Shown piece by piece: positions 1-64,000 of a DNA stretch of 64,000 nucleotides. Below the pieces are notes generated by a model. It saw only the letters and a list, made by a program, of their open reading frames with translations, was not told the DNA's origin and made no database searches. The position numbers and the translations under genes were made by a program. The DNA lies in assembly GCA_024279915.1 (NCBI GenBank), contig JAJRRB010000092.1:1-64000 (forward strand). The letters run 5' to 3'. Positions within the stretch are counted from its first letter, which is position 1. Each line of letters begins with the position of its first letter. The DNA comes from Deltaproteobacteria bacterium. GTDB lineage: Bacteria > Desulfobacterota > Desulfuromonadia > Desulfuromonadales > BM103.

Positions 1-129
1 ATGGTGGGCGGAGTTGTCACCTCCGGCTTGATGGAGCTTTTGGTTTTCCCGGTTCTCTATTTCTTGTGGCGCGGCCTCAAACTGGATAAGTCGTATACAC
101 CGACGGCTGAGCATGATCTTCATGATTAG
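1..129 (+). CDS. C-terminal end of an RND heavy-metal efflux pump (CusA/CzcA family), partial
   Basis: The open frame enters from the left edge and ends at TAG 127-129, giving 42 residues. They contain the terminal transmembrane segment of CusA/CzcA pumps: a Gly-Gly-Val-Val-Thr start, a Met-Glu-Leu-Leu-Val-Phe-Pro stretch and a final Trp-Arg. In the family this is helix TM12 of the inner-membrane pump that exports Cu/Ag or Zn/Co/Cd with a periplasmic adaptor and an outer-membrane channel. The cytoplasmic tail is His-rich and Asp-rich. The metal cannot be read from this fragment. Two secreted Met/His-rich proteins follow directly, which fits a metal-handling cluster. Confidence 0.7.
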   Translation: MVGGVVTSGLMELLVFPVLYFLWRGLKLDKSYTPTAEHDLHD

Positions 130-194
130 AACATTCAACCATCACTCAAAATCAGCGGCACGCTGATCACAACCGCAAAAAGGAGATACAGACT

Positions 195-683
195 ATGAAA
201 CGTTTCACTATCGCAATGATGGCCCTGGTATTCGCTATGGGCATGCCAATGATAGCTACCGCAGCTATGGATCACGGTTCCGACGACAAGGAGATGGCCG
301 GGGATATGAAGCATGACATGAGTGCCATGGAGGGTGGTTTTGTTGAAATTGGCAAGGACACCCAAAACGGCGTTGTCGCTACAATCAAGATCAAGACCTA
401 TGATGACAAGACCCTGGCTTCAATGAAGAAAATGGGTATGAATGCGACTCACCACGTGATGGTCTTCTTCACTGACGAAAAGACTGGCGAGACTGTTGCT
501 TCGGGCAAAGCCGCCCTCAAGATTAAAGGTGATGACGCTAAGCCAGCTATGTTGATGCTGATGGGCACAGGGGTCGGTGGTGATGTTACTGTCGGAGAGG
601 GGATGGCCACCTTTGAAATAGGGACTAAACTTGAAGATGGTAAAAACGTCAGTTCTCAATCATGTTTCACAATATGTAACTGA
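195..683 (+). CDS. Secreted Met/His-rich protein, paralog 1, with 3' frameshift
   Basis: Residues 1-23 are a Sec signal peptide ending in Ala-Thr-Ala-Ala. The mature start is rich in Met, His and Asp, followed by a beta-rich domain with the shared motif Lys-Met-Gly-Met-Asn-Ala-Thr-His-His. An AGGAGA ribosome site precedes the ATG. It is clearly paralogous to the genes at 733 and 18606; the size and beta pattern recall YtkA/FixH-like periplasmic domains, but that is a guess. The last dozen residues do not match the paralogs. Adding one A to the A-run at 642-646 restores the family ending Asp-Gly-Lys-Lys-Arg-Gln-Phe and a stop at 677-679. Position next to an RND pump suggests periplasmic metal binding or sensing. 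Confidence 0.75.
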   Translation: MKRFTIAMMALVFAMGMPMIATAAMDHGSDDKEMAGDMKHDMSAMEGGFVEIGKDTQNGVVATIKIKTYDDKTLASMKKMGMNATHHVMVFFTDEKTGETVASGKAALKIKGDDAKPAMLMLMGTGVGGDVTVGEGMATFEIGTKLEDGKNVSSQSCFTICN

Positions 684-687
684 ACAG

Positions 688-713
688 GAGGGGCCGTTTT
701 GCGGCCCCTTTAC
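688..713 (+). terminator. Rho-independent terminator between the two paralogs
   Basis: A perfect 7-bp GC stem (690-696 with 702-708, GGGGCCG/CGGCCCC) with a 5-nt loop is followed by TTT and a T-rich stretch. It lies just after the stop of paralog 1. Confidence 0.75.
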
Positions 714-732
714 TTTCGATATGGAATTACCT

Positions 733-1212
733 ATGAAAAAAATAAAAGTAACTGCAATCCTCTGGTTTGTTCTTTTGAGCATACCCCTTGTCACATATGC
801 TGCGAGTCATGGTCACGGAAATGCTCATGATATGCAAAAGAAGCACGACGGAATGTCGTCGGATGGTTTAATGTTTATTGTTGGCAGCATGACAAGCAAA
901 GGTGTGAAGGGGATGGCCCATCTTAAGGATGCCTCCGAAGCCATGACTAAAATGGGCATGGATACAACCCATCACTTCATGATTGCATTTGTCGATGAAT
1001 CTACAGGAAAGCAGATAGAGGGTGGCACAGTCGCTTTGAAAGTCACCAATCCTGACGCCAAGGTCGGCGAAGCAATAAAACTGATAGGTATGGACGGCCA
1101 TTTCGGTGCCGACGTTGTCCTCGATATGAAAGGTGAGTACCATTTCAGGCTCGGCACCAAGCTAGCGGATGGTAAGAAACGTAAATACCATTTTCATCAA
1201 GTTATTGAGTAA
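733..1212 (+). CDS. Secreted Met/His-rich protein, paralog 2
   Basis: 159 residues from ATG 733; an in-frame ATG at 721 would add four residues, but the signal peptide (Lys-Lys-Ile-Lys then a hydrophobic core, cleavage near Thr-Tyr-Ala-Ala) fits 733 best. The mature protein has a His-Gly-His-Gly-Asn-Ala-His run and the family motif Lys-Met-Gly-Met-Asp-Thr-Thr-His-His. It ends in Gly-Lys-Lys-Arg-Lys-Tyr-His-Phe-His, and this intact end shows what paralog 1 has lost. I do not recognise a named family; a periplasmic metal-associated role is inferred from the RND pump upstream and the His/Met content. Confidence 0.8.
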   Translation: MKKIKVTAILWFVLLSIPLVTYAASHGHGNAHDMQKKHDGMSSDGLMFIVGSMTSKGVKGMAHLKDASEAMTKMGMDTTHHFMIAFVDESTGKQIEGGTVALKVTNPDAKVGEAIKLIGMDGHFGADVVLDMKGEYHFRLGTKLADGKKRKYHFHQVIE

Positions 1213-1237
1213 CTTTGGTTTAATCTGGTAGAGGGCC

Positions 1238-1426
1238 TTATTGCAAACGTCTTTCCGTACCACGGTAATTGCCACGACCCGAACTGCGTACCTGGTCTCG
1301 TCCAACAACCGCCCAGCCTGTGTTACGTTTAAAGCTGGTAACAGTTTGCTGGTCGAGGAGATTATCGAGCATCATCGGTTTGACCATGTCAAATCTACCA
1401 TCGCTATACATAACTCTGATCATCAT
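1238..1426 (-). CDS. GSU3473-family small conserved protein
   Basis: 62 residues, beginning Met-Met-Ile-Arg-Val-Met-Tyr and containing the family signature Asp-Met-Val-Lys-Pro, then Gly-Trp-Ala-Val-Val-Gly-Arg-Asp, and ending near Arg-Gly-Thr-Glu-Arg-Arg. I recognise this as the short protein family named after Geobacter GSU3473; its function is unknown. A strong ribosome site (GGAGG, about 6 nt upstream) fixes the start at 1426, so the longer reading to 1501 is unlikely. It stands alone between rightward genes. The short basic sequence ends in a Glu-Arg-Arg tail common in this family. Confidence 0.75.
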   Translation of the reverse strand: MMIRVMYSDGRFDMVKPMMLDNLLDQQTVTSFKRNTGWAVVGRDQVRSSGRGNYRGTERRLQ

Positions 1427-1666
1427 GTCACACCTCCACCTCCGTATTTTTGATTCAAGAAACATTTTACCACAATCTATCGATTCTTCTCGGGCTGTCA
1501 TCCGTTTATCATTCGCCCGAAATTGTCTTTTGCGACGGTTCTCGTGATATTGTTAGAGTGTACGGTCAAGACGATTGCCATAAGGTATAGAACTGGGTTA
1601 TGTTTCACTGATATGGAAAATTATATATAGACTAGAGCTAAATAAAACCAAAAAGGTGATTTTATA

Positions 1667-3814
1667 ATGTTTGTAAATAAACGCTGGTTGCGCACCCTCT
1701 TTATATGCGTGACGTTGATGCTGGTCGGCCTCTTTGCTCTGCCAGAGCCGACACCTGCAACGACACCCGATGAACTGGACCAGAATCGTACCCGACTTCT
1801 CACTTATGTTTTGCGACGTCAGGTAGAAAATCATTTTAGTGGCAAGGCCATTGATGATGAACTTTCACGTGCCGCATTTAAACTATATATCAAGCAGTTG
1901 GATTATCAAAAACGTCTACTGCTAGCTGCCGAAGTTGACCAGCTCAGAGTTTTTGAAAATCGAATCGATGAGGAGATCAGCAGCGGTCGGGTCATCCTCG
2001 CACCAGTGGCTTTCCGATTGCTTGGCAACAGCATCACGCGTGCTGAAGCAATTGTGAAACAAGTGTTGGAGCATCCCTTCTCATTTAATATCCCTGGAGA
2101 ATACGAAACAGATCCTAAAAAACTTGCATTCTGTGAAACGGAAGAAGAACTCTACGAACGTTGGCGGAGTGACCTCAAATATCGTACCTTAAGTCGCTAT
2201 TTGAAACTGCTTGAGGATGCGGAGGTTGAGGACCCTCTCAAAGCCTCTGTTGAACAGCAGAAGGAAGCGGAGCTTGAAGCCCGGGAAAAAGTACGCAAAC
2301 AATACCATGAGTATTTTGAACGACTGAAAAAAGAGACCAACAAGGATCACTACGATCGTTACCTGAACGCCTTTGCCCGCTCTTTTGACCCACACACGAC
2401 TTACATGCCTCCCCAGTCCAAGGAGGACTTTGACATCAGTATGCGTGGTTCTCTGGAAGGTATTGGAGCTACTCTGCGTGAGGAGGACGGTTACATCAAG
2501 ATTGTCAAAGTTATCCCTGGTAGCGCAGCTGACAGGCAAGGACAAGTGCACGCTGACGATGTCATTCTTGCTGTTGCCCAAGACAAGGAAGAGCCTGTCG
2601 ATGTCACTGATATGCGCTTGCGTGACGCAGTCGCTCTGATCCGGGGTAAAAAGGGTACAGAAGTCCGTCTAACTCTTCGGCGTCTCGGCGTTACGCCTTT
2701 TGTTGTGCCGATCGTACGTGATGTTGTGGTTATCGAAGAATCTTTTGTCAAATCAGTGATGGTAACGGACCCACTGTCTGGCAACCATTACGGGTATGTC
2801 AAAATACCGAGTTTTTACCGTGATTTTGAAACCACACGTAATGGCGGAAAAGGTCGAAACTCGACGAACGATGTTAAGGCGGCGCTAAAGGCTTTTAACA
2901 AAAATGAGATGGCTGGATTGATACTGGACCTGCGCAACAATGGCGGTGGTGCTTTAACCGATGCTGTTGGTATTGCAGGGCTTTTCCTGGGCGCAGGCCC
3001 TGTTGTCCAGGTTCGTAATGGTGACGGTGACGCCAAGGTTCTGTACAGCTACAACAAGAAGGTCGCTTATCATGGACCAATGATTGTGCTTGTAAATCAG
3101 TTCAGCGCCTCTGCTTCTGAAATTGTTGCTGGCGCTTTGCAGGATTATGGTCGGGCTGTGATTGTCGGTAGTGAACACACTCATGGCAAGGGGACCGTGC
3201 AGGTCATTATGGACCTGGATAAGAGTTTGACTTTAAAGAACATGCGTGAATACATGCCGCTCGGTGCCCTTAAAATGACCACCCAGAAGTTCTACCGTGT
3301 CAGTGGCGACTCAACCCAGTATCGAGGAGTTATCCCGGATATTATTCTGCCGGATCGCAGCCGTTACAATGAATATGGAGAACAATATCTGGATTACAGC
3401 CTGCCCTGGGACCGCATAGAAGAAGTGGAACACAAGGAGTGGCCACCCGTTGATCGTGCGAATCTGAATAGTAAAAGCCAGGCGAGGGTTGCCAAGGATG
3501 AAGATTTGACTGAGATCCAGCGTGTGGCTGAAGCAATGGGTGAACGTATCAAAAACACCCGCCAATCGCTGTTAATTGACGATGTTGTGCGTGAAAGAAA
3601 CGACTTGCAGGGGATGAGTAGTACAGGCCCGCACGGCTCACCTGACAGTGAAGATGAGGCCTCAGATGAGAAGTCGGAGGCAGATGATAAAAGAGATCCC
3701 ATAGAGAAGTTGAAAGAGAAAGTACTGAAAGACACCTATGTTAAAGAATCGATGGCGATTCTTTTCGACCTGGCAGAACAGCAAACAGAGATTGCCGGTA
3801 AAAAACAGGAGTGA
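1667..3814 (+). CDS. prc: Tail-specific (carboxy-terminal processing) protease Prc
   Basis: 715 residues, the usual length of Prc/Tsp. An N-terminal signal/anchor (residues 8-27) directs it to the periplasm. An alpha-helical Prc N-domain follows, with a PDZ domain at about 245-340, the S41 protease core at about 350-560 and the Prc-type C-terminal domain (DUF3340-like), which is rich in charged residues. The Ser-Ala-Ser-Ala-Ser-Glu motif places the catalytic Ser near residue 482, and Lys508 lies in His-Gly-Lys-Gly-Thr-Val. The family degrades or trims periplasmic proteins from hydrophobic C-termini, including lipoproteins and peptidoglycan enzymes. The start has an AAGGTGA ribosome site. It is a single gene ending at a bidirectional terminator. 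Confidence 0.92.
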   Translation: MFVNKRWLRTLFICVTLMLVGLFALPEPTPATTPDELDQNRTRLLTYVLRRQVENHFSGKAIDDELSRAAFKLYIKQLDYQKRLLLAAEVDQLRVFENRIDEEISSGRVILAPVAFRLLGNSITRAEAIVKQVLEHPFSFNIPGEYETDPKKLAFCETEEELYERWRSDLKYRTLSRYLKLLEDAEVEDPLKASVEQQKEAELEAREKVRKQYHEYFERLKKETNKDHYDRYLNAFARSFDPHTTYMPPQSKEDFDISMRGSLEGIGATLREEDGYIKIVKVIPGSAADRQGQVHADDVILAVAQDKEEPVDVTDMRLRDAVALIRGKKGTEVRLTLRRLGVTPFVVPIVRDVVVIEESFVKSVMVTDPLSGNHYGYVKIPSFYRDFETTRNGGKGRNSTNDVKAALKAFNKNEMAGLILDLRNNGGGALTDAVGIAGLFLGAGPVVQVRNGDGDAKVLYSYNKKVAYHGPMIVLVNQFSASASEIVAGALQDYGRAVIVGSEHTHGKGTVQVIMDLDKSLTLKNMREYMPLGALKMTTQKFYRVSGDSTQYRGVIPDIILPDRSRYNEYGEQYLDYSLPWDRIEEVEHKEWPPVDRANLNSKSQARVAKDEDLTEIQRVAEAMGERIKNTRQSLLIDDVVRERNDLQGMSSTGPHGSPDSEDEASDEKSEADDKRDPIEKLKEKVLKDTYVKESMAILFDLAEQQTEIAGKKQE

Positions 3815-3907
3815 TTTCAGAAATAGACTCTTGCCAGTTACGCTGAGGTTCTGAACCTCCCTCAATCCTTCTTTAAAAAGGGGATGCAGTACTGCAATAA
3901 ATCAAAA

Positions 3908-3945
3908 AGCCGGGAATTGCTAATAAGCATCTCCTGGCTTTTTTT
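3908..3945. terminator. Bidirectional terminator between prc and bioD
   Basis: Stem AGCCGGGA (3908-3915) pairs with TCCTGGCT (3932-3939), one G-T wobble, with A-run on the left and a T-run (3939-3945) on the right. It serves the convergent prc (+) and bioD (-) genes. Confidence 0.75.
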
Positions 3946-3964
3946 CTGTTTGGTGTACCAATAA

Positions 3965-4714
3965 TTACTGTTGCAAGCCCAGGCCATTCAACAGCCATTG
4001 GTATGCTGGCAATTCATCTATCTTTTCGGACAGCAGCTTGACTTTCTCCTGATCTGAACCTGTGACCTCTGGTAGAACCCCCAGCAAGTCGGCTGATGCC
4101 AGCGAAGAGAGCAGGTGAGGCGCTTCTTTCTCTGCTTCATCCGGATTCTCGGGCATTTGGTTAATCATATAACCACAAAGCTCCAGCTCCATGGCGCGCG
4201 CTGCGAAGGTTGTCAGGAGGGTGTGGTTTAAAGTCCCGAGTCGTGGGTGTGTGATGACCAGGAGCGGCAATGACATCTGCCTGGCGAGATCAGCCATGAT
4301 GTAACCGCCCCTGATAGGAACCATCAGACCTCCGGCACCTTCAACGAGTACAATGTCCTTGCCCTGTCGAAGTGTCTTAAATGCTTTACAAATCTTATCT
4401 GTATCAATCGGTTCTTTAGCTGAAGTTGCCGCCTGGCACGGAGCTACTGGCTGTGAAAAGCGATAAGGTGATATAAGCTCCGCATCATCTTTTGACCCGG
4501 CAGCCCACTTGAGCAATGTAGCGTCTGCTCCCAACTCCTCTCGGTTTACAACGCCTGTCTCAATCGGCTTCATAACCCCGACATTCAAGCCTTGTGAAGA
4601 GAAGTGCCGTGCCAGTGCAGCGGCGACGAGAGTCTTGCCAACGCCGGTACCTGTTCCGGTAATGAAAATAGCCGGACATGTATTTTTAACAGTTTTGAGC
4701 TTCTCAACAGCCAT
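3965..4714 (-). CDS. bioD: Dethiobiotin synthetase BioD
   Basis: 249 residues. The P-loop Gly-Thr-Gly-Thr-Gly-Val-Gly-Lys-Thr occupies residues 20-28, and the Glu-Gly-Ala-Gly-Gly segment near 125 is typical of BioD. It closes the ureido ring of 7,8-diaminopelargonic acid with CO2 and ATP to give dethiobiotin, the substrate of BioB. The start overlaps the 3' end of bioB by 11 bp, so the two are translationally coupled and share the bioB promoter. No bioF, bioA or bioC is nearby in the window. Confidence 0.93.
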   Translation of the reverse strand: MAVEKLKTVKNTCPAIFITGTGTGVGKTLVAAALARHFSSQGLNVGVMKPIETGVVNREELGADATLLKWAAGSKDDAELISPYRFSQPVAPCQAATSAKEPIDTDKICKAFKTLRQGKDIVLVEGAGGLMVPIRGGYIMADLARQMSLPLLVITHPRLGTLNHTLLTTFAARAMELELCGYMINQMPENPDEAEKEAPHLLSSLASADLLGVLPEVTGSDQEKVKLLSEKIDELPAYQWLLNGLGLQQ

Positions 4715-5693
4715 GGATTTTTACCTCCAGGTCGGTAAACATCTGCATATCGACTTCTTTGCTACGGCCTGATGTCGTCAGGTAGTTGCCAACCATGGTG
4801 CCGCTGGCGCCAGCCATAAAGATCCATGATTGTAGCTCGCGCAAGTTGGTTTCGCGTCCGCCGCAGACGCTGATCGGTTTGTTGGGAAGAAAGTAACGAA
4901 ACATGGTGATGGCACGAACGCAATCCATGGGTGTGAGAGATTGATGATTTTCCAGCGGTGTTCCCTGGATCGGATTGAGAAAATTCAACGGTATGGAGTC
5001 AACATTCAGTTCACGTAATGTTTCCGCCAGCTCCACTCGTTGTTCTATGGATTCTCCAAGGCCAAAAATGCCACCACAGCAGACTTTCATTCCTGTCGCT
5101 TTGGCCAACTTCACCGTATTGACGTCTTCCTCATAGTCATGAGTGGTGCAGATCTGAGGGAAAAATGAGCGAGCAGTCTCCAGGTTGTGATGGTAGGTGA
5201 CGCAGCCTGCATCAGCCAGGGCCAGCGCCAGATCTTCAGTCAACAGACCTAGTGAAGCAGAGGGTTCGACATCAAATCGATCACGGATCTCGCGAATGGC
5301 AGAGAGAATCGTGTCAAACTCCTCACCAGCTTCCGGTTGGGTGCCACTCGTCACTATTCCATAACAATGAGAGCCTTCTTCCTCGGCCTGTTGTGCGCCA
5401 GCAATGATTTCCTGTCGAGATTTCAGTGGGTATATCGGTGGTGATGATTGATGGTGAGACGACTGCGCACAGAATGCACAATTCTCCTGGCAACGTCCGG
5501 ATTTGGCATTTATTATCGAACAGAGTTGAGCCCTGTCAGCAAAAGAGTGTTCTTTCAGGTGGTGGGCGCCTGCCATGTATGCTGAATATTCAGCCCCTGT
5601 AGCGCGAAGAATCTTTACGCCTTGATCGTGAGACAGTGATTGTCCCGCCATGGCTTTGTCGACAAGTTGCTGTATATTCTGCAAATAATTCAT
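4704..5693 (-). CDS. bioB: Biotin synthase BioB
   Basis: 329 residues, normal for BioB. The radical-SAM motif has Cys68, Cys72 and Cys75 (Cys-x3-Cys-x2-Cys); later conserved Cys residues (Cys-Cys-Gly-Gly near 200) and Ser-Val-Cys-Gly-Gly-Arg-Glu complete the [2Fe-2S] site pattern. It inserts sulfur into dethiobiotin. An AGGAG ribosome site precedes the ATG. Promoter and a BirA-like operator lie 35-85 bp upstream, so repression by biotinyl-BirA is likely. Confidence 0.95.
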   Translation of the reverse strand: MNYLQNIQQLVDKAMAGQSLSHDQGVKILRATGAEYSAYMAGAHHLKEHSFADRAQLCSIINAKSGRCQENCAFCAQSSHHQSSPPIYPLKSRQEIIAGAQQAEEEGSHCYGIVTSGTQPEAGEEFDTILSAIREIRDRFDVEPSASLGLLTEDLALALADAGCVTYHHNLETARSFFPQICTTHDYEEDVNTVKLAKATGMKVCCGGIFGLGESIEQRVELAETLRELNVDSIPLNFLNPIQGTPLENHQSLTPMDCVRAITMFRYFLPNKPISVCGGRETNLRELQSWIFMAGASGTMVGNYLTTSGRSKEVDMQMFTDLEVKIHGC

Positions 5694-5725
5694 AGAAACT
5701 CCTGATGTTTGATTTTAAAGGCCGA

Positions 5726-5754
5726 ATTATCAGCGATGGTGAGTTAATTGTCAA
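5726..5754 (-). promoter_or_regulatory. Sigma70-type promoter of bioBD
   Basis: On the minus strand TTGACA (5749-5754) is followed by a 17-nt spacer and GATAAT (5726-5731), 32 bp ahead of the bioB start. The -35 lies inside one half of the BirA-like operator. Confidence 0.7.
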
Positions 5755-5778
5755 CCTTGCTAAGCACATGGTTAACAA
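5748..5778. promoter_or_regulatory. BirA-like biotin operator
   Basis: TTGTCAACC (5748-5756), a 13-nt spacer, then GGTTAACAA (5770-5778). The half-sites match the known BirA box TTGTAAACC/GGTTTACAA at most positions, and the site covers the -35 of bioB. The spacer is shorter than the 14-16 nt usually reported. A separate 14-bp palindrome (ACAAGTCGACTTGT) abuts it at 5775. Confidence 0.6.
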
Positions 5779-5819
5779 GTCGACTTGTACTACTTATGAT
5801 AATTATGATACATATTTCG

Positions 5820-5848
5820 TTGACATGCTAACATCTGAATGCTAGAAC
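5820..5848 (+). promoter_or_regulatory. Possible promoter of the XRE-cupin pair
   Basis: TTGACA at 5820-5825, spacer 17 nt, TAGAAC at 5843-5848, about 38 bp before the ATG at 5886. The -10 matches only four of six consensus bases. Confidence 0.45.
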
Positions 5849-5885
5849 AGTATTTCATTTTTGTATTTATTGGAGTTTTGTGAAT

Positions 5886-6449
5886 ATGGTTAAAAAACTT
5901 ATCGGGAAAAAGCTCAAGGCGACAAGATTACGCAATGATATGACAATACAGGCGCTCGCTGCTAGCTCCACTGTCTCTTCAAATATGATTTCAAGAATAG
6001 AACGTGGTCTCACGACACCGTCAGTAGAAATCATAGTTAAACTTGCCAGCGCCTTTGGTATGAGTATTAACTACTTTGTCGAGGAAGCCGAGAAGGGCTC
6101 TACTGTTGTCCATACCAAAAAAGGACAAGGTGAGCCCATTTTTTTCTTTGAAGACAAGCATCAGATTATCAGCTTGACGCAAGGTCTGCGTGATCCTAAC
6201 TTTACGGTCTTTTTCGACACCATTGAGCAGGGCTGCAGTAGTGGCGATGGCGGTATGGTGCATACCGGTGAGGAGTTCGCTCTTGTTCTTGAAGGGGCGC
6301 TTGAACTTGTGGTCGAGGGTGACCGTTATGAATTGGCAGAAGGCGATTCTATTGTTTTTAAAGCCTCGCTTCCGCACCGATGGCGTAACCTGCATCCAGG
6401 CAAGACTCATGTCCTCTGGGTTGTCTCTCCTGCTCCAAGCCTGAATTAA
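5886..6449 (+). CDS. XRE-family regulator with C-terminal cupin, copy 1
   Basis: 187 residues from ATG 5886; a GTG at 5880 is in frame, but alignment with the downstream copy and GGAG spacing favour the ATG. An N-terminal HTH_3 domain occupies about residues 5-60, with the recognition helix around Ser-Ser-Asn-Met-Ile-Ser-Arg-Ile-Glu-Arg-Gly. A C-terminal RmlC-like cupin at about 110-185 has His-Thr-Gly-Glu-Glu and His-Arg-Trp motifs. Such proteins (PuuR/SutR type) repress or activate metabolic genes when a small ligand binds the cupin. It is divergent from bioBD. The ligand is unknown. Confidence 0.87.
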   Translation: MVKKLIGKKLKATRLRNDMTIQALAASSTVSSNMISRIERGLTTPSVEIIVKLASAFGMSINYFVEEAEKGSTVVHTKKGQGEPIFFFEDKHQIISLTQGLRDPNFTVFFDTIEQGCSSGDGGMVHTGEEFALVLEGALELVVEGDRYELAEGDSIVFKASLPHRWRNLHPGKTHVLWVVSPAPSLN

Positions 6450-6482
6450 AACAATCAACGTAGTTTTTGAAGAGAATATATT

Positions 6483-7049
6483 ATGAAGCTGAAGAAAATT
6501 GTCGGCAAAAAGCTTAAATCAATCCGCCTTAAAAATGACATGACAATTCAGTCACTTGCGTCAAAATCCAAGGTCTCTTCAAATATGATATCCAGGGTTG
6601 AACGTGGCTTGACCATCCCCTCGGTTGAGATCCTGATGAAGCTTGCAGCTGTCTTTGATAAGAGTATCAATTATTTTATTGAAGAGTTCTCTACGACAAA
6701 CGAAATTGTCCACTCTTCGCCTGGGCTGCGTGACACGACTGTTTATGATGATGAAAGCAATATGCACACAGAGTCGTTCACCTCAGGACTGCGTGATCCA
6801 CAGTTCATGTCGTTTCTTTGTACCGTTCCCAAAGGCGGAACCAGTGGTCAGAAAAATATGTATCATCCCGGTGATGAGCTGATTTTTTTAATCGAAGGGT
6901 TACTAAAAGTCACAATTGCAGACGAAGAATACTCACTTGTTGCTGGTGACAGCCTTTCTTTCAAATCACACCTGCCACACCGTTGGGACAATGTCGGAGA
7001 GTCCGATGCACGTGTCATCTGGACCTTGTCTCCATTCACAACGATCTGA
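6483..7049 (+). CDS. XRE-family regulator with C-terminal cupin, copy 2
   Basis: 188 residues, about half identical to the preceding gene over its length and with the HTH recognition helix nearly unchanged (Ser-Ser-Asn-Met-Ile-Ser-Arg-Val-Glu-Arg-Gly), so both may bind related operators. The cupin (His-Pro-Gly-Asp-Glu and His-Arg-Trp) has diverged more, suggesting different ligands. The 33-bp gap and shared direction indicate one transcript. A tandem gene duplication is the simplest origin. Confidence 0.87.
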   Translation: MKLKKIVGKKLKSIRLKNDMTIQSLASKSKVSSNMISRVERGLTIPSVEILMKLAAVFDKSINYFIEEFSTTNEIVHSSPGLRDTTVYDDESNMHTESFTSGLRDPQFMSFLCTVPKGGTSGQKNMYHPGDELIFLIEGLLKVTIADEEYSLVAGDSLSFKSHLPHRWDNVGESDARVIWTLSPFTTI

Positions 7050-7110
7050 CCTGTCGTTGGCTAAATCTCCTCTAAACCCCACAACTCACTGAAAATACTG
7101 GTCGCTGGGC

Positions 7111-7138
7111 TTGACAGTTCACAATGACACAGTAATAT
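7111..7138 (+). promoter_or_regulatory. Promoter of the HU/IHF gene
   Basis: TTGACA (7111-7116), spacer 16 nt, TAATAT (7133-7138), leaving a leader of about 80 nt before the ATG at 7224. Confidence 0.6.
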
Positions 7139-7223
7139 GGATGTAGTCTTCGGGCCTACTTTATGTGGATTGCCATGAGCAACAGGCCTGACGTGGCGTA
7201 AAATGATCTGTCTGGAGGTATAC

Positions 7224-7505
7224 ATGAACAAGTCAGAACTAGTGGAAGCTTTGGCCGCTCGTAACGGCCTCACCTATAAAAAATCAGAGGAAATAGTAAA
7301 TATTGTTTTTGACTCCATGTCAGAAACTCTAACTGCTGGCGGGCGCATTGAGATTCGAGGGTTCGGCAGTTTTGTTGTCAAGGATTACCAGGCTTACATG
7401 GGGCGTAATCCCAAAACTGGCGAGGTCATTCAGGTCCGTCCTAAAAAACTGCCATTCTTTAAAGTAGGTAAGGAGTTACGAAACAAGGTCAACAATAAGG
7501 GATAA
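7224..7505 (+). CDS. HU/IHF-family DNA-bending protein
   Basis: 93 residues beginning Met-Asn-Lys-Ser-Glu-Leu-Val. The family signature Gly-Phe-Gly-Ser-Phe and the beta-arm Arg-Asn-Pro-Lys-Thr-Gly are present. The arm inserts Pro into the minor groove and bends DNA; the protein acts in the nucleoid, replication and site-specific recombination. The N-terminus resembles IHF-beta, but HU and IHF are hard to separate by eye. The GGAGG ribosome site 5-7 nt upstream selects 7224 over the in-frame ATG at 7203. Confidence 0.93.
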   Translation: MNKSELVEALAARNGLTYKKSEEIVNIVFDSMSETLTAGGRIEIRGFGSFVVKDYQAYMGRNPKTGEVIQVRPKKLPFFKVGKELRNKVNNKG

Positions 7506-7545
7506 ATGAACCCAACTCTATAAATTCAGTGCTATAACTGCCTTT

Positions 7546-7581
7546 AGGCCGGGAAACAGCTAGTGTTTTCCCGGCCTTTTT
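7546..7581 (+). terminator. Terminator of the HU/IHF gene
   Basis: Stem GGCCGGGAAA (7547-7556) pairs with TTTCCCGGCC (7567-7576), followed by five T. Strong rho-independent terminator. Confidence 0.88.
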
Positions 7582-7754
7582 GCGCTTACCTTCATTCAGT
7601 CTTTTACTATTTACAATTTCTCCCCACAACTGCTTGAAAACAGAAGACTTTTTGTTGATAAATGGATTATGTCAAAACATGTTATTAATGGCACGATAAT
7701 TGATAGTTAAAGGTTTGATTTAACAGAATAAATCTAAAGGATCTTTCTGGATAC

Positions 7755-8261
7755 ATGATAATCGAACACAAAGGTGTTGTCCCACAGATCGACGCATCAG
7801 TTTTTCTTGCGCCCAGCGCTTGTGTTATTGGCGATGTCCAGATAGGCGAAAAGTCGAGCCTCTGGTTCAACGTCATTGTCCGTGGTGACGTTAACTTTAT
7901 CCGCATCGGTCGCCGATCAAACATCCAGGACGGTTCGGTTATTCACGTAACTCGAGAGACTCATCCGACTGTTGTCGGTGATGATGTCACCGTAGGACAC
8001 AGCGTAACTCTGCATGGTTGCACTGTTAACGACGGATGCCTCATCGGCATCGGGGCCATTGTTTTGGATGGTGCTGTGATTGGCGCTTCGTCATTGGTTG
8101 CAGCTGGTTCAGTTGTCGCGCCGGGGACGCAAATTCCGCCAAGGTCGTTGGTTATGGGTAGCCCCGGTCGTGTGAAGAGAGAGTTGACAGAGGATGAATG
8201 CACGCATATTCATTCTTTTGCTGAGCGCTATATTCGGTATCAGGAAGATTATCGTCCATAA
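7755..8261 (+). CDS. Gamma carbonic anhydrase-like hexapeptide-repeat protein (YrdA family)
   Basis: 168 residues built of left-handed beta-helix hexapeptide repeats (Ile-Gly-Asp-Val, Ile-Gly-Arg, Ile-Gly-Ile-Gly-Ala and so on). The metal-binding histidines of gamma-class enzymes are visible: one in Ser-Val-Ile-His-Val-Thr and two in Val-Gly-His-Ser-Val-Thr-Leu-His-Gly. The family binds Zn or Fe as trimers; carbonic anhydrase activity is proven for only some members, and others act as PaaY-like thioesterases. It is a single gene, close to the OmpA-family gene downstream. Confidence 0.87.
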   Translation: MIIEHKGVVPQIDASVFLAPSACVIGDVQIGEKSSLWFNVIVRGDVNFIRIGRRSNIQDGSVIHVTRETHPTVVGDDVTVGHSVTLHGCTVNDGCLIGIGAIVLDGAVIGASSLVAAGSVVAPGTQIPPRSLVMGSPGRVKRELTEDECTHIHSFAERYIRYQEDYRP

Positions 8262-8344
8262 GTGTAAAGGATTAGTTGATTTTGTCGTTTCTCAATGTTA
8301 AAAATAGCAGGTTTTTTAACTCCATTAAGGATTCTTCACGGTTT

Positions 8345-9985
8345 ATGCTCCGTTTTGTTTTTTTTCTTTGCTTATCCTTGTCTTTCTCGTTGCTGAATAG
8401 CTCAGTAGCCCAGGCAACCTCCACCCAGTTTGGTGACACGGGACTACTTTCGCAACCGACAGCACAGACCCTTAACGAAGGGAATATCTGTGTCGGTCTC
8501 TGGGCGAACTGCTCCGACGGGGTCGACACTGACTCCAATCTTTCCAGCTCTTCAAGCACGATCATCCCGGCAACTATTACCATGGGCCTCGGTACCTTTA
8601 TGGAAGTGTACGGCTCCTATCCAAATCTGCTCTTTAACGGCGATGAGGACAGCAGCGGACGTGGCTCTGCGAACGTCGGGTTTAAGTTTCGTGTTTACGG
8701 TAAACGGTCGGACAGTTTTCGTCTGGCTGTTGATCTGCAAGGTCGTCGTTCTATTTCTGATGATCCGGAGTTTGATGGGCTCACGGATTATGTCAGTCGT
8801 TTCATTGCTACGCTCAAGAGGGATACTTTTGCCATTCACGGCAATGTTGGATATGTCGTCAACGATTCCCCTGGATCCATTGATTATGATGACCAAGCAC
8901 TGCTGGGCGGTGGGATAGAGTACTCTCTTTCCACCCGTTTGCGCCTGATTGCCGAGGCTTCTATCGAGACAGAAAAGATTTCCGGTCTTGGCGCACCCAG
9001 CGAAGTTACAGCGGGATTTCAGTACTTTATCACCCCTCATTTAACGATGAATCTTGGTGGCTCAGTAGGCCTCTCAGATGCCAGCCCGGACTGGCGTATT
9101 CTCCTGGGCATGACGACCTGTCAAGGCGTTGGTACCTACAACAGGCCCGTACCCAAGATGGTTGATCCCGGCGATGAGTTCGAGGAACAGCCTGAGCCGA
9201 TTCGGGTGAGTAAGATCAGAATATTGACCTCTTTGATTGCAAGGGCGTCTGTTGCAGAGTCGCCAATCAGTCATCTGGAAGTCCCCATAAAAAACCCGAA
9301 TGAGACCTTTACCATTGATCCCTCCGATCGCCTTGCGGGGCCGGGGCTGGGATCTCTTAATGTTTCGCCTGTCGGGCCAATGGGCTCCATGACTTCTACA
9401 CAAAAAGCATCCCTTCCTGATCAACCTTTTCCTGCCAAGATCCTCCGCCGCTTTCGTTTCCCTGCGCTCACGTTTTCTTTTAACCAATGGGACCTCTCGG
9501 AAGAAGGGCGCAGATCTATATCACTGGTTGCAGAGGAACTTCGCAAGGAAAACAAATACTTCATTGTCAGTATCGAAGGTCACACTGACGATATTGGCTC
9601 TGATATATACAACCAGACCCTTTCATTTAAACGAGCTGTTACTGCAGCGACTCACTTAGTGCTGCGTGATGGATTTGACCCGACAAGAATTTTTGTTAAG
9701 GGTTATGGCGAGAGTCGCCCGATTGACGATAATTCTACTGATGATGGGCGTTCTCTGAATCGCCGTGTAGAACTTCTTATTCTGGTGCCTGAAGGATATG
9801 AAGAGTTTGAGCCTGAGCCTCCCGGCAATAAGGTGGACGGTGCTACTATCGGTGATGATAGTGTCTTTTTACAGAAGGACCCCGGTATTGACCAGCTTGC
9901 GATTGAGCAGGCCATTATGGAAAAAACCGGGGCTGAAACGGCTCAACCAACTGGCGCGTTCAGCCAGATTGATAAGGTAAAGTAA
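8345..9985 (+). CDS. Outer-membrane/periplasmic protein with C-terminal OmpA domain
   Basis: From ATG 8345 the protein has 546 residues and a clean signal peptide (Met-Leu-Arg then a long hydrophobic core ending Ala-Gln-Ala). A TTG at 8276 with AAAGG upstream would add 23 residues. The first 250 residues alternate in beta-strand pattern like an outer-membrane barrel; a proline-rich linker follows, then an OmpA peptidoglycan-binding domain with Glu-Gly-His-Thr-Asp, Gly-Glu-Ser-Arg-Pro and Asn-Arg-Arg-Val-Glu. The tail carries Ile-Glu-Gln-Ala-Ile-Met-Glu-Lys, a motif repeated in the next gene. It probably tethers the outer membrane to the wall. Confidence 0.82.
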   Translation: MLRFVFFLCLSLSFSLLNSSVAQATSTQFGDTGLLSQPTAQTLNEGNICVGLWANCSDGVDTDSNLSSSSSTIIPATITMGLGTFMEVYGSYPNLLFNGDEDSSGRGSANVGFKFRVYGKRSDSFRLAVDLQGRRSISDDPEFDGLTDYVSRFIATLKRDTFAIHGNVGYVVNDSPGSIDYDDQALLGGGIEYSLSTRLRLIAEASIETEKISGLGAPSEVTAGFQYFITPHLTMNLGGSVGLSDASPDWRILLGMTTCQGVGTYNRPVPKMVDPGDEFEEQPEPIRVSKIRILTSLIARASVAESPISHLEVPIKNPNETFTIDPSDRLAGPGLGSLNVSPVGPMGSMTSTQKASLPDQPFPAKILRRFRFPALTFSFNQWDLSEEGRRSISLVAEELRKENKYFIVSIEGHTDDIGSDIYNQTLSFKRAVTAATHLVLRDGFDPTRIFVKGYGESRPIDDNSTDDGRSLNRRVELLILVPEGYEEFEPEPPGNKVDGATIGDDSVFLQKDPGIDQLAIEQAIMEKTGAETAQPTGAFSQIDKVK

Positions 9986-10020
9986 AGATTAATGGACTGC
10001 ATAAGCAAAAGGGGCTAATC

Positions 10021-10998
10021 GTGCGATTCTTAGTCATTATTGTAACTCTGGTGTGCATCGGCTCTCCACTGGCCTTCGCTAGTAATGGGACAAGCTTCGA
10101 TGAGTTTGTCAAAAGTCGAGAGATTGTTACGACTCTCTACTTCCAACCTAACAATGAGGACCTGAGCGGCAGTGAGCGCGAGCGTCTCTCCGGGACCATT
10201 GACAAGCTTCGAGAGCTACAGAAAAGTGGGCGCATGATTCGCGTTGAGGGCTTTTCAAGCTCTGAAGGTGATCAGGAGAATAACTTCCGACTCTCTTTCT
10301 TTCGAGCCCGCTCCGTTGCTGTCCTGATTGAAGCCAATGGCCTGCCATCTGAGGTGACCCTGACCGGATATGGTGATTTGCTTGCCAACTCTAACGACCC
10401 CAATAAGGAACGCCGTGTGGAGATCGCTTCATATCTCAAGCCGGTTGGTATGAAAAGAGTGAAGGTAGCCAAAAAGAAAATGACACAGGGCTCTGAGCTC
10501 AGCGCGATCCAAATCGCTCCAAAAGAGCAGATCATTGATTCATATACGGTAGAACAAGCAATTAGAAGGAAGATAGAAATCAAAAATAAGGCTCTTGCAG
10601 AACGAAATCAAACGATAGGTGGGGAGTTATTGCCAGGTCTGAGCCAGACAGAAAATGTGATTGATTTTTCAGATAGCCTGGATCGTGGTTATACGCAATG
10701 GCGCAAAAGTGTAGATCCTGATTATGCACCGAAGTTGAGCCAGTCAAGACAAGCTGCCAGCAGGGACTTGAACCGAGGTTACAGCCAGTCGAAGCAAGCG
10801 GTTGATAAGAACCTGAATCGTGGCTATAGTCAATCGCATCAAGCGATTGACAATGACCTCAAACGCGGCTACAGCCAGTCCAAGCAAGCGACGGACAGCG
10901 ACCTCAAGCGTGGCTACAGTCAGTCCAAGCAAGCGACGGATAGCGATCTCAAGCGTGGTTACAGTCAGTCCAAGCAAGCAACTGATAGTGAACTGTAA
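10021..10998 (+). CDS. OmpA-domain protein with 15-residue repeats, cut by an in-frame TAA
   Basis: 325 residues from GTG 10021, with a signal peptide ending at Ala-Phe-Ala. An OmpA-like domain at about 35-140 has Glu-Gly-Phe-Ser-Ser-Ser and Arg-Arg-Val-Glu. A linker with Thr-Val-Glu-Gln-Ala-Ile-Arg follows, then five near-identical 15-residue repeats (Arg-Gly-Tyr-Ser-Gln-Ser-Lys-Gln-Ala core) rich in Ser, Gln and charge. The TAA at 10996-10998 replaces the repeat's Lys/Asn codon, yet the frame stays open for 60 more codons carrying the family's C-terminal motif. It follows the OmpA gene by 35 bp in the same direction, so both may be co-transcribed. Confidence 0.72.
   Translation: MRFLVIIVTLVCIGSPLAFASNGTSFDEFVKSREIVTTLYFQPNNEDLSGSERERLSGTIDKLRELQKSGRMIRVEGFSSSEGDQENNFRLSFFRARSVAVLIEANGLPSEVTLTGYGDLLANSNDPNKERRVEIASYLKPVGMKRVKVAKKKMTQGSELSAIQIAPKEQIIDSYTVEQAIRRKIEIKNKALAERNQTIGGELLPGLSQTENVIDFSDSLDRGYTQWRKSVDPDYAPKLSQSRQAASRDLNRGYSQSKQAVDKNLNRGYSQSHQAIDNDLKRGYSQSKQATDSDLKRGYSQSKQATDSDLKRGYSQSKQATDSEL
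10771..10995 (+). repeat. Five tandem 45-bp coding repeats
   Basis: Units at 10771, 10816, 10861, 10906 and 10951, each encoding 15 residues. The last three are nearly identical at the DNA level, indicating recent expansion by slippage or recombination. A partial sixth unit continues after the TAA stop. Confidence 0.9.
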
Positions 10999-11181
10999 CG
11001 TGGCTACAGCCAGTGGCAAAAAAACACCGACCCGGAGATGGCTCCAGGCGTAACTCAGATCATGCCGTTTAAGGCTCCTTTCATCGATGCCCTCATGATT
11101 GAACAAGCCATTATGGAAAAGATCGGAGCTGCACCGTTGGCACCTTCAGGAACTGTCTCTCTGGCTGATGTTGGGTATTAG
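10999..11181 (+). pseudogene. In-frame continuation of the repeat protein after the TAA
   Basis: 60 codons plus TAG 11179-11181, in the same frame as the preceding ORF. It begins Arg-Gly-Tyr-Ser-Gln-Trp, the unit that also opens the repeat region upstream, and contains Ile-Glu-Gln-Ala-Ile-Met-Glu-Lys-Ile-Gly-Ala, the C-terminal motif shared with the preceding OmpA-family protein. It is therefore the original C-terminus, separated by one nonsense codon. Confidence 0.7.
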
Positions 11182-11270
11182 AGACAATATCTATCCCTGT
11201 TCAATTTATATGTTATGATTTCAGAATTCATTTGATTAAGTCGTTGCTGAATTAAGAGGGATTTGTCGTT

Positions 11271-11747
11271 ATGGTGAAGCTAAAAGATTTTTCTACGATT
11301 AAAGACAGCATAATGCTTCAAGGCTTTTCCGATGAGGAGTTGAGTAAGCTTGCCGAGTTTTGCGAGATGCGTGAAATGGGTGAGGGCACGACAGTTTTTA
11401 TCGAAAATATGCCGGGTGAATCGCTTTTTCTGGTCAAGAAGGGCACAATTCGTATTTCCAAGATGTTTGCTGAAGGGGATGAGAAAACCCTTGTTGTACT
11501 TGGCTCCGAAGATATTTTTGGCGAAATGGCTGTCATCGATGGTTTGCCTCGTTCTGCGACTGCCCGTGTCGCTGAAGACGCCGACCTGATTAGCCTCAAG
11601 AAGAATGATCTTGAGCGGCTTTGCCAGGATGACGCCGCTCTTGCACTAAAACTTGTTAGTAATATCGTTAAAGTGTTCAGCAAGCGTGTACGTGAAGCTA
11701 ATGAAGAATACCGCGATATGTTGATCTGGTCGTTGCAAAAGCCCTAA
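11271..11747 (+). CDS. Cyclic-nucleotide-binding (CRP-like) domain protein without HTH
   Basis: 158 residues. A single cNMP-binding beta-roll at about residues 15-125 has Gly-Glu-Ser-Leu-Phe-Leu and the phosphate-binding-cassette-like segment Phe-Gly-Glu-Met-Ala followed by Arg-Ser-Ala-Thr-Ala. The protein ends in a helix and has no HTH, so it is a ligand sensor rather than a CRP/FNR transcription factor. The partner is unknown. A GTG/ATG choice is not an issue: AGAGGGA lies upstream of the ATG. It is followed within 18 bp by a lipoprotein gene, suggesting co-transcription. Confidence 0.82.
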   Translation: MVKLKDFSTIKDSIMLQGFSDEELSKLAEFCEMREMGEGTTVFIENMPGESLFLVKKGTIRISKMFAEGDEKTLVVLGSEDIFGEMAVIDGLPRSATARVAEDADLISLKKNDLERLCQDDAALALKLVSNIVKVFSKRVREANEEYRDMLIWSLQKP

Positions 11748-11765
11748 GCAATCCGGAGTCTGACC

Positions 11766-12401
11766 ATGCGGACGATCCACATTCTGACTGCTTTGCTTCT
11801 CCTTTTTTGCTCAGCCTGTACTGTTAGCGTTACCCCCATCGCCACTACCACTGGCATCATTAACTCTGAAGAAAAATCAATTACCGAAATACGTGATGGG
11901 GTGGCTTTTACTGTCAAGCTCGACGAATTGAGTATGGCGCCTTACCAGATGGTAGACAACATTACATCGTTTCATGTGTCTATAGACAACCGTACGGCAG
12001 AACAGATTTCATTCCCATCGCAAGCTTTTATTCTCAAAGATGGCAGCGCTCGCCAGTATCGTTCAATCACTCCGGAAAGAGTCCGTGAAATTGTCAGTAA
12101 AGACACCGTTTACCTGATCCCTTATCCTTATGTTGGTTATTACTATCTTAACGATCAGGCGAGAGTTTCGAACGCTGACACCTTCTCCAGCTCACTGCCA
12201 TTCTACGCCGAATACCACCCACAGGACATTTTTACCCGTGCACTGACTGAAGAACCTATTCTGAAAGGTTCGAAGGTTGCCGGGCTTGTTTATTTTATTG
12301 TTGACCTGGAAAAAAGCGATTATGCAGAGATCCAGGTTTTCTCCGATACGAAAACCTCTGGTGAGCCTCTTGCAAAGTTCCAGTTCTCGATTAAAAAATA
12401 A
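11766..12401 (+). CDS. Predicted lipoprotein of unknown function
   Basis: 211 residues with a lipoprotein signal: hydrophobic core then Leu-Phe-Cys-Ser-Ala-Cys, so Cys18 is the likely lipidated residue. The rest is beta-rich with Tyr-Pro-Tyr-Val-Gly-Tyr-Tyr-Tyr in the middle, and its layout (extracellular immunoglobulin-like strands, Val-Ser-Ile-Asp-Asn-Arg) recalls uncharacterised Desulfuromonadia lipoproteins. I do not recognise a named family. It sits 18 bp after the cNMP-binding protein. Confidence 0.72.
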   Translation: MRTIHILTALLLLFCSACTVSVTPIATTTGIINSEEKSITEIRDGVAFTVKLDELSMAPYQMVDNITSFHVSIDNRTAEQISFPSQAFILKDGSARQYRSITPERVREIVSKDTVYLIPYPYVGYYYLNDQARVSNADTFSSSLPFYAEYHPQDIFTRALTEEPILKGSKVAGLVYFIVDLEKSDYAEIQVFSDTKTSGEPLAKFQFSIKK

Positions 12402-12403
12402 CT

Positions 12404-12517
12404 CTTCCCAGTGAATGTACCCTTAACTCCAGGCTTATCTTTATCGATATGTTGCATAACTTCGAAAAGGTCGGCGACCATACTTTTAGCTTCGCAAAAG
12501 CTGTTGTCGGTAAATAA
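12404..12517 (+). pseudogene. Remnant of the C-terminal PhoU-like domain of a Na/Pi cotransporter
   Basis: An open stretch without its own start reads Leu-Ile-Phe-Ile-Asp-Met-Leu-His-Asn-Phe-Glu-Lys-Val-Gly-Asp-His and ends Val-Val-Gly-Lys-stop at 12515-12517. The Asn-x-Glu-Lys-x-Gly-Asp-His pattern is the PhoU-type helix found at the end of Na/Pi cotransporters. It lies two bases before the Ppx/GppA start, a phosphate-linked neighbour. Only the last 37 or so residues survive. Confidence 0.45.
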
Positions 12518-12519
12518 TA

Positions 12520-13443
12520 ATGTTAGCTGCTATTGATGCGGGGAGTAACACTCTACGTTTACTGGTTGGCGAGATCATTGCGGGGAAGATTGTCCCACAG
12601 CTTTATCTGCGTCGTATTTGCCGACTGGCTGGTGGCTTTACAGAAGAGGCGGGGCTGTCTCTCGCGGCAAAGGAACGTACTCTTTTAGCCTTTCAGGAAC
12701 TTGCCGAGACCTGTCGACAGTTTGATGTCCAACAGATATCAGCAGTTGGTACCGCCGCATTTCGCCAAGCCGTCAATGGTGAAGAGTTTGTCCGTGAAAT
12801 CAGACAGGCAACACAACTACCTCTTGAAATTATCAGTGGAGACAGAGAGGCTGAAAACATGGCCAACGGCGTCCTGAGCGCAATTGAGCCAATACCAGCA
12901 GAAGCACTGATTATTGATATCGGTGGTGCCAGCACAGAGTTTGTCCTTTGCTTGCAGCAGAAGGCTGTCTGGTCACGCAGTATCCCCTTAGGTGTCGTGC
13001 GCCTCACAGAAGGCTTTCTATCAACAGAACAGCGCCGTCAGGCTATTGACGATTTCCTTACTGCGCTGATTATTGAATTAACCATAATCTGTCAATCTCT
13101 GGAAGTTGATTTGACTGCGCTTACTTTGGTTGGTACGGCTGGCACCGTAACGACTCTGGCAGCTCTTGATCTGCAAATGACGGAATATGACTGGCGACGC
13201 GTCAATAACTACTCTTTACCGCTGTCTCGTTTACAACAGTGGCAATCCAGGCTTGCCCCTTTGAGCCCCGTTGATCGTGAAGTATTACCCGGTATGGAAG
13301 CTGGACGTGGAGACCTCATCGTCTCCGGATTGGCAATTATACTTTGCCTGATGCAGAAAATGGGTTCTGATTCTTTAATTGCCAGTGATTTCGGAATTCT
13401 GGAGGGACTGCTGCTCTCCATGGATGAGAGTGCTCAGCCTTAG
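12520..13443 (+). CDS. Ppx/GppA family exopolyphosphatase
   Basis: 307 residues. Family motifs are Ala-Ile-Asp-Ala-Gly-Ser-Asn-Thr at residues 4-11, Ser-Ala-Val-Gly-Thr-Ala-Ala-Phe-Arg near 72, [10 protein letters not shown] near 128, and Val-Gly-Thr-Ala-Gly-Thr near 205. The length equals the catalytic core alone, as in short bacterial Ppx proteins; it hydrolyses polyphosphate and/or pppGpp in the cytoplasm. No clear Shine-Dalgarno is seen, so translation may depend on the upstream frame. Confidence 0.88.
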
Positions 13444-13571
13444 CTCTTTTCCGGTATTGTATGCCACATTTCCAAGCCATTTCGTTGACAATTCAGCTTT
13501 GTCTCCGTTATTATTCACGCCCACGGAAGACTGATTCACCTTCATCAATATTCGAGAGTAAGGATGCAGAA

Positions 13572-14873
13572 ATGATCTGGGATGATGAGTTCGAAACAAT
13601 GCCACGCGAAACACTTCAGTCACTTCAGGCGAAACGCTTGCAGCAAGTTGCAGAGCGTGTTTATGCCCTGGTTCCTTTCTACAAACAGCAGTTTGACAAA
13701 GCCGGTGTCAAGCCGGAGAAGATTAAGTCACTTGATGATCTTCAGCGTCTGCCGTTCACGCTCAAACAGGATATGCGTGACAACTATCCATATGGCCTGT
13801 TTGCCAGACCTCTCGATCAAATTGTTCGAATTCATGCTTCGTCAGGAACGACGGGTAAGCCGACTGTCGTCGGTTATACGCGCCGTGACATTGAGAACTG
13901 GACTGAGCTGATGGCTCGTTCGTTTGTTGCCGCTGGGGCCAATCGAGGCGACATTCTCCATAATGCCTACGGTTACGGTCTATTCACCGGCGGACTCGGA
14001 GCGCATTATGGTGCCGAAAGAATCGGTGCCTCGGTCATTCCCATGTCTGGCGGAAATACCAAGAAACAGCTGATGATTATGCGCGACTTCGGCTCTACTT
14101 TACTGACCTGCACACCGTCCTACAGTCTATATCTTGCCGAAGCTGCAGCGGAAGAGGGGTTTGATATCCGTAGCTTCAAGCTGCGTATAGGAATCCTCGG
14201 TGCTGAACCCTGGTCTGAGAAAATGCGTAACGAAATTGAGGCCAAGGTTGGTATCAAAGCAGTTGACATCTATGGCTTGTCAGAGATCCTCGGGCCTGGT
14301 GTCGGTATCGAATGTATTGAAGCTCAGAGCGGCCTGCATATCTGGGAGGATCACTTCATCCCGGAGATTATCGATCCAATCACAGGAGATTTACTGCCAG
14401 AAGGAGAGCAGGGAGAGCTGGTTATCACAACGATCACCAAAGAAGGTATCCCCTTAATCCGGTATCGAACCCGTGACATAACACGGATTATCGCTGAGCC
14501 GTGCATCTGTGGTCGTACTCATAGACGCCTGGAACGTATGTGTGGTCGTTCTGACGATATGTTGATCATTCGTGGCGTTAATGTCTATCCGTCGCAGATC
14601 GAAAGTGTTCTCATGAACATTGATGGGGTCGAACCGCATTACATGTTGATTGTTGACCGCGAGGGGACTCTTGATACCCTCGAAGTTCAGGTTGAAGTCA
14701 ATGAACAGACTTTCTCTGATGAAATCAAAATTCTACAGGGGCTCTCTCGCCGCATAGAGAAAGAAATTAAAGACCTGCTCGGTATTAGCTGTCGTACTCG
14801 TCTTGTGGAGCCAAAGACCATTGCACGTAGTGAAGGGAAAGCTCAGCGGGTTATAGATAATCGACCGAAATAA
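13572..14873 (+). CDS. paaK: Phenylacetate-CoA ligase family protein, copy 1
   Basis: 433 residues from ATG 13572 (AAGGATG ribosome site); a longer reading from 13461 adds 37 low-quality residues. ANL-superfamily motifs are present: Ser-Ser-Gly-Thr-Thr-Gly-Lys-Pro-Thr (AMP/P-loop), Tyr-Gly-Leu-Ser-Glu and Tyr-Arg-Thr-Arg-Asp. It adenylates an aryl acid such as phenylacetate and transfers it to CoA. In Geobacter relatives these genes sit with indolepyruvate oxidoreductase, which makes aryl-CoA from aromatic amino acids; that gene is not in the window. An ACT protein and a second ligase follow. Confidence 0.9.
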
Positions 14874-15070
14874 CTAGTTTTCGTCTGGAAACGGCCCTTT
14901 TCCGCAATCTCAGCGTCAATCTGCACATTTGATTGTGCGGCGTAAAGTACTACGACTCTGCTCAAATGCTTGATTTCCTCGACCTTGCGAAAAATTGCTC
15001 GTTTCCAAATCGAAAGCTATGCTCGTATTCATCCAGAGTTTCCAGATGAACACAACTAGAAGGGGTTGTT

Positions 15071-15502
15071 ATGAAAGTTAAACAGATTTCCATTTTCATC
15101 GAAAACAAATCAGGTCGCCTTGCGGAAGTTACCCGTCTCCTGGGTGAGAAGGGCGTCAATATCCAGGCACTGTCCCTAGCTGACACATCTGATTTCGGTA
15201 TTTTACGCCTTCTTGTCGACAACACGGATGTTGCTCTGGAAACCTTGAAAGAGGGTGGCTTCACCGTTAACAAGACAGAAGTTGTTGCCGTTGAAGTCCC
15301 TGACCAGCCAGGCGGGTTGTGTGAGATCCTGCAAGTTCTGGATAAAACAGAAGTCAATGTTGAGTACATGTATGCTTTCGTTGCACGCAATGTTGGTAAC
15401 GCAGTGATTATCTTCCGCTTTGATGAAATTGACAGCGCCATAGAGACGTTGCAAAAGGAGGGTGTAAACCTCCTCACCAGGGAACAGCTTTACGGCCTTT
15501 AA
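15071..15502 (+). CDS. Tandem ACT-domain regulatory protein
   Basis: 143 residues forming two ACT domains: residues 1-68 (Glu-Asn-Lys-Ser-Gly-Arg-Leu-Ala-Glu-Val) and 72-140 (Asp-Gln-Pro-Gly-Gly-Leu-Cys-Glu-Ile). ACT pairs bind amino acids at their interface. Lying between two aryl-CoA ligases, it probably senses an aromatic amino acid and modulates the pathway, as in similar deltaproteobacterial clusters. AGAAGGGG ribosome site. Confidence 0.87.
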   Translation: MKVKQISIFIENKSGRLAEVTRLLGEKGVNIQALSLADTSDFGILRLLVDNTDVALETLKEGGFTVNKTEVVAVEVPDQPGGLCEILQVLDKTEVNVEYMYAFVARNVGNAVIIFRFDEIDSAIETLQKEGVNLLTREQLYGL

Positions 15503-15551
15503 ACAGGATCTTGTAGCGATTCTTTAATGTCAACTATTAAACAACACGGTA

Positions 15552-16865
15552 ATGATTGTGAATCATAATATCTGGGATCCTCTCCACGAATGCCTGGAAC
15601 GAAGAGACCTTGAACGTCTGCAACTGGCGCGCTTACGCGCCACTCTTGCACGGGTCTCTCAGGTTCCGTGCTATCAGAACAAATTCAAACAAGCTGGTGT
15701 CGGTCCTGACGATATCCATACTCTTGAAGATCTGGCAAAGCTACCATTTACGGTCAAGGACGATTTACGCCAGAATTATCCATATGGCATGTTCACTGTG
15801 CCAATGCGTGATGTTGTCAGAATCCACTCATCTTCCGGTACAACCGGGAAACCTACTGTTGTTGGTTATTCCCGAAAAGACCTGAATGACTGGTCAAATC
15901 TAGTGGCTCGTTTTATGACTGCCGCTGGTGTCGTAGCAGACGATATTGTGCATATTGCGTTCGGCTACGGTCTTTTTACTGGCGCCTTTGGTTTGCACTA
16001 TGGCGCGGAGATGATTGGCTCAGCCGTTATCCCCATGTCCGGTGGTAATACTGAGCGTCAGATTATGATTCTCAAGGATTATGAGGCAACAGCACTGGTT
16101 TGTACGCCGTCTTATGCACTCACTCTGGCTGATCGTATCGCAAAGATGGGCCACGATCCACGGACTTACTTAAGCCTGAAGGTCGGACTGTTTGGTGGCG
16201 AGCCCTGGAGTGAGGAGCTGCGGCGTGAGATTGAAAGCCGTTTGAATATCATTGCGACTGACAACTATGGGCTCTCAGAAATTATTGGTCCAGGCGTCGC
16301 TGGTGAGTGCCTCTGCAAAAAAGGAATGCATATATTTGAAGACCACTTCATTCCGGAGATTATCAACCCTGATACAGGTGAAGTTCTGCCGCCGGGAGAG
16401 AAGGGCGAGCTTGTTCTCACGAACATTGTCCAGGAAGCAATGCCCCTGATCCGCTACCGAACCCGCGATATCACCTGTCTTCACTATGATAAATGTGAAT
16501 GTGGCCGTACTTTGGTACGCATGGAAAAAACCATGGGACGCACTGACGACATGCTGATTATCAAGGGTGTCAACGTCTTCCCGACCCAGATCGAAGAAGT
16601 TCTCTTCCAGGTTGAAGGTTGTGAGCCACACTATCAATTGATTATTGAAAGGAAAGGAACCCTTGATACTCTTGAGGTCCATATTGAGGTCAACGAGAAC
16701 ATCTTTTTTGATGAGATGAGGAAGCAGCGTGCCTTTGTCGAGATGCTGGAAAAACGCCTGGCAACCAACATTGGACTGCACGCCAAGATAAAGCTGGTAG
16801 AGCCTTCGCTTATACCTCGCCATGAAGGTAAAGCAAACCGTATTATTGACAAAAGAAACAAATAA
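15552..16865 (+). CDS. paaK: Phenylacetate-CoA ligase family protein, copy 2
   Basis: 437 residues with the same motifs as copy 1 (Ser-Ser-Gly-Thr-Thr-Gly-Lys-Pro, Tyr-Gly-Leu-Ser-Glu, Tyr-Arg-Thr-Arg-Asp, and a Cys-x-Cys-Gly-Arg-Thr segment). The two are about 60% alike by inspection and diverge most in the N-terminal 40 residues. Probably different aryl substrates (phenylacetate, 4-hydroxyphenylacetate or indoleacetate). The start chosen has no strong Shine-Dalgarno. It lies 49 bp after the ACT gene. Confidence 0.9.
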
Positions 16866-16928
16866 ATAGGCATCTATCTACTTGTTTTATATATGTATTT
16901 ATTGTGTTTGCCCACCCATGAATAGTTC

Positions 16929-16957
16929 TTGACAAAAGGGTTGTTATAAACAATAAT
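16929..16957 (+). promoter_or_regulatory. Promoter of tRNA-Pro
   Basis: TTGACA (16929-16934), exactly 17-nt spacer, AATAAT (16952-16957), ten bases before the mature tRNA start. Confidence 0.75.
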
Positions 16958-16966
16958 TCGATCCGT

Positions 16967-17043
16967 CGGGCTGTAGCGCAGTCTGGTAGCGCACTTGACT
17001 GGGGGTCAAGGTGTCGGAGGTTCAAATCCTCTCAGCCCGACCA
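16967..17043 (+). tRNA. tRNA-Pro (anticodon GGG), CCA encoded
   Basis: 77 nt. Acceptor CGGGCTG pairs with CAGCCCG; D-arm with GCGC/GCGC, anticodon stem CTTGA/TCAAG around loop CTGGGGG (anticodon GGG), T-loop GGTTCAAATCC. CCA at 17041-17043 is encoded. Confidence 0.96.
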
Positions 17044-17052
17044 AAAATATCA

Positions 17053-17088
17053 GCCACTTAGCTTAATTGCTAGGTGGCTTCTTTTTTG
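17053..17088 (+). terminator. Terminator of tRNA-Pro
   Basis: Stem GCCACTTAGC (17053-17062) with GCTAGGTGGC (17069-17078), one wobble, then TTCTTTTTT. Confidence 0.85.
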
Positions 17089-17145
17089 TTTGGGTGTACT
17101 TTACGATGTACTTTGTTTTTTCCTTGTCACTGTCGAACAACCCGT

Positions 17146-17247
17146 TCACTCTGCAAAAGCAGCTTCCATAAAACGGTAGATCCACTCCTTCATCTCGGGG
17201 GACAACTTACTGAACTGATTCTTGGCAATATCGTTAGTGCAGTACCT
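17146..17247 (-). pseudogene. Short coding remnant near tRNA-Pro
   Basis: A 33-codon open stretch ends Glu-Trp-Ile-Tyr-Arg-Phe-Met-Glu-Ala-Ala-Phe-Ala-Glu-stop and reads like a protein C-terminus (Phe-Ser-Lys-Leu-Ser-Pro-Glu-Met-Lys). It has no start and a stop just upstream. It may be the tail of an element once integrated at the tRNA; the parent gene is not recognised. The rest of 17090-17453 shows nothing I can support. Confidence 0.3.
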
Positions 17248-17453
17248 TCATTTTGCAACTATGTCGGTCTTCACCCCTCAAAGTGCTCTAAGTCCTTATA
17301 AGTCAAGATCAGTAGGAATTATGCATTTCTCTCAGTTTGACTGAATCAAAACAATGTGAGTGGATTTCTTAAGTGTGTCAGTGGCACGCTCCTGAAGTAT
17401 TAACGAACGTGTGTCAGGATCGTGGTATTCAGGACAACTAAAGGCAGGTATGA

Positions 17454-17687
17454 ATGTTTGTTCCAAATAAGCTTGAGAACCCATTTTCCAATCTAATGTA
17501 TGGGCTATTCCTAGTTCTATTTGGCTTGTTTTCTCTATTGGTTGCATGGGCCATGTGGAAGTCAATTGATAACTGGCTCATTATGACATTCGCACTGATC
17601 TCATTTGCGGTTCCAGCTTTTGCAGCATTCTTTTTAGGGGTAGGGCGTCTAGTATTGTTCGTAAAGTTTTATTCGTCTTCTAAATAA
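17454..17687 (+). CDS. Small membrane protein, two predicted helices
   Basis: 77 residues. Hydrophobic segments at about 14-34 and 42-68 separated by Lys-Ser-Ile-Asp-Asn-Trp; short hydrophilic ends. An AAGGCAGG ribosome-like site lies upstream. I do not recognise the family. The gene stands alone, with a hairpin about 80 bp downstream that may end its transcript. Confidence 0.45.
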   Translation: MFVPNKLENPFSNLMYGLFLVLFGLFSLLVAWAMWKSIDNWLIMTFALISFAVPAFAAFFLGVGRLVLFVKFYSSSK

Positions 17688-17767
17688 CAGAAAGTGTGTC
17701 AACAACACCACATCTGAGACGAAAACCGGCTTCTTATTGATAGAGACATTTAGGAAGCTAAAACTAT

Positions 17768-17799
17768 GGCCACCAGGCGTTGATCCTTGGTGGCCTTTC
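17768..17799 (+). terminator. Possible terminator
   Basis: GGCCACCAGG (17768-17777) pairs with CCTTGGTGGCC (17785-17795) apart from one bulge, followed by TTTCT. The remaining intergenic DNA between 17688 and 17995 shows no other feature. Confidence 0.55.
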
Positions 17800-17995
17800 T
17801 CATATGTCAGGGTTCTCAAAGACGAGACAATCCAACCGCCGAAGAGACAGCAAGGTTAACCGAATGAGGTTAGTCCTCGATATTATGTTCAGGTAGTTTC
17901 AATAATTATACCTTGTAGTCAGCGTCGGCGTCGTGGCGATCACTGGGAATAGGTTCGCGCCAAATCTAAAGATAAGATAAGCAGGCGCCTATGGA

Positions 17996-18370
17996 TCACC
18001 CCTTTTCGACCTTGATGCGGTTCCAACCTTTGCCTTTCATACAGGCACGGGAAATATCCTCCTGGTATGCATAGGTATTATAGCTGCCATAACCTCCATA
18101 ATAACCATGGCGATAGTAGGTGTGATGACCATAAAAGTGGCGGCGATAGTGATGACGATGCCCGCCATAGTAATGATGCCCACTGTATAAGTACGGATAA
18201 CCACCATAATGCATTGGGGGTGATTGTTCTTCCGCATAAAGTAAACACATACCCTGATCCTCTTGCAACTCCTCGTCACCGAGACCTTTCTCATGTTCCC
18301 ATGCGTAATGCGTCGAGGCACAAGCGGTGAGGAGAAAAAGAGAAAGAATAAGCAGAACCAGCCCTTTCAT
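17996..18370 (-). CDS. His/Tyr/Gly-rich predicted lipoprotein
   Basis: 124 residues with a lipoprotein signal (Leu-Leu-Thr-Ala-Cys, Cys17). Residues about 52-100 are almost entirely His, Tyr, Gly and Arg, then a conserved-looking end with a Cys (Ser-Arg-Ala-Cys-Met-Lys-Gly-Lys-Gly-Trp). A GGGAGG ribosome site precedes the ATG. The His content suggests metal binding in the envelope, which would fit the paralog 3 gene diverging 230 bp away, but this is only compositional. Similar short His/Tyr-rich lipoproteins occur in Geobacter relatives. Confidence 0.75.
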   Translation of the reverse strand: MKGLVLLILSLFLLTACASTHYAWEHEKGLGDEELQEDQGMCLLYAEEQSPPMHYGGYPYLYSGHHYYGGHRHHYRRHFYGHHTYYRHGYYGGYGSYNTYAYQEDISRACMKGKGWNRIKVEKG

Positions 18371-18605
18371 GACAAACCTCCCTTGCTTCGAGGGCTTTAT
18401 TAAAATCTTCCTTTTAACTCATTATACTCTCGATTAACCTTCCCCACCTCTCTGCTTTCAAAACGCTTACGCAACAGGAAAAGGCCCTCGACAGAAAGTT
18501 TTGATGCATGTATAAACAGAGGGTACGCAAAGCAGAGTATTCCTATCCCCAAGGTCATCTTAACCTGCAAACAAAGCGACTATGCTGTCGCCGGAGGTCA
18601 TCATA

Positions 18606-19064
18606 ATGACAAGATTCATAACTGCCATATTAGTAGTTTTGCTGTTACTCCCTGGTTCTGTGCTGGGCTCAGGCAAGGGAGAAGATGGTCACGGTCACAG
18701 CCCGGAGCCAAATCAGGACAACCTGGTGCGTATTGTCGCCGAGGCCCTGGAAGGAGTACAAGCCTTCATTGAGGTCGAGGATGTGCGTAACAAAGTCAAA
18801 GGGACCGGTGACCCGACAACTCATTTGATCAGGGCTTCATTTGTCCGCAAGCAGGATGGTAGCGATGTTACCGGTGGCGGGGGTGCTCTCAGGTTTACTG
18901 AAGAACACGACAAGATCGGCTATTTTGAAGCCATGCAGTTGATTGACGGGAAGTTTCGTGCCAGTGTTAGGTTGAGCAAAACCGGGGAGCAGCACTTTTT
19001 GCTCGGAACTCTTTTAGAAGATGGTGTGAAAAGGAACTTCCACTTTCATTTTGTGATGAAATAA
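18606..19064 (+). CDS. Secreted His-containing protein, paralog 3
   Basis: 152 residues from ATG 18606, fixed by a GGAGG 8 nt upstream (the frame extends to 18582 without a better start). Signal peptide ends near Val-Leu-Gly-Ser, followed by Gly-His-Gly-His. The C-terminal half matches the proteins at 195 and 733: Leu-Leu-Gly-Thr-Leu-Leu-Glu-Asp-Gly-Val-Lys-Arg-Asn-Phe-His-Phe-His. It is the most diverged of the three and lacks the Met-rich N-terminal part. Function unknown, probably periplasmic metal handling. Confidence 0.8.
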   Translation: MTRFITAILVVLLLLPGSVLGSGKGEDGHGHSPEPNQDNLVRIVAEALEGVQAFIEVEDVRNKVKGTGDPTTHLIRASFVRKQDGSDVTGGGGALRFTEEHDKIGYFEAMQLIDGKFRASVRLSKTGEQHFLLGTLLEDGVKRNFHFHFVMK

Positions 19065-19217
19065 CTATGGATTGACATTCTCGCCTGGTGTTCTAACGTT
19101 TCAGGACAAGCACCGAAATATTTGACTGTAACCTGAATTCACTGATTCAGGTGTAACCCATCGGCAACGGAAATTGCTGTGCCCCTTTCCCGAAAGCAGG
19201 TGAATGCACACTTGCTA

Positions 19218-19838
19218 TCAGCCGAGCGCTAACCAGATCCCCACGCCGAACATCATGGTACCAGCAATACGGTTGAGGAGCCTGACATTGGCACTTTTCT
19301 GCAGCAGATGATTCAGGGTGCGGCCGCCTCCGGCATAGAGGATCAGGCAGAAAAATTCGATGCCGAGGATCATGCTCAGCAGTATGCCGAGTTGTGGTAC
19401 AAGTGGTTGCTGAGCATCTATGAATGGAGGCAGCAGGGCAATAAAAAAGGCCCATCCCTTGGGGTTAGCAACAGCGGTGACAAAGCCTTGCAGAGCAAGG
19501 TTCACTGGTGAATAGCCGATGTCCAACTCAGACTCAAAATCAATAGCCATCTTGCCGCGAGAACGCCACATCTGCACCCCCAGATAGCCGAGGTAGAGCC
19601 CACCAAGATATTTGAGTAGCAGAAACAATGTCGGGTATTGCAGCATCACAGTCGCAACCCCTGCCACCGATGCCGCAGCCACCAAGCCAACCCCCAGCAA
19701 CTCTCCATACATCATCCAGAAGGTTTGACGCACCCCGATTGTCATTCCCAGGGTCATCGACAGGGTCATGCACATCCCTGGCGTGAGGGAAACTACGAAA
19801 AAGGTTGGTATAAAAACGGCTAAAACGGGTGTATTCAT
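19218..19838 (-). CDS. LysE/RhtB family amino-acid exporter
   Basis: 206 residues and about six hydrophobic helices. The N-terminal family motif Thr-Pro-Gly-Met-Cys at about 18-22 and Gly-Tyr-Leu-Gly-x-Gln-Met-Trp at about 100 are characteristic; Asn-Pro-Lys-Gly-Trp-Ala-Phe-Phe near 126 is also typical. The family exports amino acids or homoserine lactones; the substrate cannot be told. No good ribosome site is visible before the ATG. Confidence 0.85.
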   Translation of the reverse strand: MNTPVLAVFIPTFFVVSLTPGMCMTLSMTLGMTIGVRQTFWMMYGELLGVGLVAAASVAGVATVMLQYPTLFLLLKYLGGLYLGYLGVQMWRSRGKMAIDFESELDIGYSPVNLALQGFVTAVANPKGWAFFIALLPPFIDAQQPLVPQLGILLSMILGIEFFCLILYAGGGRTLNHLLQKSANVRLLNRIAGTMMFGVGIWLALG

Positions 19839-20091
19839 AAGTTTCTCAAAGTGAAAGTTGGATCAGGAATTTTAACATCGGGGTCAGACCAGAGCAACCT
19901 CATGATATCACGAAGAATGTATCGAATGTTGAGCCTTATTTAAGTGGCTCACTCACCCTTGACTTTACTTATCATGGATGTCCCCCGATTACTGGGCATG
20001 TTTGTTTTGAGCAGCAGACCGCACGCTTTGCTTCTCTGTTAGAATAATACCTGAATCAGTGTTCAATTTTTAGCAACCTACAGGATCTCCC

Positions 20092-21933
20092 TTGAAATAC
20101 CCACCTTTGGCTACCGATACCAATCCCCCGTCCAAGCGTTTTTTTGACGTATTCCGCTACAGTCGTCGCGCTCTGGAACTGGTCTGGTCGACCAGCCGTA
20201 ACCTGGCACTGGTCTTTGCTGCTTTGACCCTGGTAGCCGGGGTGCTGCCCGCTGCCGTGGCCTGGATCGGCCAGTTGATTGTCGATGGCGTGGTCACTGC
20301 GATGGGCCAGTACCAGCAGACCAGTAGCGCTGATACCACCTTCGTGCTGATGTTCGTCGCTGCTGAGGCGGGGGTTGTGGCGTTGATTGCCGGCGCGCAG
20401 CGCGGCATCTCGACCTGCCAGGCGCTGCTTCGAGCGCTGATGGGGCAGCGCATCAATGTGATGATCCTGGAAAAAGCGCTGACCCTGAAACTGGCTCATT
20501 TCGAGGATTCGGAGTTTTACGACAAGCTGACCCGCGCTCGCCGCGAGGCTTCAACTCGACCTTTAAGCCTGGTTACGCGGACCTTCGGCTTGGTGCAGAA
20601 TGGTATTTCGCTGATCAGTTACGGGGTGCTGCTGGTGCAATTTTCCCCGTGGGCGGTCTTGATTCTGATTGCCGGAGGTATTCCTGAGTTCCTCGCCGAA
20701 GCTAAATTTTCCGGTGACAAGTTCCGCCTGTTTCGCTGGCGATCACCGGAGACGCGGATGCAGATGTATCTGGAGACTGTGCTGGCCCGAGAGGACTACG
20801 TCAAAGAGGTCAAACTGTTCCGCCTGGGGCCGAAATTGCTGCAGCGCTACCGGGCGATCTTCATCAAACTGTTTGCCGAGGATCGCAAGCTGACCCTGCG
20901 CCGCGACAGCTGGGGCTTCGTGCTCGGCCTGCTTGGCACCGGCGCGTTTTATGGTGCCTACGCCTGGATCGCCCTGTCGGCCATTCGCGGCAGCATCAGC
21001 CTGGGTCAGATGACCATGTACCTGCTGCTGTTCAAACAGGGGCAGTCGGCGGTCTCGGCCAGCCTGTCGGCGATCAGCGGCATGTACGAAGACAACCTCT
21101 ACCTGTCGAATCTCTACGAGTATCTGGAGCAGTCGGTGCCGGAGGTGCGGGGGGCATTGCAGAAGGGGCCGCAGCCGGGGGATGGGGTGCGCTTCGAACA
21201 AGTTTCTTTCCGTTATCCAGACAGCGAAGAACCGGCTTTGCAGCAGATTAACCTGCACCTCAAGCCGGGCGATAGCTTGGCGTTAGTTGGCGAGAACGGT
21301 TCAGGAAAAACGACCCTGATCAAGTTGCTGACCCGTCTCTACCGGCCTGACGCCGGCCGCATCCTGCTCGATGGCCTCGATCTGCGGCAGTGGCAGGCCG
21401 ATGCCTTGCGCCAACGAATCGGCGTTATCTTCCAGGACTTCGGTCGTTACCAGTTCCTGGTCGGCGAGAATATCGGTGCCGGCGACATTGACCACTTTGA
21501 GGACCGGCAACGCTGGCAGCAAGCGGCTGAAATGGGGATGGCGAAAGACTTCATCGACAAGTTGCCGCAACAGTACGACACCCAGCTCGGTAAATGGTTC
21601 AAGGGCGGCCGCGAGCTCTCAGGCGGCCAGTGGCAAAAGATCGCGCTGGCCCGTGCCTTCATGCGTACCAAGGCCGACCTGTTGGTCCTCGACGAACCGA
21701 CTGCCACCATGGACGCTGCCGCCGAGGCAAGCATCTTCGAGCACTTCCGCGACTTAAGCCGCGACAAAATGACGATCCTCATCTCACATCGTTTCTCCAC
21801 CGTCCGCATGGCCGATCGGATCATTGTTATTGACAAGGGGCACATCGTCGAACAGGGCAGCCACGAACAGTTGATGGAACTTGGCGGCCAGTATGCCTAT
21901 CTCTTTTCGTTGCAGGCGCAAGGGTATCGTTGA
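20092..21933 (+). CDS. ABC exporter, fused permease and ATPase
   Basis: 613 residues from TTG 20092 (AGGA 6-9 nt upstream). An N-terminal type-IV transmembrane domain at about 30-340 has six helices; the nucleotide-binding domain has Walker A Gly-Glu-Asn-Gly-Ser-Gly-Lys-Thr near 400, signature Leu-Ser-Gly-Gly-Gln-Trp near 510, Walker B Leu-Leu-Val-Leu-Asp-Glu-Pro near 532, and the H-loop in Ile-Ser-His-Arg. A half-transporter that works as a homodimer, moving lipid, peptide or drug outward. GC content is visibly higher than in the neighbours, so recent acquisition is possible. Confidence 0.9.
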   Translation: MKYPPLATDTNPPSKRFFDVFRYSRRALELVWSTSRNLALVFAALTLVAGVLPAAVAWIGQLIVDGVVTAMGQYQQTSSADTTFVLMFVAAEAGVVALIAGAQRGISTCQALLRALMGQRINVMILEKALTLKLAHFEDSEFYDKLTRARREASTRPLSLVTRTFGLVQNGISLISYGVLLVQFSPWAVLILIAGGIPEFLAEAKFSGDKFRLFRWRSPETRMQMYLETVLAREDYVKEVKLFRLGPKLLQRYRAIFIKLFAEDRKLTLRRDSWGFVLGLLGTGAFYGAYAWIALSAIRGSISLGQMTMYLLLFKQGQSAVSASLSAISGMYEDNLYLSNLYEYLEQSVPEVRGALQKGPQPGDGVRFEQVSFRYPDSEEPALQQINLHLKPGDSLALVGENGSGKTTLIKLLTRLYRPDAGRILLDGLDLRQWQADALRQRIGVIFQDFGRYQFLVGENIGAGDIDHFEDRQRWQQAAEMGMAKDFIDKLPQQYDTQLGKWFKGGRELSGGQWQKIALARAFMRTKADLLVLDEPTATMDAAAEASIFEHFRDLSRDKMTILISHRFSTVRMADRIIVIDKGHIVEQGSHEQLMELGGQYAYLFSLQAQGYR

Positions 21934-21971
21934 GAGCTTGCATAGCCGGGGCCTAAGTGAGAGCAGCGCAA

Positions 21972-22439
21972 CTAATGCCGCGTGGAGAAGCGCAGGATCT
22001 TCGGTTTAACCAACCGGGCAAAGGTTCCAAAGGCCATCTTGATCAGGTCGGTATGCGTGCCGGCGTTGAAGGCAATCACCTCGTCTTCCGCCAGGCTCTC
22101 CGCCACATACACATCGAGGCCGTAAAGATTACCGAAAGGCGGCATGGCACCGACTTCAAAGTCGGGGAAGAGGTCCATGAATTCGTCCTCACGAGCGAGT
22201 TCTATTTTGGTCGCCCCGGTGACTTCCTTCAAAAGATGAAAGTTAACATTGTAAGCGGCAGGTACAACGGCCATGACCATCTTGCCATCAAGCTTGATCA
22301 TGACGGTTTTGGCCAGATCCTTCCCCGAGATGTGGGTGTTTGCCGCGATCTCCTGAGCGGTGTAGGTCGGCTGGTGGCTGATCGTGGTGTAGGGGATATG
22401 CTGACCATCCAGGTAATTACTTAAGCTCTTGGCTAACAT
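21972..22439 (-). CDS. YbaK/aminoacyl-tRNA deacylase domain protein
   Basis: 155 residues from ATG 22439, which has GAAGGAGA upstream; the frame runs further to 22586 but with no better start. The YbaK/ProRS-editing fold is shown by Gly-Lys-Asp-Leu-Ala-Lys-Thr-Val-Met near 40 and the Gly-Ala-Met-Pro-Pro-Phe-Gly segment near 105. Family members hydrolyse mis-charged aminoacyl-tRNA in the cytoplasm, commonly Cys-tRNA-Pro. Like the ABC gene it is GC-rich and may have arrived with it. Confidence 0.87.
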   Translation of the reverse strand: MLAKSLSNYLDGQHIPYTTISHQPTYTAQEIAANTHISGKDLAKTVMIKLDGKMVMAVVPAAYNVNFHLLKEVTGATKIELAREDEFMDLFPDFEVGAMPPFGNLYGLDVYVAESLAEDEVIAFNAGTHTDLIKMAFGTFARLVKPKILRFSTRH

Positions 22440-22637
22440 GACAATCTCCTTCCGGGTGCCAAAGAGTCTGAAGCAACAAAACTGACGCAACGGATGACTC
22501 TTTAGCTCCTCACTTCCGCAGCCCGCAAGCATGTCTTTGCGGCTGTCGGATAAAAGCTGGCTTTTGACACTATCAGTATACCTCAATTTTACTTTTCAAT
22601 CGTGGAGTTCGACACTTCCCAATACTGGGTCTCAACA

Positions 22638-22736
22638 TCATGACGCAAGATGTACCAGAGCCATCATGCCCTCAATCTCGAGATAGAGACGGTCAGGCAA
22701 CAGCAACGATCTTGCACCGATTTGCAGACTTTCAGA
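22638..22736 (-). pseudogene. Short coding remnant
   Basis: A 32-codon stretch with protein-like composition reads Leu-Pro-Asp-Arg-Leu-Tyr-Leu-Glu-Ile-Glu-Gly-Met-Met-Ala-Leu and stops at 22638. It has no start and an in-frame stop upstream. It resembles the end of a lost gene, not identified. The rest of 22440-22754 holds nothing else I can support. Confidence 0.25.
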
Positions 22737-22754
22737 TCACGCCCATGACCTCAA

Positions 22755-23213
22755 TTATTTAATGACGATGGAACCGACCATGCCAGCTTCGGTATGGCCC
22801 TTGATCGTACACTTAAGATCCTTCAGGTCCGCCGTCTGCAGCGGCACAAACCACCATTCTGCTGTACCGCCAGGATAAACTTCGATTTCCCGAATCGTCC
22901 CTTTGATTTCAGCAATGGTTTTGCCGTCGGCCCCGAGAACTTGTGTCTTGCGAGTGAAAACTGACCGTGCCAAACCTGCCGAACTGAAGTAATGCTTCAT
23001 CGAACTGGCATTGTGCAGCACAAGTTTATATAGCTTGCCGGTTTCGAAAGAGAGTTGCTCCGGGGAAAAACGCAAGGCGTCTTTGGTGTCGCCAAGCATG
23101 ACCTTCACTTCGATGGGAGTCTGTTTGGTCAGGTCCCCGGCTGCGATGGCCGAAGGGATAAAACCGAAGCAGAAGATCAATGCGAAAATCAAGGAAATTG
23201 ATTTATTGTTCAT
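22755..23213 (-). CDS. Periplasmic cupredoxin-like copper protein
   Basis: 152 residues with a signal peptide ending Ser-Ala-Ile-Ala-Ala. The type-1 copper ligand set is visible: His in Lys-His-Tyr-Phe (near residue 75) and Cys-x3-His-x4-Met at the C-terminus (Cys-Thr-Ile-Lys-Gly-His-Thr-Glu-Ala-Gly-Met). A Trp-Trp-Phe-Val-Pro core precedes the ligand loop. Such proteins carry electrons or bind Cu in the periplasm. AAGGAG ribosome site. It is well away from the RND pump, with no operon partner. Confidence 0.82.
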   Translation of the reverse strand: MNNKSISLIFALIFCFGFIPSAIAAGDLTKQTPIEVKVMLGDTKDALRFSPEQLSFETGKLYKLVLHNASSMKHYFSSAGLARSVFTRKTQVLGADGKTIAEIKGTIREIEVYPGGTAEWWFVPLQTADLKDLKCTIKGHTEAGMVGSIVIK

Positions 23214-23415
23214 CGGATTCTCCTTGTGCAGCTTTACCGCGACAGGTGGGTGTCCTGGCAGTGAGAGAGCCGTTTTCTCCAGTATAGTCTATTTGAAAAG
23301 TGGAGGGATTATGAGCAGATGAGACGGAACTTGGTGTTTACTCAGCGATCCCTGCGCCTCTGCGAGATGAGATCGTGATTTTTGGGTGGAGTGTGTAGAC
23401 CTGGCCCATCTCCAA

Positions 23416-23443
23416 AAGAATAAAATGTTGTTCTATTATTCTT
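23416..23443. promoter_or_regulatory. Inverted repeat upstream of the MinD-like gene
   Basis: AAGAATAA (23416-23423) and TTATTCTT (23436-23443) form a perfect 8-bp inverted repeat with a 12-nt gap, 190 bp before the GTG. It could be an operator; no factor is known. The surrounding 23214-23630 holds no gene. Confidence 0.3.
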
Positions 23444-23630
23444 CTTGTGATATTTTCTGTTAGTATTATTAGTTACTTCTGCTCAAGAAATGTTCCCCAT
23501 CGCCAGCTATAAGAATTCCTCCGCTGAGAAATGAGAGCTTCCTTCTTTGAACAGATAACGTACTGCTGGCCGATTCTGGTTCTTGCTTAACCTTTGCAAA
23601 TGACGCAATTGTAAATTATTGGAGGTTCTT

Positions 23631-24536
23631 GTGTGTACTGAGCTGCGCCAAGCGACTGCCCCGCAAATTTGGGCGATCGCTAGCGGCAAGGGGGGTGTCG
23701 GAAAATCTGTAATTGCTACCAACCTGGCGATCAGTCTGGCGAAAGAGGGTCGACGTTGCACGCTTATCGATGCAGATCTCGGTGGCGCCAATTTGCATAC
23801 GCTATTGGGGATGCAACGTCCCAAGCGTGATCTGACACATCTCTTTACTGACAATCAGGTCAATTTGCAGCAACTAGCAATACCGACAGGCATTGACGGC
23901 CTTGATCTGGTTTGCGGATCCATGGACATGCTGGATGTCGCCAATTTACACCTCGCCAAGAAACAGAAGCTGATTCGTCAGGTAGCATCCCTCGACAACG
24001 AACATGTTATCATCGACATCGGTGCAGGTTCCTCGTTCAACTCTCTTGATTTCTTCCTGTTGGGTCACCAGAGCATTTTAGTGGTGTTGCCAACCCCGTC
24101 CTCGCTGGAAAATGTCTACCACTTTTTAAAAGCGGCACTCTCCCGCAAATTTACTCAGGCCGCACGCAGATTGGGTCTGTCGCTAAGTATTGATTCGTCT
24201 GCCTTGTTGCCATGGCCGCAAATCGAAAAGCTGCGTGCTACACAACCACTGACGGCTGATGCCTTACAAGAGGAGGTTGGTCGACTGCAGCCACGCATCA
24301 TCATCAATCAGGCTCGTACTGTCGAAGAACGGCAACTCGGAGGCCAGATCGCCTTGGCTTGCCGTCATTTTTTCAATATCAACGTTGAGGCTCTCGGTTC
24401 GATCGATTTCGACGAGCGCGTCTATACCTCGGTGCAAAAGATGAAACCGGCCTTGCAGGAAGAAGGGGAGTTCGGTTTTGACCTGGCGATCCACGATATT
24501 ACCAGGAACCTGTTGGATTCCGGGAGGAGCAAATGA
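23631..24536 (+). CDS. MinD/ParA-like P-loop ATPase (FlhG-type)
   Basis: 301 residues from GTG 23631, chosen because GGAGG lies 5 nt upstream. The deviant Walker A Ser-Gly-Lys-Gly-Gly-Val-Gly-Lys-Ser is at residues 18-26, and Leu-Ile-Asp-Ala-Asp-Leu-Gly-Gly-Ala-Asn follows. Family proteins place cell-envelope or flagellar machinery using membrane-bound dimers. No flagellar gene is in the window. Its stop overlaps the start of the HTH gene, so the pair is translationally coupled; this pairing is common in Desulfuromonadia. Confidence 0.87.
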   Translation: MCTELRQATAPQIWAIASGKGGVGKSVIATNLAISLAKEGRRCTLIDADLGGANLHTLLGMQRPKRDLTHLFTDNQVNLQQLAIPTGIDGLDLVCGSMDMLDVANLHLAKKQKLIRQVASLDNEHVIIDIGAGSSFNSLDFFLLGHQSILVVLPTPSSLENVYHFLKAALSRKFTQAARRLGLSLSIDSSALLPWPQIEKLRATQPLTADALQEEVGRLQPRIIINQARTVEERQLGGQIALACRHFFNINVEALGSIDFDERVYTSVQKMKPALQEEGEFGFDLAIHDITRNLLDSGRSK

Positions 24537-25066
24537 GTGAAAGAGCCCTGCAAGATGCCTATGCTACCCTGAAGGTGGCAAGGGATGCCAACCTGGCAAC
24601 AATTGAAACCGCCTATGCTCAACACAAAGAGTTGTTTAATAATAACTCAATGGCTTGTTATTCGCTCTGTAGCGAAGAAGAGCAGCAGGTCAGTTTCAAG
24701 GTGGTTGAGTCTGCCCATCAATTGATCATCAGTGAATGCTTTTCGCAACGAAATAAAGCTGAATCTGAACCTGCGAGCACCAGCGAATGCAGTATAGACG
24801 CCGCAACGCCAGATCAAGGAGTCTCTCCTGGAAGTTTCCTTAAACAGCAACGTCAGGCACTCGATATCTCGCTAGCCTCCATCGTTGAACAAACCAAGGT
24901 TAGACGGACCATCCTGGGGCATATCGAAGATGAAGTTTACGATCAGCTTCCTGCGCCTGTTTATCTGCGTGGCTTCATTGTTGAATTTGCCAAAATTGTA
25001 TGTGCCGCAGACCCGCATCAGATTGCCAGTCAATATCTGGAACTGATGCGTCAGGATGCCTGCTAA
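24533..25066 (+). CDS. J-domain-like and RodZ-type HTH protein
   Basis: 177 residues. The N-terminal 65 residues resemble a J-domain-like helical region (Tyr-Ala-Thr-Leu-Lys-Val-Ala, Ile-Glu-Thr-Ala-Tyr). After a low-complexity linker, residues about 98-170 are the RodZ HTH_25 fold: Leu-Lys-Gln-Gln-Arg-Gln-Ala, Val-Arg-Arg-Thr-Ile-Leu-Gly-His-Ile-Glu-Asp and Leu-Pro-Ala-Pro-Val-Tyr-Leu-Arg-Gly-Phe. No transmembrane segment. The ATG overlaps the preceding stop by 4 bp, so it probably works with the MinD-like ATPase. Confidence 0.75.
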   Translation: MSERALQDAYATLKVARDANLATIETAYAQHKELFNNNSMACYSLCSEEEQQVSFKVVESAHQLIISECFSQRNKAESEPASTSECSIDAATPDQGVSPGSFLKQQRQALDISLASIVEQTKVRRTILGHIEDEVYDQLPAPVYLRGFIVEFAKIVCAADPHQIASQYLELMRQDAC

Positions 25067-25102
25067 AAGCCAACGGCATACTTGCCCACTTGTTGAAATC
25101 AT

Positions 25103-25135
25103 AGGCCCGCCAGAGATGGCAGGGCCTTTTTGTTT
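25103..25135 (+). terminator. Terminator after the MinD-HTH pair
   Basis: AGGCCC-GCC (25103-25111) pairs with GGCAGGGCCT (25119-25128) apart from one bulge, followed by TTTTTGTTTTT. Confidence 0.75.
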
Positions 25136-25290
25136 TTACCCTAATTCCTGCTGCTGATAGCCTTTGGGCCGCATACCGTGTGTGTCGCCGTAATTCTCTA
25201 CCTGAATAAAGCTTTGTTTGACATCCCTTGGACATGCGGTACAAGTGAAAGTAGTCATGTAAGCTTTATCCAGAGAACGATGGAGGGAAA

Positions 25291-25722
25291 ATGGGAAAAA
25301 GAGGCATTAAACGGATTTTAACAGCAGTCGACGGGTCGTTTCGTTCCCAGCAGGTCGTGGAAAAGGCGGCAGAGATGGCTGAAACCTTTCAGGCAAAAAT
25401 AATCCTCCTGCATGTCCGCCAGAAAGTACCTGACATCCTCGGAGAACCCTATTATCAAAATGTTCTCAACCAATATATGGAAAATGCCGAGTTGACAGTG
25501 GCTCCGCTGAAGCAACTGCTTGAAGCGGATAGCGTCGACCACGAAGTGCTGATCCTCGAAGGCGATCCGGCCCAAGCCATACTCGATGCGGCGGAAGGTG
25601 AGAAGTGCGATCTCATCGTCATGGGAACGCGGGGTCTCTCGGATTTTGTCGGCATGGCTCTCGGCAGTGTCAGTCACAAGGTGCTTCACACCACGAGCTG
25701 CATGGTCCTCCTGGTCCCTTAG
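25291..25722 (+). CDS. Universal stress protein (UspA family)
   Basis: 143 residues with the Usp fold. The ATP-binding motif is intact: Gly-Thr-Arg-Gly then a nine-residue gap and Gly-Ser-Val (residues about 110-125). Members bind ATP and modulate responses to starvation or redox stress in the cytoplasm. GGAGGG ribosome site before the ATG. Single gene. Confidence 0.92.
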   Translation: MGKRGIKRILTAVDGSFRSQQVVEKAAEMAETFQAKIILLHVRQKVPDILGEPYYQNVLNQYMENAELTVAPLKQLLEADSVDHEVLILEGDPAQAILDAAEGEKCDLIVMGTRGLSDFVGMALGSVSHKVLHTTSCMVLLVP

Positions 25723-25785
25723 CAGATGGGGATGTCTCAGGAGTATCTTCAATGAATCGTATCGTTATCCATTACAGTGAAATCA

Positions 25786-26556
25786 CTAGTTTTTCTCTTT
25801 CTCATATGGCCCCAGAAAGGGTTTCAGCAAGTCAAGCGGTATCGGGAAGATGATCGTTGAATTCTTCTCGGTGGCAATCTCGGTCAGCGTCTGTAAAAAA
25901 CGCAGTTGTAGAGCGCCACTCTCTTTCGAGATGATGCCTGCAGCATCAGCGAGTTTCTGCGAAGCCTGGAATTCCCCTTCAGCGTGAATAACTTTGGCAC
26001 GGCGCTCGCGCTCGGCCTCGGCCTGACGAGCCATGGCGCGCTTCATCTCCTGGGGCAGGTCGACATGCTTGATCTCGACGTTGGAGATCTTGACCCCCCA
26101 GGGATCGGTCTGGCGGTCGAGAATCTCCTGCAATTGCTTGTTGATACGGTCGCGGTGCGAGAGCAGGTCGTCGAGTTCAGCCTGGCCGAGTACGCTACGC
26201 AGAGAGGTCTGGGCCAGCTGACTGGTGGCGTAGAGATAGTCTTCAACCTCTATCAAAGCCTTTTCCGGCTCCACGACACGGAAGTAGAGGACCGCGTTGA
26301 CCTGGACGGAGACGTTGTCCTTGGTGATCACGTCTTGCGGCGGTACATCCATGGCCACGGTGCGCAGGCTGACCTTGATCAGCTTGTCGACTACGGGGAT
26401 AACGAAACGTAAGCCCGGGCCTTTGACCATGGCGAAGCGGCCGAGGCGGAACACCACGCCGCGCTGGTATTCCATGAGGACACGGACTGCACTACTGATG
26501 ATGCTGACGATCAGCAGCAGAATAACCGCCCAGCCAATCAGATCAATCGGAAACAT
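25786..26556 (-). CDS. Slipin (SPFH/band-7 stomatin-like) protein
   Basis: 256 residues from ATG 26556 (AAGGAGA upstream; the longer frame to 26604 is not supported). One N-terminal membrane anchor at about 5-25, then the SPFH domain with [11 protein letters not shown] and [10 protein letters not shown], and a coiled-coil rich in Ala, Glu and Arg. Slipins form membrane microdomain assemblies and pair with NfeD proteases, as here: the start overlaps nfeD by 14 bp. Confidence 0.9.
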
Positions 26557-27909
26557 AGTCTTTCTCCTTTGCCGTAGAGACTTCCGGTGCCGCTTTGACA
26601 GCACGGACCAGCAGTTTCAGGTTGGCTTCGCTGCGTACAATTTCGATCTCGCTGCCTGCTGCGATCGTTTCTTCGGCACGTGCATCCCAATATTCACCAT
26701 GCACAGAGACCAGCCCGCGCGGATCAAGAGCCGTCACCGCCTCACCGTGCTCACCGATCATCCCTTCGAGCCCTGAGACGAAGCGGGTTTTCTGCACGCG
26801 AACCACGAAATAGAGCACCAGGCTGATGAAGCTGCCGCAGACCAGCACCGTCGCTGCAATAACTGTGCGGGAGATCTGCAGGTAAGGCTCGGGGCTGTCG
26901 ACCAGGATCAGTGAGCCGAAGGTCATCGCGATCAGACCGCCGACCGTGAGCATGCCGTAGGAGACCACCTTGACTTCAAGGATAAAGAGGATGATGGCGA
27001 GCAGGATCAGCAGGAAACCAACATAGTTAACCGGCAGGGTCTGGAACCCTAAAAAGGCCAGCAGCAGGGCGAGGGCACCGATCGCACCGGGCAGAATCAC
27101 GCCGGGTTGGGAAATCTCGAAGAAGATGCCGAGAATGCCGAGCATGAGGAGCATATAGGCGACATTCGGATCGCTTAAGGTGTTGAAAATCTCCTGGCGC
27201 CAGGTCATTTCAGAGTAGCTGAGTACTGCGCTCCGGGTGACTATCTTGTGGGCCACGCCGTTGCGCAAATAAATCCTGCCGTCGAGTTTTTCAAGCAACT
27301 CCGCCTCGTTGGCCGCGACCAGGTCGATACTTTGAGCTCAAGCGCTTGCTGAGCGGAGGTAGAGATAGAATCGCGCACGATCTGTTCGGCCCAATCCCGG
27401 TTGCGGCCGCGTTGCTCCGCGAGACTGCGTGCGTAGGCGACAGCATCGTTAACCACTTTTTCCATCATTGTCTTGCCCTGTTCGCTGTCGCCGGCTCCGC
27501 CAGGGCCTATCGATACCGGGTGGGCCGCACCGATATTGGTGCCGGGAGCCATAGCTGCGAAGTCGGCGGCGAGTGTGATCAGGGCACCGGCAGAGGCTGC
27601 ACGGGCCCCAGGGGGGTAGACGTAAACGATGACCGGAATCTGCGAAGCGAGGATTTTCTGGATAATGGCGCGCATCGAATTGTCGAGTCCGCCTGGCGTA
27701 TCAAGTTCAATCAAAAACGCTTGTGCTCTAGCATTGTTGGCGGCTTCAAGTTCTGCACTGATGAAATCAGCCTGGACCGGGTTGATGACCCCGGCGACAC
27801 GCACTACTCTTATCTCCACAGAGGGAGTGCTTTCTTCGGCCTTGAGCAGTAATCCTGTGCTTAACAGCACCAGGATGACCAGGCTGCTGATGTAGGCACG
27901 TTTTGTCAT
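26543..27909 (-). pseudogene. nfeD: NfeD membrane serine protease, frameshifted near 27330
   Basis: Two frames join to one NfeD of about 455 residues. The first (27909 down to 27331) holds a signal/anchor and the ClpP-like protease domain (Asp-Thr-Pro-Gly-Gly and Ala-Ala-Ser-Ala-Gly-Ala with the catalytic Ser). The second (to 26543) begins with Glu-Lys-Leu-Asp-Gly-Arg-Ile and carries four membrane segments and the C-terminal OB-fold NfeD domain. Between them the sequence Lys-Val-Ile-Asp-Leu is restored by adding one base after AAAGT. In E. coli and Pyrococcus relatives NfeD cleaves stomatin; the partner slipin is next. If the deletion is real the protease would lack its membrane part. Confidence 0.85.
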
Positions 27910-28111
27910 ACTTCAATCATATCAAGGGAGGGTGCGCTGTCAAAAAAAGCTTGCTGTGGCAGTGGGATAGGTTGTTTAGCAAGGGTTGAAAATGCGGTAC
28001 AATATCAGGAGGCTGTCAGGCTATCCATGACCCGGCTGCAAGTCCGGCTATTTGGCCCATATAGTCCACAGCCTTCTGGAAAATAATGTCACTTGCTTTG
28101 GGAGCCGGAAG

Positions 28112-29710
28112 ATGAATGCTGGAGAGGAGGCCTGGGTTGTCCAGGCGATGCGTGAGCCATTATTCTACGATCACCCCGTAACAGAGGTGGAGCTGATTGA
28201 AACTCATATCTCGTGGGGTTTTCTGGCTGGAGACTTTGCCTACAAAGTCAAAAAACCGCTTAACTTTGGGTTCCTCGATTTTTCTACCCTCGCCAAGCGT
28301 CACCACTATTGTCAGGAAGAGTTGCGCCTGAACCAGCGCTTTTCCGACAAGGTCTATCTTGCTCTGACAGAGATTGGCGGTCGCCTGGATGCACCCGTCA
28401 TCAATAAGAAGCCCGCCCTGGAATATGCCGTCAAGATGCGCCGTTTCCCCCAGAACTGTCAACTCGACCGTATGTTGGCTGCTCATGAGTTGTATGACCG
28501 GCACATTATAACCTTTGCAACAAGGATCGCAGAGCTACATCAACTTGCTCCGCCGGCAGAAGCAGGAACATCCTACGGGAGCCCCGATGCAGTGCTTGCT
28601 CCGGCTTTGGAAAATTTCAAACAGATCCGTACGTTCGTAAATGACTCCGTCGCAGAAGAACAAATGGCAAAGTTGGAGCAGTGGACACGCAAATCTTTCG
28701 AGACTCTGATGCCCGTATTTCGACAGCGCAAGGCTAACGGGTTCATTCGCGAGTGCCACGGCGATGTTCACCTGGCCAACATGGCCTGGTTTGATGATCA
28801 GCCACTTCTGTTCGACTGCATCGAGTTCAATGAAAATCTGCGCTGGATCGATGTGGTCAATGATATTGCTTTTCTGGTGATGGACCTGGATGACAGGGCT
28901 CAGGCTGCCCTGGGATGGATTTTTCTCAATGGTTATTTACAGGAAACGGGGGATTATCAGGGTATAGCCCTGCTCAACTTCTACAAGACATACCGGGCGA
29001 TGGTACGAGCCAAAGTCATCTGCCTGCGACTAGCCCAGGGCCATCTCAACAATGCGCAGCGAAGCCGGGCAGAGGCCCTGTTCACAAGTTATCTGGATCT
29101 CGCAGAACAATACACCTTGTCCCATGCCGTGCCCTTGATTATTACCCACGGCCTGTCCGGATCAGGGAAAACCACGTTCTCCTCTCAACTGGCCAGAATA
29201 TATGGAGCGATCCACCTCCGTTCCGATGTCGAGCGTAAGCGGTTGCACGGGCTTGCGGCAACGGCCGAGAGCGGGTCGCCGATCAGTGGCGGCCTCTATA
29301 GCACTGAAGCCTTTGCTGGCACCTATTCCAGGCTGCTGGGACTTGCTGGCGTGATTCTGCGTGCTGGTTCACCAGTAATCATCGATGCCACATTCATCAG
29401 AAAACATCAGCGCGAACTTTTCAGCCGGCTTGCCGAAGAACTTCAGGTTCCGTTGGTCATCCTTGACTTCCAACTGGAGGAAGAGGAGTTGCGTCGGAGG
29501 ATTGAACAACGTGCTCAAGGACCGAGGGCTGACGCTTCAGAAGCGACTATAGCGGTTCTCGAAAGCCAGTTGGATCATGAAGAGCCTTTGACCGCAATCG
29601 AACAACAGCACACCGTAAGAGTTTACCCCGACACAACCGCAGAAACAGTCACAGTTGCTTTGCGGAAGCGAATTTTATCTTGGAGGTTAATCGAGGGGCA
29701 TAATGCCTAA
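28112..29710 (+). CDS. Aminoglycoside-phosphotransferase-like and AAA P-loop kinase fusion
   Basis: 532 residues from ATG 28112. The N-terminal two-thirds is an APH/protein-kinase-like fold: His-Gly-Asp-Val-His-Leu-Ala-Asn (catalytic loop) at about 214-221 and Phe-Asp-Cys-Ile-Glu-Phe-Asn (metal-binding) around 235. The C-terminal third is a P-loop kinase: His-Gly-Leu-Ser-Gly-Ser-Gly-Lys-Thr-Thr near 345 and Arg-Ser-Asp-Val-Glu-Arg-Lys. Such bifunctional proteins are common in proteobacteria; the substrate is unknown and antibiotic resistance should not be assumed. Confidence 0.85.
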   Translation: MNAGEEAWVVQAMREPLFYDHPVTEVELIETHISWGFLAGDFAYKVKKPLNFGFLDFSTLAKRHHYCQEELRLNQRFSDKVYLALTEIGGRLDAPVINKKPALEYAVKMRRFPQNCQLDRMLAAHELYDRHIITFATRIAELHQLAPPAEAGTSYGSPDAVLAPALENFKQIRTFVNDSVAEEQMAKLEQWTRKSFETLMPVFRQRKANGFIRECHGDVHLANMAWFDDQPLLFDCIEFNENLRWIDVVNDIAFLVMDLDDRAQAALGWIFLNGYLQETGDYQGIALLNFYKTYRAMVRAKVICLRLAQGHLNNAQRSRAEALFTSYLDLAEQYTLSHAVPLIITHGLSGSGKTTFSSQLARIYGAIHLRSDVERKRLHGLAATAESGSPISGGLYSTEAFAGTYSRLLGLAGVILRAGSPVIIDATFIRKHQRELFSRLAEELQVPLVILDFQLEEEELRRRIEQRAQGPRADASEATIAVLESQLDHEEPLTAIEQQHTVRVYPDTTAETVTVALRKRILSWRLIEGHNA

Positions 29711-29712
29711 GA

Positions 29713-29898
29713 ATGATCGATATCCCGGCCAAGCTCGAACGGTTTATGCGGTGGGAAAGGCCTATCGAGTTGCGTCCCGTTCAGCCAACCCATCCGCTCC
29801 ACCCTGAACCGACTCCACCGTTTCGGGATATCTGGATCATGGCCGTTGGTGCTTTGCCTGATGATCCGGCAATGCACAAGGTGGTTCTCGCTTATTAA
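29713..29898 (+). CDS. Short hypothetical ORF
   Basis: 61 codons starting two bases after the preceding stop, with no ribosome site but possible coupling. It is rich in Pro, His and Glu in the middle and ends Ile-Met-Ala-Val-Gly-Ala-Leu-Pro-Asp-Asp-Pro. Not recognised; it may be the remnant of a larger gene. Confidence 0.25.
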   Translation: MIDIPAKLERFMRWERPIELRPVQPTHPLHPEPTPPFRDIWIMAVGALPDDPAMHKVVLAY

Positions 29899-29926
29899 AC
29901 GGTGCCTGTCCCCTGTACCTCATGGT

Positions 29927-30625
29927 TTATTTAAAAAGCTCCTCGATATCATCATTGTCCCCGCCGCTATCAGCTTTTTGCAACTGTTCCACACTCAGAA
30001 CCTTGCGGGCCTCCGTTATCGTCTGCAGGTGGCGCACCAACATGTCTCCTTCCAAGGTCTGGATCTTTCGAATGAGCGGTTCCACTTTCTCAAGGGTCCA
30101 GTCGGCTTCGTTCAGCAGGTCTTTAAGTTCGAGACGTACGATCTTGGCCTCGGCTGCATTGCGAATATTCTCTTTGCGACAGTCGGAGCGGATGGTTTTG
30201 AGCCTGGTCACCTGATCAGTGGTCAATCCCAGGCTTTCGACCCGATCCAGGAAGAGCTCATGATCCATCCGCTGATGCATCATACCCGGTTTCATACCCA
30301 TCTTCATCCCCATCATGTCATGATCCATACCCATCATACCGGACATTCCTGCACCTTTTTTGTGATGTCTGCCGCGCGAAGTTGTTGCTGTATCCATGCA
30401 CGGTTTTGAACAAGGGGATCCATCCGTCATGCAGGGCTTGTTATCCATCATATCCTTGCCTTGCATCATCTCCATTTTCTGCATCATCATGTCGTGCCTG
30501 GCATCGGAAGACATTGTGGCCTCATCCCCTGGATGGTGATGCTCAATATCTGTTGCCTGACTGGAAACGATCATGGTGCCGAGCAAGAGACTGGCTAAAA
30601 CTGCTGTCTTGAGTGATGTTTTCAT
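29927..30625 (-). CDS. Periplasmic Spy/CpxP-like Met/His-rich protein
   Basis: 232 residues from ATG 30625 (GAGAGG ribosome site). A signal peptide ends near Ser-Ser-Gln-Ala. Residues about 25-125 are very rich in Met, His and Asp with Cys pairs (Cys-Met-Thr-Asp-Gly-Ser-Pro-Cys-Ser-Lys-Pro-Cys), suggesting metal binding. The C-terminal half is helical with the Spy/CpxP Leu-Thr-x-x-Gln motif (Leu-Thr-Thr-Asp-Gln). Family members are chaperones or envelope stress/Zn-responsive proteins. Together with the MipA gene it forms a leftward envelope cluster. Confidence 0.78.
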   Translation of the reverse strand: MKTSLKTAVLASLLLGTMIVSSQATDIEHHHPGDEATMSSDARHDMMMQKMEMMQGKDMMDNKPCMTDGSPCSKPCMDTATTSRGRHHKKGAGMSGMMGMDHDMMGMKMGMKPGMMHQRMDHELFLDRVESLGLTTDQVTRLKTIRSDCRKENIRNAAEAKIVRLELKDLLNEADWTLEKVEPLIRKIQTLEGDMLVRHLQTITEARKVLSVEQLQKADSGGDNDDIEELFK

Positions 30626-30757
30626 TGTGACCTCTCGAGGTTGTTGGTTGAAAGCGCAACGAGTGTTTCTGGATACGAAATCTTTTGTGTACTTATTATA
30701 GCTTACCCTGAGTTTTCTGTTGGAATTATGGGGCGAGGTACGATGACAGTCAGAATC

Positions 30758-30795
30758 TAAAAAAACAACCCCCACATCAATTCAATGTGGGGGTT
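30758..30795 (-). terminator. Terminator of the MipA gene
   Basis: An 11-bp perfect stem, AACCCCCACAT (30767-30777) with ATGTGGGGGTT (30785-30795). The A-run at 30758-30765 is a T-run on the minus strand, so it ends transcription of the leftward gene upstream. Confidence 0.85.
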
Positions 30796-30845
30796 GCCAA
30801 CAACCTGAGCTAACGGCATTTCCGTCGGCTTTTATGATCTGATTG

Positions 30846-31658
30846 CTAGAATCCAGGGAGCACATGCTCGCTGGTCGGTACCGTCTCTACTTGCTGCCCC
30901 CAGCGATAAGTCGCCATCAGACCTAAGAATGCCTGCCCTTTATCCCCTTCGTCATCGACAATCGGGCTGTCTTTAGCGTCGCTTAAAAGTGTTTTGTAGG
31001 ACATAACTCCCGCAATCCCCCATTTTTTCCATGGGGTATAGTGAACGACGACTGTTGCGCCGACATCTTTCAAGCCGGAGTCTGCCCTGTAGTTGGGAAG
31101 GCCGCTGGTTCCCATGTTCTTGTTGGTGACAGAAAAGTAGGTGGCCATGTAGTCAGTAGAGGCATAGGTCGCAAAAAATACCGGGACGACTGTCAACCTA
31201 TCGCTGACTTTCCAGTTGTAACCGACAGTGGCCTGACCGACTGAGCCATCGTGCTCATCGGAGACATCAAATAGCCATTCCAGGCCGAAAGCCCAGTTGT
31301 TGACTTTGTAGATGCCAAAGAGGCCGGCTTCGACGGCATCGTCAATGTTCTTCATCCTGTCGACCCGATTATTCTCGACATCATCGCGTCCTGCACGATA
31401 ATTCAGAACAGGCCCCAGGCTGAAGGTTTTGCTGGCCAGCAGGTTGACCTTCAGGTTCCTCCCTACCAGCGAAAAAGAGCGACCGCTGTCGTATTTGCCT
31501 TTCAGTATAAGTATCGGGACACCTTCGTATTCGTCCGAACCTTCGTAGTCAGGAGCAAAACCGACGCCTAACCCAACCACATGTTGTGCCGCGAGAACCG
31601 GACCAACGGCGAGACACAGCATGACCATTAAACAAAAGAAAATTTTCGTCAGTTTCAT
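30846..31658 (-). CDS. MipA/OmpV family outer-membrane protein
   Basis: 270 residues, signal peptide ending Pro-Val-Leu-Ala-Ala, then the conserved start Gly-Val-Gly-x-Ala-Pro-Asp-Tyr-Glu-Gly-Ser of MipA/OmpV and alternating beta-strands ending Thr-Tyr-Arg-Trp-Gly. MipA scaffolds murein enzymes and is often stress- or metal-induced. GGGAGG ribosome site. It lies next to the Spy-like gene but has its own terminator. Confidence 0.87.
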   Translation of the reverse strand: MKLTKIFFCLMVMLCLAVGPVLAAQHVVGLGVGFAPDYEGSDEYEGVPILILKGKYDSGRSFSLVGRNLKVNLLASKTFSLGPVLNYRAGRDDVENNRVDRMKNIDDAVEAGLFGIYKVNNWAFGLEWLFDVSDEHDGSVGQATVGYNWKVSDRLTVVPVFFATYASTDYMATYFSVTNKNMGTSGLPNYRADSGLKDVGATVVVHYTPWKKWGIAGVMSYKTLLSDAKDSPIVDDEGDKGQAFLGLMATYRWGQQVETVPTSEHVLPGF

Positions 31659-31752
31659 TGAATCCTCCCAGTGATGAATAAGGTTGACATTCCATACAGA
31701 TTAAACGATTTTTTGAGAATTACAATTATTAATATTTTACAAGAGAGGAGCT

Positions 31753-31777
31753 GGGGACACTCATTTTTGGGTGTCCC
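31753..31777. repeat. REP-like palindrome, GGGACAC type
   Basis: GGGACACTC...GGGTGTCCC with a 6-nt centre, in the intergenic space before the flavodoxin gene. Other copies of this motif type lie at 32619, 55607, 56203, 57273 and 63180. Confidence 0.55.
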
Positions 31778-31878
31778 GATAGGGGGCCCCGTCATCTACG
31801 AAATTCGATGGTAGACACCTCTATGACCCCTTTATATAGTAGTGACCCCTTTATACTTGCACCGATATGGAAATACCT

Positions 31879-32408
31879 ATGAATGAAATTCTGATTGTTT
31901 ATGCAACCACCGACGGCCACACCCGGAAAATTTGCGAGCGCCTGCAGCAGGTCATCGAAGGGCAGGGCAGCCAGGTGCAGTTGCTGAAGATCGATGAACC
32001 TCACCCCGATCTGACACAATTTGACAAGATTGTTGTCGGGGCTAGTGTCCGCTATGGCAAACACAGCAAGCTGATCTACAACTTTGTTAAAGAGCATCAG
32101 CAGCTTCTAGACAGCAAACCTAACGCCTTTTTTCGGTCAACGTTGTTGCCCGTAAACCTGAGAAAAGTCAGCCTGATACCAACCCATACTTAAAGAAGTT
32201 TCTGGGTAAGATTGCATGGCGGCCTAAGCAGTTGGCAGTCTTTGGCGGCAACCTTGATTATCCGGGGTGTCGCTATCTTGACCGTCAGATGATTCGCTTG
32301 ATCATGTGGATGACCAAAGGTCCAACCGCACCCGATACGGTGGTGGATTATACCGATTGGGACCAGGTTGAGGCTTTCGGCCAACTTATCAATGCGATGC
32401 AGGATTGA
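31879..32408 (+). pseudogene. hemG: HemG-like protoporphyrinogen oxidase (flavodoxin fold), frameshifted near 32135
   Basis: The first frame gives 31879-32131 with a flavodoxin start (Leu-Ile-Val-Tyr-Ala-Thr-Thr-Asp-Gly-His-Thr) and Val-Val-Gly-Ala-Ser-Val-Arg-Tyr-Gly-Lys-His. The rest continues in another frame: Val-Asn-Val-Val-Ala-Arg-Lys-Pro-Glu-Lys, as in E. coli HemG, down to Asp-Tyr-Thr-Asp-Trp-Asp-Gln-Val. A seventh T in the T-run at 32129-32134 would give Phe-Phe-Ser-Val-Asn and join both. The enzyme oxidises protoporphyrinogen IX for heme synthesis. Restored length is about 177 residues, like E. coli HemG (181). Confidence 0.85.
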
Positions 32409-32495
32409 TAAGAAAAGGTTGAACTAAGGAATCCAGTGACACATACGGTATGTCCTACCGGTATGCTCTATCCAATTCTTAGAAGGGGAGAAGTA

Positions 32496-32585
32496 ATGCC
32501 AAAGCAGGTTATGTTTATCATCTTCATCGTCGTCATTCTACTCGCGGGTTTTTTGGCCTATACACAGGTTCAGATGTTGCAATAG
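32496..32585 (+). CDS. 29-residue single-helix membrane protein
   Basis: ATG 32496 to TAG 32585. It has a strong ribosome site (AGAAGGGGAG, 4 nt spacing to ATG). The sequence is Met-Pro-Lys-Gln then a continuous helix with Val-Val-Ile-Leu-Leu-Ala-Gly-Phe-Leu-Ala-Tyr, and ends Gln-Met-Leu-Gln. The length, SD strength and helix composition resemble known small transmembrane proteins. It lies 87 bp after hemG and before a REP palindrome. Confidence 0.55.
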   Translation: MPKQVMFIIFIVVILLAGFLAYTQVQMLQ

Positions 32586-32618
32586 TTGCCCCACTGATTT
32601 TATGAATTGTTTGGTGTC

Positions 32619-32641
32619 GGGGACACTGCCTGTCGTGTCCC
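32619..32641. repeat. REP-like palindrome, GGGACAC type
   Basis: GGGGACAC...GTGTCCC with imperfect centre, just upstream of the nitroreductase leader. Confidence 0.4.
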
Positions 32642-32675
32642 TCCACGATATATCGAAACCTTAAGGAGCCAACCC

Positions 32676-33497
32676 ATGAATTTCATCGAAGTTAACCAGC
32701 AAACCTGCAACAAGGATGGCATCTGCAGCGCCATTTGCCCCGCAAAACTGATCAACTTCACCGAGGGCGAATACCCAACCCCGATTGCCGAGGCTGAAGA
32801 GCTTTGTATCCGCTGCGGACATTGCGTTGCGGTTTGTCCGACCAGTAGTTTGCTGCATGCCGAGATGCCATTGGATGACTGCCCGAAAGTTCAATCAGAG
32901 CTGTTTCTGTCTGCTGAACAGAGCGAGCAGTTCTTACGGAGCCGCCGCTCGATCCGAAACTACCGCGATAAAACTGTGTCTCAGGAAACCTTGCAAAAGC
33001 TGATTGAAGTGGCTCGCTATGCGCCGACCGGGCACAACAGCCAAAGTGTCGAATGGCTGGTACTGAGTGATCGTGACGAATTGAGCAACCTGGGCCTGAT
33101 TGTCGGCCAGTGGATGCGTTGGATGTTGGCTAACATGAAAGAGTTTGCCTTGTCGTTTCATATTGATAAAGCACTTGAAAGGATGGAGGAGGGTGAGGAC
33201 GTTGTTTTGCGTGGCGCCCCGGCTCTTGTCATTGCTCACGCACCCAAAGAGGACCATATGGCCCAAACCAGCTGCACGATCGCTTTGACGTACCTGGAGC
33301 TGGCTGCAACCGGCATGAAGCTTGGTGGCTGTTGGGCCGGCTATTTTAACGCCGCCGTGAGCACCTTCCCGCCGATGCAGAAGGCTCTGGGCTTACCTGA
33401 AGGGCATCAGTGTTGTGGTGCGATGATGATCGGCTACCCGAAGTTTCTTTATCATCGTATGCCTGAACGCAAAGCTCCGTCGATTATCTGGCGATAA
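32676..33497 (+). CDS. Ferredoxin-nitroreductase fusion protein
   Basis: 273 residues from ATG 32676 (TAAGGAG ribosome site; the frame to 32607 is not used). Residues 1-70 carry two 4Fe-4S clusters: an unusual first set (Cys11, Cys17, Cys21 followed by Pro) and Cys-Ile-Arg-Cys-Gly-His-Cys-x3-Cys-Pro. A nitroreductase domain (FMN binding) follows: Arg-Arg-Ser-Ile-Arg-Asn-Tyr, Ala-Pro-Thr-Gly-His-Asn-Ser-Gln and Gly-Gly-Cys-Trp-Ala-Gly. It likely reduces a flavin substrate from a ferredoxin-level donor, as in anaerobes. No operon partner is close. Confidence 0.88.
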   Translation: MNFIEVNQQTCNKDGICSAICPAKLINFTEGEYPTPIAEAEELCIRCGHCVAVCPTSSLLHAEMPLDDCPKVQSELFLSAEQSEQFLRSRRSIRNYRDKTVSQETLQKLIEVARYAPTGHNSQSVEWLVLSDRDELSNLGLIVGQWMRWMLANMKEFALSFHIDKALERMEEGEDVVLRGAPALVIAHAPKEDHMAQTSCTIALTYLELAATGMKLGGCWAGYFNAAVSTFPPMQKALGLPEGHQCCGAMMIGYPKFLYHRMPERKAPSIIWR

Positions 33498-33589
33498 TGC
33501 CGTTGTTAAATTCCAGGGAATCGGGACATCCATACCTTCCCTTGTCTTCGCGAACTCTTTAAGGTACCTTAAAAGGACTGGAGGAAATT

Positions 33590-33880
33590 ATGGACGCAAA
33601 AAAAGACATTCGCCCCGTTACCTACCTGAAGAGCAACACTGCCAGCTTACTTTCTCAGATCAATGAATCTCAACGCCCAGTCTACATACCTCAAAAGGGT
33701 AAAACTCGTGCAGTGTTGCAAGATCCAAAAAGTTATGAACAGATGCGTTCGACAATCGGTTTGTTGAAATTGATCGCTCTTGGCGAAGAGGATGTTCGTT
33801 CTGGGAAAACTAAAAGTCAGGACCATGTCTTTGCCGACCTTGAGAACCGTTTGTGCCAGAGGATGAAACCCTGTGAGTAA
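33590..33880 (+). CDS. Phd/YefM-type antitoxin
   Basis: 96 residues with GGAGG and ATG 33590. N-terminal DNA-binding Phd fold has Val-Thr-Tyr-Leu-Lys-Ser-Asn-Thr and Val-Leu-Gln-Asp-Pro-Lys-Ser-Tyr-Glu; the C-terminus is charged and likely disordered and toxin-binding. The stop overlaps the toxin start by 8 bp. Such proteins bind and neutralise the toxin and repress their own operon. Confidence 0.88.
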   Translation: MDAKKDIRPVTYLKSNTASLLSQINESQRPVYIPQKGKTRAVLQDPKSYEQMRSTIGLLKLIALGEEDVRSGKTKSQDHVFADLENRLCQRMKPCE

Positions 33881-34211
33881 GGTGAAAAACTTTGCCGTTG
33901 ACTGGGCGGAGTCAGCTGATCAAGATTTGGCGAGAATTGTTGAATACATCGCTAATGACAGTGTCATTGATGCATTGAACGTACTTGCGCGAATCAAAAA
34001 ACAAGCGGAAGCACTGAAAGAATTTCCAAAGCGTGGGCGAGTTGTCCCTGAGCTGGCTTCGCAGGGGATATACGCTTACAGGGAGAAGGTTGTTGCGCCA
34101 TGGCGTTTGATTTACCGAATTGAGGCTGAGCAAGTTTACGTTCTGACAGTAGTTGATAGTCGGCGGAATCTAGAAGATATTTTATTGGAGAGGCTGGTAG
34201 AGGTCATTTAA
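33873..34211 (+). CDS. ParE/RelE-family toxin
   Basis: 112 residues from GTG 33873. ParE/RelE fold: Val-Asp-Trp-Ala-Glu-Ser-Ala start, Leu-Lys-Glu-Phe-Pro-Lys-Arg-Gly-Arg-Val near 45, and Tyr-Arg-Ile-Glu-Ala-Glu then Val-Leu-Thr-Val-Val-Asp-Ser-Arg-Arg-Asn near 95. The ParE-like features suggest gyrase inhibition, but RelE-like ribonucleases share the fold. Confidence 0.87.
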   Translation: MSKVKNFAVDWAESADQDLARIVEYIANDSVIDALNVLARIKKQAEALKEFPKRGRVVPELASQGIYAYREKVVAPWRLIYRIEAEQVYVLTVVDSRRNLEDILLERLVEVI

Positions 34212-34277
34212 AGAGCCGGGGGCAGGCTTGCAATGTTGCAATTTGACCCACCTTTAGAAAAGACCGGACTCAGAAGA

Positions 34278-34287
34278 GGGGGGGGGG
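34278..34287. other. Run of ten G in the spacer after the Phd/ParE operon
   Basis: Ten consecutive G in non-coding DNA, a possible site of slippage or of sequencing error. A GCCCG/CGGGC hairpin lies at 34335-34354, and the rest of 34212-34583 contains nothing else I can support. Confidence 0.5.
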
Positions 34288-34330
34288 CATAATACTCATG
34301 CGGTCCCCAGGCTTTGGCCCCTAAACAGTG

Positions 34331-34358
34331 AAAAGCCCGCACTTGTTGCCGGGCCTTC
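34331..34358. terminator. Weak hairpin, possible terminator after the ParE gene
   Basis: GCCCG (34335-34339) with CGGGC (34350-34354), preceded by an A-run that is a T-run on the minus strand. Confidence 0.35.
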
Positions 34359-34583
34359 TCAATACATTTTCCTTGCGCCCTTATCACGGGCTTGGCAGGC
34401 AACCTCGCGTTGCCCACGTCTGTCGCAAACTGTCCAATAATCAGAGTCTGTTTCGATAGGCAACCCCCTTTGTGCTGCCAGCAATCCAGCCGCTGACTCC
34501 ACACTTACATTATACAACATCTCTAAATTGCAAACATAGACATCTAGGACCCAAATGACAATTATTTAAAACCACTGGAATCC

Positions 34584-34632
34584 GGTGACACATACCATGT
34601 GTGTCACCGTTTACATGTGTGTCACCGTTTAC
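34584..34632. repeat. GGTGACAC-type palindrome plus an 18-bp tandem duplication
   Basis: GGTGACACA...TGTGTCACC forms a 25-bp inverted repeat (34584-34608). Its right part, ATGTGTGTCACCGTTTAC, is duplicated in tandem (34597-34614 and 34615-34632). Near-identical 25-bp palindromes occur at 53482 and 55804. Confidence 0.6.
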
Positions 34633-34684
34633 ATGAAAAACATTATTGTGTAACCGATAAATGTAGCACTCATTTCTTTGCTCT

Positions 34685-34700
34685 GTTACTTTATGGTAAC
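34685..34700. promoter_or_regulatory. GTTAC-N6-GTAAC inverted repeat upstream of umuDC
   Basis: Perfect inverted repeat (34685-34689 and 34696-34700) about 108 bp before the umuD start. It could be the LexA box, but it does not match the known deltaproteobacterial forms exactly. Confidence 0.35.
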
Positions 34701-34807
34701 TATTGACTCAGGTATGCCCTGGAACGAAAGCTGTCGGTTAATCTGACTGTGAGAAACGGTCTTGATCAATACCAGGGCAATCTTTGTTGAGAAAAGGAAA
34801 CTTATTG

Positions 34808-35236
34808 ATGGTTGCAAGTATCGGTGAGAGCGGTGAATTTGAACAGCTTGGTATCCCGTTATTTTCTGACGCCGTTTCAGCAGGCTTTCCCAGCCCGGCA
34901 ACAGATTATTGTGAACGCAAACTGGATCTGAATGAACTTTGTATTCAGAAGCCTGCCGCCACCTATTTTGTGCGAGCACAGGGTGATTCTATGATTGATG
35001 CAGGCATCTTTCCCGGCGATGTTCTGGTTATAGATCGGTCGATTGACGCGTCTCACGGCGACATAGTGATTGCTGCTGTGAACGGTGAGTTAACCGTCAA
35101 ACGGTTGGAGACGAAGCCGCAAACAAGACTGGTCCCCATGAACAGTCAGCATGCTCCGATCGTTATCCCTGAGGAAGCAGATCTGGAAATTTTCGGCGTC
35201 GCAACCAATGTGATACATAGCCTCCGTAAATCATGA
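34808..35236 (+). CDS. umuD: UmuD-like translesion synthesis subunit (S24 peptidase)
   Basis: 142 residues from ATG 34808; an upstream TTG at 34784 is possible. The cleavage site is Ala-Gly in Ser-Ala-Gly-Phe-Pro; the catalytic Ser is in Gly-Asp-Ser-Met near 61, and Lys in Thr-Val-Lys-Arg near 97. RecA-stimulated self-cleavage yields UmuD', which binds UmuC to form pol V. The umuC start overlaps by 4 bp (ATGA), as in classical umuDC operons. Confidence 0.9.
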   Translation: MVASIGESGEFEQLGIPLFSDAVSAGFPSPATDYCERKLDLNELCIQKPAATYFVRAQGDSMIDAGIFPGDVLVIDRSIDASHGDIVIAAVNGELTVKRLETKPQTRLVPMNSQHAPIVIPEEADLEIFGVATNVIHSLRKS

Positions 35237-36495
35237 GCACTACGTTTGCCCTGGTTGATTGCAATAATTTCTATGCAAGCTGCGAACGGTTGTTTCGTCC
35301 AGACTTAAAAAACACCCCGCTTGTGGTTCTCTCAAACAACGATGGCTGCATCGTTGCGCGCAGCCAGGAGGTCAAGGACCTGGGGATCAAGATGGGTACA
35401 CCTCTCTTTAAAGCAAAAGAAGAGATAGACAGGTACGGCATTCAGGTTTTTTCCTCCAACTACACTCTCTACGGCGACATCTCTGCCCGGGTCATGCAAA
35501 CGCTTGAGCAATTCAGCCCCAATGTCGAAGTGTATTCAATCGATGAAGCCTTTTTGGATGTGTCCGGTATCCGTGCCTTGAGCGATCATGGCCAATTGAT
35601 CCGGTCCATCGTCATGCAACATGTTGGCGTCCCTGTTTGTGTCGGTATCGCACCAACCAAGACCCTCTCCAAACTGGCTAATAATGCGGCCAAAAAGTTC
35701 AAGGCAACCCAAGGCGTTGTTGATCTCACCGCTCCGGAACGTCAAAAGCGTCTGCTGGAGATCACACCCGTCTCCGAGGTCTGGGGCGTTGGGCGTAAAT
35801 TGACCGAAAGTCTGCACAGTAGCGGTGTTGACACGGCCTTGCGTTTGGCCCAGATGGAGCCTTGTCGAGCCCGTCAACGCTACTCTGTGGTCTTGGAGAG
35901 GACCATTAGCGAATTGAACGGAGAAAGCTGTCTTGAGCTCGACGAGACATGGCAGCCCAGACAACAAATCATGTGTTCTCGATCGTTCGGTGAGAAGCTG
36001 ACGCAATACACCGACCTTAAGGAGACCGTGTGTGAGTTTGTAGCAAGGGCAACCGAAAAGCTGCGTCGAGATAAGCAACTGGCCATGATGGTGAACGTTT
36101 TTATCCGCACCAGCCCCTTCGATAAGACGGGACCTAACTACTCCAATACGGCGACAGGCACGCTTACCCAGCCAAGCTCTGATACGCGCAAGATCCTGGA
36201 TCTGGCAATCAGGCTGTTCGACATGGTTTGGCGAGACGGCTATCGCTATGCCAAAGCAGGGGTCATGTTGGGGGACTTCTGCTCTCCTGATGATGTTCAG
36301 CTCAGCCTCTTCGACAGTCAAAAAGGCCGTTCAGAGAATGAAGCTTTAATGAAGGTGATCGACACCATTAACCACGGTGGTCAGGGCAATATATGGTTTG
36401 GTGGCCAACGGCCGCAAAAGGATTGGTTTATGAGGCAGGCTAATGTTTCTCCTGCATATACAACACGTTGGAGTAGCATTCCTGAAGTGAAATAA
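35233..36495 (+). CDS. umuC: UmuC-like DNA polymerase V catalytic subunit
   Basis: 420 residues, the usual UmuC length. Catalytic carboxylates appear in Val-Asp-Cys-Asn-Asn-Phe-Tyr-Ala-Ser (Asp9) and Tyr-Ser-Ile-Asp-Glu-Ala-Phe-Leu (Asp/Glu near 102-103). The thumb and little-finger regions follow, and the C-terminus has a beta-clamp-like Gln-Leu-Ser-Leu-Phe motif. It copies damaged DNA with low fidelity in the SOS response. Confidence 0.94.
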   Translation: MSTTFALVDCNNFYASCERLFRPDLKNTPLVVLSNNDGCIVARSQEVKDLGIKMGTPLFKAKEEIDRYGIQVFSSNYTLYGDISARVMQTLEQFSPNVEVYSIDEAFLDVSGIRALSDHGQLIRSIVMQHVGVPVCVGIAPTKTLSKLANNAAKKFKATQGVVDLTAPERQKRLLEITPVSEVWGVGRKLTESLHSSGVDTALRLAQMEPCRARQRYSVVLERTISELNGESCLELDETWQPRQQIMCSRSFGEKLTQYTDLKETVCEFVARATEKLRRDKQLAMMVNVFIRTSPFDKTGPNYSNTATGTLTQPSSDTRKILDLAIRLFDMVWRDGYRYAKAGVMLGDFCSPDDVQLSLFDSQKGRSENEALMKVIDTINHGGQGNIWFGGQRPQKDWFMRQANVSPAYTTRWSSIPEVK

Positions 36496-36580
36496 AAGGT
36501 TCCCGTGGTAGTTTGGAGTTCTGGAGTCGACCTACATCATTGAACGTTGTGTAATTAAGTGGGATGTCCCCCGAACCTGA

Positions 36581-36802
36581 GGAGAAGCTGAGACAAAACC
36601 TTTTTTGCCGCGGATAACATCTGTTAACGTCTGATAAAATACAGAAGCTATACCTTTTTTGGGTTCAAGCCGTTACCATAAAGATTAAGCTTTGGACCTA
36701 TCAGATTTGATCAGATTCTATCCGCGGCCAATTTGTTTTTCGATTTTATCTTTATGCCTTGTTCTTTGACACATCCCCTTAATCCCCTTCATCCCTGTAA
36801 AT
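36581..36802. repeat. MITE-like element, copy 1
   Basis: About 220 bp repeated at 39158. A core of about 130 bp is bounded by imperfect inverted ends: TTGCCGCGGATAACATCTG on the left (36606-36624) and CAGATTCTATCCGCGGCCAA on the right. The right flank (a stretch with TTCTTTGACACA and CATCCCTGTAAAT) is shared too. No ORF inside. Located between umuC and the DUF7220 gene. Confidence 0.65.
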
Positions 36803-36830
36803 AGCCTTGGAGTTGCACTGGCAAAGCCCG

Positions 36831-37046
36831 TCAGCGCCTTAAAGCAATCAGGTTGAACGTACGTCGCCATAAGTATGAACGCAGGATTGAGATCACTGTG
36901 AAAATGCATGTGATCTGAAAACCTTGGCTGGCTGTCACGCCAAAACCATAAAGGGGGAGGACCCAGATTGTTAACAGCCAGGAGATGGCAAACCCGGAGG
37001 CCGTGTTCAAAAACGTTTCTATGAATGATTCCCATTGTGATTGCAT
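36831..37046 (-). CDS. DUF7220-type small membrane protein
   Basis: 71 residues from ATG 37046 (AAGGAAGG upstream). Two membrane helices (about 12-33 and 40-58), starting Met-Gln-Ser-Gln-Trp-Glu-Ser-Phe-Ile-Glu and ending with a basic Leu-Trp-Arg-Arg-Thr-Phe. The layout Leu-Pro-Leu-Tyr-Gly-Phe then Ile-Phe-Thr-Val-Ile-Ser-Ile-Leu-Arg-Ser-Tyr matches the DUF7220 family seen in phages and genomes. Role unknown. It borders a MITE-like copy. Confidence 0.65.
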   Translation of the reverse strand: MQSQWESFIETFLNTASGFAISWLLTIWVLPLYGFGVTASQGFQITCIFTVISILRSYLWRRTFNLIALRR

Positions 37047-37354
37047 AAGCACCTTCCTTTTCTATCCTTTCGCGTTAACACATATTTGATGCTGCCATTT
37101 ATTTATGTAATGGGTACGTGACAAAATATGTCGCATGGCCGTTTGATTGTTTTGCTAATGGAGAGAATCCGCTGAAGCTCTCCACGTCCCAGATTCACCT
37201 TGACGAATCTGATATGGGGTATTATTTTCAAATAGTTATATTGATTTGGCAGACGCGTTTCTGCCATTTACTATGAGTCGAATGGAGGGTGCTGTGCTTT
37301 TTAAGTGTGGACTCTTTGTATCTGTCCCGCGTCCCTCGATTCAAGGAGGTCCAA

Positions 37355-38419
37355 ATGAGTCAGCTCTTCACTTCTTTGCAAATGCGCTCATTGACGCTGC
37401 GCAACCGTATCTTCGTCGCGCCGATGTGCCAGTATTCCTGCCACGACGGCCTGCCCAACAATTGGCACATGGTCCACCTCGGCAGCCGAGCCGTTGGCGG
37501 CGCCGCCATGGTGATCGTCGAAGCGACCGCGGTGGAACCGGAAGGGCGCATCAGCCTGAGTGACTGCGGGCTCTGGAACGATGCCCAGGCCGAGGCGTTT
37601 GCGCCGATCGTTGCTTTTATCGCCGAGCAGGGCGCTGTGCCTGCTGTCCAGTTGGCGCACGCCGGCCGCAAAGCTTCAGTGCTACCGCCCTGGCAGGGTG
37701 GCGCCGCTGCGAAGGAAGAAGCTGGCGGTTGGCAGCCGACCGCGCCTAGCCCGTTAGCCTTTGGACCGGGTTCGCCTCAGCCGCGCGAGATGGGCTCCAC
37801 CGACCTGGAACTCATCGTTGTACAATTTGAGGCCGCGGCACGTCGTGCCTTGCAGGCTGGTTTTAAGGTAGTTGAGGTGCACATGGCGCACGGCTACCTG
37901 CTGCACCAGTTCCTGTCGCCGCTCAGCAACCGGCGCAGCGATCGTTACGGTGGCAGCCTGGGAAACCGTATGCGCCTGCCCCTCGAGGTTGTGCGCCGGG
38001 TACGAGCGGTCTGGCCTGAGGATCTTCCGGTCATGGTGCGTCTTTCAGCGACCGACTGGGTCGACGGCGGCTGGGATCTCACCCAGTCTCTGGAGTTGTG
38101 CCGACATTTCAAAGCGCTTGGTGTAGATCTGGTTGATTGCTCCACGGGCGGTCTGGTTCCTGATGCCGTTATTCCCGCCGCACCGGGCTTCCAGACACCG
38201 TTTGCGGCTGCGATCCGCAATGATGTTGGCATCGCCACCGGAGCTGTCGGTCTGATCACTGCCGCGGTCCAGGCCGAGCAGATCATTGCCACCGGTTGTG
38301 CCGACGTGGTGCTGCTGGCCCGCGAGCTGCTGCGCGATCCTTACTGGCCGATTCATGCTGCCGGTGAACTCAAGGTTGATTACCCCTGGCCGGTGCAGTA
38401 TGAGCGTGCCAAGCCCTGA
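37355..38419 (+). CDS. Old-yellow-enzyme family NADH:flavin oxidoreductase
   Basis: 354 residues from ATG 37355 (AAGGAGG ribosome site). TIM-barrel OYE of the YqjM class: Asn-Arg-Ile-Phe-Val-Ala-Pro-Met-Cys-Gln-Tyr at 16-26, Gln-Leu-Ala-His-Ala-Gly-Arg-Lys near 105, His-Met-Ala-His-Gly-Tyr-Leu near 175, and Asn-Arg-Arg-Ser-Asp-Arg-Tyr-Gly-Gly. It reduces activated alkenes or 2-enoates with NAD(P)H. The gene is GC-rich and ends just before a MazG-like gene. The function of the pair is unclear. Confidence 0.9.
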   Translation: MSQLFTSLQMRSLTLRNRIFVAPMCQYSCHDGLPNNWHMVHLGSRAVGGAAMVIVEATAVEPEGRISLSDCGLWNDAQAEAFAPIVAFIAEQGAVPAVQLAHAGRKASVLPPWQGGAAAKEEAGGWQPTAPSPLAFGPGSPQPREMGSTDLELIVVQFEAAARRALQAGFKVVEVHMAHGYLLHQFLSPLSNRRSDRYGGSLGNRMRLPLEVVRRVRAVWPEDLPVMVRLSATDWVDGGWDLTQSLELCRHFKALGVDLVDCSTGGLVPDAVIPAAPGFQTPFAAAIRNDVGIATGAVGLITAAVQAEQIIATGCADVVLLARELLRDPYWPIHAAGELKVDYPWPVQYERAKP

Positions 38420-38482
38420 GGCTGTGTGGTTGCGGTGCTTCTTGCCGGTTTCCTGGCATATATACAGAAAAAGGGAAATTTT

Positions 38483-38842
38483 ATGTCTGAGTTAGACGAG
38501 TTAAAACTGAAAATACGTAAGTTTGTCGATGACCGGGATTGGGACCAGTATAATACGCCCAAGAACCTTTCCATGGCATTGATTGCTGAGTGTGGTGAGG
38601 TGGTCGAGCATTTCCAGTGGCTGACCGAGGAACAAAGCTCTCAGATTCCAGCAGAAAATCTTGAGGAAATCGGCCACGAACTCGCAGATGTTTTTGTCTA
38701 TCTTTTGCGTTTGTCCGATAAACTTGGGATTGACTTAGTAGAGGCTGTAAACCGTAAAATGATATTGAACGAAGAGAAATACCCTGCCGATGAAGTTCGT
38801 GGCTCTGCAAAGAAATATACCGAATATAAAAACCGTTCTTAA
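38483..38842 (+). CDS. MazG-like nucleotide pyrophosphohydrolase
   Basis: 119 residues from ATG 38483. Helical alpha-NTP-PPase with Glu-Cys-Gly-Glu-Val-Val-Glu (EExxE-like metal site) near 34 and His-Glu-Leu-Ala-Asp-Val-Phe near 70. The dCTPase/RS21-C6 subgroup hydrolyses non-canonical nucleotides. The frame runs upstream to GTG 38426 through a hydrophobic peptide that resembles the 32496 small protein; this is likely a remnant and not the start. No operon partner beyond the OYE gene 63 bp upstream. Confidence 0.85.
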   Translation: MSELDELKLKIRKFVDDRDWDQYNTPKNLSMALIAECGEVVEHFQWLTEEQSSQIPAENLEEIGHELADVFVYLLRLSDKLGIDLVEAVNRKMILNEEKYPADEVRGSAKKYTEYKNRS

Positions 38843-38863
38843 CTTAGCGATTCGAGGCTCTGC

Positions 38864-39067
38864 TTGAAAACCTATCTGAAATTTCTTGCCGTCTGGATGA
38901 GCGAGGGCAGGCTGCCGAAGCTCAATGTCCGTCAGAGCCTGGCTGTTGCAGCGTTAGGCCTGACCGGAGTGTTCGCCTACAATCTCTATTTCTCTGCTTG
39001 GCGGCGGTCTTCTGGTGGTACTCGGTGCCTCTCTGGCAAATGCACCGAAGCCGTTGTTCTGGCGTAG
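38864..39067 (+). pseudogene. EamA/DMT transporter with an internal deletion
   Basis: The first half reads Gly-Leu-Thr-Gly-Val-Phe-Ala-Tyr-Asn-Leu-Tyr-Phe, the start of an EamA repeat. In another frame the 3' part reads Gly-Gly-Leu-Leu-Val-Val-Leu-Gly-Ala-Ser-Leu-Ala-Asn, the end of such a protein. Most of the middle is gone and the frame changes at the join near 38998-39001. An intact EamA transporter lies at 62025 on the opposite strand. Confidence 0.6.
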
Positions 39068-39157
39068 CCAGTGATTGTCGAGGACACTCAAAGTAGAGTC
39101 TCCTGAGCTCGGAATTCAGATAAAAGAGTCAAAAGGAGACTTGTCCCCTTTACGCGT

Positions 39158-39443
39158 GGAGAAGCTGAGACAAAACCTTTTTTGCCGCGGATAACATCTG
39201 ATAACGTCTGATAAAATAAAGAAGCTATACCTTTTTTGGGTTGAAGCCGTTACCATAAGATTAAGCTTTGGACCTATCAGATTTGATCAGATTTGATCAG
39301 ATTCTATCCGCGGCCAATTTGTGTTTCGATTTTAGATTTGGTCCCGATCTGCGTCCATCAGCCTTTACCTGCGTTCGACAATGATTTTATCTTTATGCCT
39401 TGTTCTTTGACACACCCCCTTAACCCTCTTCATCCCTGTAAAT
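39158..39443. repeat. MITE-like element, copy 2
   Basis: Same sequence as copy 1 at 36581, with small differences, an extra TTTGATCAGA unit, and about 58 extra bases between the inverted-repeat core and the right flank. The core runs 39181-39320 with ends TTGCCGCGGATAACATCTG and ATTCTATCCGCGGCCAA. Confidence 0.65.
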
Positions 39444-39899
39444 TCAGCCATCAATATTTTGCCTTGAGTCTCTTCTTCCATGCATTCAATTCAAAATTCA
39501 AAATTGAGAATTCAAAATTCGTTCATCCCCCATCCACCACTATTGATTGTTTTGCTTGAAAAGAGTAATCTCGCTAGGTTAGCTTTTATTTGATTGGCCA
39601 TACTGGCTTTAGGATGAGTGTCAATGGAGGGTGTTGCGCAAGGTTGCGTGGTGCTCTTTTTTGTTTAGGGGGATATTGTGGGGAGAGCAGGGGAGAATAG
39701 TTTTAAGATCTGAAGCTGTCTGTGCTGCGTTATGCGGTCGGGCGGCTTTTTTTATAGGGACTGTCCCCGCAGTTAAGGGAACTGTCCCAGACCTTTTGTT
39801 TTAGATCTGAACAGGGCCTGTCACTTGATGAAGTGAGTTGCATATCGTTCTCTTAAATGCTACGTTCGTAGCAATATTGAGAACAGACATAGGGGAATT
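39444..39899. other. Gene-free spacer with short repeats
   Basis: Contains AATTCAAAATTCAAAATTGAGAATTC-like A/T repeats near 39488-39520, and a GGGACTGTCCC/GGGAACTGTCCC palindrome pair at 39757-39788. No gene could be supported. Confidence 0.5.
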
Positions 39900-40541
39900 A
39901 TGATGACCTGCACCCGCCTTGTCGAACATTTGTTTAGTAGTTACCGTCGCCAGATCCTTGCATTGCTGTTGTTGCGCCCACATGAGCGTTATTACGTCCG
40001 TGAGATCGCCCGTTTGACCGGAATCAGCCCAGGCTCGCTGCACCGCGAACTGAAGCAGCTGGCAAAAACCGGTTTGTTATTGCGCGAGGAGGCTGGTAAT
40101 CAGGTGCGTTATTATGCCGACCAGACCTGCCCGATATTCGAGGAACTGGCCGGCATTTTCCGCAAGACCATTGGCTTGGCCGATGTTTTGAGTGAGGCGT
40201 TGTTGCCCTTAGGCAATGAGGTAAAGCTTGCCTTTGTCTTCGGTTCAGTGGCACAGGGCCAGGAGCATGCCGACAGTGACATCGATTTGTTCGTGTTGGG
40301 ATCGGTGGATTTTGTTGCAGTGGTAAGAACCTTGGCCGATACCCATGCTCGACTGGGTCGCGAGGTGAACCCGGTAGTGATGGAGCAGAATGAATTTTTG
40401 CAGAAATACCATGAGGGAGATCGCTTTATCCGTCGGATTGCTGGCGAAGCGAGAATCTTTGTAACAGGAGGGGAAAATGACTTTGCAAAACTTGTTGAAG
40501 ATCGGGCAGCTCAAGGTTCACAGCACGGACTCTGCTGTTGA
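39900..40541 (+). CDS. wHTH and MNT-type nucleotidyltransferase fusion
   Basis: 213 residues, ATG 39900 with AGGGGAA upstream. Residues about 10-75 are an ArsR-like winged HTH (Tyr-Tyr-Val-Arg-Glu-Ile-Ala-Arg-Leu). Residues about 105-180 form a minimal nucleotidyltransferase: Phe-Gly-Ser-Val-Ala-Gln-Gly then Asp-Ser-Asp-Ile-Asp-Leu. In MNT/HEPN toxin-antitoxin systems the MNT AMPylates or neutralises the HEPN partner. The partner here is broken (see 40477 and 41680). Confidence 0.82.
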   Translation: MMTCTRLVEHLFSSYRRQILALLLLRPHERYYVREIARLTGISPGSLHRELKQLAKTGLLLREEAGNQVRYYADQTCPIFEELAGIFRKTIGLADVLSEALLPLGNEVKLAFVFGSVAQGQEHADSDIDLFVLGSVDFVAVVRTLADTHARLGREVNPVVMEQNEFLQKYHEGDRFIRRIAGEARIFVTGGENDFAKLVEDRAAQGSQHGLCC

Positions 40542-40614
40542 TTCTGATACAGCTAATTGGGTATTTATGAAGTATTTGTGTTGGCTTTTGGATAGTGCCA
40601 GGATTGGGGGCTGA
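40477..40614 (+). pseudogene. N-terminal fragment of the HEPN partner, truncated
   Basis: The ATG at 40477 has a strong GGAGGGG ribosome site and overlaps the MNT gene. It begins Met-Thr-Leu-Gln-Asn-Leu-Leu-Lys-Ile-Gly-Gln-Leu-Lys-Val-His-Ser-Thr-Asp, as typical partner proteins do (a gene after MNT coding a HEPN protein), then diverges after about 20 residues and stops at 40614 just before rhuM. Confidence 0.55.
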
Positions 40615-40618
40615 TTGA

Positions 40619-41677
40619 ATGAGCAAACCCAAAAGACAGGAAAAAGACAAAGGAAGGCAGTTGATCCGCAATAGTACGGCTGAGTTTCTGATCTTCACCA
40701 GGCAAAACGGCGAACAAAGCATCGAGGCCCGGTACGAGGATGAAACAATCTGGTTGTCTCAAAAGTTGATGGCTCAGCTTTTTGATGTAGATGTGCGAAC
40801 CGTTAATGAGCATCTAAAAAACATTTACGAACAGGATGAGTTAGCTCGTAAGGCAACTCTCCGGAATTTCCGGATAGTTCAAATCGAGGGCAAGCGAGAA
40901 GTCTCCAGAAACGTTGATTTCTACAATCTCGATGCCATCATCTCAGTGGGATACCGGGTCAATTCGATACGAGCTACCCAGTTTCGTCAGTGGGCGACTC
41001 AAGTCCTGAGGGAGTTTGCTGTCAAGGGTTATGTGCTTGACAAAAAGCGCATGGAAAACGGCACTTTCCTTGGTGAGGATTATTTTGAACGCCTGTTGGA
41101 AGAGATCCGGGAGATCCGGCTCAGTGAGCGTCGTTTTTACCAGAAAATCACCGATATTTATTCCACCAGCGTTGATTACAATAAAGATGCCCCGACCACC
41201 AAGACTTTCTTTGCCAAAGTGCAAAACAAGCTGCATTTCGCCATCCATGGTAATACGGCGGCCGAGTTGGTCATACAGCGGGCGGACAGCACTAAAACCA
41301 GTATGGGACTCACCTCGTGGGAAAAGGCCCCTGATGGCAAGATTGTGAGAACCGATGTATTCATTGCCAAAAACTATCTGGACAAAGATGAGCTGGCGTC
41401 ACTAGGACGCATCGTCAACGCTTACTTGGATCTGGCAGAAGAACGAGCGAAGCGGAAAATCCCCATGACTATGGAAGACTGGGCCAAGAGGGTAGATATG
41501 TTTCTGGAATTTGACGACCGTGAAATTCTGCTGGGCAGCGGGAAAGTTACCGCTAAGCTAGCCAAGACCCACGCCGAGGATGAATTTGAAAAATACCGTA
41601 TTGTGCAGGACCGCCTATTCGAGAGCGATTTTGACCGGGTTATCAAACAGTTGGAAGGGAAAGATGGAGAGATATAA
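40619..41677 (+). CDS. rhuM: RhuM-family protein
   Basis: 352 residues. Family features: Tyr-Glu-Asp-Glu-Thr-Ile-Trp-Leu-Ser-Gln-Lys-Leu-Met-Ala-Gln-Leu-Phe near 40, Val-Asn-Glu-His-Leu-Lys-Asn-Ile and Arg-Gln-Trp-Ala-Thr; the rest is helical. RhuM was first described in Salmonella pathogenicity island 3 and is common in mobile islands; the biochemical function is unknown. It sits inside a split HEPN-like gene, between its N-terminal and C-terminal remnants. Confidence 0.87.
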   Translation: MSKPKRQEKDKGRQLIRNSTAEFLIFTRQNGEQSIEARYEDETIWLSQKLMAQLFDVDVRTVNEHLKNIYEQDELARKATLRNFRIVQIEGKREVSRNVDFYNLDAIISVGYRVNSIRATQFRQWATQVLREFAVKGYVLDKKRMENGTFLGEDYFERLLEEIREIRLSERRFYQKITDIYSTSVDYNKDAPTTKTFFAKVQNKLHFAIHGNTAAELVIQRADSTKTSMGLTSWEKAPDGKIVRTDVFIAKNYLDKDELASLGRIVNAYLDLAEERAKRKIPMTMEDWAKRVDMFLEFDDREILLGSGKVTAKLAKTHAEDEFEKYRIVQDRLFESDFDRVIKQLEGKDGEI

Positions 41678-41679
41678 CA

Positions 41680-41811
41680 GAGAGGAATGCCGCGGATTAT
41701 CTGGGCAGTTACGTCGACCGAGTTTCTCTTGAGGCGTGTATTGCGCAAGCTCAATTGTTGCTGAGTGATGTCGAAAGGTGGTTGGGGGAGAATCGGCCGG
41801 AGCTTGTTTGA
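41680..41811 (+). pseudogene. C-terminal fragment of the HEPN partner
   Basis: Open from Glu-Arg-Asn at 41680 to TGA 41809-41811 with no start: Asn-Ala-Ala-Asp-Tyr-Leu-Gly-Ser-Tyr-Val, then Ile-Ala-Gln-Ala-Gln-Leu-Leu-Leu-Ser-Asp-Val-Glu-Arg-Trp-Leu. The Arg-Asn-x-x-Asp-Tyr and Trp-Leu ending match the C-terminus of HEPN (MNT-partner) proteins. It joins the N-terminal fragment before rhuM, with the middle missing. Confidence 0.5.
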
Positions 41812-41894
41812 GAGGTCTGGTTGATTGATTTAGTACCTACGCATGCAATAGTCAAATAGTCAGGTCCCTTTAAATTTTAAATCAGGAGTCAATA

Positions 41895-42683
41895 ATGCGC
41901 TGTCACGAAGTAGATTACACCATCATCGGCGACGATATGCAGATGGTCCAGGTTGAGCTCGATCACGGTGAGACGGTGATTGCCGAGGCCGGGGCGATGA
42001 CTTACATGGAGCAGGACATCCAGTTTGAAGTGCGTATGGGCGATGGTGCCGAGGCTGATCAGGGCGTGATGAGCAAGCTTTTCAGTGCTGGCAAGCGGGC
42101 CATGACCGGAGAGTCGCTCTTCATCACTCATTTCACCAATCAGGGGCGGGCCAAGCGACATGTCGCGTTCGCAGCGCCTTTTCCGGGTAAGATTATTGCG
42201 ATGGATTTAGCCAAGCTTGGCGGTGAGATCCTGTGCCAGAAAGATTCTTTCCTCTGTGCGGCTCTCGGCACCAAACTCGACATCGCTTTCCAGCGTCGCT
42301 TCGGCGTTGGTTTTTTCGGCGGCGAGGGCTTTATCCTGCAGCGCTTGCAAGGTGATGGCATGGCCTTCGTGCATGCCAGTGGCACAATTATCGAGCGGCA
42401 ATTGCAGGGCGAGACCTTGCGGGTTGATACCGGTTGCCTGGTGGCTTTTGAGCCTGGGGTGAATTACAACATTGAGCAAGCAGGTGGTTTGAAGAGCATG
42501 ATGTTTGGTGGCGAGGGGATGTTCCTGGCGACCTTAAGCGGGTATGGCAAGGTTTGGCTGCAGAGTTTGCCTTTCAGCCGCTTGGCCGATCGGATTATTG
42601 CTCATGCGCCGAAGGCGGGTGGGTCGAGTAAGGGTGAGGGGTCGGTGCTTGGTGGGTTAGGGCGGATGTTGGATGGGAATTGA
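41895..42683 (+). CDS. AIM24/TIGR00266 family protein
   Basis: 262 residues. The TIGR00266/AIM24 fold shows [11 protein letters not shown] near 30, Phe-Ile-Thr-His-Phe-Thr-Asn near 75, and Ala-Phe-Glu-Pro-Gly-Val near 190; the ends are rich in Gly. The cellular role is unclear. The coding DNA is GC-rich compared with the following HNH genes, which suggests a boundary of the transferred segment. Confidence 0.85.
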
Positions 42684-42730
42684 TGCCGGGTTTTTGGGTG
42701 AGAATACGGGGTATTGATGGTTTGAGCAAC

Positions 42731-43660
42731 ATGAACACATCGATAAACGAACAGCTCCTGGAACGGATCAGGTCGATCAATGTCAACAGGAGTGGTGATC
42801 GCAGGGCTCCCCATAAGCCGCTTCTGCTTCTCGTTGCGATTGCTAACCTGTTGCAAGGCAAGCATGAACTGAGCTTTACAGAGGTCGAGAGCCTTCTTCG
42901 TCCTCTTCTGAACGCATATGCTCCACCGGTAAGTGGTCAGCATGAACCAAAGTTGCCCTATTGGCATCTTCGTTCTGATCAATTGTGGGAGATCTCAGGT
43001 GACAGCGAACTTCCTCGTCAGCAGGGGGGCTTTACGCAGATGGAGGGACTTCGAACCAGTTCTGGCCACCTCCCCGAGAGGTTTGCGAAGGCTTTGCAGC
43101 GGAGTGAAACTCTGGTCGATACTGTCGTTAAAATGGTTCTGGATGCGCACTTCCCGGAATCGCTTCATGATGACATCCTTGCAGCTGTCGGACTGACGTC
43201 TTTTGCTGAGAACATGGTTGCTGAAGAGCAAGCACCTTATGGACTTGCCAGGAAACGTGATCCGAAATTCAGGGAGAAGGTTTTACGAGCTTACGAGCAT
43301 CGATGTGCTGTTACCGGATTTCGCGCTGCTCTTGGAGGTTCGTATTTCGGCTGTGAGGCAGCGCACGTTAAATGGCATGCTTATGAAGGGCCGGATACAG
43401 TCGAAAATGGTCTGGCTATGGAGCCTACTCTTCACAAGCTTTTCGATGCCGGTGCCTGGAGCCTCACTGATGACAGAAGGATTCTGGTCTCGGCGGATTT
43501 TACCGGGAGTGATGAAGCTGTAGAGAAGATTCGCAGTCTTCATGGACGTCCTCTTAGGCCGCCGCAACAGGGGATGCCGTTGGTGTCGATGGAGTATATT
43601 AGGTGGCATCGGGAGAAGGAGCTCGGCGGTGTTTTCCGCTATCCGGCGCTGTCTCTTTAG
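42731..43660 (+). CDS. Phosphorothioate-binding SBD and HNH endonuclease (type IV restriction-like)
   Basis: 309 residues from ATG 42731; ATG 42683 would add 16 residues. The N-terminal half matches the sulfur-binding domain (SBD) of ScoMcrA/SprMcrA-like enzymes (Arg-Arg-Ala-Pro-His-Lys-Pro-Leu-Leu-Leu-Leu near 18 and Pro-Tyr-Trp-His-Leu-Arg near 78). The C-terminal part is an HNH nuclease (Ala-Ala-His-Val-Lys-Trp and Asn-Gly-Leu-Ala-Met). It would cut DNA carrying phosphorothioate modification from foreign sources. First of a rightward DNA-processing set, but separated from the next gene by 20 bp. Confidence 0.82.
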   Translation: MNTSINEQLLERIRSINVNRSGDRRAPHKPLLLLVAIANLLQGKHELSFTEVESLLRPLLNAYAPPVSGQHEPKLPYWHLRSDQLWEISGDSELPRQQGGFTQMEGLRTSSGHLPERFAKALQRSETLVDTVVKMVLDAHFPESLHDDILAAVGLTSFAENMVAEEQAPYGLARKRDPKFREKVLRAYEHRCAVTGFRAALGGSYFGCEAAHVKWHAYEGPDTVENGLAMEPTLHKLFDAGAWSLTDDRRILVSADFTGSDEAVEKIRSLHGRPLRPPQQGMPLVSMEYIRWHREKELGGVFRYPALSL

Positions 43661-43680
43661 GAGTAGGGGGGATATCTTTA

Positions 43681-44442
43681 ATGCTTAGAGTTGGATGGAC
43701 GCGACAGCAGTTATTGGTGGCTTTCAAACTCTATTGTCAACTGCCTTTTGGGAAGTTGCATTCCCGCAACCCTGTGATCATCAAATATGCCGAATTGATA
43801 GGGCGGACACCATCCGCTCTGGCGATGAAGCTGACCAATATCGCCAGTCTCGATCCGGTCATTACTGCAACGGGTCGCAAGGGGCTGAAGGGTGCATCGG
43901 CTGCCGACAGGTCTATGTGGAACGAGATGGAATCTGACTGGGAGCAATTTGCCCTTGAATTGCAGAATGCTACATCCGATTTAGATACTCCAGTTGAGGA
44001 TCCTCAAGAGGCCGAACTGGATTACACCGGTGTTGATAAGATTGCTCAGGTCAAAACCCGAGTAGGTCAGGATTTTTTCCGCAAGTCGGTTTTAAGTGCT
44101 TACCATGACCAGTGCTGTATTACCGGACTAGCCGTACCTAAATTGTTGGTTGCCAGTCACATTGTCCCGTGGCGTGTTGATGTAGCTAACCGGCTCAACC
44201 CGAGAAATGGGCTCTGTCTATCGATGCTTCACGACAAGGCTTTTGATGCCGGGATGCTTACTATTGCAGAAGATATGACGGTTTGTGTTTCGAGGAAATA
44301 TGCGAAAAAAAGTGATGCTTTTTATGATTCTGCATTGCTGGCTTATGATGGCCAACCCATGAAAATGCCAGAGAAATTTGTTCCTGACTCTGAGTTCCTG
44401 GCATATCATCGAGAATCTGTTTTTGAGAACGAGTGTAAATGA
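43681..44442 (+). CDS. HNH endonuclease
   Basis: 253 residues from ATG 43681 (AGGGGGGA upstream; the ORF extends to 43603 without a better start). The N-terminal part starts Leu-Arg-Val-Gly-Trp-Thr-Arg-Gln-Gln-Leu and has a linker; the C-terminal HNH_2-type domain is at about 130-220: Cys-Cys-Ile-Thr-Gly-Leu, Ala-Ser-His-Ile-Val-Pro-Trp, Asn-Gly-Leu-Cys-Leu, and His-Asp-Lys-Ala-Phe-Asp. Its target is unknown. Lies 31 bp before the giant helicase, likely the same transcript. Confidence 0.85.
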   Translation: MLRVGWTRQQLLVAFKLYCQLPFGKLHSRNPVIIKYAELIGRTPSALAMKLTNIASLDPVITATGRKGLKGASAADRSMWNEMESDWEQFALELQNATSDLDTPVEDPQEAELDYTGVDKIAQVKTRVGQDFFRKSVLSAYHDQCCITGLAVPKLLVASHIVPWRVDVANRLNPRNGLCLSMLHDKAFDAGMLTIAEDMTVCVSRKYAKKSDAFYDSALLAYDGQPMKMPEKFVPDSEFLAYHRESVFENECK

Positions 44443-44473
44443 GTTGATTGTGGAAAATGGGCTTTGTTGCTGA

Positions 44474-47400
44474 ATGAAATTACAAGAGCTTCTCTCAAAA
44501 TCTCTGTTTCTTGATCTCGAAACCACCCTTGAAGGTAAAATCTTCAAAATCGGTGCTGTTTTTCAGAGTCATACTTTTCAAAAACAAGGACGATTCAAGC
44601 TTGCAGAAGCTCTGTCTGAGCTTGACCAGTTTGGTGCTGATGCCACCTATGTGCTTGGGCACAATATCTTAGGCCACGACTTACCACTACTGGAGAGTGT
44701 TTCCCCTCAACTTGAATTGCTGAAAAAACCGGTCATCGACACACTTTATCTTTCCCCCTTAGCTTTTCCGGAAAACCCCTATCACCGCCTGGTCAAAGAC
44801 TACAAGCTGGTTCGTCAATCAATAAATGATCCGGTAGCCGATGCTCAGCTCTCCGCCTCTATTTTTGCGGATCAATGGGAGGCGTTTGAGCAGCTTCAAC
44901 AACAAAGCCCCCAAGTCCTCGATTTCTACCGGTTCTGTTTTGCAAATGCTGATGAAGCTTCATTGAAATGGGAAGGTTTATCCGAGGTGTTTAAGAGCCT
45001 TGGCGCTCAGAAGGTAGAGCTTGAAAATTCACAAAGGGTGCTCATTGAAGTTACAGATGGAAAAGTCTGTAAGTCTGCGCTGAGGACCGTCGCTAAACAA
45101 TATGTCTGGGACCCTGAAGAATGCGCAGCCCTTGCTTACTGCGTCGCCTGGCTAAGAGTCTCAGGCCACAATTCTGTATTGCCACCCTGGGTCAGAAAGG
45201 AATTCCAGAAGACCGTTCCAATCTTGAGGCAATTGCGAGACGTCTCCTGTGAAGATCCGAGTTGTGAATACTGCAAGTTGAATCACGACCCGGTCGGGCA
45301 ATTGGAACGCTATTTCGGATTCTCTGCCTTTCGTCCCTCTCCATCAGCCTCCGATGGCTCAAGTTTGCAGGAAGGCATTGTGCGTCACGGCATGAACGAC
45401 CAGTCACAGTTGGCGATTCTTCCCACAGGAGGGGGAAAGTCCCTCTGCTTCCAATTGCCTGCTTTGGTACGTAACTACCGTCGTGGCACCTTGACGATTG
45501 TCATCTCACCGTTGCAAGCCTTGATGAAAGATCAGGTTGATAATCTGGTCGCGAATACCGGAACACCCTTTGCTGCGGCACTCTATGGGATGTTGACCCC
45601 GCCGGAACGTGGGCAAGTTCTCGAATCGGTTCGCCTCGGCGATGTCGCCATTCTTTATGTTTCCCCTGAGCAGTTGCGTAACCGCACCTTCAAGGAAGTC
45701 ATCAGTCAACGAGAGATCGGTTGCTGGGTCTTTGACGAGGCGCATTGTCTTTCAAAATGGGGACACGACTTCAGAACTGACTATCTCTACGCGGCTCGTT
45801 TTATCCGTGAATTTGCCAAAGAGCAGAAAGTCCCAATCCCTGCGATTACCTGCTTTACAGCAACGGCTAAAAAGGATGTATCAGAAGAGATTGTAGACCA
45901 CTTCCAGAGTAACCTTGGCCGGGAACTACGTCTGTTCGAAGGTGGGGTAGACCGCAATAATCTGCAATTCGAAGTCCAGACAGTCAGCCGCGCGGAGAAA
46001 ATGGAGCGTGTTTACAATCTTCTTGACGAGCGGTTGGAATCTGATGGCGCGGCAGTGGTGTATGCCGCGACGCGTAAACAGACTGAAGATATCAACGAAT
46101 ATCTGGTACGCAAAGGCATCTCCTCTGCGGCATTTCATGCCGGATTGAAAACACCGATCAAAAAGAAGATCCAGGAAGATTTCATCGCTGGTGAGATTCA
46201 GGTGATTTGTGCAACAAACGCCTTCGGTATGGGGATTGACAAGGAAAACGTGCGACTAGTTATCCACGCCGAAATCCCGGGATCATTGGAGAATTACCTT
46301 CAGGAGGCAGGCCGGGCAGGGCGGGATCAAAAAGTTGCCGAGTGCGTGTTGCTCTATGACGAAAAGGACATTGAAACTCAGTTCAAGATGGGGGCTTATT
46401 CCGAGCTAAGCCGACGCGACATCGCGCAGATCCTGCGGGGCCTGCGGATGGCTAAAAAGAACAAGGATGGTGAAATTGTCATTACTACCGGAGAGATCCT
46501 TCGCAACGATAAAGTAGAAACCGGTTTTGATCAGTCGGACAATCAGTCTGATACCAAGGTCAAGACAGCCGTTTCTTGGTTAGAACGCGCTGGTTTCGTT
46601 GAACGTAACCATAACAACACTGGAGTCTTCCAAGGTCGCCCGGCCGTACGTAATCTGGATGAGGGCCAAGAAAAAATATCCAAACTGGATTTACCGATAG
46701 TGACAAAGCGGCGCTGGATGGCGGTGCTTTCCGCGTTGATGAATGCCGATCCTGATGAGGGCTTAAGCGCGGATGAGTTAGCTGAATTGCCCGAATTCAT
46801 AGATCCTCCTGAGCAAGCTGATGAGGGAAATTCTAGACATCAAATTTCGGACTCTCAACGTATTCTGAAAACTCTGAACGACATGGCAGAAGCAGGGTTG
46901 ATTAAACGTGATCTACTGCTTACTGCTATTGTTCGTTACAAGGTTGGCAATCACTCTGTGCTGGCTTTGGAGAAGGTCTGTGAGCTGGAGACGGCTCTAC
47001 TGAAACTTCTTCAGGAAGAGGACCCTGACGCCGAGGGTTGGCTCCATTTTTCACCCCGACGTTTAAATCAGCGATTATTAGACCAAGGGTTTGTCTGCGT
47101 CCCAGAATTCCTGGTGTCCATATTGAAAAGTCTGGCAGGAGATGGCAGAGGGTTAGCTGGGCAGCGAGGTAGTTTGGAACTGGGTTATCAAAGTGCCGAT
47201 CATCACCGAGTCAAATTACATCGCGACTGGGAAGCATTAATCAAAACTTCTCAGATACGTTCATCTCTAGCTGGAACCCTTCTTAAGGCAATCATCGACA
47301 AGGTCCCGGAGTCAACGACACCTAGCGCAGAGATCCTTGTCGAGTTTTCTCTTGATGATCTTGTTGCGGCTCTGAAACAAGACCTCTTCCTCTCCGGCCA

Positions 47401-49699
47401 GGTAAAAAATGAACTGGCAGCTATTGAGCGTGCTTTGATGTTCATGCATGAGCAAAAAGTCATTACCCTTCAGCAGGGGCTGGCTGTCTTTCGCCAGGCG
47501 ATGACAATCCGGTTGCTTGAGCAGAAACGGCGCTACACTAAGGGGGATTACAGCCCCCTGGAGCATCATTACAAAGAGCGGATATTTCAGGTTCATGTAA
47601 TGAATGAATACGCCCGGCTTGGTGTTGAGAAAATCAAGCAGGCTATTGGCTTGGTGACAAGTTACTTTGCGATGGATAAACGAGATTTTGTTCAACGCTT
47701 TTTCGCCGGACGCAAAGAGGTGCTCGATCGAGCGACCAGCCAGGATTCATTCCGGAGAATTGTCGATAACCTGGAAAATCCTGTTCAGATGGCCATTGTC
47801 TCTGCGCCGATCAATGAAAACATGTTGATTCTGGCAGGCCCGGGATCGGGGAAAACCCGCGTGGTTGTGCATCGATGCGCCTATCTGTTGAGAGTCGAGC
47901 GAGTGCCTTCCCGGGGCATTCTCATTCTTTGTTTCAATCGACAGGCAGCAAGTTCACTGCGGCACCGACTTTGGGAACTGGTGGGTACCGATGCGATTGG
48001 CGTTACTGTGTTGACCTACCATGGCCTTGCTATGCGTTTGACCGGGACATCCTTTGCCGACAGGTTAACTTCAGATGGGGATGAGGGCATCGATTTTAAC
48101 GAACTCATTGATCAGGCCGTTCGCTTACTGAAGGGCGAAGAAGACCTTCCAGGCATGATACAGGATGAGTTACGTGATCGGCTGTTGTCTGGGTACCAGC
48201 ATATCCTGGTTGATGAATATCAGGACATCGATGAGCGGCAGTACGAACTCGTCTCAGCGATCGCAGGGCGAACGCTGGAGGATGAAGATGCCAAGCTGAC
48301 CATAATGGCTGTTGGGGATGATGATCAGAACATCTATACCTTTCGCGGCACTAATGTCGCTTTCATCCGTCAATTTGAAAAGGACTATCAAGCAAAGTTC
48401 CATCACCTCGTGGAAAACTTTCGTTCTTCCGCCAATATCATTGCGGCCGGTAATGTTCATATTGCTCAAAACCGTGATCGGATGAAGATCGAGTATCCTA
48501 TCCGAATCAATAAAGGGCGTGAACGTCTGGAACCTGGGGGGGATTGGACGCACCTTGACCCTTTCACCAAGGGGCGAGCCCAGATTCTTAAGGTTGCTGA
48601 CTACAATTCCCAGGCGAATGTTCTGCTAGCTCAACTCGAAAAGTTGAAAAAGTGTGACCCGTCACTGAATTGGTCCGACTGTGCGGTTTTAGCCCGCAGA
48701 CACGAAGAACTAGCAACGATTCGTGCCGCTCTTGAATACGCCGAGATACCTGTTGCTTATGTGCGTCAAGACTTGAGCTTACCGATCGGCAGGGTGCGTG
48801 AAATCCGGCAGTTCTTTGCTGCTCTGGAGCCATTACGAAATGAGCTGAGGCGTGCCAGTGATCTTGAAACCTTGCTCTCCGAGGTGGCTGGAACAAAAAC
48901 CCTATCGCAAAACACCTGGTGGAGCTTGCTGTCTGCTTGCCTGCAATCATGGCATGTCGAAACCGGGAATTCTGAGCTTCCGGTAAAACAGGCCATTGAT
49001 TCACTGTGGGAAGATTTGGTTGAGCAAAAGCGTGACCGGTTTATTGGTCGAGGTGTTTTCCTGAGTACCGTTCATGCCGCCAAGGGGACTGAGTTTGATC
49101 ATGTCTTTGTTGCCGGTGGTAATTGGACTGCGAAAAAAGGGGAGGAAGAGGAAGAACGTCGGGCTTATTACGTTGCCATGACCAGGGCCAAGCTGACTCT
49201 GACTCTGTTTCAACGTGATGATGAACCTAACCCGTATTCTGATGTATTAGAAAACAAACTTTCCGGTGATCAGTTAGTGACCCTGACTCCACAAATTCAG
49301 AAGCCGATACCAGCCTCTGTGTTACAGCGACGCTACGACACCATTGGACTGAGAGATGTTTATCTTGATTACGCCGGTCGTATGCCCTCGTCCATGACGG
49401 TTCATCATCATCTTGGCAAAATAGGGGTCGGTGACCTTGTGCAACTCAAGAGTTCTGACTCTAAATTGGAAGTCTGCAACTCGGCCGGGCATCCTGTTGC
49501 TGTGTTGTCAAAGGAAGCCAAGGACCGATGGTCGTCCTCTCTTCAAAACATTGAGAGCATCAGGGTCATTGCAATGATTGAACGCCGGTCAGATGATTCG
49601 AAAGATTCTGATTACAGTAAACTACTCAAGGTTGATAGCTGGGAAGTGCCTGTGTTGGAGGTTGTTTGGTCTGGATTGCATCCTAATGCAGAGATGTAG
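44474..49699 (+). CDS. Exonuclease, RecQ helicase and UvrD helicase fusion
   Basis: 1741 residues, one of the longest genes here. Residues 1-130 are a DnaQ-like 3'-5' exonuclease: Asp14-x-Glu16 (ExoI), Asn64...Asp69 (ExoII) and Asp123 (ExoIII). A Cys cluster at 259-267 may bind Zn. RecQ follows with Pro-Thr-Gly-Gly-Gly-Lys-Ser at 317-323 and Asp-Glu-Ala-His at 421-424, and RecQ C-terminal region. An UvrD-like SF1 helicase has Walker A near 1118 (Gly-Pro-Gly-Ser-Gly-Lys-Thr), Asp-Glu-Tyr-Gln-Asp near 1246, and Val-Gly-Asp-Asp-Asp-Gln-Asn. Such a triple fusion could degrade and unwind DNA from ends or gaps; the role is inferred from its context among nucleases and a methyltransferase. Confidence 0.82.
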   Translation: MKLQELLSKSLFLDLETTLEGKIFKIGAVFQSHTFQKQGRFKLAEALSELDQFGADATYVLGHNILGHDLPLLESVSPQLELLKKPVIDTLYLSPLAFPENPYHRLVKDYKLVRQSINDPVADAQLSASIFADQWEAFEQLQQQSPQVLDFYRFCFANADEASLKWEGLSEVFKSLGAQKVELENSQRVLIEVTDGKVCKSALRTVAKQYVWDPEECAALAYCVAWLRVSGHNSVLPPWVRKEFQKTVPILRQLRDVSCEDPSCEYCKLNHDPVGQLERYFGFSAFRPSPSASDGSSLQEGIVRHGMNDQSQLAILPTGGGKSLCFQLPALVRNYRRGTLTIVISPLQALMKDQVDNLVANTGTPFAAALYGMLTPPERGQVLESVRLGDVAILYVSPEQLRNRTFKEVISQREIGCWVFDEAHCLSKWGHDFRTDYLYAARFIREFAKEQKVPIPAITCFTATAKKDVSEEIVDHFQSNLGRELRLFEGGVDRNNLQFEVQTVSRAEKMERVYNLLDERLESDGAAVVYAATRKQTEDINEYLVRKGISSAAFHAGLKTPIKKKIQEDFIAGEIQVICATNAFGMGIDKENVRLVIHAEIPGSLENYLQEAGRAGRDQKVAECVLLYDEKDIETQFKMGAYSELSRRDIAQILRGLRMAKKNKDGEIVITTGEILRNDKVETGFDQSDNQSDTKVKTAVSWLERAGFVERNHNNTGVFQGRPAVRNLDEGQEKISKLDLPIVTKRRWMAVLSALMNADPDEGLSADELAELPEFIDPPEQADEGNSRHQISDSQRILKTLNDMAEAGLIKRDLLLTAIVRYKVGNHSVLALEKVCELETALLKLLQEEDPDAEGWLHFSPRRLNQRLLDQGFVCVPEFLVSILKSLAGDGRGLAGQRGSLELGYQSADHHRVKLHRDWEALIKTSQIRSSLAGTLLKAIIDKVPESTTPSAEILVEFSLDDLVAALKQDLFLSGQVKNELAAIERALMFMHEQKVITLQQGLAVFRQAMTIRLLEQKRRYTKGDYSPLEHHYKERIFQVHVMNEYARLGVEKIKQAIGLVTSYFAMDKRDFVQRFFAGRKEVLDRATSQDSFRRIVDNLENPVQMAIVSAPINENMLILAGPGSGKTRVVVHRCAYLLRVERVPSRGILILCFNRQAASSLRHRLWELVGTDAIGVTVLTYHGLAMRLTGTSFADRLTSDGDEGIDFNELIDQAVRLLKGEEDLPGMIQDELRDRLLSGYQHILVDEYQDIDERQYELVSAIAGRTLEDEDAKLTIMAVGDDDQNIYTFRGTNVAFIRQFEKDYQAKFHHLVENFRSSANIIAAGNVHIAQNRDRMKIEYPIRINKGRERLEPGGDWTHLDPFTKGRAQILKVADYNSQANVLLAQLEKLKKCDPSLNWSDCAVLARRHEELATIRAALEYAEIPVAYVRQDLSLPIGRVREIRQFFAALEPLRNELRRASDLETLLSEVAGTKTLSQNTWWSLLSACLQSWHVETGNSELPVKQAIDSLWEDLVEQKRDRFIGRGVFLSTVHAAKGTEFDHVFVAGGNWTAKKGEEEEERRAYYVAMTRAKLTLTLFQRDDEPNPYSDVLENKLSGDQLVTLTPQIQKPIPASVLQRRYDTIGLRDVYLDYAGRMPSSMTVHHHLGKIGVGDLVQLKSSDSKLEVCNSAGHPVAVLSKEAKDRWSSSLQNIESIRVIAMIERRSDDSKDSDYSKLLKVDSWEVPVLEVVWSGLHPNAEM

Positions 49700-49710
49700 T
49701 GGAGAGGCCT

Positions 49711-50346
49711 ATGGAAGAAAATCGGGAACGTCGAGCTATTATCAATAAGCCTATGGTCGATTTTTACCAAACAAATGCCAAAGAGTATTTCGATTCCACA
49801 GCGCGAATTGATGCGACACCTTTTCTTCTGCCATTATCAAAAGAACTGCAACCCGGCGCATCCATCATGGATATTGGTTGTGGTTCCGGGCGTGACTTGA
49901 GGTGGCTTGCAACCCGAGGGTTCAACCCTACCGGGTTAGAACGCTCCCCAAGTCTGGCTGCCATGGCACAAGAATTCTCTGGTTGCCCGGTGATCGAAGG
50001 TGATTTCCTCATCTTCAATTTTGCCAATCTTTCCTTTGACGCTCTTCTCCTAGTTGGCGCTCTGGTTCATGTTGAGAGATCCCTTTTGCCAGAAGTCCTG
50101 CAACGGATCAGTGGAGCTTTAGCTGCGGATGGTTTGATCTATCTCACCCTTAAAGAGGGCACGGGGGAACGTGTCGCTGATGATGGCCGGGTGTTTACCC
50201 TTTGGTCTCAAGAGCAGCTGGAAGCAATATTTCGCAAGCTTCAATTCAAGGTGAAAGATTTTTCCCGTCAAGTATCAAAGCTGAGATCATCGGATGTCTG
50301 GCTCGGTTATCAGCTCAGCTCTGGAGAAAGCAATGACAGTCGTTGA
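49711..50346 (+). CDS. SAM-dependent methyltransferase
   Basis: 211 residues from ATG 49711 (GGAGAGG ribosome site; a GTG at 49699 is possible and abuts the helicase stop). Class I MTase fold: motif I Met-Asp-Ile-Gly-Cys-Gly-Ser-Gly-Arg-Asp near 52, then Gly-Leu-Glu-Arg-Ser and a Val-Gly-Ala-Leu-Val motif. It lacks the typical DNA-MTase Pro-Cys or Asn-Pro-Pro-Tyr motifs; the substrate may be a protein or small molecule. The next gene starts 14 bp inside its end, so they are translated together. Confidence 0.84.
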   Translation: MEENRERRAIINKPMVDFYQTNAKEYFDSTARIDATPFLLPLSKELQPGASIMDIGCGSGRDLRWLATRGFNPTGLERSPSLAAMAQEFSGCPVIEGDFLIFNFANLSFDALLLVGALVHVERSLLPEVLQRISGALAADGLIYLTLKEGTGERVADDGRVFTLWSQEQLEAIFRKLQFKVKDFSRQVSKLRSSDVWLGYQLSSGESNDSR

Positions 50347-53300
50347 TCACGACTTACGCAATCTCCTGGCCCCGCAAGGGTTTTCCCATGTCAGAACCGT
50401 TGACTCCGGCTATATCTATGCGGATGGCAAAGGAACCTGCATCATCATTGATGTGGGAATATGCAGTCTTGCCGAATACCAATATGTCGACTACACCAGC
50501 ACCCAGAATTATCTGGTTCATCACTATGATCGACTCTTCCGCTTCCTTTATGATCCTGATGAACCGCTGGATAAACTCCTGAAAGAGATACAGTTCTTTC
50601 TTGATGGTGGTGAAGAAGTTGAGGCGATAAAACACTTTGGTCGCAATCGGACAGAACAGGATATTGATCCTACACGCCCGGAATCAACCTTTGAAGACGG
50701 TTTCATAGCAGCCTTCGGAGACTCTTTTCGTGGTTCTCTTGCCCGCGAGTTCCCCTATTATGATTGTGAGGGTAAACGTCGATTTGTCGATTATGTCTTG
50801 TTTGCAAAAGATGGCAAAATTGCCATCGAACTGAATGGTGAATCCTTTCATCATCCAGCGGCGATTGGTCCGAAGAGATATAGATCCCAGTTGTTCAAAC
50901 AAAATTCACTTGCAGCAGACGGTTTCAAAACTTTTCGCTGGTCGCTGCGTGGCATGGCTGATCGAGAGAAGTTTGTACAGGAACTGCAGGTCTTCTTTGG
51001 TAATCCGTCAGCTTTCCTGTCACGGCCGCAATTCAGGCTGGATCGACAGCTTGCGACGATTGATCTTCATGAACACCAGATAGATGCCCTGGGACAGCTC
51101 GCCGAGGAACGAAAAAACGGTCGTCGTAATTTTCTTGTCGTCTTGCCTACGGGGACTGGCAAGACGGAAATTTTCATCAAGGACATTGAATCCTTTCTTT
51201 TGGCTGATTTGTCGTTCAAGGCCCTGATTCTGGTTCCCAGTCGTAAATTGCGTACCCAGATCATCGCCCGTCTCAAATTGCGGCTTCCCGGGCATCGTAG
51301 TCATATTGGCGATGATTTATTCACTGCTGTCAGCTCTTTTGTCGTTGTGCAGACCTATACTTTTATGCACAGACACTATTACCAGGTTGAAGGTGGTCGA
51401 TTCGATTATATTGTCGTTGATGAGGCCCACCATGCTGCGGCCGTTGGTCTGCGTCGGGTTCTGGAACATTTCAACCCTGAACATCTCATCGGTATGACCG
51501 CCACTCCAGTGCGTTTAGATAATCAAAAACTGGAAGAAATTTTTGGCGAATACGAGTCCTCTCTAAGCCTGGCAGATGCGGTTACCAAGGGTCTGGTGGC
51601 ACCGATTCGATGTTTCAGGATCAAGTCCAATCTTGATCTTTCTGAGGTACGCTTTAATGGTCGTGAATATGTTAAAAGCGATCTTCAGAGAAGTCTGAAT
51701 ATCCCTTCTCGTGATCAACTCATAGTTACAATGCTCAACAAGTATTTCAGCGGTTCTTTCAGTGATAAGCAAGGGGTGGTGTTCTGCGTCGATATTGCTC
51801 ATGCTCGCAGGATGGCTGAGGCACTTAACAACGCTGGCATAACCGCTTTGGCAGGGGACGGTAAGGATCGACGACATGCTGATGCTGCTCAGCAAAAATA
51901 TACGACAGGTGAAGTCCGTTTCCTGTGTGCCTGTGATCTGCTGACTGAAGGCTGGGATGCGCCTCAGACGCAGATTCTGGTAATGGCCAGGCCGACCTTT
52001 TCCAAGGTTCTGTACACTCAGCAATTGGGACGCGGGCTGCGTCATTATTCTGGTAAAGAAGCTCTCTATGTGCTCGATGTTGTGGATAATTATGGAGCCA
52101 AACTTGTCCCTATGTCTCTGCATGCACTGCTTGGCGTTCGAACCTATTGTCCATTTGCCGACCTCATCATGACGGAGGCCACTTCCCCTCAGGACGAGAT
52201 TATTACACTGGACGGTCTATACGAAGATATTCGCCGTATTGAACCGATAGATATCCTGACCTTTGATAGCTTGTATGGTGATTTCCTCAACGAGGAACAG
52301 TTGGCCCGGGAGCTTTTTGTCTCCACCGGGAGTGTTAAGGCGTGGCTGAAAAACAAATCTATTGCCCCTGATTACTCCCATCCATTCGGTCGGTCTACCT
52401 TGCATTTTTTCGATCCCGAAAAGGTTGAAGCTATACGCGCCGCGAAGGGTTTGTCAGCTCATACCGCAGAGACACGCCGCCATGACTTTATGGAATTTCT
52501 TGAGAAGCGGGACTACACTTTCTCCTATAAGATTATTTTTCTGCTGGCTTTTTTCAAAAACAGAAACCGCCGAGGCGAGGCAAGTTTACCAGAGGTGCTG
52601 GATCTTTATCAGCGGTTTTATCTTAAGATTTACCAGAGAGTCGGTCGCTGTGAAAAAAAGAAAAGCCCTTACAGTCGCGATGATTTTCTGGCTGATAGCG
52701 CTGAACTTCAAGCCAATTTACTCCGGAATCCTTTTGAGAAATTCGAGCGAAAAAGATTTTTCCACCATTGTCGGGATCTGAATTATATTGCCATTGATTC
52801 TGTGTTGCAGGAACAGCTGACTAAAGAGGATTATCAATCCATCAGAACGCAGATGGTCGAAGATCTTCAGAAATATTTCAGCCAAATTGATATATCGCTC
52901 GAAGAGCAGGATTATAGTTTCCTCTTGCCATCGAAAAATGATGAACAGCCGAAAAAGAGTGAGGCAACAAAGTTCAAATTTAACTTTATTGACAACCCAG
53001 CGGAAGCAGATCGTTTCTCCGATGTGATTCCGTTTTATTCGCTGGCGATAGCCGCTGGTTCTTTCCTTGAATCTTCATTGCCCCTGGAACCAGAAAGTTG
53101 GCTGGGAATGGCAGGTTTGACCGGACGTGCATCGTTTGATGTCTCCATGTTTGTAGCCCAGGTTCAGGGTAAATCTATGGAACCCATAATCCCGGCTGGT
53201 AGTTATTGTCTGTTCACCCGGAATGTTGCTGGTACGCGCCAGGGAAGGGTGGTTTTAGCTCGGCATGGTGGCCGGATAGATGAAGAATCAGGCGCGTCTT

Positions 53301-53476
53301 TCACCGTGAAGCGCTACCATAGCAAGAAACGAATTGATCCTGACTCGGAATGGGTTCACGAGAGTATTGTTTTAAGACCGGAAAATCCTGATTACGATGA
53401 AATTGTAATTCCGGAGGAAGAGGCTGCCGCTGGTGATTTCGCAATTGTTGCTTTTCTTGTTGAGGTGTTATCCTAA
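50333..53476 (+). CDS. PD-(D/E)xK nuclease, SF2 helicase and S24 peptidase fusion
   Basis: 1047 residues from ATG 50333 (GGAGAAAG upstream; overlaps the methyltransferase by 14 bp). After an N-terminal region of unknown fold, about 110-230 resembles a DUF559/Vsr-like nuclease (Asp153 and Glu166-Leu-Asn168 pattern, His-His near 172). An SF2 helicase follows with Leu-Pro-Thr-Gly-Thr-Gly-Lys-Thr near 272 and Asp-Glu-Ala-His near 363, then Arg-Gly-Leu-Arg-His near 560-565. The last 120 residues resemble an S24/LexA-type peptidase: Gln-Val-Gln-Gly-Lys-Ser-Met-Glu-Pro-Ile with Ser and the Phe-Thr-Val-Lys-Arg-Tyr Lys. A self-cleaving switch fused to a nuclease-helicase is unusual. Confidence 0.8.
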   Translation: MTVVDHDLRNLLAPQGFSHVRTVDSGYIYADGKGTCIIIDVGICSLAEYQYVDYTSTQNYLVHHYDRLFRFLYDPDEPLDKLLKEIQFFLDGGEEVEAIKHFGRNRTEQDIDPTRPESTFEDGFIAAFGDSFRGSLAREFPYYDCEGKRRFVDYVLFAKDGKIAIELNGESFHHPAAIGPKRYRSQLFKQNSLAADGFKTFRWSLRGMADREKFVQELQVFFGNPSAFLSRPQFRLDRQLATIDLHEHQIDALGQLAEERKNGRRNFLVVLPTGTGKTEIFIKDIESFLLADLSFKALILVPSRKLRTQIIARLKLRLPGHRSHIGDDLFTAVSSFVVVQTYTFMHRHYYQVEGGRFDYIVVDEAHHAAAVGLRRVLEHFNPEHLIGMTATPVRLDNQKLEEIFGEYESSLSLADAVTKGLVAPIRCFRIKSNLDLSEVRFNGREYVKSDLQRSLNIPSRDQLIVTMLNKYFSGSFSDKQGVVFCVDIAHARRMAEALNNAGITALAGDGKDRRHADAAQQKYTTGEVRFLCACDLLTEGWDAPQTQILVMARPTFSKVLYTQQLGRGLRHYSGKEALYVLDVVDNYGAKLVPMSLHALLGVRTYCPFADLIMTEATSPQDEIITLDGLYEDIRRIEPIDILTFDSLYGDFLNEEQLARELFVSTGSVKAWLKNKSIAPDYSHPFGRSTLHFFDPEKVEAIRAAKGLSAHTAETRRHDFMEFLEKRDYTFSYKIIFLLAFFKNRNRRGEASLPEVLDLYQRFYLKIYQRVGRCEKKKSPYSRDDFLADSAELQANLLRNPFEKFERKRFFHHCRDLNYIAIDSVLQEQLTKEDYQSIRTQMVEDLQKYFSQIDISLEEQDYSFLLPSKNDEQPKKSEATKFKFNFIDNPAEADRFSDVIPFYSLAIAAGSFLESSLPLEPESWLGMAGLTGRASFDVSMFVAQVQGKSMEPIIPAGSYCLFTRNVAGTRQGRVVLARHGGRIDEESGASFTVKRYHSKKRIDPDSEWVHESIVLRPENPDYDEIVIPEEEAAAGDFAIVAFLVEVLS

Positions 53477-53481
53477 ATTTC

Positions 53482-53506
53482 GGTGACACACACGGTGTGT
53501 GTCACC
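53482..53506. repeat. GGTGACAC-type palindrome
   Basis: Perfect 25-bp inverted repeat with halves GGTGACACACAC and GTGTGTGTCACC, directly after the helicase-peptidase stop. Confidence 0.65.
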
Positions 53507-53534
53507 AGTTACAATGCTTCCGGCAGTCGTAACT

Positions 53535-53571
53535 GGGGTCGGACCCGACTAACTGTATGATATTGTTCGAT
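53535..53571. repeat. GGGTCGGACCCGAC motif
   Basis: GGGGTCGGACCCGACTAACTG followed by TATGATATTGTT. A closely similar stretch lies at 55563, and a shorter one at 59725. The other DNA of 53507-53785 carries nothing else I can support. Confidence 0.5.
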
Positions 53572-53785
53572 AAACCATGAAAATATGGCCATTAAAAGGC
53601 CTTAGAGGTATGTTTTTAGGGGTAAAATGGATTTTAAGGCAATTCCAGAAGATCGGGGATACGTCAGGTTAAGATGTGATGTGTGATTCTGATCCCGCTG
53701 GAAAATTATGGAAAGGTGAACCGATTTCTACTATGATGCCATAGTGTGATGTCTGGATATTGAATAAGTGAGGGTGGGTTAACTA

Positions 53786-54445
53786 ATGTCTGTGCCTGCT
53801 AATCCAAAGATTTACCACATCGTTCATGTTGACCGCTTGTCCTCAATCCTTGCAGATGGTGCCATATGGTCCGATGCGGAGGTTATTCGTCGTAATCCGC
53901 TTGGAACAACGATTGGCATGAATGGCATTAAGCAGCGACGGCTTAATGAATTGACTTTGACCAGCCATCCACAATTGTATGTTGGCGGTTGTACTCCTTT
54001 CTATCTCTGTCCACGTTCTATCATGCTTTACCTCCTCCACCAAGCGAACCACCCTGATTTAACTTATCGTGGCGGTCAAGGGCCGATCATCCATCTTGAG
54101 GCAGATCTACTGCAAACCGTTGCCTGGGCTAATCAGAATCAAAAGCGTTGGGCATTTACCCTTTCAAATGCAGGTGCCCGCTATTTTGAAGACCGATGTG
54201 ACCTGACACAATTGGATGAGATTAACTGGAATGCGGTTCAGGCAAACAAATGGAGTGGGAATGGCGTTTCACCAGCAGTAAAGGAAGGTAAACAGGCTGA
54301 ATTTCTTATAGAACATTCTTTCCCGTGGGAACTAGTGTCACGTATTGGCGTGAATTCGGCAGAGATCCACCAGCAAGTCAGTGTGGCATTACAAACGGCA
54401 ACGCATATTCCACCTGTTGAAATCAAAACTAACTGGTATTATTGA
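53786..54445 (+). CDS. darT: DarT DNA ADP-ribosyltransferase toxin
   Basis: 219 residues. DarT (DUF4433) features: His-Ile-Val-His-Val-Asp-Arg-Leu near 12-19, Tyr-Leu-Cys-Pro-Arg-Ser-Ile-Met-Leu-Tyr near 73, and the catalytic segment Lys-Gln-Ala-Glu-Phe-Leu near 170. DarT attaches ADP-ribose to thymidine on single-stranded DNA, blocking replication; it defends against phage in several genera. The antitoxin DarG follows directly. It lies 310 bp after the helicase-peptidase gene, so not in that operon. Confidence 0.93.
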   Translation: MSVPANPKIYHIVHVDRLSSILADGAIWSDAEVIRRNPLGTTIGMNGIKQRRLNELTLTSHPQLYVGGCTPFYLCPRSIMLYLLHQANHPDLTYRGGQGPIIHLEADLLQTVAWANQNQKRWAFTLSNAGARYFEDRCDLTQLDEINWNAVQANKWSGNGVSPAVKEGKQAEFLIEHSFPWELVSRIGVNSAEIHQQVSVALQTATHIPPVEIKTNWYY

Positions 54446-54461
54446 TATGAGAGAGGCTGGT

Positions 54462-55511
54462 ATGATTAACTACAAAACAGGCGATATTCTAGCTGAAGAC
54501 GCCGAAGCCATCATTAATACAGTGAATTGTGTTGGGGTTATGGGGCGCGGTATTGCTCTTCAGTTTAAGAAAGCTTTCCCCGAGAACTATAAGGCTTATA
54601 CGATTGCTTGCAAGGGTGATGAGGTTCAGCCTGGAAGGATGTTCGTTTTTGAAACCGGACAACTTACCAATCCGCGTTATATTATCAATTTTCCGACTAA
54701 ACGACACTGGCGTGGTAAGAGCCGTATTGAAGATATCGAGTCAGGTCTCACAGCTCTTAAAGAAGTCATTGCTAAAAAGAATATCCGTTCGATCGCCATC
54801 CCACCACTTGGTAGCGGCCTAGGTGGGTTGGACTGGCCTTCGGTTAAGACTAAAATTGAGTCACAACTTTCTGGCCTGGACGATGTACAGATCATTATAT
54901 ATGAGCCTATGGGTGCGCCTGAAGCCAACGAGATGGTTCACAACCGAGATGTTCCCAAAATGACACCAGGTAGGGCAGCTCTCGTTGAATTGATGCATCG
55001 CTATCTCGGTGGTCTGCTTGATCCTTTTGTGACGTTGTTAGAAGTACACAAACTCATGTATTTCATGCAAGATGCTGGTGAACCTCTAAGACTCAAATTT
55101 CAGAAAGCACCTTACGGTCCTTATGCGGAAAACCTCCGCCATGTTCTAAACGCAGTTGAAGGTCACCTAGTCTCAGGTTATGCCGATGGTGGTGACGCGC
55201 CCGATAAACAATTGAAACTGGTTCCCGGTGCCATAGAAGATGCGAATGCCTTCCTAGAAAGCCACGCGGAAACCCGTAATCGTTTCAACAAAGTCGCAGA
55301 ACTTGTTGGTGGTTTTGAGTCACCGTTCGGTCTTGAACTTTTGGCCACAGTACACTGGATTGCCAAGCAAGAATCTGTTTGTTCGATGAATGATGTAGTG
55401 ACAAAATTCCATGATTGGAATGATCGAAAGAGGCAGTTCTCTCCTCGTCAGATTGCCCTCGCCGTTGATGTTTTGTCTCATAAGGGTTGGATTGATGAGT
55501 TTAAATCCTGA
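54462..55511 (+). CDS. darG: DarG antitoxin with macro domain
   Basis: 349 residues from ATG 54462, which has GAGAGG upstream (a frame reading to 54381 is not needed). The N-terminal 155 residues are a macro domain (Asn-Thr-Val-Asn-Cys-Val-Gly-Val-Met-Gly-Arg-Gly) that removes ADP-ribose from DNA. The C-terminal domain, about 170-349, is a DarG partner domain that binds DarT. Only 16 bp separates it from darT, so it is the same operon. Confidence 0.93.
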   Translation: MINYKTGDILAEDAEAIINTVNCVGVMGRGIALQFKKAFPENYKAYTIACKGDEVQPGRMFVFETGQLTNPRYIINFPTKRHWRGKSRIEDIESGLTALKEVIAKKNIRSIAIPPLGSGLGGLDWPSVKTKIESQLSGLDDVQIIIYEPMGAPEANEMVHNRDVPKMTPGRAALVELMHRYLGGLLDPFVTLLEVHKLMYFMQDAGEPLRLKFQKAPYGPYAENLRHVLNAVEGHLVSGYADGGDAPDKQLKLVPGAIEDANAFLESHAETRNRFNKVAELVGGFESPFGLELLATVHWIAKQESVCSMNDVVTKFHDWNDRKRQFSPRQIALAVDVLSHKGWIDEFKS

Positions 55512-55562
55512 CCTTAGTTCCATCCAGGGATTCCAAGAGTTTGGGACACTCAATAGACTGCC

Positions 55563-55630
55563 GTGTCGGACCAGACTAACTGATTGATATTGTTATTTAA
55601 GGCATGAGGGACACTTCCGGAAGTGTCCCT
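55563..55630. repeat. TCGGACCAGAC motif and perfect GGGACACTTCC palindrome
   Basis: GTCGGACCAGACTAACTG with TGATATTGTT (55565-55592) is nearly the 53535 copy; a perfect 24-bp palindrome AGGGACACTTCC/GGAAGTGTCCCT (55607-55630) follows with T-run after it. Confidence 0.6.
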
Positions 55631-55663
55631 TTTTATTTGTGCGCCAGGCATGGCGCGGCGATG

Positions 55664-55785
55664 GGGGTCGGACCAAGCTAACCACCCGTAATTTAAAGAA
55701 ATAACCATCAAAAACCAACTCTTTTAGACCTTAAACCCCATTTTTGATGCCAAAACCAGCCCCTTAACCATTTAATCCTTAGCGG
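55664..55785. repeat. Intergenic repeat family R1, copy A
   Basis: Starts GGGGTCGGACCAAGCTAAC and ends TTTAATCCTTAGCGG; about 120 bp, with AGCCCCTTAACCATTTAA near the end. Copies B, C and D lie at 57395, 57548 and 59781. It holds no ORF and contains short inverted stretches. Confidence 0.65.
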
Positions 55786-55803
55786 AACATTGAGTCGGAA
55801 TTC

Positions 55804-55828
55804 GGTGACACACACCGTATGTGTCACC
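55804..55828. repeat. GGTGACAC-type palindrome
   Basis: 25-bp inverted repeat (halves GGTGACACACAC and TATGTGTCACC), nearly the same as at 53482 and 34584. The rest of 55830-56200 has a hairpin at 55887 and no gene. Confidence 0.6.
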
Positions 55829-55886
55829 AGTTTCCCCGAACACGGTAGAGCAGGAACACCCAAAATAGAGTGCCCCCATTTTAAAA

Positions 55887-55904
55887 GGCGACCATTCGGT
55901 CGCC
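55887..55904 (-). terminator. Hairpin with T-run on the minus strand
   Basis: Perfect GGCGACC/GGTCGCC stem with a 4-nt loop; AAAA precedes it, giving a T-run on the minus strand. It could terminate leftward transcription of an element no longer intact. Confidence 0.4.
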
Positions 55905-56202
55905 TCTCTCAAGTTCTGTTACGCTAAAAACAACAGTGACGAAAAATTACCGCTGGGCTTCCCTGAACCGACTGCATTGCTCAACAGTTGCCGCATCTGC
56001 TACCAATTAAAGTAGTTCTGCTTGATTCAGGTCCTGTCTGGGCTGTCTGGCGGTTCCGTTAGGTGCTGCCATGGGTCGCCCTCAGGTTTTTACGTGCTCC
56101 ATGCTGGCTTATTTCGTCACTGTCTAATAACAATTTATCGCCTCTTTGGCGACTGTCAATACCACTTAGAACATAACATATCGGTTAATCGGTTAATGGT
56201 CC

Positions 56203-56282
56203 GGGGACACTTAAAAATAAGTGTCCCTTTTAAGTGTCCCGCATAATGTAAACTCCTTTTAAGTGTCCGCATAATGTAAACT
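56203..56282. repeat. GGGACACTT palindrome and a 29-bp tandem duplication
   Basis: GGGGACACTTA...TAAGTGTCCC (56203-56227) is followed by two copies of CCTTTTAAGTGTCC(C)GCATAATGTAAACT starting at 56226 and 56255. Confidence 0.55.
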
Positions 56283-56310
56283 CTTTGAACAAATACAAAT
56301 GATGGCGACG

Positions 56311-57213
56311 TCAGCCGCCCCAGCTAAACCACTTCTGCCAATGCGCCTTTTTGATCGCGCGTTGCACAGCAACAATCTGCCGATCTACTTCTTCTTCACC
56401 GCGTTCAATTGCCTGTTCAAAGGTAGAGAAGTCGGCCCAGTGAGTTACCGCATTTTGTGGGGAGAGGATGGCATCGGCGGCCTTGAGCTGTTCTTTGTTA
56501 AGGGCGATTCGCGCCAGGGCATCTGCACGGGCGATAACATCGAGAGCGTTGCGCGGTTCGTCGAAGGACCTGAGAGAATCACCCACGTCGACGGCGATAA
56601 CAAAATCGGCGCCGAGCTCATGGGCAGCTCTGACCGGAACAGTTTCGGCCCAGCCGCCATCGACCAACAACCGGTCTGCGAGCTTGACCGGATTGAGGAT
56701 CCCCGGCATGGCGCAGGAGGCGGCGATGGAATCGCGCAGCCGCCCCTGTTTGAGAACGACCGGTCCGCCGCTCTTCAGGTCAAGGGCGACTGCAGCGAAG
56801 GGGACGCGGGTTTGTTCGAAGCTTAAATCGTCAATCAGGTAAGCATAACTGCTCGCTGCGGTTTTCTCGTTGACTAGGGCGGTCTTGGTGACCATCAGGG
56901 CATTAAACACGCCACGCCGCGCCAAACGACCCATCTCTGCCAGAAACCCATCGTCATGTGAATCAAGCTCCTTGAAGAAATTGAACCCTGATTCGTCGAA
57001 TTCATCACTGTCGATATAGGCTTTAAAGCGTGCCTTGATCGCAGCCACGTCGGGTTGCGTAACATACATGGCGCCGATAATCGCACCCATGCTGGTGCCG
57101 GTGACAATATCGATGGGGATGCCGTGCTTCTTGAGCCCGTCAAGAACACCGATGTGGGAGAAAGCCCGTGCCGCACCGCCGCCAAGAGCCAATCCAACTT
57201 TAAATTGTTTCAA
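56311..57213 (-). CDS. Patatin-like phospholipase
   Basis: 300 residues from TTG 57213 (AAAGGTG upstream); a longer reading to 57261 starts at an ATG without ribosome site. Patatin features: Gly-Gly-Gly-Ala-Ala-Arg near 11-16, the nucleophile elbow Gly-Thr-Ser-Met-Gly near 40, and Val-Asp-Gly-Gly with catalytic Asp near 185. Lipid acyl hydrolase, often a membrane-remodelling or virulence-type enzyme; the native substrate is unknown. It stands alone among repeats; GC-rich coding. Confidence 0.87.
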   Translation of the reverse strand: MKQFKVGLALGGGAARAFSHIGVLDGLKKHGIPIDIVTGTSMGAIIGAMYVTQPDVAAIKARFKAYIDSDEFDESGFNFFKELDSHDDGFLAEMGRLARRGVFNALMVTKTALVNEKTAASSYAYLIDDLSFEQTRVPFAAVALDLKSGGPVVLKQGRLRDSIAASCAMPGILNPVKLADRLLVDGGWAETVPVRAAHELGADFVIAVDVGDSLRSFDEPRNALDVIARADALARIALNKEQLKAADAILSPQNAVTHWADFSTFEQAIERGEEEVDRQIVAVQRAIKKAHWQKWFSWGG

Positions 57214-57272
57214 AATAATGACACCTTTGGTCGTGGGCTTGTCAAAACGCAAACAAAGCATGAGACGGACAG

Positions 57273-57296
57273 GGGGACACTACCTAGAAGTGTCCC
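57273..57296. repeat. GGGACACT-type palindrome
   Basis: GGGGACACT...AGTGTCCC with a short centre, followed by T-run. Confidence 0.5.
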
Positions 57297-57394
57297 TTTT
57301 TATGTAAATCTTGAGTCTGGGAGATTAAGGTCATTATACCGAATCGGGGGACATAATACCTATTCTAATGCTGGAACACGGGTTCGATCCCATT

Positions 57395-57536
57395 GGGGTC
57401 GGACCAAGCTAACCACTCGTAATCAAAAGGAATAACCATCATAAATCAGCTTTTGAAGCCTTAAAGCCTCATTTTTGATACCAAAAACAGCCCCTTAACC
57501 ATTTAATCCTTAGCGATATCTCGGGGTCTCTCGCAC
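57395..57536. repeat. Intergenic repeat family R1, copy B
   Basis: Starts GGGGTCGGACCAAGCTAACC and ends near ATCTCGGGGTCTCTCGCAC, about 140 bp. It shares left flank CCCATT and right flank with copy D, suggesting a recent duplication. Confidence 0.7.
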
Positions 57537-57547
57537 GAGGGGTGCAT

Positions 57548-57667
57548 GGGGGGGCGGACCAAGCCAAACATCTGTAATCAAAAGAAATAATCACTAAAAA
57601 GTTACCTTTTCAGGGCTTAAGAGCTCACTTTTGATGCTAAAATCAAGCCCTTAACTGTTAATCTCTG
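57548..57667. repeat. Intergenic repeat family R1, copy C
   Basis: More divergent copy starting GGGGGGGCGGACCAAGCC and ending near AATCAAGCCCTTAACTGTTAATC. Directly after copy B. Confidence 0.55.
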
Positions 57668-57708
57668 ATTGTGTTTATCGCAACCCGACAAAGAAAAGGT
57701 CCAAAGTA

Positions 57709-58724
57709 ATGGCACAGACAGGTCGTAACGAACCATGCCCTTGTGGTAGCGGCAAGAAATACAAAAAGTGTTGTTTAGAGCAAGAACAAGCCACTCCTCG
57801 GAATACCGCTGCGGGTGTGTCTGCTGAATTACAGCAAGCGATGGGCGGGCATGAATTTAACTCTTTGGAAGAGGCTCAAGCCTTTGCTGATAATTTCATG
57901 GGGCAGCGCAATCAGAAGCCTTCTGATGATTTTCATGGCTTGTCGCCTGAACAGATGCACCACGTCCTTAATTTCCCCTTAACGTCACCGCATTTGGTTA
58001 ACTTCCAGGAAAAGCTTGAAAGCTTGCCAAACGCGCCTATCCTGTCTCTATTAACTTTGCTGGTAGAAGCAATTGGTGAAAAGGCTTGAAGCCGACCGCC
58101 AAGGGGAATTTGCCGCGAAACTTCTGCCGGGAGGCTGCTCTTGCTTACTGGGATGAGGAAACCTATCAACGGTACACAAGATTTGGCAACGTCAACAAAG
58201 AAGAGGATTTTCTTGAACTGCATGTTACTCGTGTAGTGGCTGAACTGGCCGGTTTGATCCGCAAGTATAAGGGCCGTTTTATCCTCAGCCGCGAATGTCG
58301 TCGCCTTCTCTCTGCTGACGGTTTGCAGTCGATCTATCCCCGGTTATTAAAGGTTTATGCTGAACAGTTTAACTGGGGATACCGTGATGGATACGCCGAG
58401 GCCCCTTTTATCCAGCATGCCTTCCTCTTTTCTTTATTTCTGATAAATCGCTATGGTGACGATTGGCACCCTGCAGCTTTTTATGAAGACAATTTCCTGC
58501 AAGCGTTTCCTGCCGTCCTTGACGAGGTAGAGCACTATCCTGATTCTCCTCCTGATTGGGCATTCCGCTCATGTTATACCCTGCGTACCCTGGTAAACTT
58601 CGCTGATTTTATGGGCCTGGCCAAGGTGGAACGGATGGATGGCAAGAAGCTGTATGAATATAACTACAGGGTCAAGAAGTTGCCATTGCTGAATCTGGCA
58701 TTACGCTGGAACATCAACATGTGA
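57709..58724 (+). pseudogene. SEC-C metal-binding protein split by a 1-nt frameshift near 58083
   Basis: The first ORF (57709-58089, 126 residues) opens [16 protein letters not shown], the SEC-C zinc motif. The second (58086-58724, 212 residues) begins [11 protein letters not shown] and covers the C-terminal helical domain of the same family. Adding one G to the GG at 58083-58084 restores Glu-Lys-Gly-Leu-Lys-Pro-Thr without a break. Restored length is about 338 residues. If not an error, the second part could start at TTG 58086 by coupling. Confidence 0.82.
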
Positions 58725-59015
58725 CCAGCGACAACTATAATTCCCCCAACCACTGCTCATCCACGAAGGTCGAACCTTCACATGTTCTTAAAGCAATCGA
58801 AACCAGCCCTATACGCTTTTAATGCAATTATTTCTCCAGTGATTAACTGCTTAAAAAAGCTTACGGGACGCTCCTGCTTTATTGCTTTAGCAAGTCAGTG
58901 AAATCAATGGTTAAGAAGGTAAGGAAGAAAAAGGTTGGATTTAATGTGAGGGAAGAAACTGTTTTTGACGTATAACACTATGTGTGATATTGTTGTTGTG
59001 CTTGGAGGGGGAAAT

Positions 59016-59390
59016 TTGAAAGTTTACAAAAACTCGTGGTTTGGACGTTTTGCCAGCAAAGAGAAAATTTTGGATGACGCACTCTGGGCCGCTGTGGAAC
59101 GCGCTGAAAAAGGGCAGATAGACGCTGATCTTGGTGGCGGAGTTATCAAGCAACGGATTGCCCGTCCAGGGAGCGGCAAGTCAAAAGGTTATAGAAGTAT
59201 CGTTTTGTTCCGTAAGGGAGAAAAAGCCTTCTTTGTTTATGGGTTCCCAAAGAACAAACTCGACAATATCCGTGAAGGCGAAAAGGAGCAGTTCAAGAAA
59301 ATGGCCCGACATGTCTTATCTTTGTCGGACGAGCAACTGAGCCAGTTGATAGCGAATGGACAGTTTGAGGAGATTTTCAAAGATGCCTAA
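59016..59390 (+). CDS. RelE/HigB-type toxin
   Basis: 124 residues from TTG 59016, fixed by GGAGGGGG upstream; an ATG at 58965 would add 17 poor residues. The addiction-module killer (RelE-like) features are Tyr-Lys-Asn-Ser-Trp-Phe-Gly-Arg-Phe-Ala and Gly-Tyr-Arg-Ser-Ile-Val-Leu-Phe and Lys-Ala-Phe-Phe-Val-Tyr-Gly-Phe. The 3' end overlaps the antitoxin start by 8 bp, toxin first, as in HigBA modules. Probably a ribosome-dependent mRNase. Confidence 0.87.
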   Translation: MKVYKNSWFGRFASKEKILDDALWAAVERAEKGQIDADLGGGVIKQRIARPGSGKSKGYRSIVLFRKGEKAFFVYGFPKNKLDNIREGEKEQFKKMARHVLSLSDEQLSQLIANGQFEEIFKDA

Positions 59391-59700
59391 AAAATATAGT
59401 AGCGACGCTTTTGCCTCCATTCACGAAACAATGGAAGCGTTACATGAGGTAGGTGCCATTGATAAACAGACAATGCGCGAATTTGATAGTACTTGCCTGA
59501 CTTCCGTACAAGCATTAACGCCCGAGGAAATAAAAGCGCTGAGGTTACGCGAGCACATTTCACAGCCTGTTTTTGCCCGCTATCTGAATGTCTCTAAAAA
59601 TCTGGTCTCCGACTGGGAACGTGGTGTCAAGAAACCGGGAGGCCCTGCTTTGCGTTTGCTGACAGTGATTCGGGATAAGGGTCTGATGGCTATTGCCTGA
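59383..59700 (+). CDS. XRE-type antitoxin (HigA-like)
   Basis: 105 residues from ATG 59383 (GAGGAGA about 9 nt upstream). An HTH_3 domain at about 40-95 has Leu-Arg-Leu-Arg-Glu-His-Ile-Ser-Gln-Pro-Val-Phe-Ala and Asn-Leu-Val-Ser-Asp-Trp-Glu-Arg-Gly. It binds the toxin and the shared promoter. Translationally coupled to the toxin. Confidence 0.9.
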   Translation: MPKKYSSDAFASIHETMEALHEVGAIDKQTMREFDSTCLTSVQALTPEEIKALRLREHISQPVFARYLNVSKNLVSDWERGVKKPGGPALRLLTVIRDKGLMAIA

Positions 59701-59724
59701 TACCCGCCTATGCTTTTGTCTGCC

Positions 59725-59744
59725 GGGTCGGACCCGACTAACTG
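59725..59744. repeat. GGGTCGGACCCGACTAACTG motif
   Basis: Repeat of the 53535 motif; nearly palindromic at its start. Confidence 0.5.
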
Positions 59745-59780
59745 ACTGCAAACTGTTGCCTGGGCTAATCAGATCCCATT

Positions 59781-59920
59781 GGGGTCGGACCAAGCTAACC
59801 ACTCGTAATCAAAAGAAATAACCATCAAAGATCAGCTTTTTTAAGCCTTAAAGCCTTACTTTTGACACCAAAAACAGCCCCTTAACCATTTAATCCTTAG
59901 CGGTATCTCGGGGTCTCTCA
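59781..59920. repeat. Intergenic repeat family R1, copy D
   Basis: Starts GGGGTCGGACCAAGCTAACC (preceded by GATCCCATT as in copy B) and ends near GCGGTATCTCGGGGTCTCTC. The remaining 59921-60207 contains a GGGGTCAAATCTCCGTTTGACTC stretch and no gene. Confidence 0.7.
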
Positions 59921-60207
59921 CAATAAAGGGGTCAAATCTCCGTTTGACTCATGTTGCAATCATCGAATAGGTAACTGTGATATTTACCTGTCCCTGTCAC
60001 TATTCCATGTCCCCAGTAAGTGCCACCGCGTTATCATCATGATTCAAAAAACCCACTTTAGCTATTACTCTCAAATGAGCCAAAATCTGGCCTCAAGCGA
60101 TCAATTTTTCGCTTCAGCCCTGATTGGCCGATAGGCTGCTAGTGTATTGTCAAGTACAGAAATAAGTGCTATATAAGGTACTCGATCTAATCCGTTGAGG
60201 TGATTTT

Positions 60208-60474
60208 ATGAATACCATACCTGCACAAGAAATCAAAAGACGTGGCCTGAAGGCGGTGGATGATCTCCTTGATAAGGGGGACGTTCATGTGATTTGTAAC
60301 AACAAACCGGAGTACGTGGTGCTTACGGAAGAGCGCTACCAGGCTCTGGTGGCAGAGGCGCAAGAAGCCTATCTATCACGTGTACGTGATTCGCTGGAAG
60401 ACGTAAAAGCCGGTCGGGTGAAAACCTTTGCCACGGCTGACGATCTGCTGCATGCTTTGGCTTCGGAGGATTAG
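60208..60474 (+). CDS. Phd/YefM-type antitoxin
   Basis: 88 residues. Opening Ile-Pro-Ala-Gln-Glu-Ile-Lys-Arg-Arg-Gly and then Val-Ile-Cys-Asn-Asn-Lys-Pro-Glu-Tyr-Val-Val-Leu match Phd antitoxins; Glu-Arg-Tyr-Gln-Ala-Leu completes the domain. Antitoxin-type charged C-terminus. TAG 60472-60474 is one base before the toxin GTG. Confidence 0.87.
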   Translation: MNTIPAQEIKRRGLKAVDDLLDKGDVHVICNNKPEYVVLTEERYQALVAEAQEAYLSRVRDSLEDVKAGRVKTFATADDLLHALASED

Positions 60475-60475
60475 C

Positions 60476-60751
60476 GTGTACGCGATTGTGACACCAGATC
60501 AATTTCTCCGACAAGCCCGTAAGTTTTTCCGTAAGCATCCAGACCTTAAGGCACGGTTCGCTAAAGTCGTCCAAGACTTGCAGAATGACCCCTTCAACCC
60601 GCAGCTCACGCTCCATCCTCTCTCCGGCAAACTTGCAGGGCTATACGCAATTCGTCTTACCTATAGCTACAGGATAACTCTGACTCTTATGGTGTCTGAA
60701 AAGGAGATTATCCTTCTTGATATCGGTAGCCATGACGAAGTCTATCAATAA
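60476..60751 (+). CDS. RelE/YafQ-like toxin
   Basis: 91 residues from GTG 60476, one base after the antitoxin stop. Val-Thr-Pro-Asp-Gln-Phe-Leu-Arg-Gln, Lys-Leu-Ala-Gly-Leu-Tyr-Ala-Ile-Arg and Tyr-Arg-Ile-Thr-Leu-Thr are typical of RelE superfamily mRNA interferases; Asp-Ile-Gly-Ser-His-Asp-Glu-Val-Tyr is the C-terminal end. It cuts mRNA on the ribosome. Confidence 0.87.
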   Translation: MYAIVTPDQFLRQARKFFRKHPDLKARFAKVVQDLQNDPFNPQLTLHPLSGKLAGLYAIRLTYSYRITLTLMVSEKEIILLDIGSHDEVYQ

Positions 60752-60764
60752 GAGGTGGCTTACT

Positions 60765-60780
60765 TCACTTCCGGAAGTGA
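60765..60780. repeat. TCACTTCC/GGAAGTGA palindrome
   Basis: Perfect 16-bp inverted repeat, close to the core of the 55607 palindrome (ACACTTCCGGAAGTGT). Confidence 0.5.
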
Positions 60781-60883
60781 CCCTGTAATCATTGTGGTGG
60801 TTGTGTCACTTGATCTGGTTCTACCCGTTTTCACGTTTTCAACATCAGTGTGTAAGAACCGAGGTATTTAGGATGGCTATAAC

Positions 60884-61129
60884 ATGACGAAAACTATTTG
60901 CTACTGCTACAATTATAGCGATGAAGATATAAGAGTAGATGTACTTCAAAACAACGGACGTTCAACTATCCTTGAGTACATTACTGAAGAGAAGAAAAAA
61001 GGTGCCAGCCAGTGCAAAACGAAACATCCAGAAGCAAGGTGATGCCTTTCAGATGTCCACCGTGAAGTGGACAAGGTAAATAACGGGGTCAGCCCCGACA
61101 TCGAACCGTTAATGAGGAATCCTTCGTGA
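60884..61129 (+). CDS. BFD/CopZ-like [2Fe-2S] protein, candidate selenoprotein with in-frame TGA at 61040
   Basis: Before the TGA the protein has 52 residues: Cys6-Tyr-Cys8, then Gly-Arg-Ser-Thr-Ile, and Cys44 followed nine residues later by Arg-TGA-Cys. In CopZ/BFD-like [2Fe-2S] domains this site reads Arg-Cys-Cys, so the TGA (61040-61042) falls exactly on a conserved Cys. Read as Sec, the frame goes on as Cys-Leu-Ser-Asp-Val-His-Arg-Glu-Val-Asp-Lys and stops at 61127-61129, overlapping the next gene start (GTGA). A perfect 7-bp hairpin follows the TGA. If TGA is a stop, the product is a 52-residue truncated protein. Upstream a TAG fixes the start region; ATG 60884 has GGATGG nearby. Sec insertion is inference. 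Confidence 0.6.
61045..61076 (+). promoter_or_regulatory. Possible bacterial SECIS hairpin
   Basis: TGTCCAC (61054-61060), loop CGTGAA (61061-61066), GTGGACA (61067-61073): 7 perfect pairs, with a possible lower stem CCT/AGG separated by a 5' bulge. The loop begins 18 nt after the TGA and has a G at its second base, within the published range and shape for bSECIS elements. Confidence 0.5.
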
Positions 61130-61704
61130 CCAGACTCATCCCCATCTTCATCGTATTAATCATAAGTTCAACGGCTTATAGTGAGGACTTTCGCCACTAC
61201 AATGACGTCACCAGTTATGATCATTACTTCTCAAAATACACCAAACGTAATTTTGGCCCGGCTTTCAACTGGCATCATTTTAAGGCGCAGGCAATAGCTG
61301 AATCGGGTCTTAAAAAAGATGCAAAATCATACGTCGGTGCAGTCGGTCTTATGCAGATCATGCCTGCTACATATAAAGAGATCATCAAACGCAACAGGTA
61401 CATTAAGGGCGGCGGTAACAGCCCCAAGTGGAATATTGCTGCGGGGATATCCTATAACCGTTCGATCTGGAATTTATTCAAAGCAGAGCGGCCTTTTCAA
61501 GATCGCCTCGATTTCACCTTTGGTGCCTATAATGCGGGCAAGGGGAATATCATCAGGGCACAAAAGCGGGCGAAACGTTCCGGGTTAAATCCTGATTTAT
61601 GGAGTTCGATAGAGCAGACGTTGCCGACCGTGACCGGTAAACACAGCAAAGAGACACTGGGCTATGTAACAAAAATCAAATCGATCAAACGGATATTGAA
61701 ATAG
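61126..61704 (+). CDS. Lytic transglycosylase (SLT domain)
   Basis: 192 residues from GTG 61126 (GAGGA upstream). Signal peptide residues 1-19. SLT catalytic Glu in Gln-Ala-Ile-Ala-Glu-Ser-Gly near 54, Gly-Ala-Val-Gly-Leu-Met-Gln-Ile-Met-Pro near 70-79, and Ala-Tyr-Asn-Ala-Gly-Lys-Gly near 135. Cleaves peptidoglycan to anhydromuropeptides in the periplasm. Start overlaps the candidate selenoprotein end by 4 bp. Confidence 0.9.
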   Translation: MTRLIPIFIVLIISSTAYSEDFRHYNDVTSYDHYFSKYTKRNFGPAFNWHHFKAQAIAESGLKKDAKSYVGAVGLMQIMPATYKEIIKRNRYIKGGGNSPKWNIAAGISYNRSIWNLFKAERPFQDRLDFTFGAYNAGKGNIIRAQKRAKRSGLNPDLWSSIEQTLPTVTGKHSKETLGYVTKIKSIKRILK

Positions 61705-61713
61705 GAGTGAAGA

Positions 61714-61938
61714 ATGGAATTAGTTATCGTTGCAGCAAATTTTATTTACGCGATTTTAGGCGCTCTACTGACCATTTTGTTTATGGTGCTGGGGTACAAA
61801 ATACTCGATTGGATTACACCGTTTGATACATCCAAGCAGTTAGGCGAGGGGAATGTCGCCGTTGGTATTGTTGTCGGAGCGATGTTTGTCGGTTTGGGGA
61901 TTGCTGTCGGACTAGTAGTTGGCCTGGGGTTGAATTAA
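61714..61938 (+). CDS. DUF350 family membrane protein
   Basis: 74 residues with two helices separated by the loop Ile-Thr-Pro-Phe-Asp-Thr-Ser-Lys-Gln-Leu. The second helix, Asn-Val-Ala-Val-Gly-Ile-Val-Val-Gly-Ala-Met-Phe, is the typical DUF350/YjfL repeat half. Usually found with stress or polyamine-related genes; the role is uncertain. Lies 9 bp after the transglycosylase, likely co-transcribed. GGAGTGAAG upstream. Confidence 0.83.
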   Translation: MELVIVAANFIYAILGALLTILFMVLGYKILDWITPFDTSKQLGEGNVAVGIVVGAMFVGLGIAVGLVVGLGLN

Positions 61939-61970
61939 ACTTAATTATTGATGACTGCTGCTATTACTTG

Positions 61971-62001
61971 AGAAGCCCGGCTGAAAATCAGCCGGGCTTC
62001 T
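61971..62001. terminator. Hairpin between convergent genes
   Basis: 14-bp perfect stem (AGAAGCCCGGCTGA with TCAGCCGGGCTTCT) and a 3-nt loop, between DUF350 (+) and EamA (-). It lacks a clear T-run on either strand. Confidence 0.65.
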
Positions 62002-62024
62002 GTTGGTCACGGGCTTATTAATTA

Positions 62025-62930
62025 TTACGCTTGTTCTCCTTTGTACAGAACCGTGATCGCGGCAAAAAGAAGCATCGCCCCGATGAGTGCAACATGGCTG
62101 AGTCTTTCAGAAAAGAACAGCCAAGCCAATAAAACAGCAACCAAAGGTTCAAGCATTGTGATGATTGAGGCTGTCGGTGCACTGATAAAGTTCACACCGA
62201 AAAAAAACAGTAGATAGCCGACGGCGGTCGGAATCAAACCCAGGTACAAAAGCAGCCCAAAGACTTCCCCCGAATAATTGATGACCTCTCCGCTAAAAGT
62301 AACAAAAGGCAGCAAAATAAAAGCCCCTGTCATAAACGATACCGCCGTGGAATGAACCGGATGACAGACGCCCGATAGAGCCCTGCCCATCAAAGCGACA
62401 GCAGCATAACCTGTCGCGGACACAATCGATAAACCGACTCCCCAAAGTAACTGATTGCTATCAAGTATTGCTCCCGGTGCCCCCACCAGAAGTCCGGTGC
62501 CGATAACGGCCAAGATCAGAGCGGCCAGAGTGTAGCGAGTTATTGGTTCCTTGAGAAACAGCGCAGAGGCCATAGAGACGATAACGGGGGCAGAGCAAAG
62601 CGTAATGAGTGTTGCCGTGCTGACGCCTACATAGTTGATTGCTGAAAAATAAGCAGCCTGGTAGAGGGCAAGCATCGCACCGATGAGTGCCATCTGCACA
62701 TAGTGCCGAAACTTGACCTGAAAAACCTCTCGACCGACGAGAAAAAAACAGGCCATGGCCACAATTGGAAAACCAATTGCCAGCCTGTAAAAACCGATAG
62801 CGAGAGAGGTTACTTCTGATTGTAGATATATCGCTTGGGCTGAAATGCCGATTGTACCCCAGAGGATACCGGAGATTGAAACGTATATGATGCCACGCCG
62901 AGGTTCGGCTTTAATCGCAGTTGTTTGCAT
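62025..62930 (-). CDS. EamA/DMT-family transporter
   Basis: 301 residues with ten hydrophobic helices in two EamA repeats: repeat 1 starts Ile-Ser-Gly-Ile-Leu-Trp-Gly-Thr near 19, and repeat 2 has Leu-Leu-Tyr-Leu-Gly-Leu-Ile-Pro-Thr-Ala-Val-Gly-Tyr near 230. The family exports metabolites such as amino acids. The substrate is unknown. The spacer 62931-63248 to selO has one REP-like palindrome at 63180 and no gene. Confidence 0.88.
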   Translation of the reverse strand: MQTTAIKAEPRRGIIYVSISGILWGTIGISAQAIYLQSEVTSLAIGFYRLAIGFPIVAMACFFLVGREVFQVKFRHYVQMALIGAMLALYQAAYFSAINYVGVSTATLITLCSAPVIVSMASALFLKEPITRYTLAALILAVIGTGLLVGAPGAILDSNQLLWGVGLSIVSATGYAAVALMGRALSGVCHPVHSTAVSFMTGAFILLPFVTFSGEVINYSGEVFGLLLYLGLIPTAVGYLLFFFGVNFISAPTASIITMLEPLVAVLLAWLFFSERLSHVALIGAMLLFAAITVLYKGEQA

Positions 62931-63179
62931 AATAATCCCTTCTGTTTGAATGATTGGTAATTATTCCAAACGAGGAAGAGAGACTGGACGCACCGATATA
63001 TTGTTCTTTTTAACTGTTGTTCAGGTGTCTGACTGGGAAGCCTTCCTCGTATTAACGACAGGAAGGAGGGGGAGGTGTCATCTGGTAGAACATTGAATGA
63101 TCCTTTTGTATGGTTAACTATAAGAACTACTTAATTCAATTACCATGATCTGGTTCTTGCCACAATTGAAATCTTTTGA

Positions 63180-63199
63180 GGGACACACAAATTTGTCCC
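63180..63199. repeat. GGGACA/TGTCCC palindrome
   Basis: GGGACACACAAATTTGTCCC, an imperfect 20-bp palindrome in the spacer upstream of the selO end. Confidence 0.45.
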
Positions 63200-63248
63200 C
63201 AATTGTTTGTGAAATCTGTGGATGTTGTGCGTGTCCTGACACGCTTGA

Positions 63249-64000
63249 CTAAGAACTGCAGGAAAGCATCGAACAGCCCGCCCGGTTGCGCGCCCATTCC
63301 GGCCGCTTGTCGGCAAACTCCTCGTATTCCGGTTGCTCCGCATAGGGCTGCCGCATCACCTGAAGCAGCTCATTGACCAAGCTGTGATCTCCCGCCTCGG
63401 CCTTGTCGATCGCCATTTGCGCCATGTAGTTGCGCAACACGTACTTGGGGTTAACCGCATGCATGCGCTGCCGGCGTTCATTGCTGTCGAAACCGTCTTT
63501 TTCGACCCGCTGCAGGTAGCTGCGCAGCCAGGCAGAGATTGGCCCCTGGTTGTGCCCGGTCAAGGCCTCAGGCTGGTAGTAAGCCTCGCGCAGCGGGGCG
63601 AGTAAACTGGCATCATCCTGGTCTTTTTTCGGGGCCAGATCAGCCAACTTGCGGTAGAAAATCGTCATGTCGGTTTCCACCAGCTGCAGCACTTTTTCCA
63701 GTTCAGAGATCAAAGGCAGATCGGTATCCGCCTCGAAGCTCTTCAGGCCAAGCTTTTGCGCCATCATCGCCTGCCAGCCCTGTTTGTAACTGTCCCCATA
63801 CATCTGCAGTGCTGCTTCCAGCGGTTCTGCCTGCTCGATCAGCGGATAGATGGCGTTGGCCAGCTGGGCGAGGTTCCAGAGGGCAATATGGGGCTGGTTG
63901 CCGAAACGGTAGCGCCCACCGGCGGCGTCTGTGGTGTTGGGCGTCCAGTCAGGATTGTAATCATCGATCCAGCCATAGGGGCCATAATCAATGGTCAGGC
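63249..64000 (-). CDS. selO: Protein adenylyltransferase SelO (YdiU), 5' end outside window
   Basis: The frame enters from the right edge and ends at TAG 63249-63251. Visible part is about 250 residues: Asp-Tyr-Gly-Pro-Tyr-Gly-Trp-Ile-Asp, Arg-Phe-Gly-Asn-Gln-Pro-His-Ile-Ala-Leu-Trp-Asn-Leu, Val-Asn-Pro-Lys-Tyr-Val-Leu-Arg-Asn-Tyr, and a C-terminus Glu-Trp-Ala-Arg-Asn-Arg-Ala-Gly-Cys-Ser-Met-Leu-Ser-Cys-Ser-Ser. SelO transfers AMP to Ser/Thr/Tyr of proteins and helps in redox stress. Here the C-terminal site is Cys; in eukaryotes it is Sec. GC-rich. Kinase-core motifs lie outside the window. Confidence 0.95.
   Translation of the reverse strand, partial: LTIDYGPYGWIDDYNPDWTPNTTDAAGGRYRFGNQPHIALWNLAQLANAIYPLIEQAEPLEAALQMYGDSYKQGWQAMMAQKLGLKSFEADTDLPLISELEKVLQLVETDMTIFYRKLADLAPKKDQDDASLLAPLREAYYQPEALTGHNQGPISAWLRSYLQRVEKDGFDSNERRQRMHAVNPKYVLRNYMAQMAIDKAEAGDHSLVNELLQVMRQPYAEQPEYEEFADKRPEWARNRAGCSMLSCSS

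Follow-up and report, generated by a model that had tools for sequence, protein, structure and literature searches.

Five rightward genes, P1 to P5, lie almost end to end in the window (the whole 64,000-nucleotide stretch of DNA analysed here), and an earlier note read them as one new defence-like operon. Do the five act as a single system, or does the run hold separate units, and what might the conserved unit among them do?

Layout of the run and its first three genes

The run comprises the following features, with gene boundaries taken from the ORF list.

42731-43660, plus strand: P1, SBD-HNH phosphorothioate-dependent endonuclease (NF045808, HNH_2), HNH at 43304-43465; apparently a separate module
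43681-44442, plus strand: P2, HNH nuclease (HNH_2, PADLOC PDLC04132), HNH at 44113-44265; apparently a separate module
44474-49699, plus strand: P3, exonuclease-RecQ-UvrD protein, RecQ ~45302-46402, UvrD ~47774-49213; apparently a separate module
49711-50346, plus strand: P4, class I SAM methyltransferase that partners P5 (start possibly 49753 by homologue alignment)
50333-53476, plus strand: P5, nuclease-helicase-HTH-S24 protein (Pfam, alignment, structure model)
50333-51037, plus strand: P5 PD-(D/E)XK-type nuclease domain (alignment; topology in the model)
51053-52102, plus strand: P5 SF2 motor, HsdR/RadD-like (Pfam, alignment, fold comparison)
52280-52460, plus strand: P5 helix-turn-helix region (weak matches)
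53021-53473, plus strand: P5 S24 tail (Peptidase_S24 6e-9, alignment)
53054-53059, plus strand: P5 putative cut A908-G909 (alignment; catalytic Ser948, Lys993)

These coordinates bear out the positions and spacing first reported, with 20, 31, 11 and -14 bp between neighbours as calculated from starts and ends. Transcription may begin earlier than P1, since a TIGR00266 gene (41895-42683) precedes it by 47 bp; counts from a promoter and terminator scan were close to those from shuffled sequences. The domains named in the earlier note were recovered by models for P1, P2, P4, the two helicases of P3 (RecQ-type DEAD/Helicase_C and UvrD) and the helicase and S24 parts of P5, whereas the N-terminal DEDD-type exonuclease of P3 was read from its motifs by eye, with no Pfam model at E <= 0.01, and the nuclease of P5 lacked a confident Pfam match. 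The surrounding island had been credited with five toxin-antitoxin-type loci: profile models make DarTG (53786-55511) a solid assignment and place RelE at 60428 above its cut-off, while the RelE-like locus at 33873, the MntA-like locus at 39900 and the MqsA-like antitoxin at 59356 each fell below their own.

Judged from its sequence, P1 is typical of the phosphorothioate-dependent SBD-HNH enzymes, scoring 258.1 bits against NF045808 (PT-DNA_restrict; cut-off 180). It shares architecture and curated model with such enzymes as EcoWI and SprMcrA, as described in the accessible part of PMC7461809, and the sequence comparison revealed no difference from them. The search for phosphorothioation genes took in DndC and DndD among the Dnd/Ssp genes, and neither matched in the 98% complete host genome, nor did any control genome pass either cut-off. 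P2 matched the PADLOC HNH model PDLC04132 (E 8.7e-127) over almost the whole model.

Co-occurrence of the five genes

Relatives of P1, P2, P3 and P5 were listed at set thresholds in a phylum sample of 297 genomes and occurred in 1, 6, 4 and 2 other genomes, respectively; at these thresholds, no other genome appeared in two of the lists. Among 80 loci around P5 relatives, none contained a relative of P1 or P2, and one (L057) contained a long P3 relative, 1.2 kb from that of P5. Plasmid records with P1 (14) and with P2 (5) had no accession in common. Homologues standing alone and matches to described systems, both of which the earlier note would have counted against a new system, turned up for single members: P3 relatives stood alone in the plasmid loci inspected (5 of 24 long matches), one of these having a P2-like HNH domain 7 kb off, and P1 falls in a described enzyme class. 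A weaker, partial recurrence was seen in one genome (G294), where a P2 relative has a P4-like methyltransferase and a divergent SBD-HNH-like ORF beside it, and P1 and P2 may thus be a loose pair.

That all five genes make up one cooperative defence operon, as originally proposed, is very unlikely on these counts, in spite of their common orientation, their almost gapless spacing and the partial exceptions in G294 and L057. The proposal holds in its other part, as the combination looks defence-like and an HMM comparison with the defence catalogue found it to be no named system in PADLOC 2.0.0. The run looks like a co-directional stack of largely independent anti-DNA modules, namely P1, P2, P3 and P4 with P5.

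The P4-P5 pair

The real unit of the run is P4-P5, a pairing that is conserved in many phyla of bacteria. The two genes overlap by 14 bp in the window, and a P4-like methyltransferase lies within 120 bp of P5, or is fused to it, in 66 of the 80 loci. In 53 of these it is upstream of P5 and in 8 downstream, sharing its strand; in 4 it is on the opposite strand, and in 1 (L072) it is fused. The pairing persists although gene order varies. In two further loci, the P4-like gene is at a contig edge (L089) or separated from P5 by one gene (L094). Distance matrices of the two proteins correlate (r 0.69 for 62 pairs, shared ancestry included; 0 of 2000 permutations as high). Twelve of the 80 loci have no recognised P4 and, conversely, some P4-like methyltransferases (L198) have no P5 with them. 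In six loci, the place of P4 is taken by a MazG-like or HIT protein, and in L043, a locus lacking P4, a cytosine DNA methylase adjoins P5. The small alternative partner in L052, L055, L057 and L058 matched nothing in Pfam or NCBIfam, and a PDB search with one member gave no convincing match; we call it MazG-like from its EExxE...ExxD residues, which we take to be the motif of that family.

At least ten phylum labels are found among P5 relatives, one of them archaeal and the others bacterial, with some rows being metagenome bins, and the bacterial relatives mostly stand beside P4. No P5 was found in 10 same-genus and 11 same-family genomes (several incomplete), which fits a mobile trait. None of 377 matching plasmid records had a place covering 80% of P5. 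Viral carriage was rejected: neither a P5 nor a P2 relative turned up when viral contigs were scanned with single proteins, the listed matches from an alignment scan (80 of 540 relatives kept) were all to the helicase core at 28-36% identity, and the phage record that contains a P4-P5 pair (MT836124, L012) has bacterial-looking flanks.

Residues E117, E139, D153, E166, N168 and Q190 of the P5 nuclease and K277, D363, E364 and H366 of its motor are invariant in 47 rows. The nuclease resembles REase_MTES_1575 (15 of 30 relatives at E <= 1, best 1.2e-5), and the helix-turn-helix region HTH_17 (20 of 30 at E <= 1, best 1.5e-5). By Pfam, the motor is a ResIII/HsdR-like helicase, and its nearest folds are HsdR, RadD and SauUSI. 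In a structural comparison that mainly covers the motor (residues 240-651), RadD came closest among named folds (8h5y_A, Z 24.6, rmsd 4.7, 355 aligned), with the TFIIH, FANCM and RIG-I helicases scoring almost as high. PDB sequence searches gave weak chains only for the nuclease and HTH parts and nothing for the S24 tail. On sequence grounds, P5 combines the ATP-driven translocase and nuclease of an R protein.

The S24 tail was aligned in 17 rows (15 P5 tails, the tail of the P3 relative in L057 and the window's UmuD), all of which have the Ala/Cys-Gly site and the Ser. All 11 rows of the window's type also have the Lys, which is Arg in all four aligned marine rows. The P5 tail of the window's type thus has every S24/LexA-type feature (Peptidase_S24 model, cleavage site, Ser and Lys), and its Ala-Gly, GxSM Ser and VKR Lys align with the window's UmuD. 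In UmuD and LexA, however, S24 is carried on a polymerase subunit or a repressor, whereas here it is the tail of a nuclease-helicase. The domain is fused in only 15 of the 80 relatives (five of them missed by the S24 profile and assigned from tail inspection) and split in one more (L042), and is therefore not the basic mechanism of the P5 family.

P4 is a class I SAM methyltransferase by Pfam-type models. DNA methyltransferases carry a motif IV of the form [DNS]PP[YFW], or PC in m5C enzymes. The former was found in none of 35 P4 rows, and a single PC dipeptide among them (L048) was judged to be chance; a role for P4 as a DNA-protecting methylase is accordingly disfavoured. Residues 43-181 of P4 match positions 282-416 of the 492 in MADS Mad2 (PADLOC PDLC04134, E 2.7e-14). 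Mad2 is a larger protein, of which only the generic methyltransferase core is matched.

Known systems and possible functions

Neither PADLOC nor NCBIfam has a model for the P4-P5 pair, widespread as it is and with invariant residues, and all 18 PADLOC 2.0.0 (2023 library) matches to the window's P5 lie within residues 237-596, none beyond the motor. No description of the pair was found in the literature searched, most subscription journals being outside its scope; the literature compared includes the accessible parts of DefensePredictor (PMC13092281) and a BREX survey (PMC12839542). According to the available part of PMC12278908, Hachiman HamAB couples a nuclease to a helicase, reacts to DNA damage and degrades DNA, traits in common with the proposed P5. 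As described there, however, its nuclease is a separate subunit (HamA) and its helicase is Ski2/Brr2-like, whereas the P5 nuclease is fused, and that part mentions no methyltransferase or S24 domain such as P4-P5 has. A Hachiman identity was rejected: HamA was not among the matches listed for seven window proteins (for P3, the best 25 of 82), and the window's P5 reached only E 0.006 against HamB models. One HamB model matched 17 of 47 P5 relatives (best 9.6e-9), as it does other helicases. The dnd-associated restriction pair TIGR04095/TIGR04096 was likewise rejected (P5 35.6 against a cut-off of 600 bits, P4 16.9 against 150).

Type I HsdR and SauUSI-type ATP-dependent restriction enzymes join an SF2 translocase to a nuclease, as P5 does, and this likeness, together with the frequent pairing of methyltransferase and nuclease-motor and the cytosine DNA methylase in L043, favours an unusual restriction-modification pair, in which P4 would mark self, P5 would cut unmarked DNA and S24 would tune its level. 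We consider this unlikely, given the missing motif IV in P4 and its replacement by MazG-like or HIT proteins. Unlike those enzymes, moreover, P5 has no PLD or DUF3427 domain, no specificity subunit was seen with P4-P5, and P5 scored 110 bits against a cut-off of 550 for the EcoAI HsdR model. Less likely still is that P5 is an SOS DNA-repair factor, with a RadD-like motor plus nuclease, S24 used as in UmuD and P4 as a housekeeping partner. The fold similarity to RadD, the alignment with UmuD and the umuDC genes ~14 kb upstream in the window agree with it, but P5 is patchy in the phylum sample and missing from the same-genus and same-family genomes, its tree mixes phyla, and single neighbours of its relatives match SspC, DrmA, IetS, PDC and restriction models, an enrichment seen without a control set. 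P5 could nonetheless have some role in repair.

On balance, we lean towards P4-P5 being an uncatalogued nuclease-helicase defence module, with the S24 form of P5 released by DNA damage. An HsdR/RadD-like ATP-driven motor would feed DNA to the fused PD-(D/E)XK-type nuclease, making P5 a restriction-type effector, and the HTH would make DNA contact. In the window's branch, the C-terminal UmuD/LexA-like domain would restrain P5 until phage attack or DNA damage produced RecA-ssDNA filaments, whereupon S24 would cut A908-G909 and be shed, setting the nuclease-motor free. P4 probably acts on a small molecule, a nucleotide or P5 rather than on DNA, and may set or reset P5 activity. The pairing, the invariant and S24 residues, the defence-model neighbours and the patchy distribution support this defence reading; it is weakened by the rarity of S24, the marine Lys-to-Arg change, the occurrence of either gene without the other and the lack of a neighbour control set. 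If correct, the S24 branch would be a simple design, in which a DNA-damage signal proteolytically releases a DNA-destroying motor.

A bolder proposal, which we regard as possible but speculative, is that P5 is a zymogen-like immune nuclease, its S24 tail making the SOS signal an on-switch and a nucleotide from its partner licensing it. The S24 switch would then sit on two separate kinds of protein, nuclease-helicases such as P5 and an exonuclease-RecQ-UvrD protein, the P3 relative in L057, which has an S24 domain of its own. The methyltransferase, or elsewhere the MazG-like or HIT protein, would make or clear the licensing nucleotide, and the swap between such partners hints that nucleotide handling regulates immunity of this kind.

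The five-gene run and its co-occurrence

Five plus-strand ORFs occur in the run, with inter-gene gaps of 20, 31, 11 and -14 bp, exactly as the earlier note gave them (ORF listing):

P1, 42731-43660, plus strand: phosphorothioate-dependent SBD-HNH enzyme (curated model)
P2, 43681-44442, plus strand: HNH protein (domain scans)
P3, 44474-49699, plus strand: RecQ and UvrD helicases (by model) with an N-terminal DEDD-type motif set (by eye)
P4, 49711-50346, plus strand: class I methyltransferase (domain scans)
P5, 50333-53476, plus strand: HsdR-like helicase with an S24 tail (domain scans)

Model scans upheld these domains, apart from the P3 exonuclease, which was recognised by eye. DarTG, also claimed previously, is present downstream of P5 (53786-55511).

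The run had been put forward as one candidate five-gene defence operon, a proposal not borne out by the phylum sample. Among 297 genomes, with P1, P2, P3 and P5 as separate queries (E <= 1e-25, 1e-25, 1e-110 and 1e-60, respectively; up to two candidates scored per genome for P3 and P5), relatives outside the own genome were found in 1, 6, 4 and 2 genomes, and at these cut-offs no genome was common to any two lists, the own genome aside. The co-occurrence search that the earlier note suggested accordingly never placed relatives of P2, P3 and P5 in the same other genome of this sample. Plasmid records matching P1 (14) and P2 (5) had no accession in common. P3 was covered over at least 80% of its length in 24 plasmid records, and none of the five loci inspected had a P1, P4 or full P5 relative nearby; one (L010) has, about 7 kb off and past a type I restriction system, a P2-like HNH domain protein (38% over 127 residues).

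Weaker company turned up when the retrieved stretches were re-examined. In genome G294, a P4-like methyltransferase, an SBD-HNH-like ORF and a P2 relative lie in a row (L198:8809-11725, minus strand). Over its HNH region the middle ORF (328 aa), on the same strand and upstream of the P2 relative, shares 36% identity with P1, and its N-terminus is SBD-like by eye; the methyltransferase lies beyond this ORF, and P5 and P3 are absent from the stretch. This row is a partial echo of the window's gene order. P1 matches in L200-L203 were the P2 relative itself. Because of the G294 finding we hold with slightly lower confidence, leaning towards it by a little, that the run consists of fully separate modules.

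Distribution and partners of the P4-P5 pair

None of the 10 same-genus and 11 same-family genomes searched, several of which are incomplete, has P5, and among 58 genomes the only full-length P5 besides that of the own genome (G045, 65% identical) has P4 directly upstream. Scanning a genome collection with three P5 sequences gave 134 relatives, the best 80 of which were analysed as loci with flanks of 0-10 kb. A P4-like methyltransferase adjoined or was fused to P5 in 66 of these 80: upstream on the same strand in 53, downstream on the same strand in eight, on the opposite strand in four (three upstream, one downstream), and as a natural fusion with the P5-like helicase in one 1035-aa ORF (L072:9326-12433). 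Two further loci carry it at a contig edge (L089) or one gene apart (L094), and in the remaining 12 none was recognised. Its place is taken by a small protein (107-112 aa) bearing MazG-type residues in four loci (L052, L055, L057, L058) and by a HIT protein in two (L063, L070); a cytosine DNA methylase stands beside P5 in L043, and no recognised partner was found in 5/80 (L034, L059, L087, L088, L098).

P4/P5 overlaps of 31-37 bp are common (longest-ORF starts), and P4 and P5 distances are correlated (r 0.69, 62 pairs; 0/2000 permutations as high), a correlation that includes shared species ancestry. In a quick tree of 78 P5 rows with SH-aLRT support only, rows from Campylobacterota, Bacillota and Bacteroidota grouped together, a Nitrospirota row fell inside the window's supported branch, and Methanosarcina rows were present with a MazG-like partner, not P4. 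Phylum labels may err, since some of these rows come from metagenome bins; the pattern fits horizontal spread. The pair also sits behind a DUF262/HNH-type gene on a human faecal scaffold labelled 'Bacteriophage sp.' (L012, MT836124), where flanking transporter-like genes (by eye) suggest that this DNA is bacterial.

Domains and proposed action of P4 and P5

The AlphaFold2 model of P4 shows a class I fold with high confidence (pLDDT 95.3). In the PDB the top match of P4, at 30% identity, is 3e23, an uncharacterised protein; further matches include small-molecule, RNA and protein methyltransferases. The [DNS]PP[YFW] motif occurred in 0/35 P4 rows, and PADLOC matched only the methyltransferase core of Mad2; together with these structural matches and the swapping of partners, this argues against simple DNA marking by P4.

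In P5 (M at 50333 as residue 1), a nuclease-type domain spans residues 1-235. Its E117, E139, D153, E166, N168 and Q190 are invariant (alignments of 47 and 30 rows), and we read its elements in the AlphaFold2 model as probably following the PD-(D/E)XK order; REase_MTES_1575 matched 15/30 members and DUF559 2/30 (E <= 1). The motor (about residues 241-590) is structurally closest to the DNA repair protein 6jde (Z 24.9, rmsd 6.2, 363 aligned), with RadD 8h5y_A within one Z unit (Z 24.6, rmsd 4.7, 355 aligned) and SauUSI and HsdR also ranking high (Foldseek). An HTH region follows (HTH_17 in 20/30 members, E <= 1), then a block with invariant NPFEKFERK. Domain packing in the AlphaFold2 model is unreliable, given a mean pLDDT of 78 and a pTM of 0.43.

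A fused C-terminal S24-type tail was found in 15/80 P5 proteins, 10 caught by profile (two weakly) and five by tail inspection, three of these also by alignment; in L042 an in-frame stop splits it off as its own ORF. All 11 window-type rows (window, L016, L023-L029, L042, L046) align the GxSM Ser, a Lys and an Ala-Gly site, and all three also align in the window's UmuD and in the S24 tail that a P3 relative carries in L057. In four marine rows (L031, L033, L035, L037) Cys-Gly and Ser are kept but Arg replaces the Lys, a change that may reduce or abolish cleavage. On the P5 tree four changes of S24 state are required, and supported branches call for at least three of them, so the tail was gained or lost repeatedly. 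UmuD and UmuC genes lie at 34784-36495, about 14 kb upstream of P5.

Comparison with defence catalogues by HMM, also suggested earlier, matched window P5 in PADLOC solely inside the motor and nowhere beyond it; neither P4 nor P5 had an NCBIfam match above cut-off, and no description of the pair was found in the literature searched. We call P4-P5 a putative nuclease-helicase restriction type, a previously undescribed pair in the models and literature searched. We favour an effector model whose every functional step we infer: the P5 motor would thread DNA into the P5 nuclease, P4 would tune this nuclease-motor, and in the S24-bearing branch autoproteolysis driven by RecA filaments would free it. 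Hachiman (PMC12278908) is a precedent as a nuclease-helicase answering DNA damage, a response that for P5 is proposed.

Neighbours and relatives of the other genes

Among 137 neighbours of P5 relatives scanned, single proteins match SspC, DrmA or IetS, restriction models and a number of PDC candidates (E <= 1e-10), with ResIII in five and DUF3427 in four; many neighbours are metabolic genes. DndC and DndD had no match in the window's genome, and P1 may accordingly target phosphorothioate DNA of foreign origin, the behaviour reported for EcoWI (PMC7461809).

L057 encodes an exonuclease-RecQ-UvrD relative of P3 (245-5659) with its own C-terminal S24 domain (Ala-Gly site, Ser, Lys); the P5 relative that follows 1.2 kb downstream lacks S24. 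P2 relatives, read by eye, occupy several genomic contexts, adjoining a NERD-type gene in L203 and a RhuM-like gene in L199; the window also has a RhuM-like gene (40619-41677; by eye, without NCBIfam match). Another P2 relative lies within a cluster of cytosine methylase, large ATPase-like, HNH and Vsr-like genes (L200:2717-9787; families by eye).
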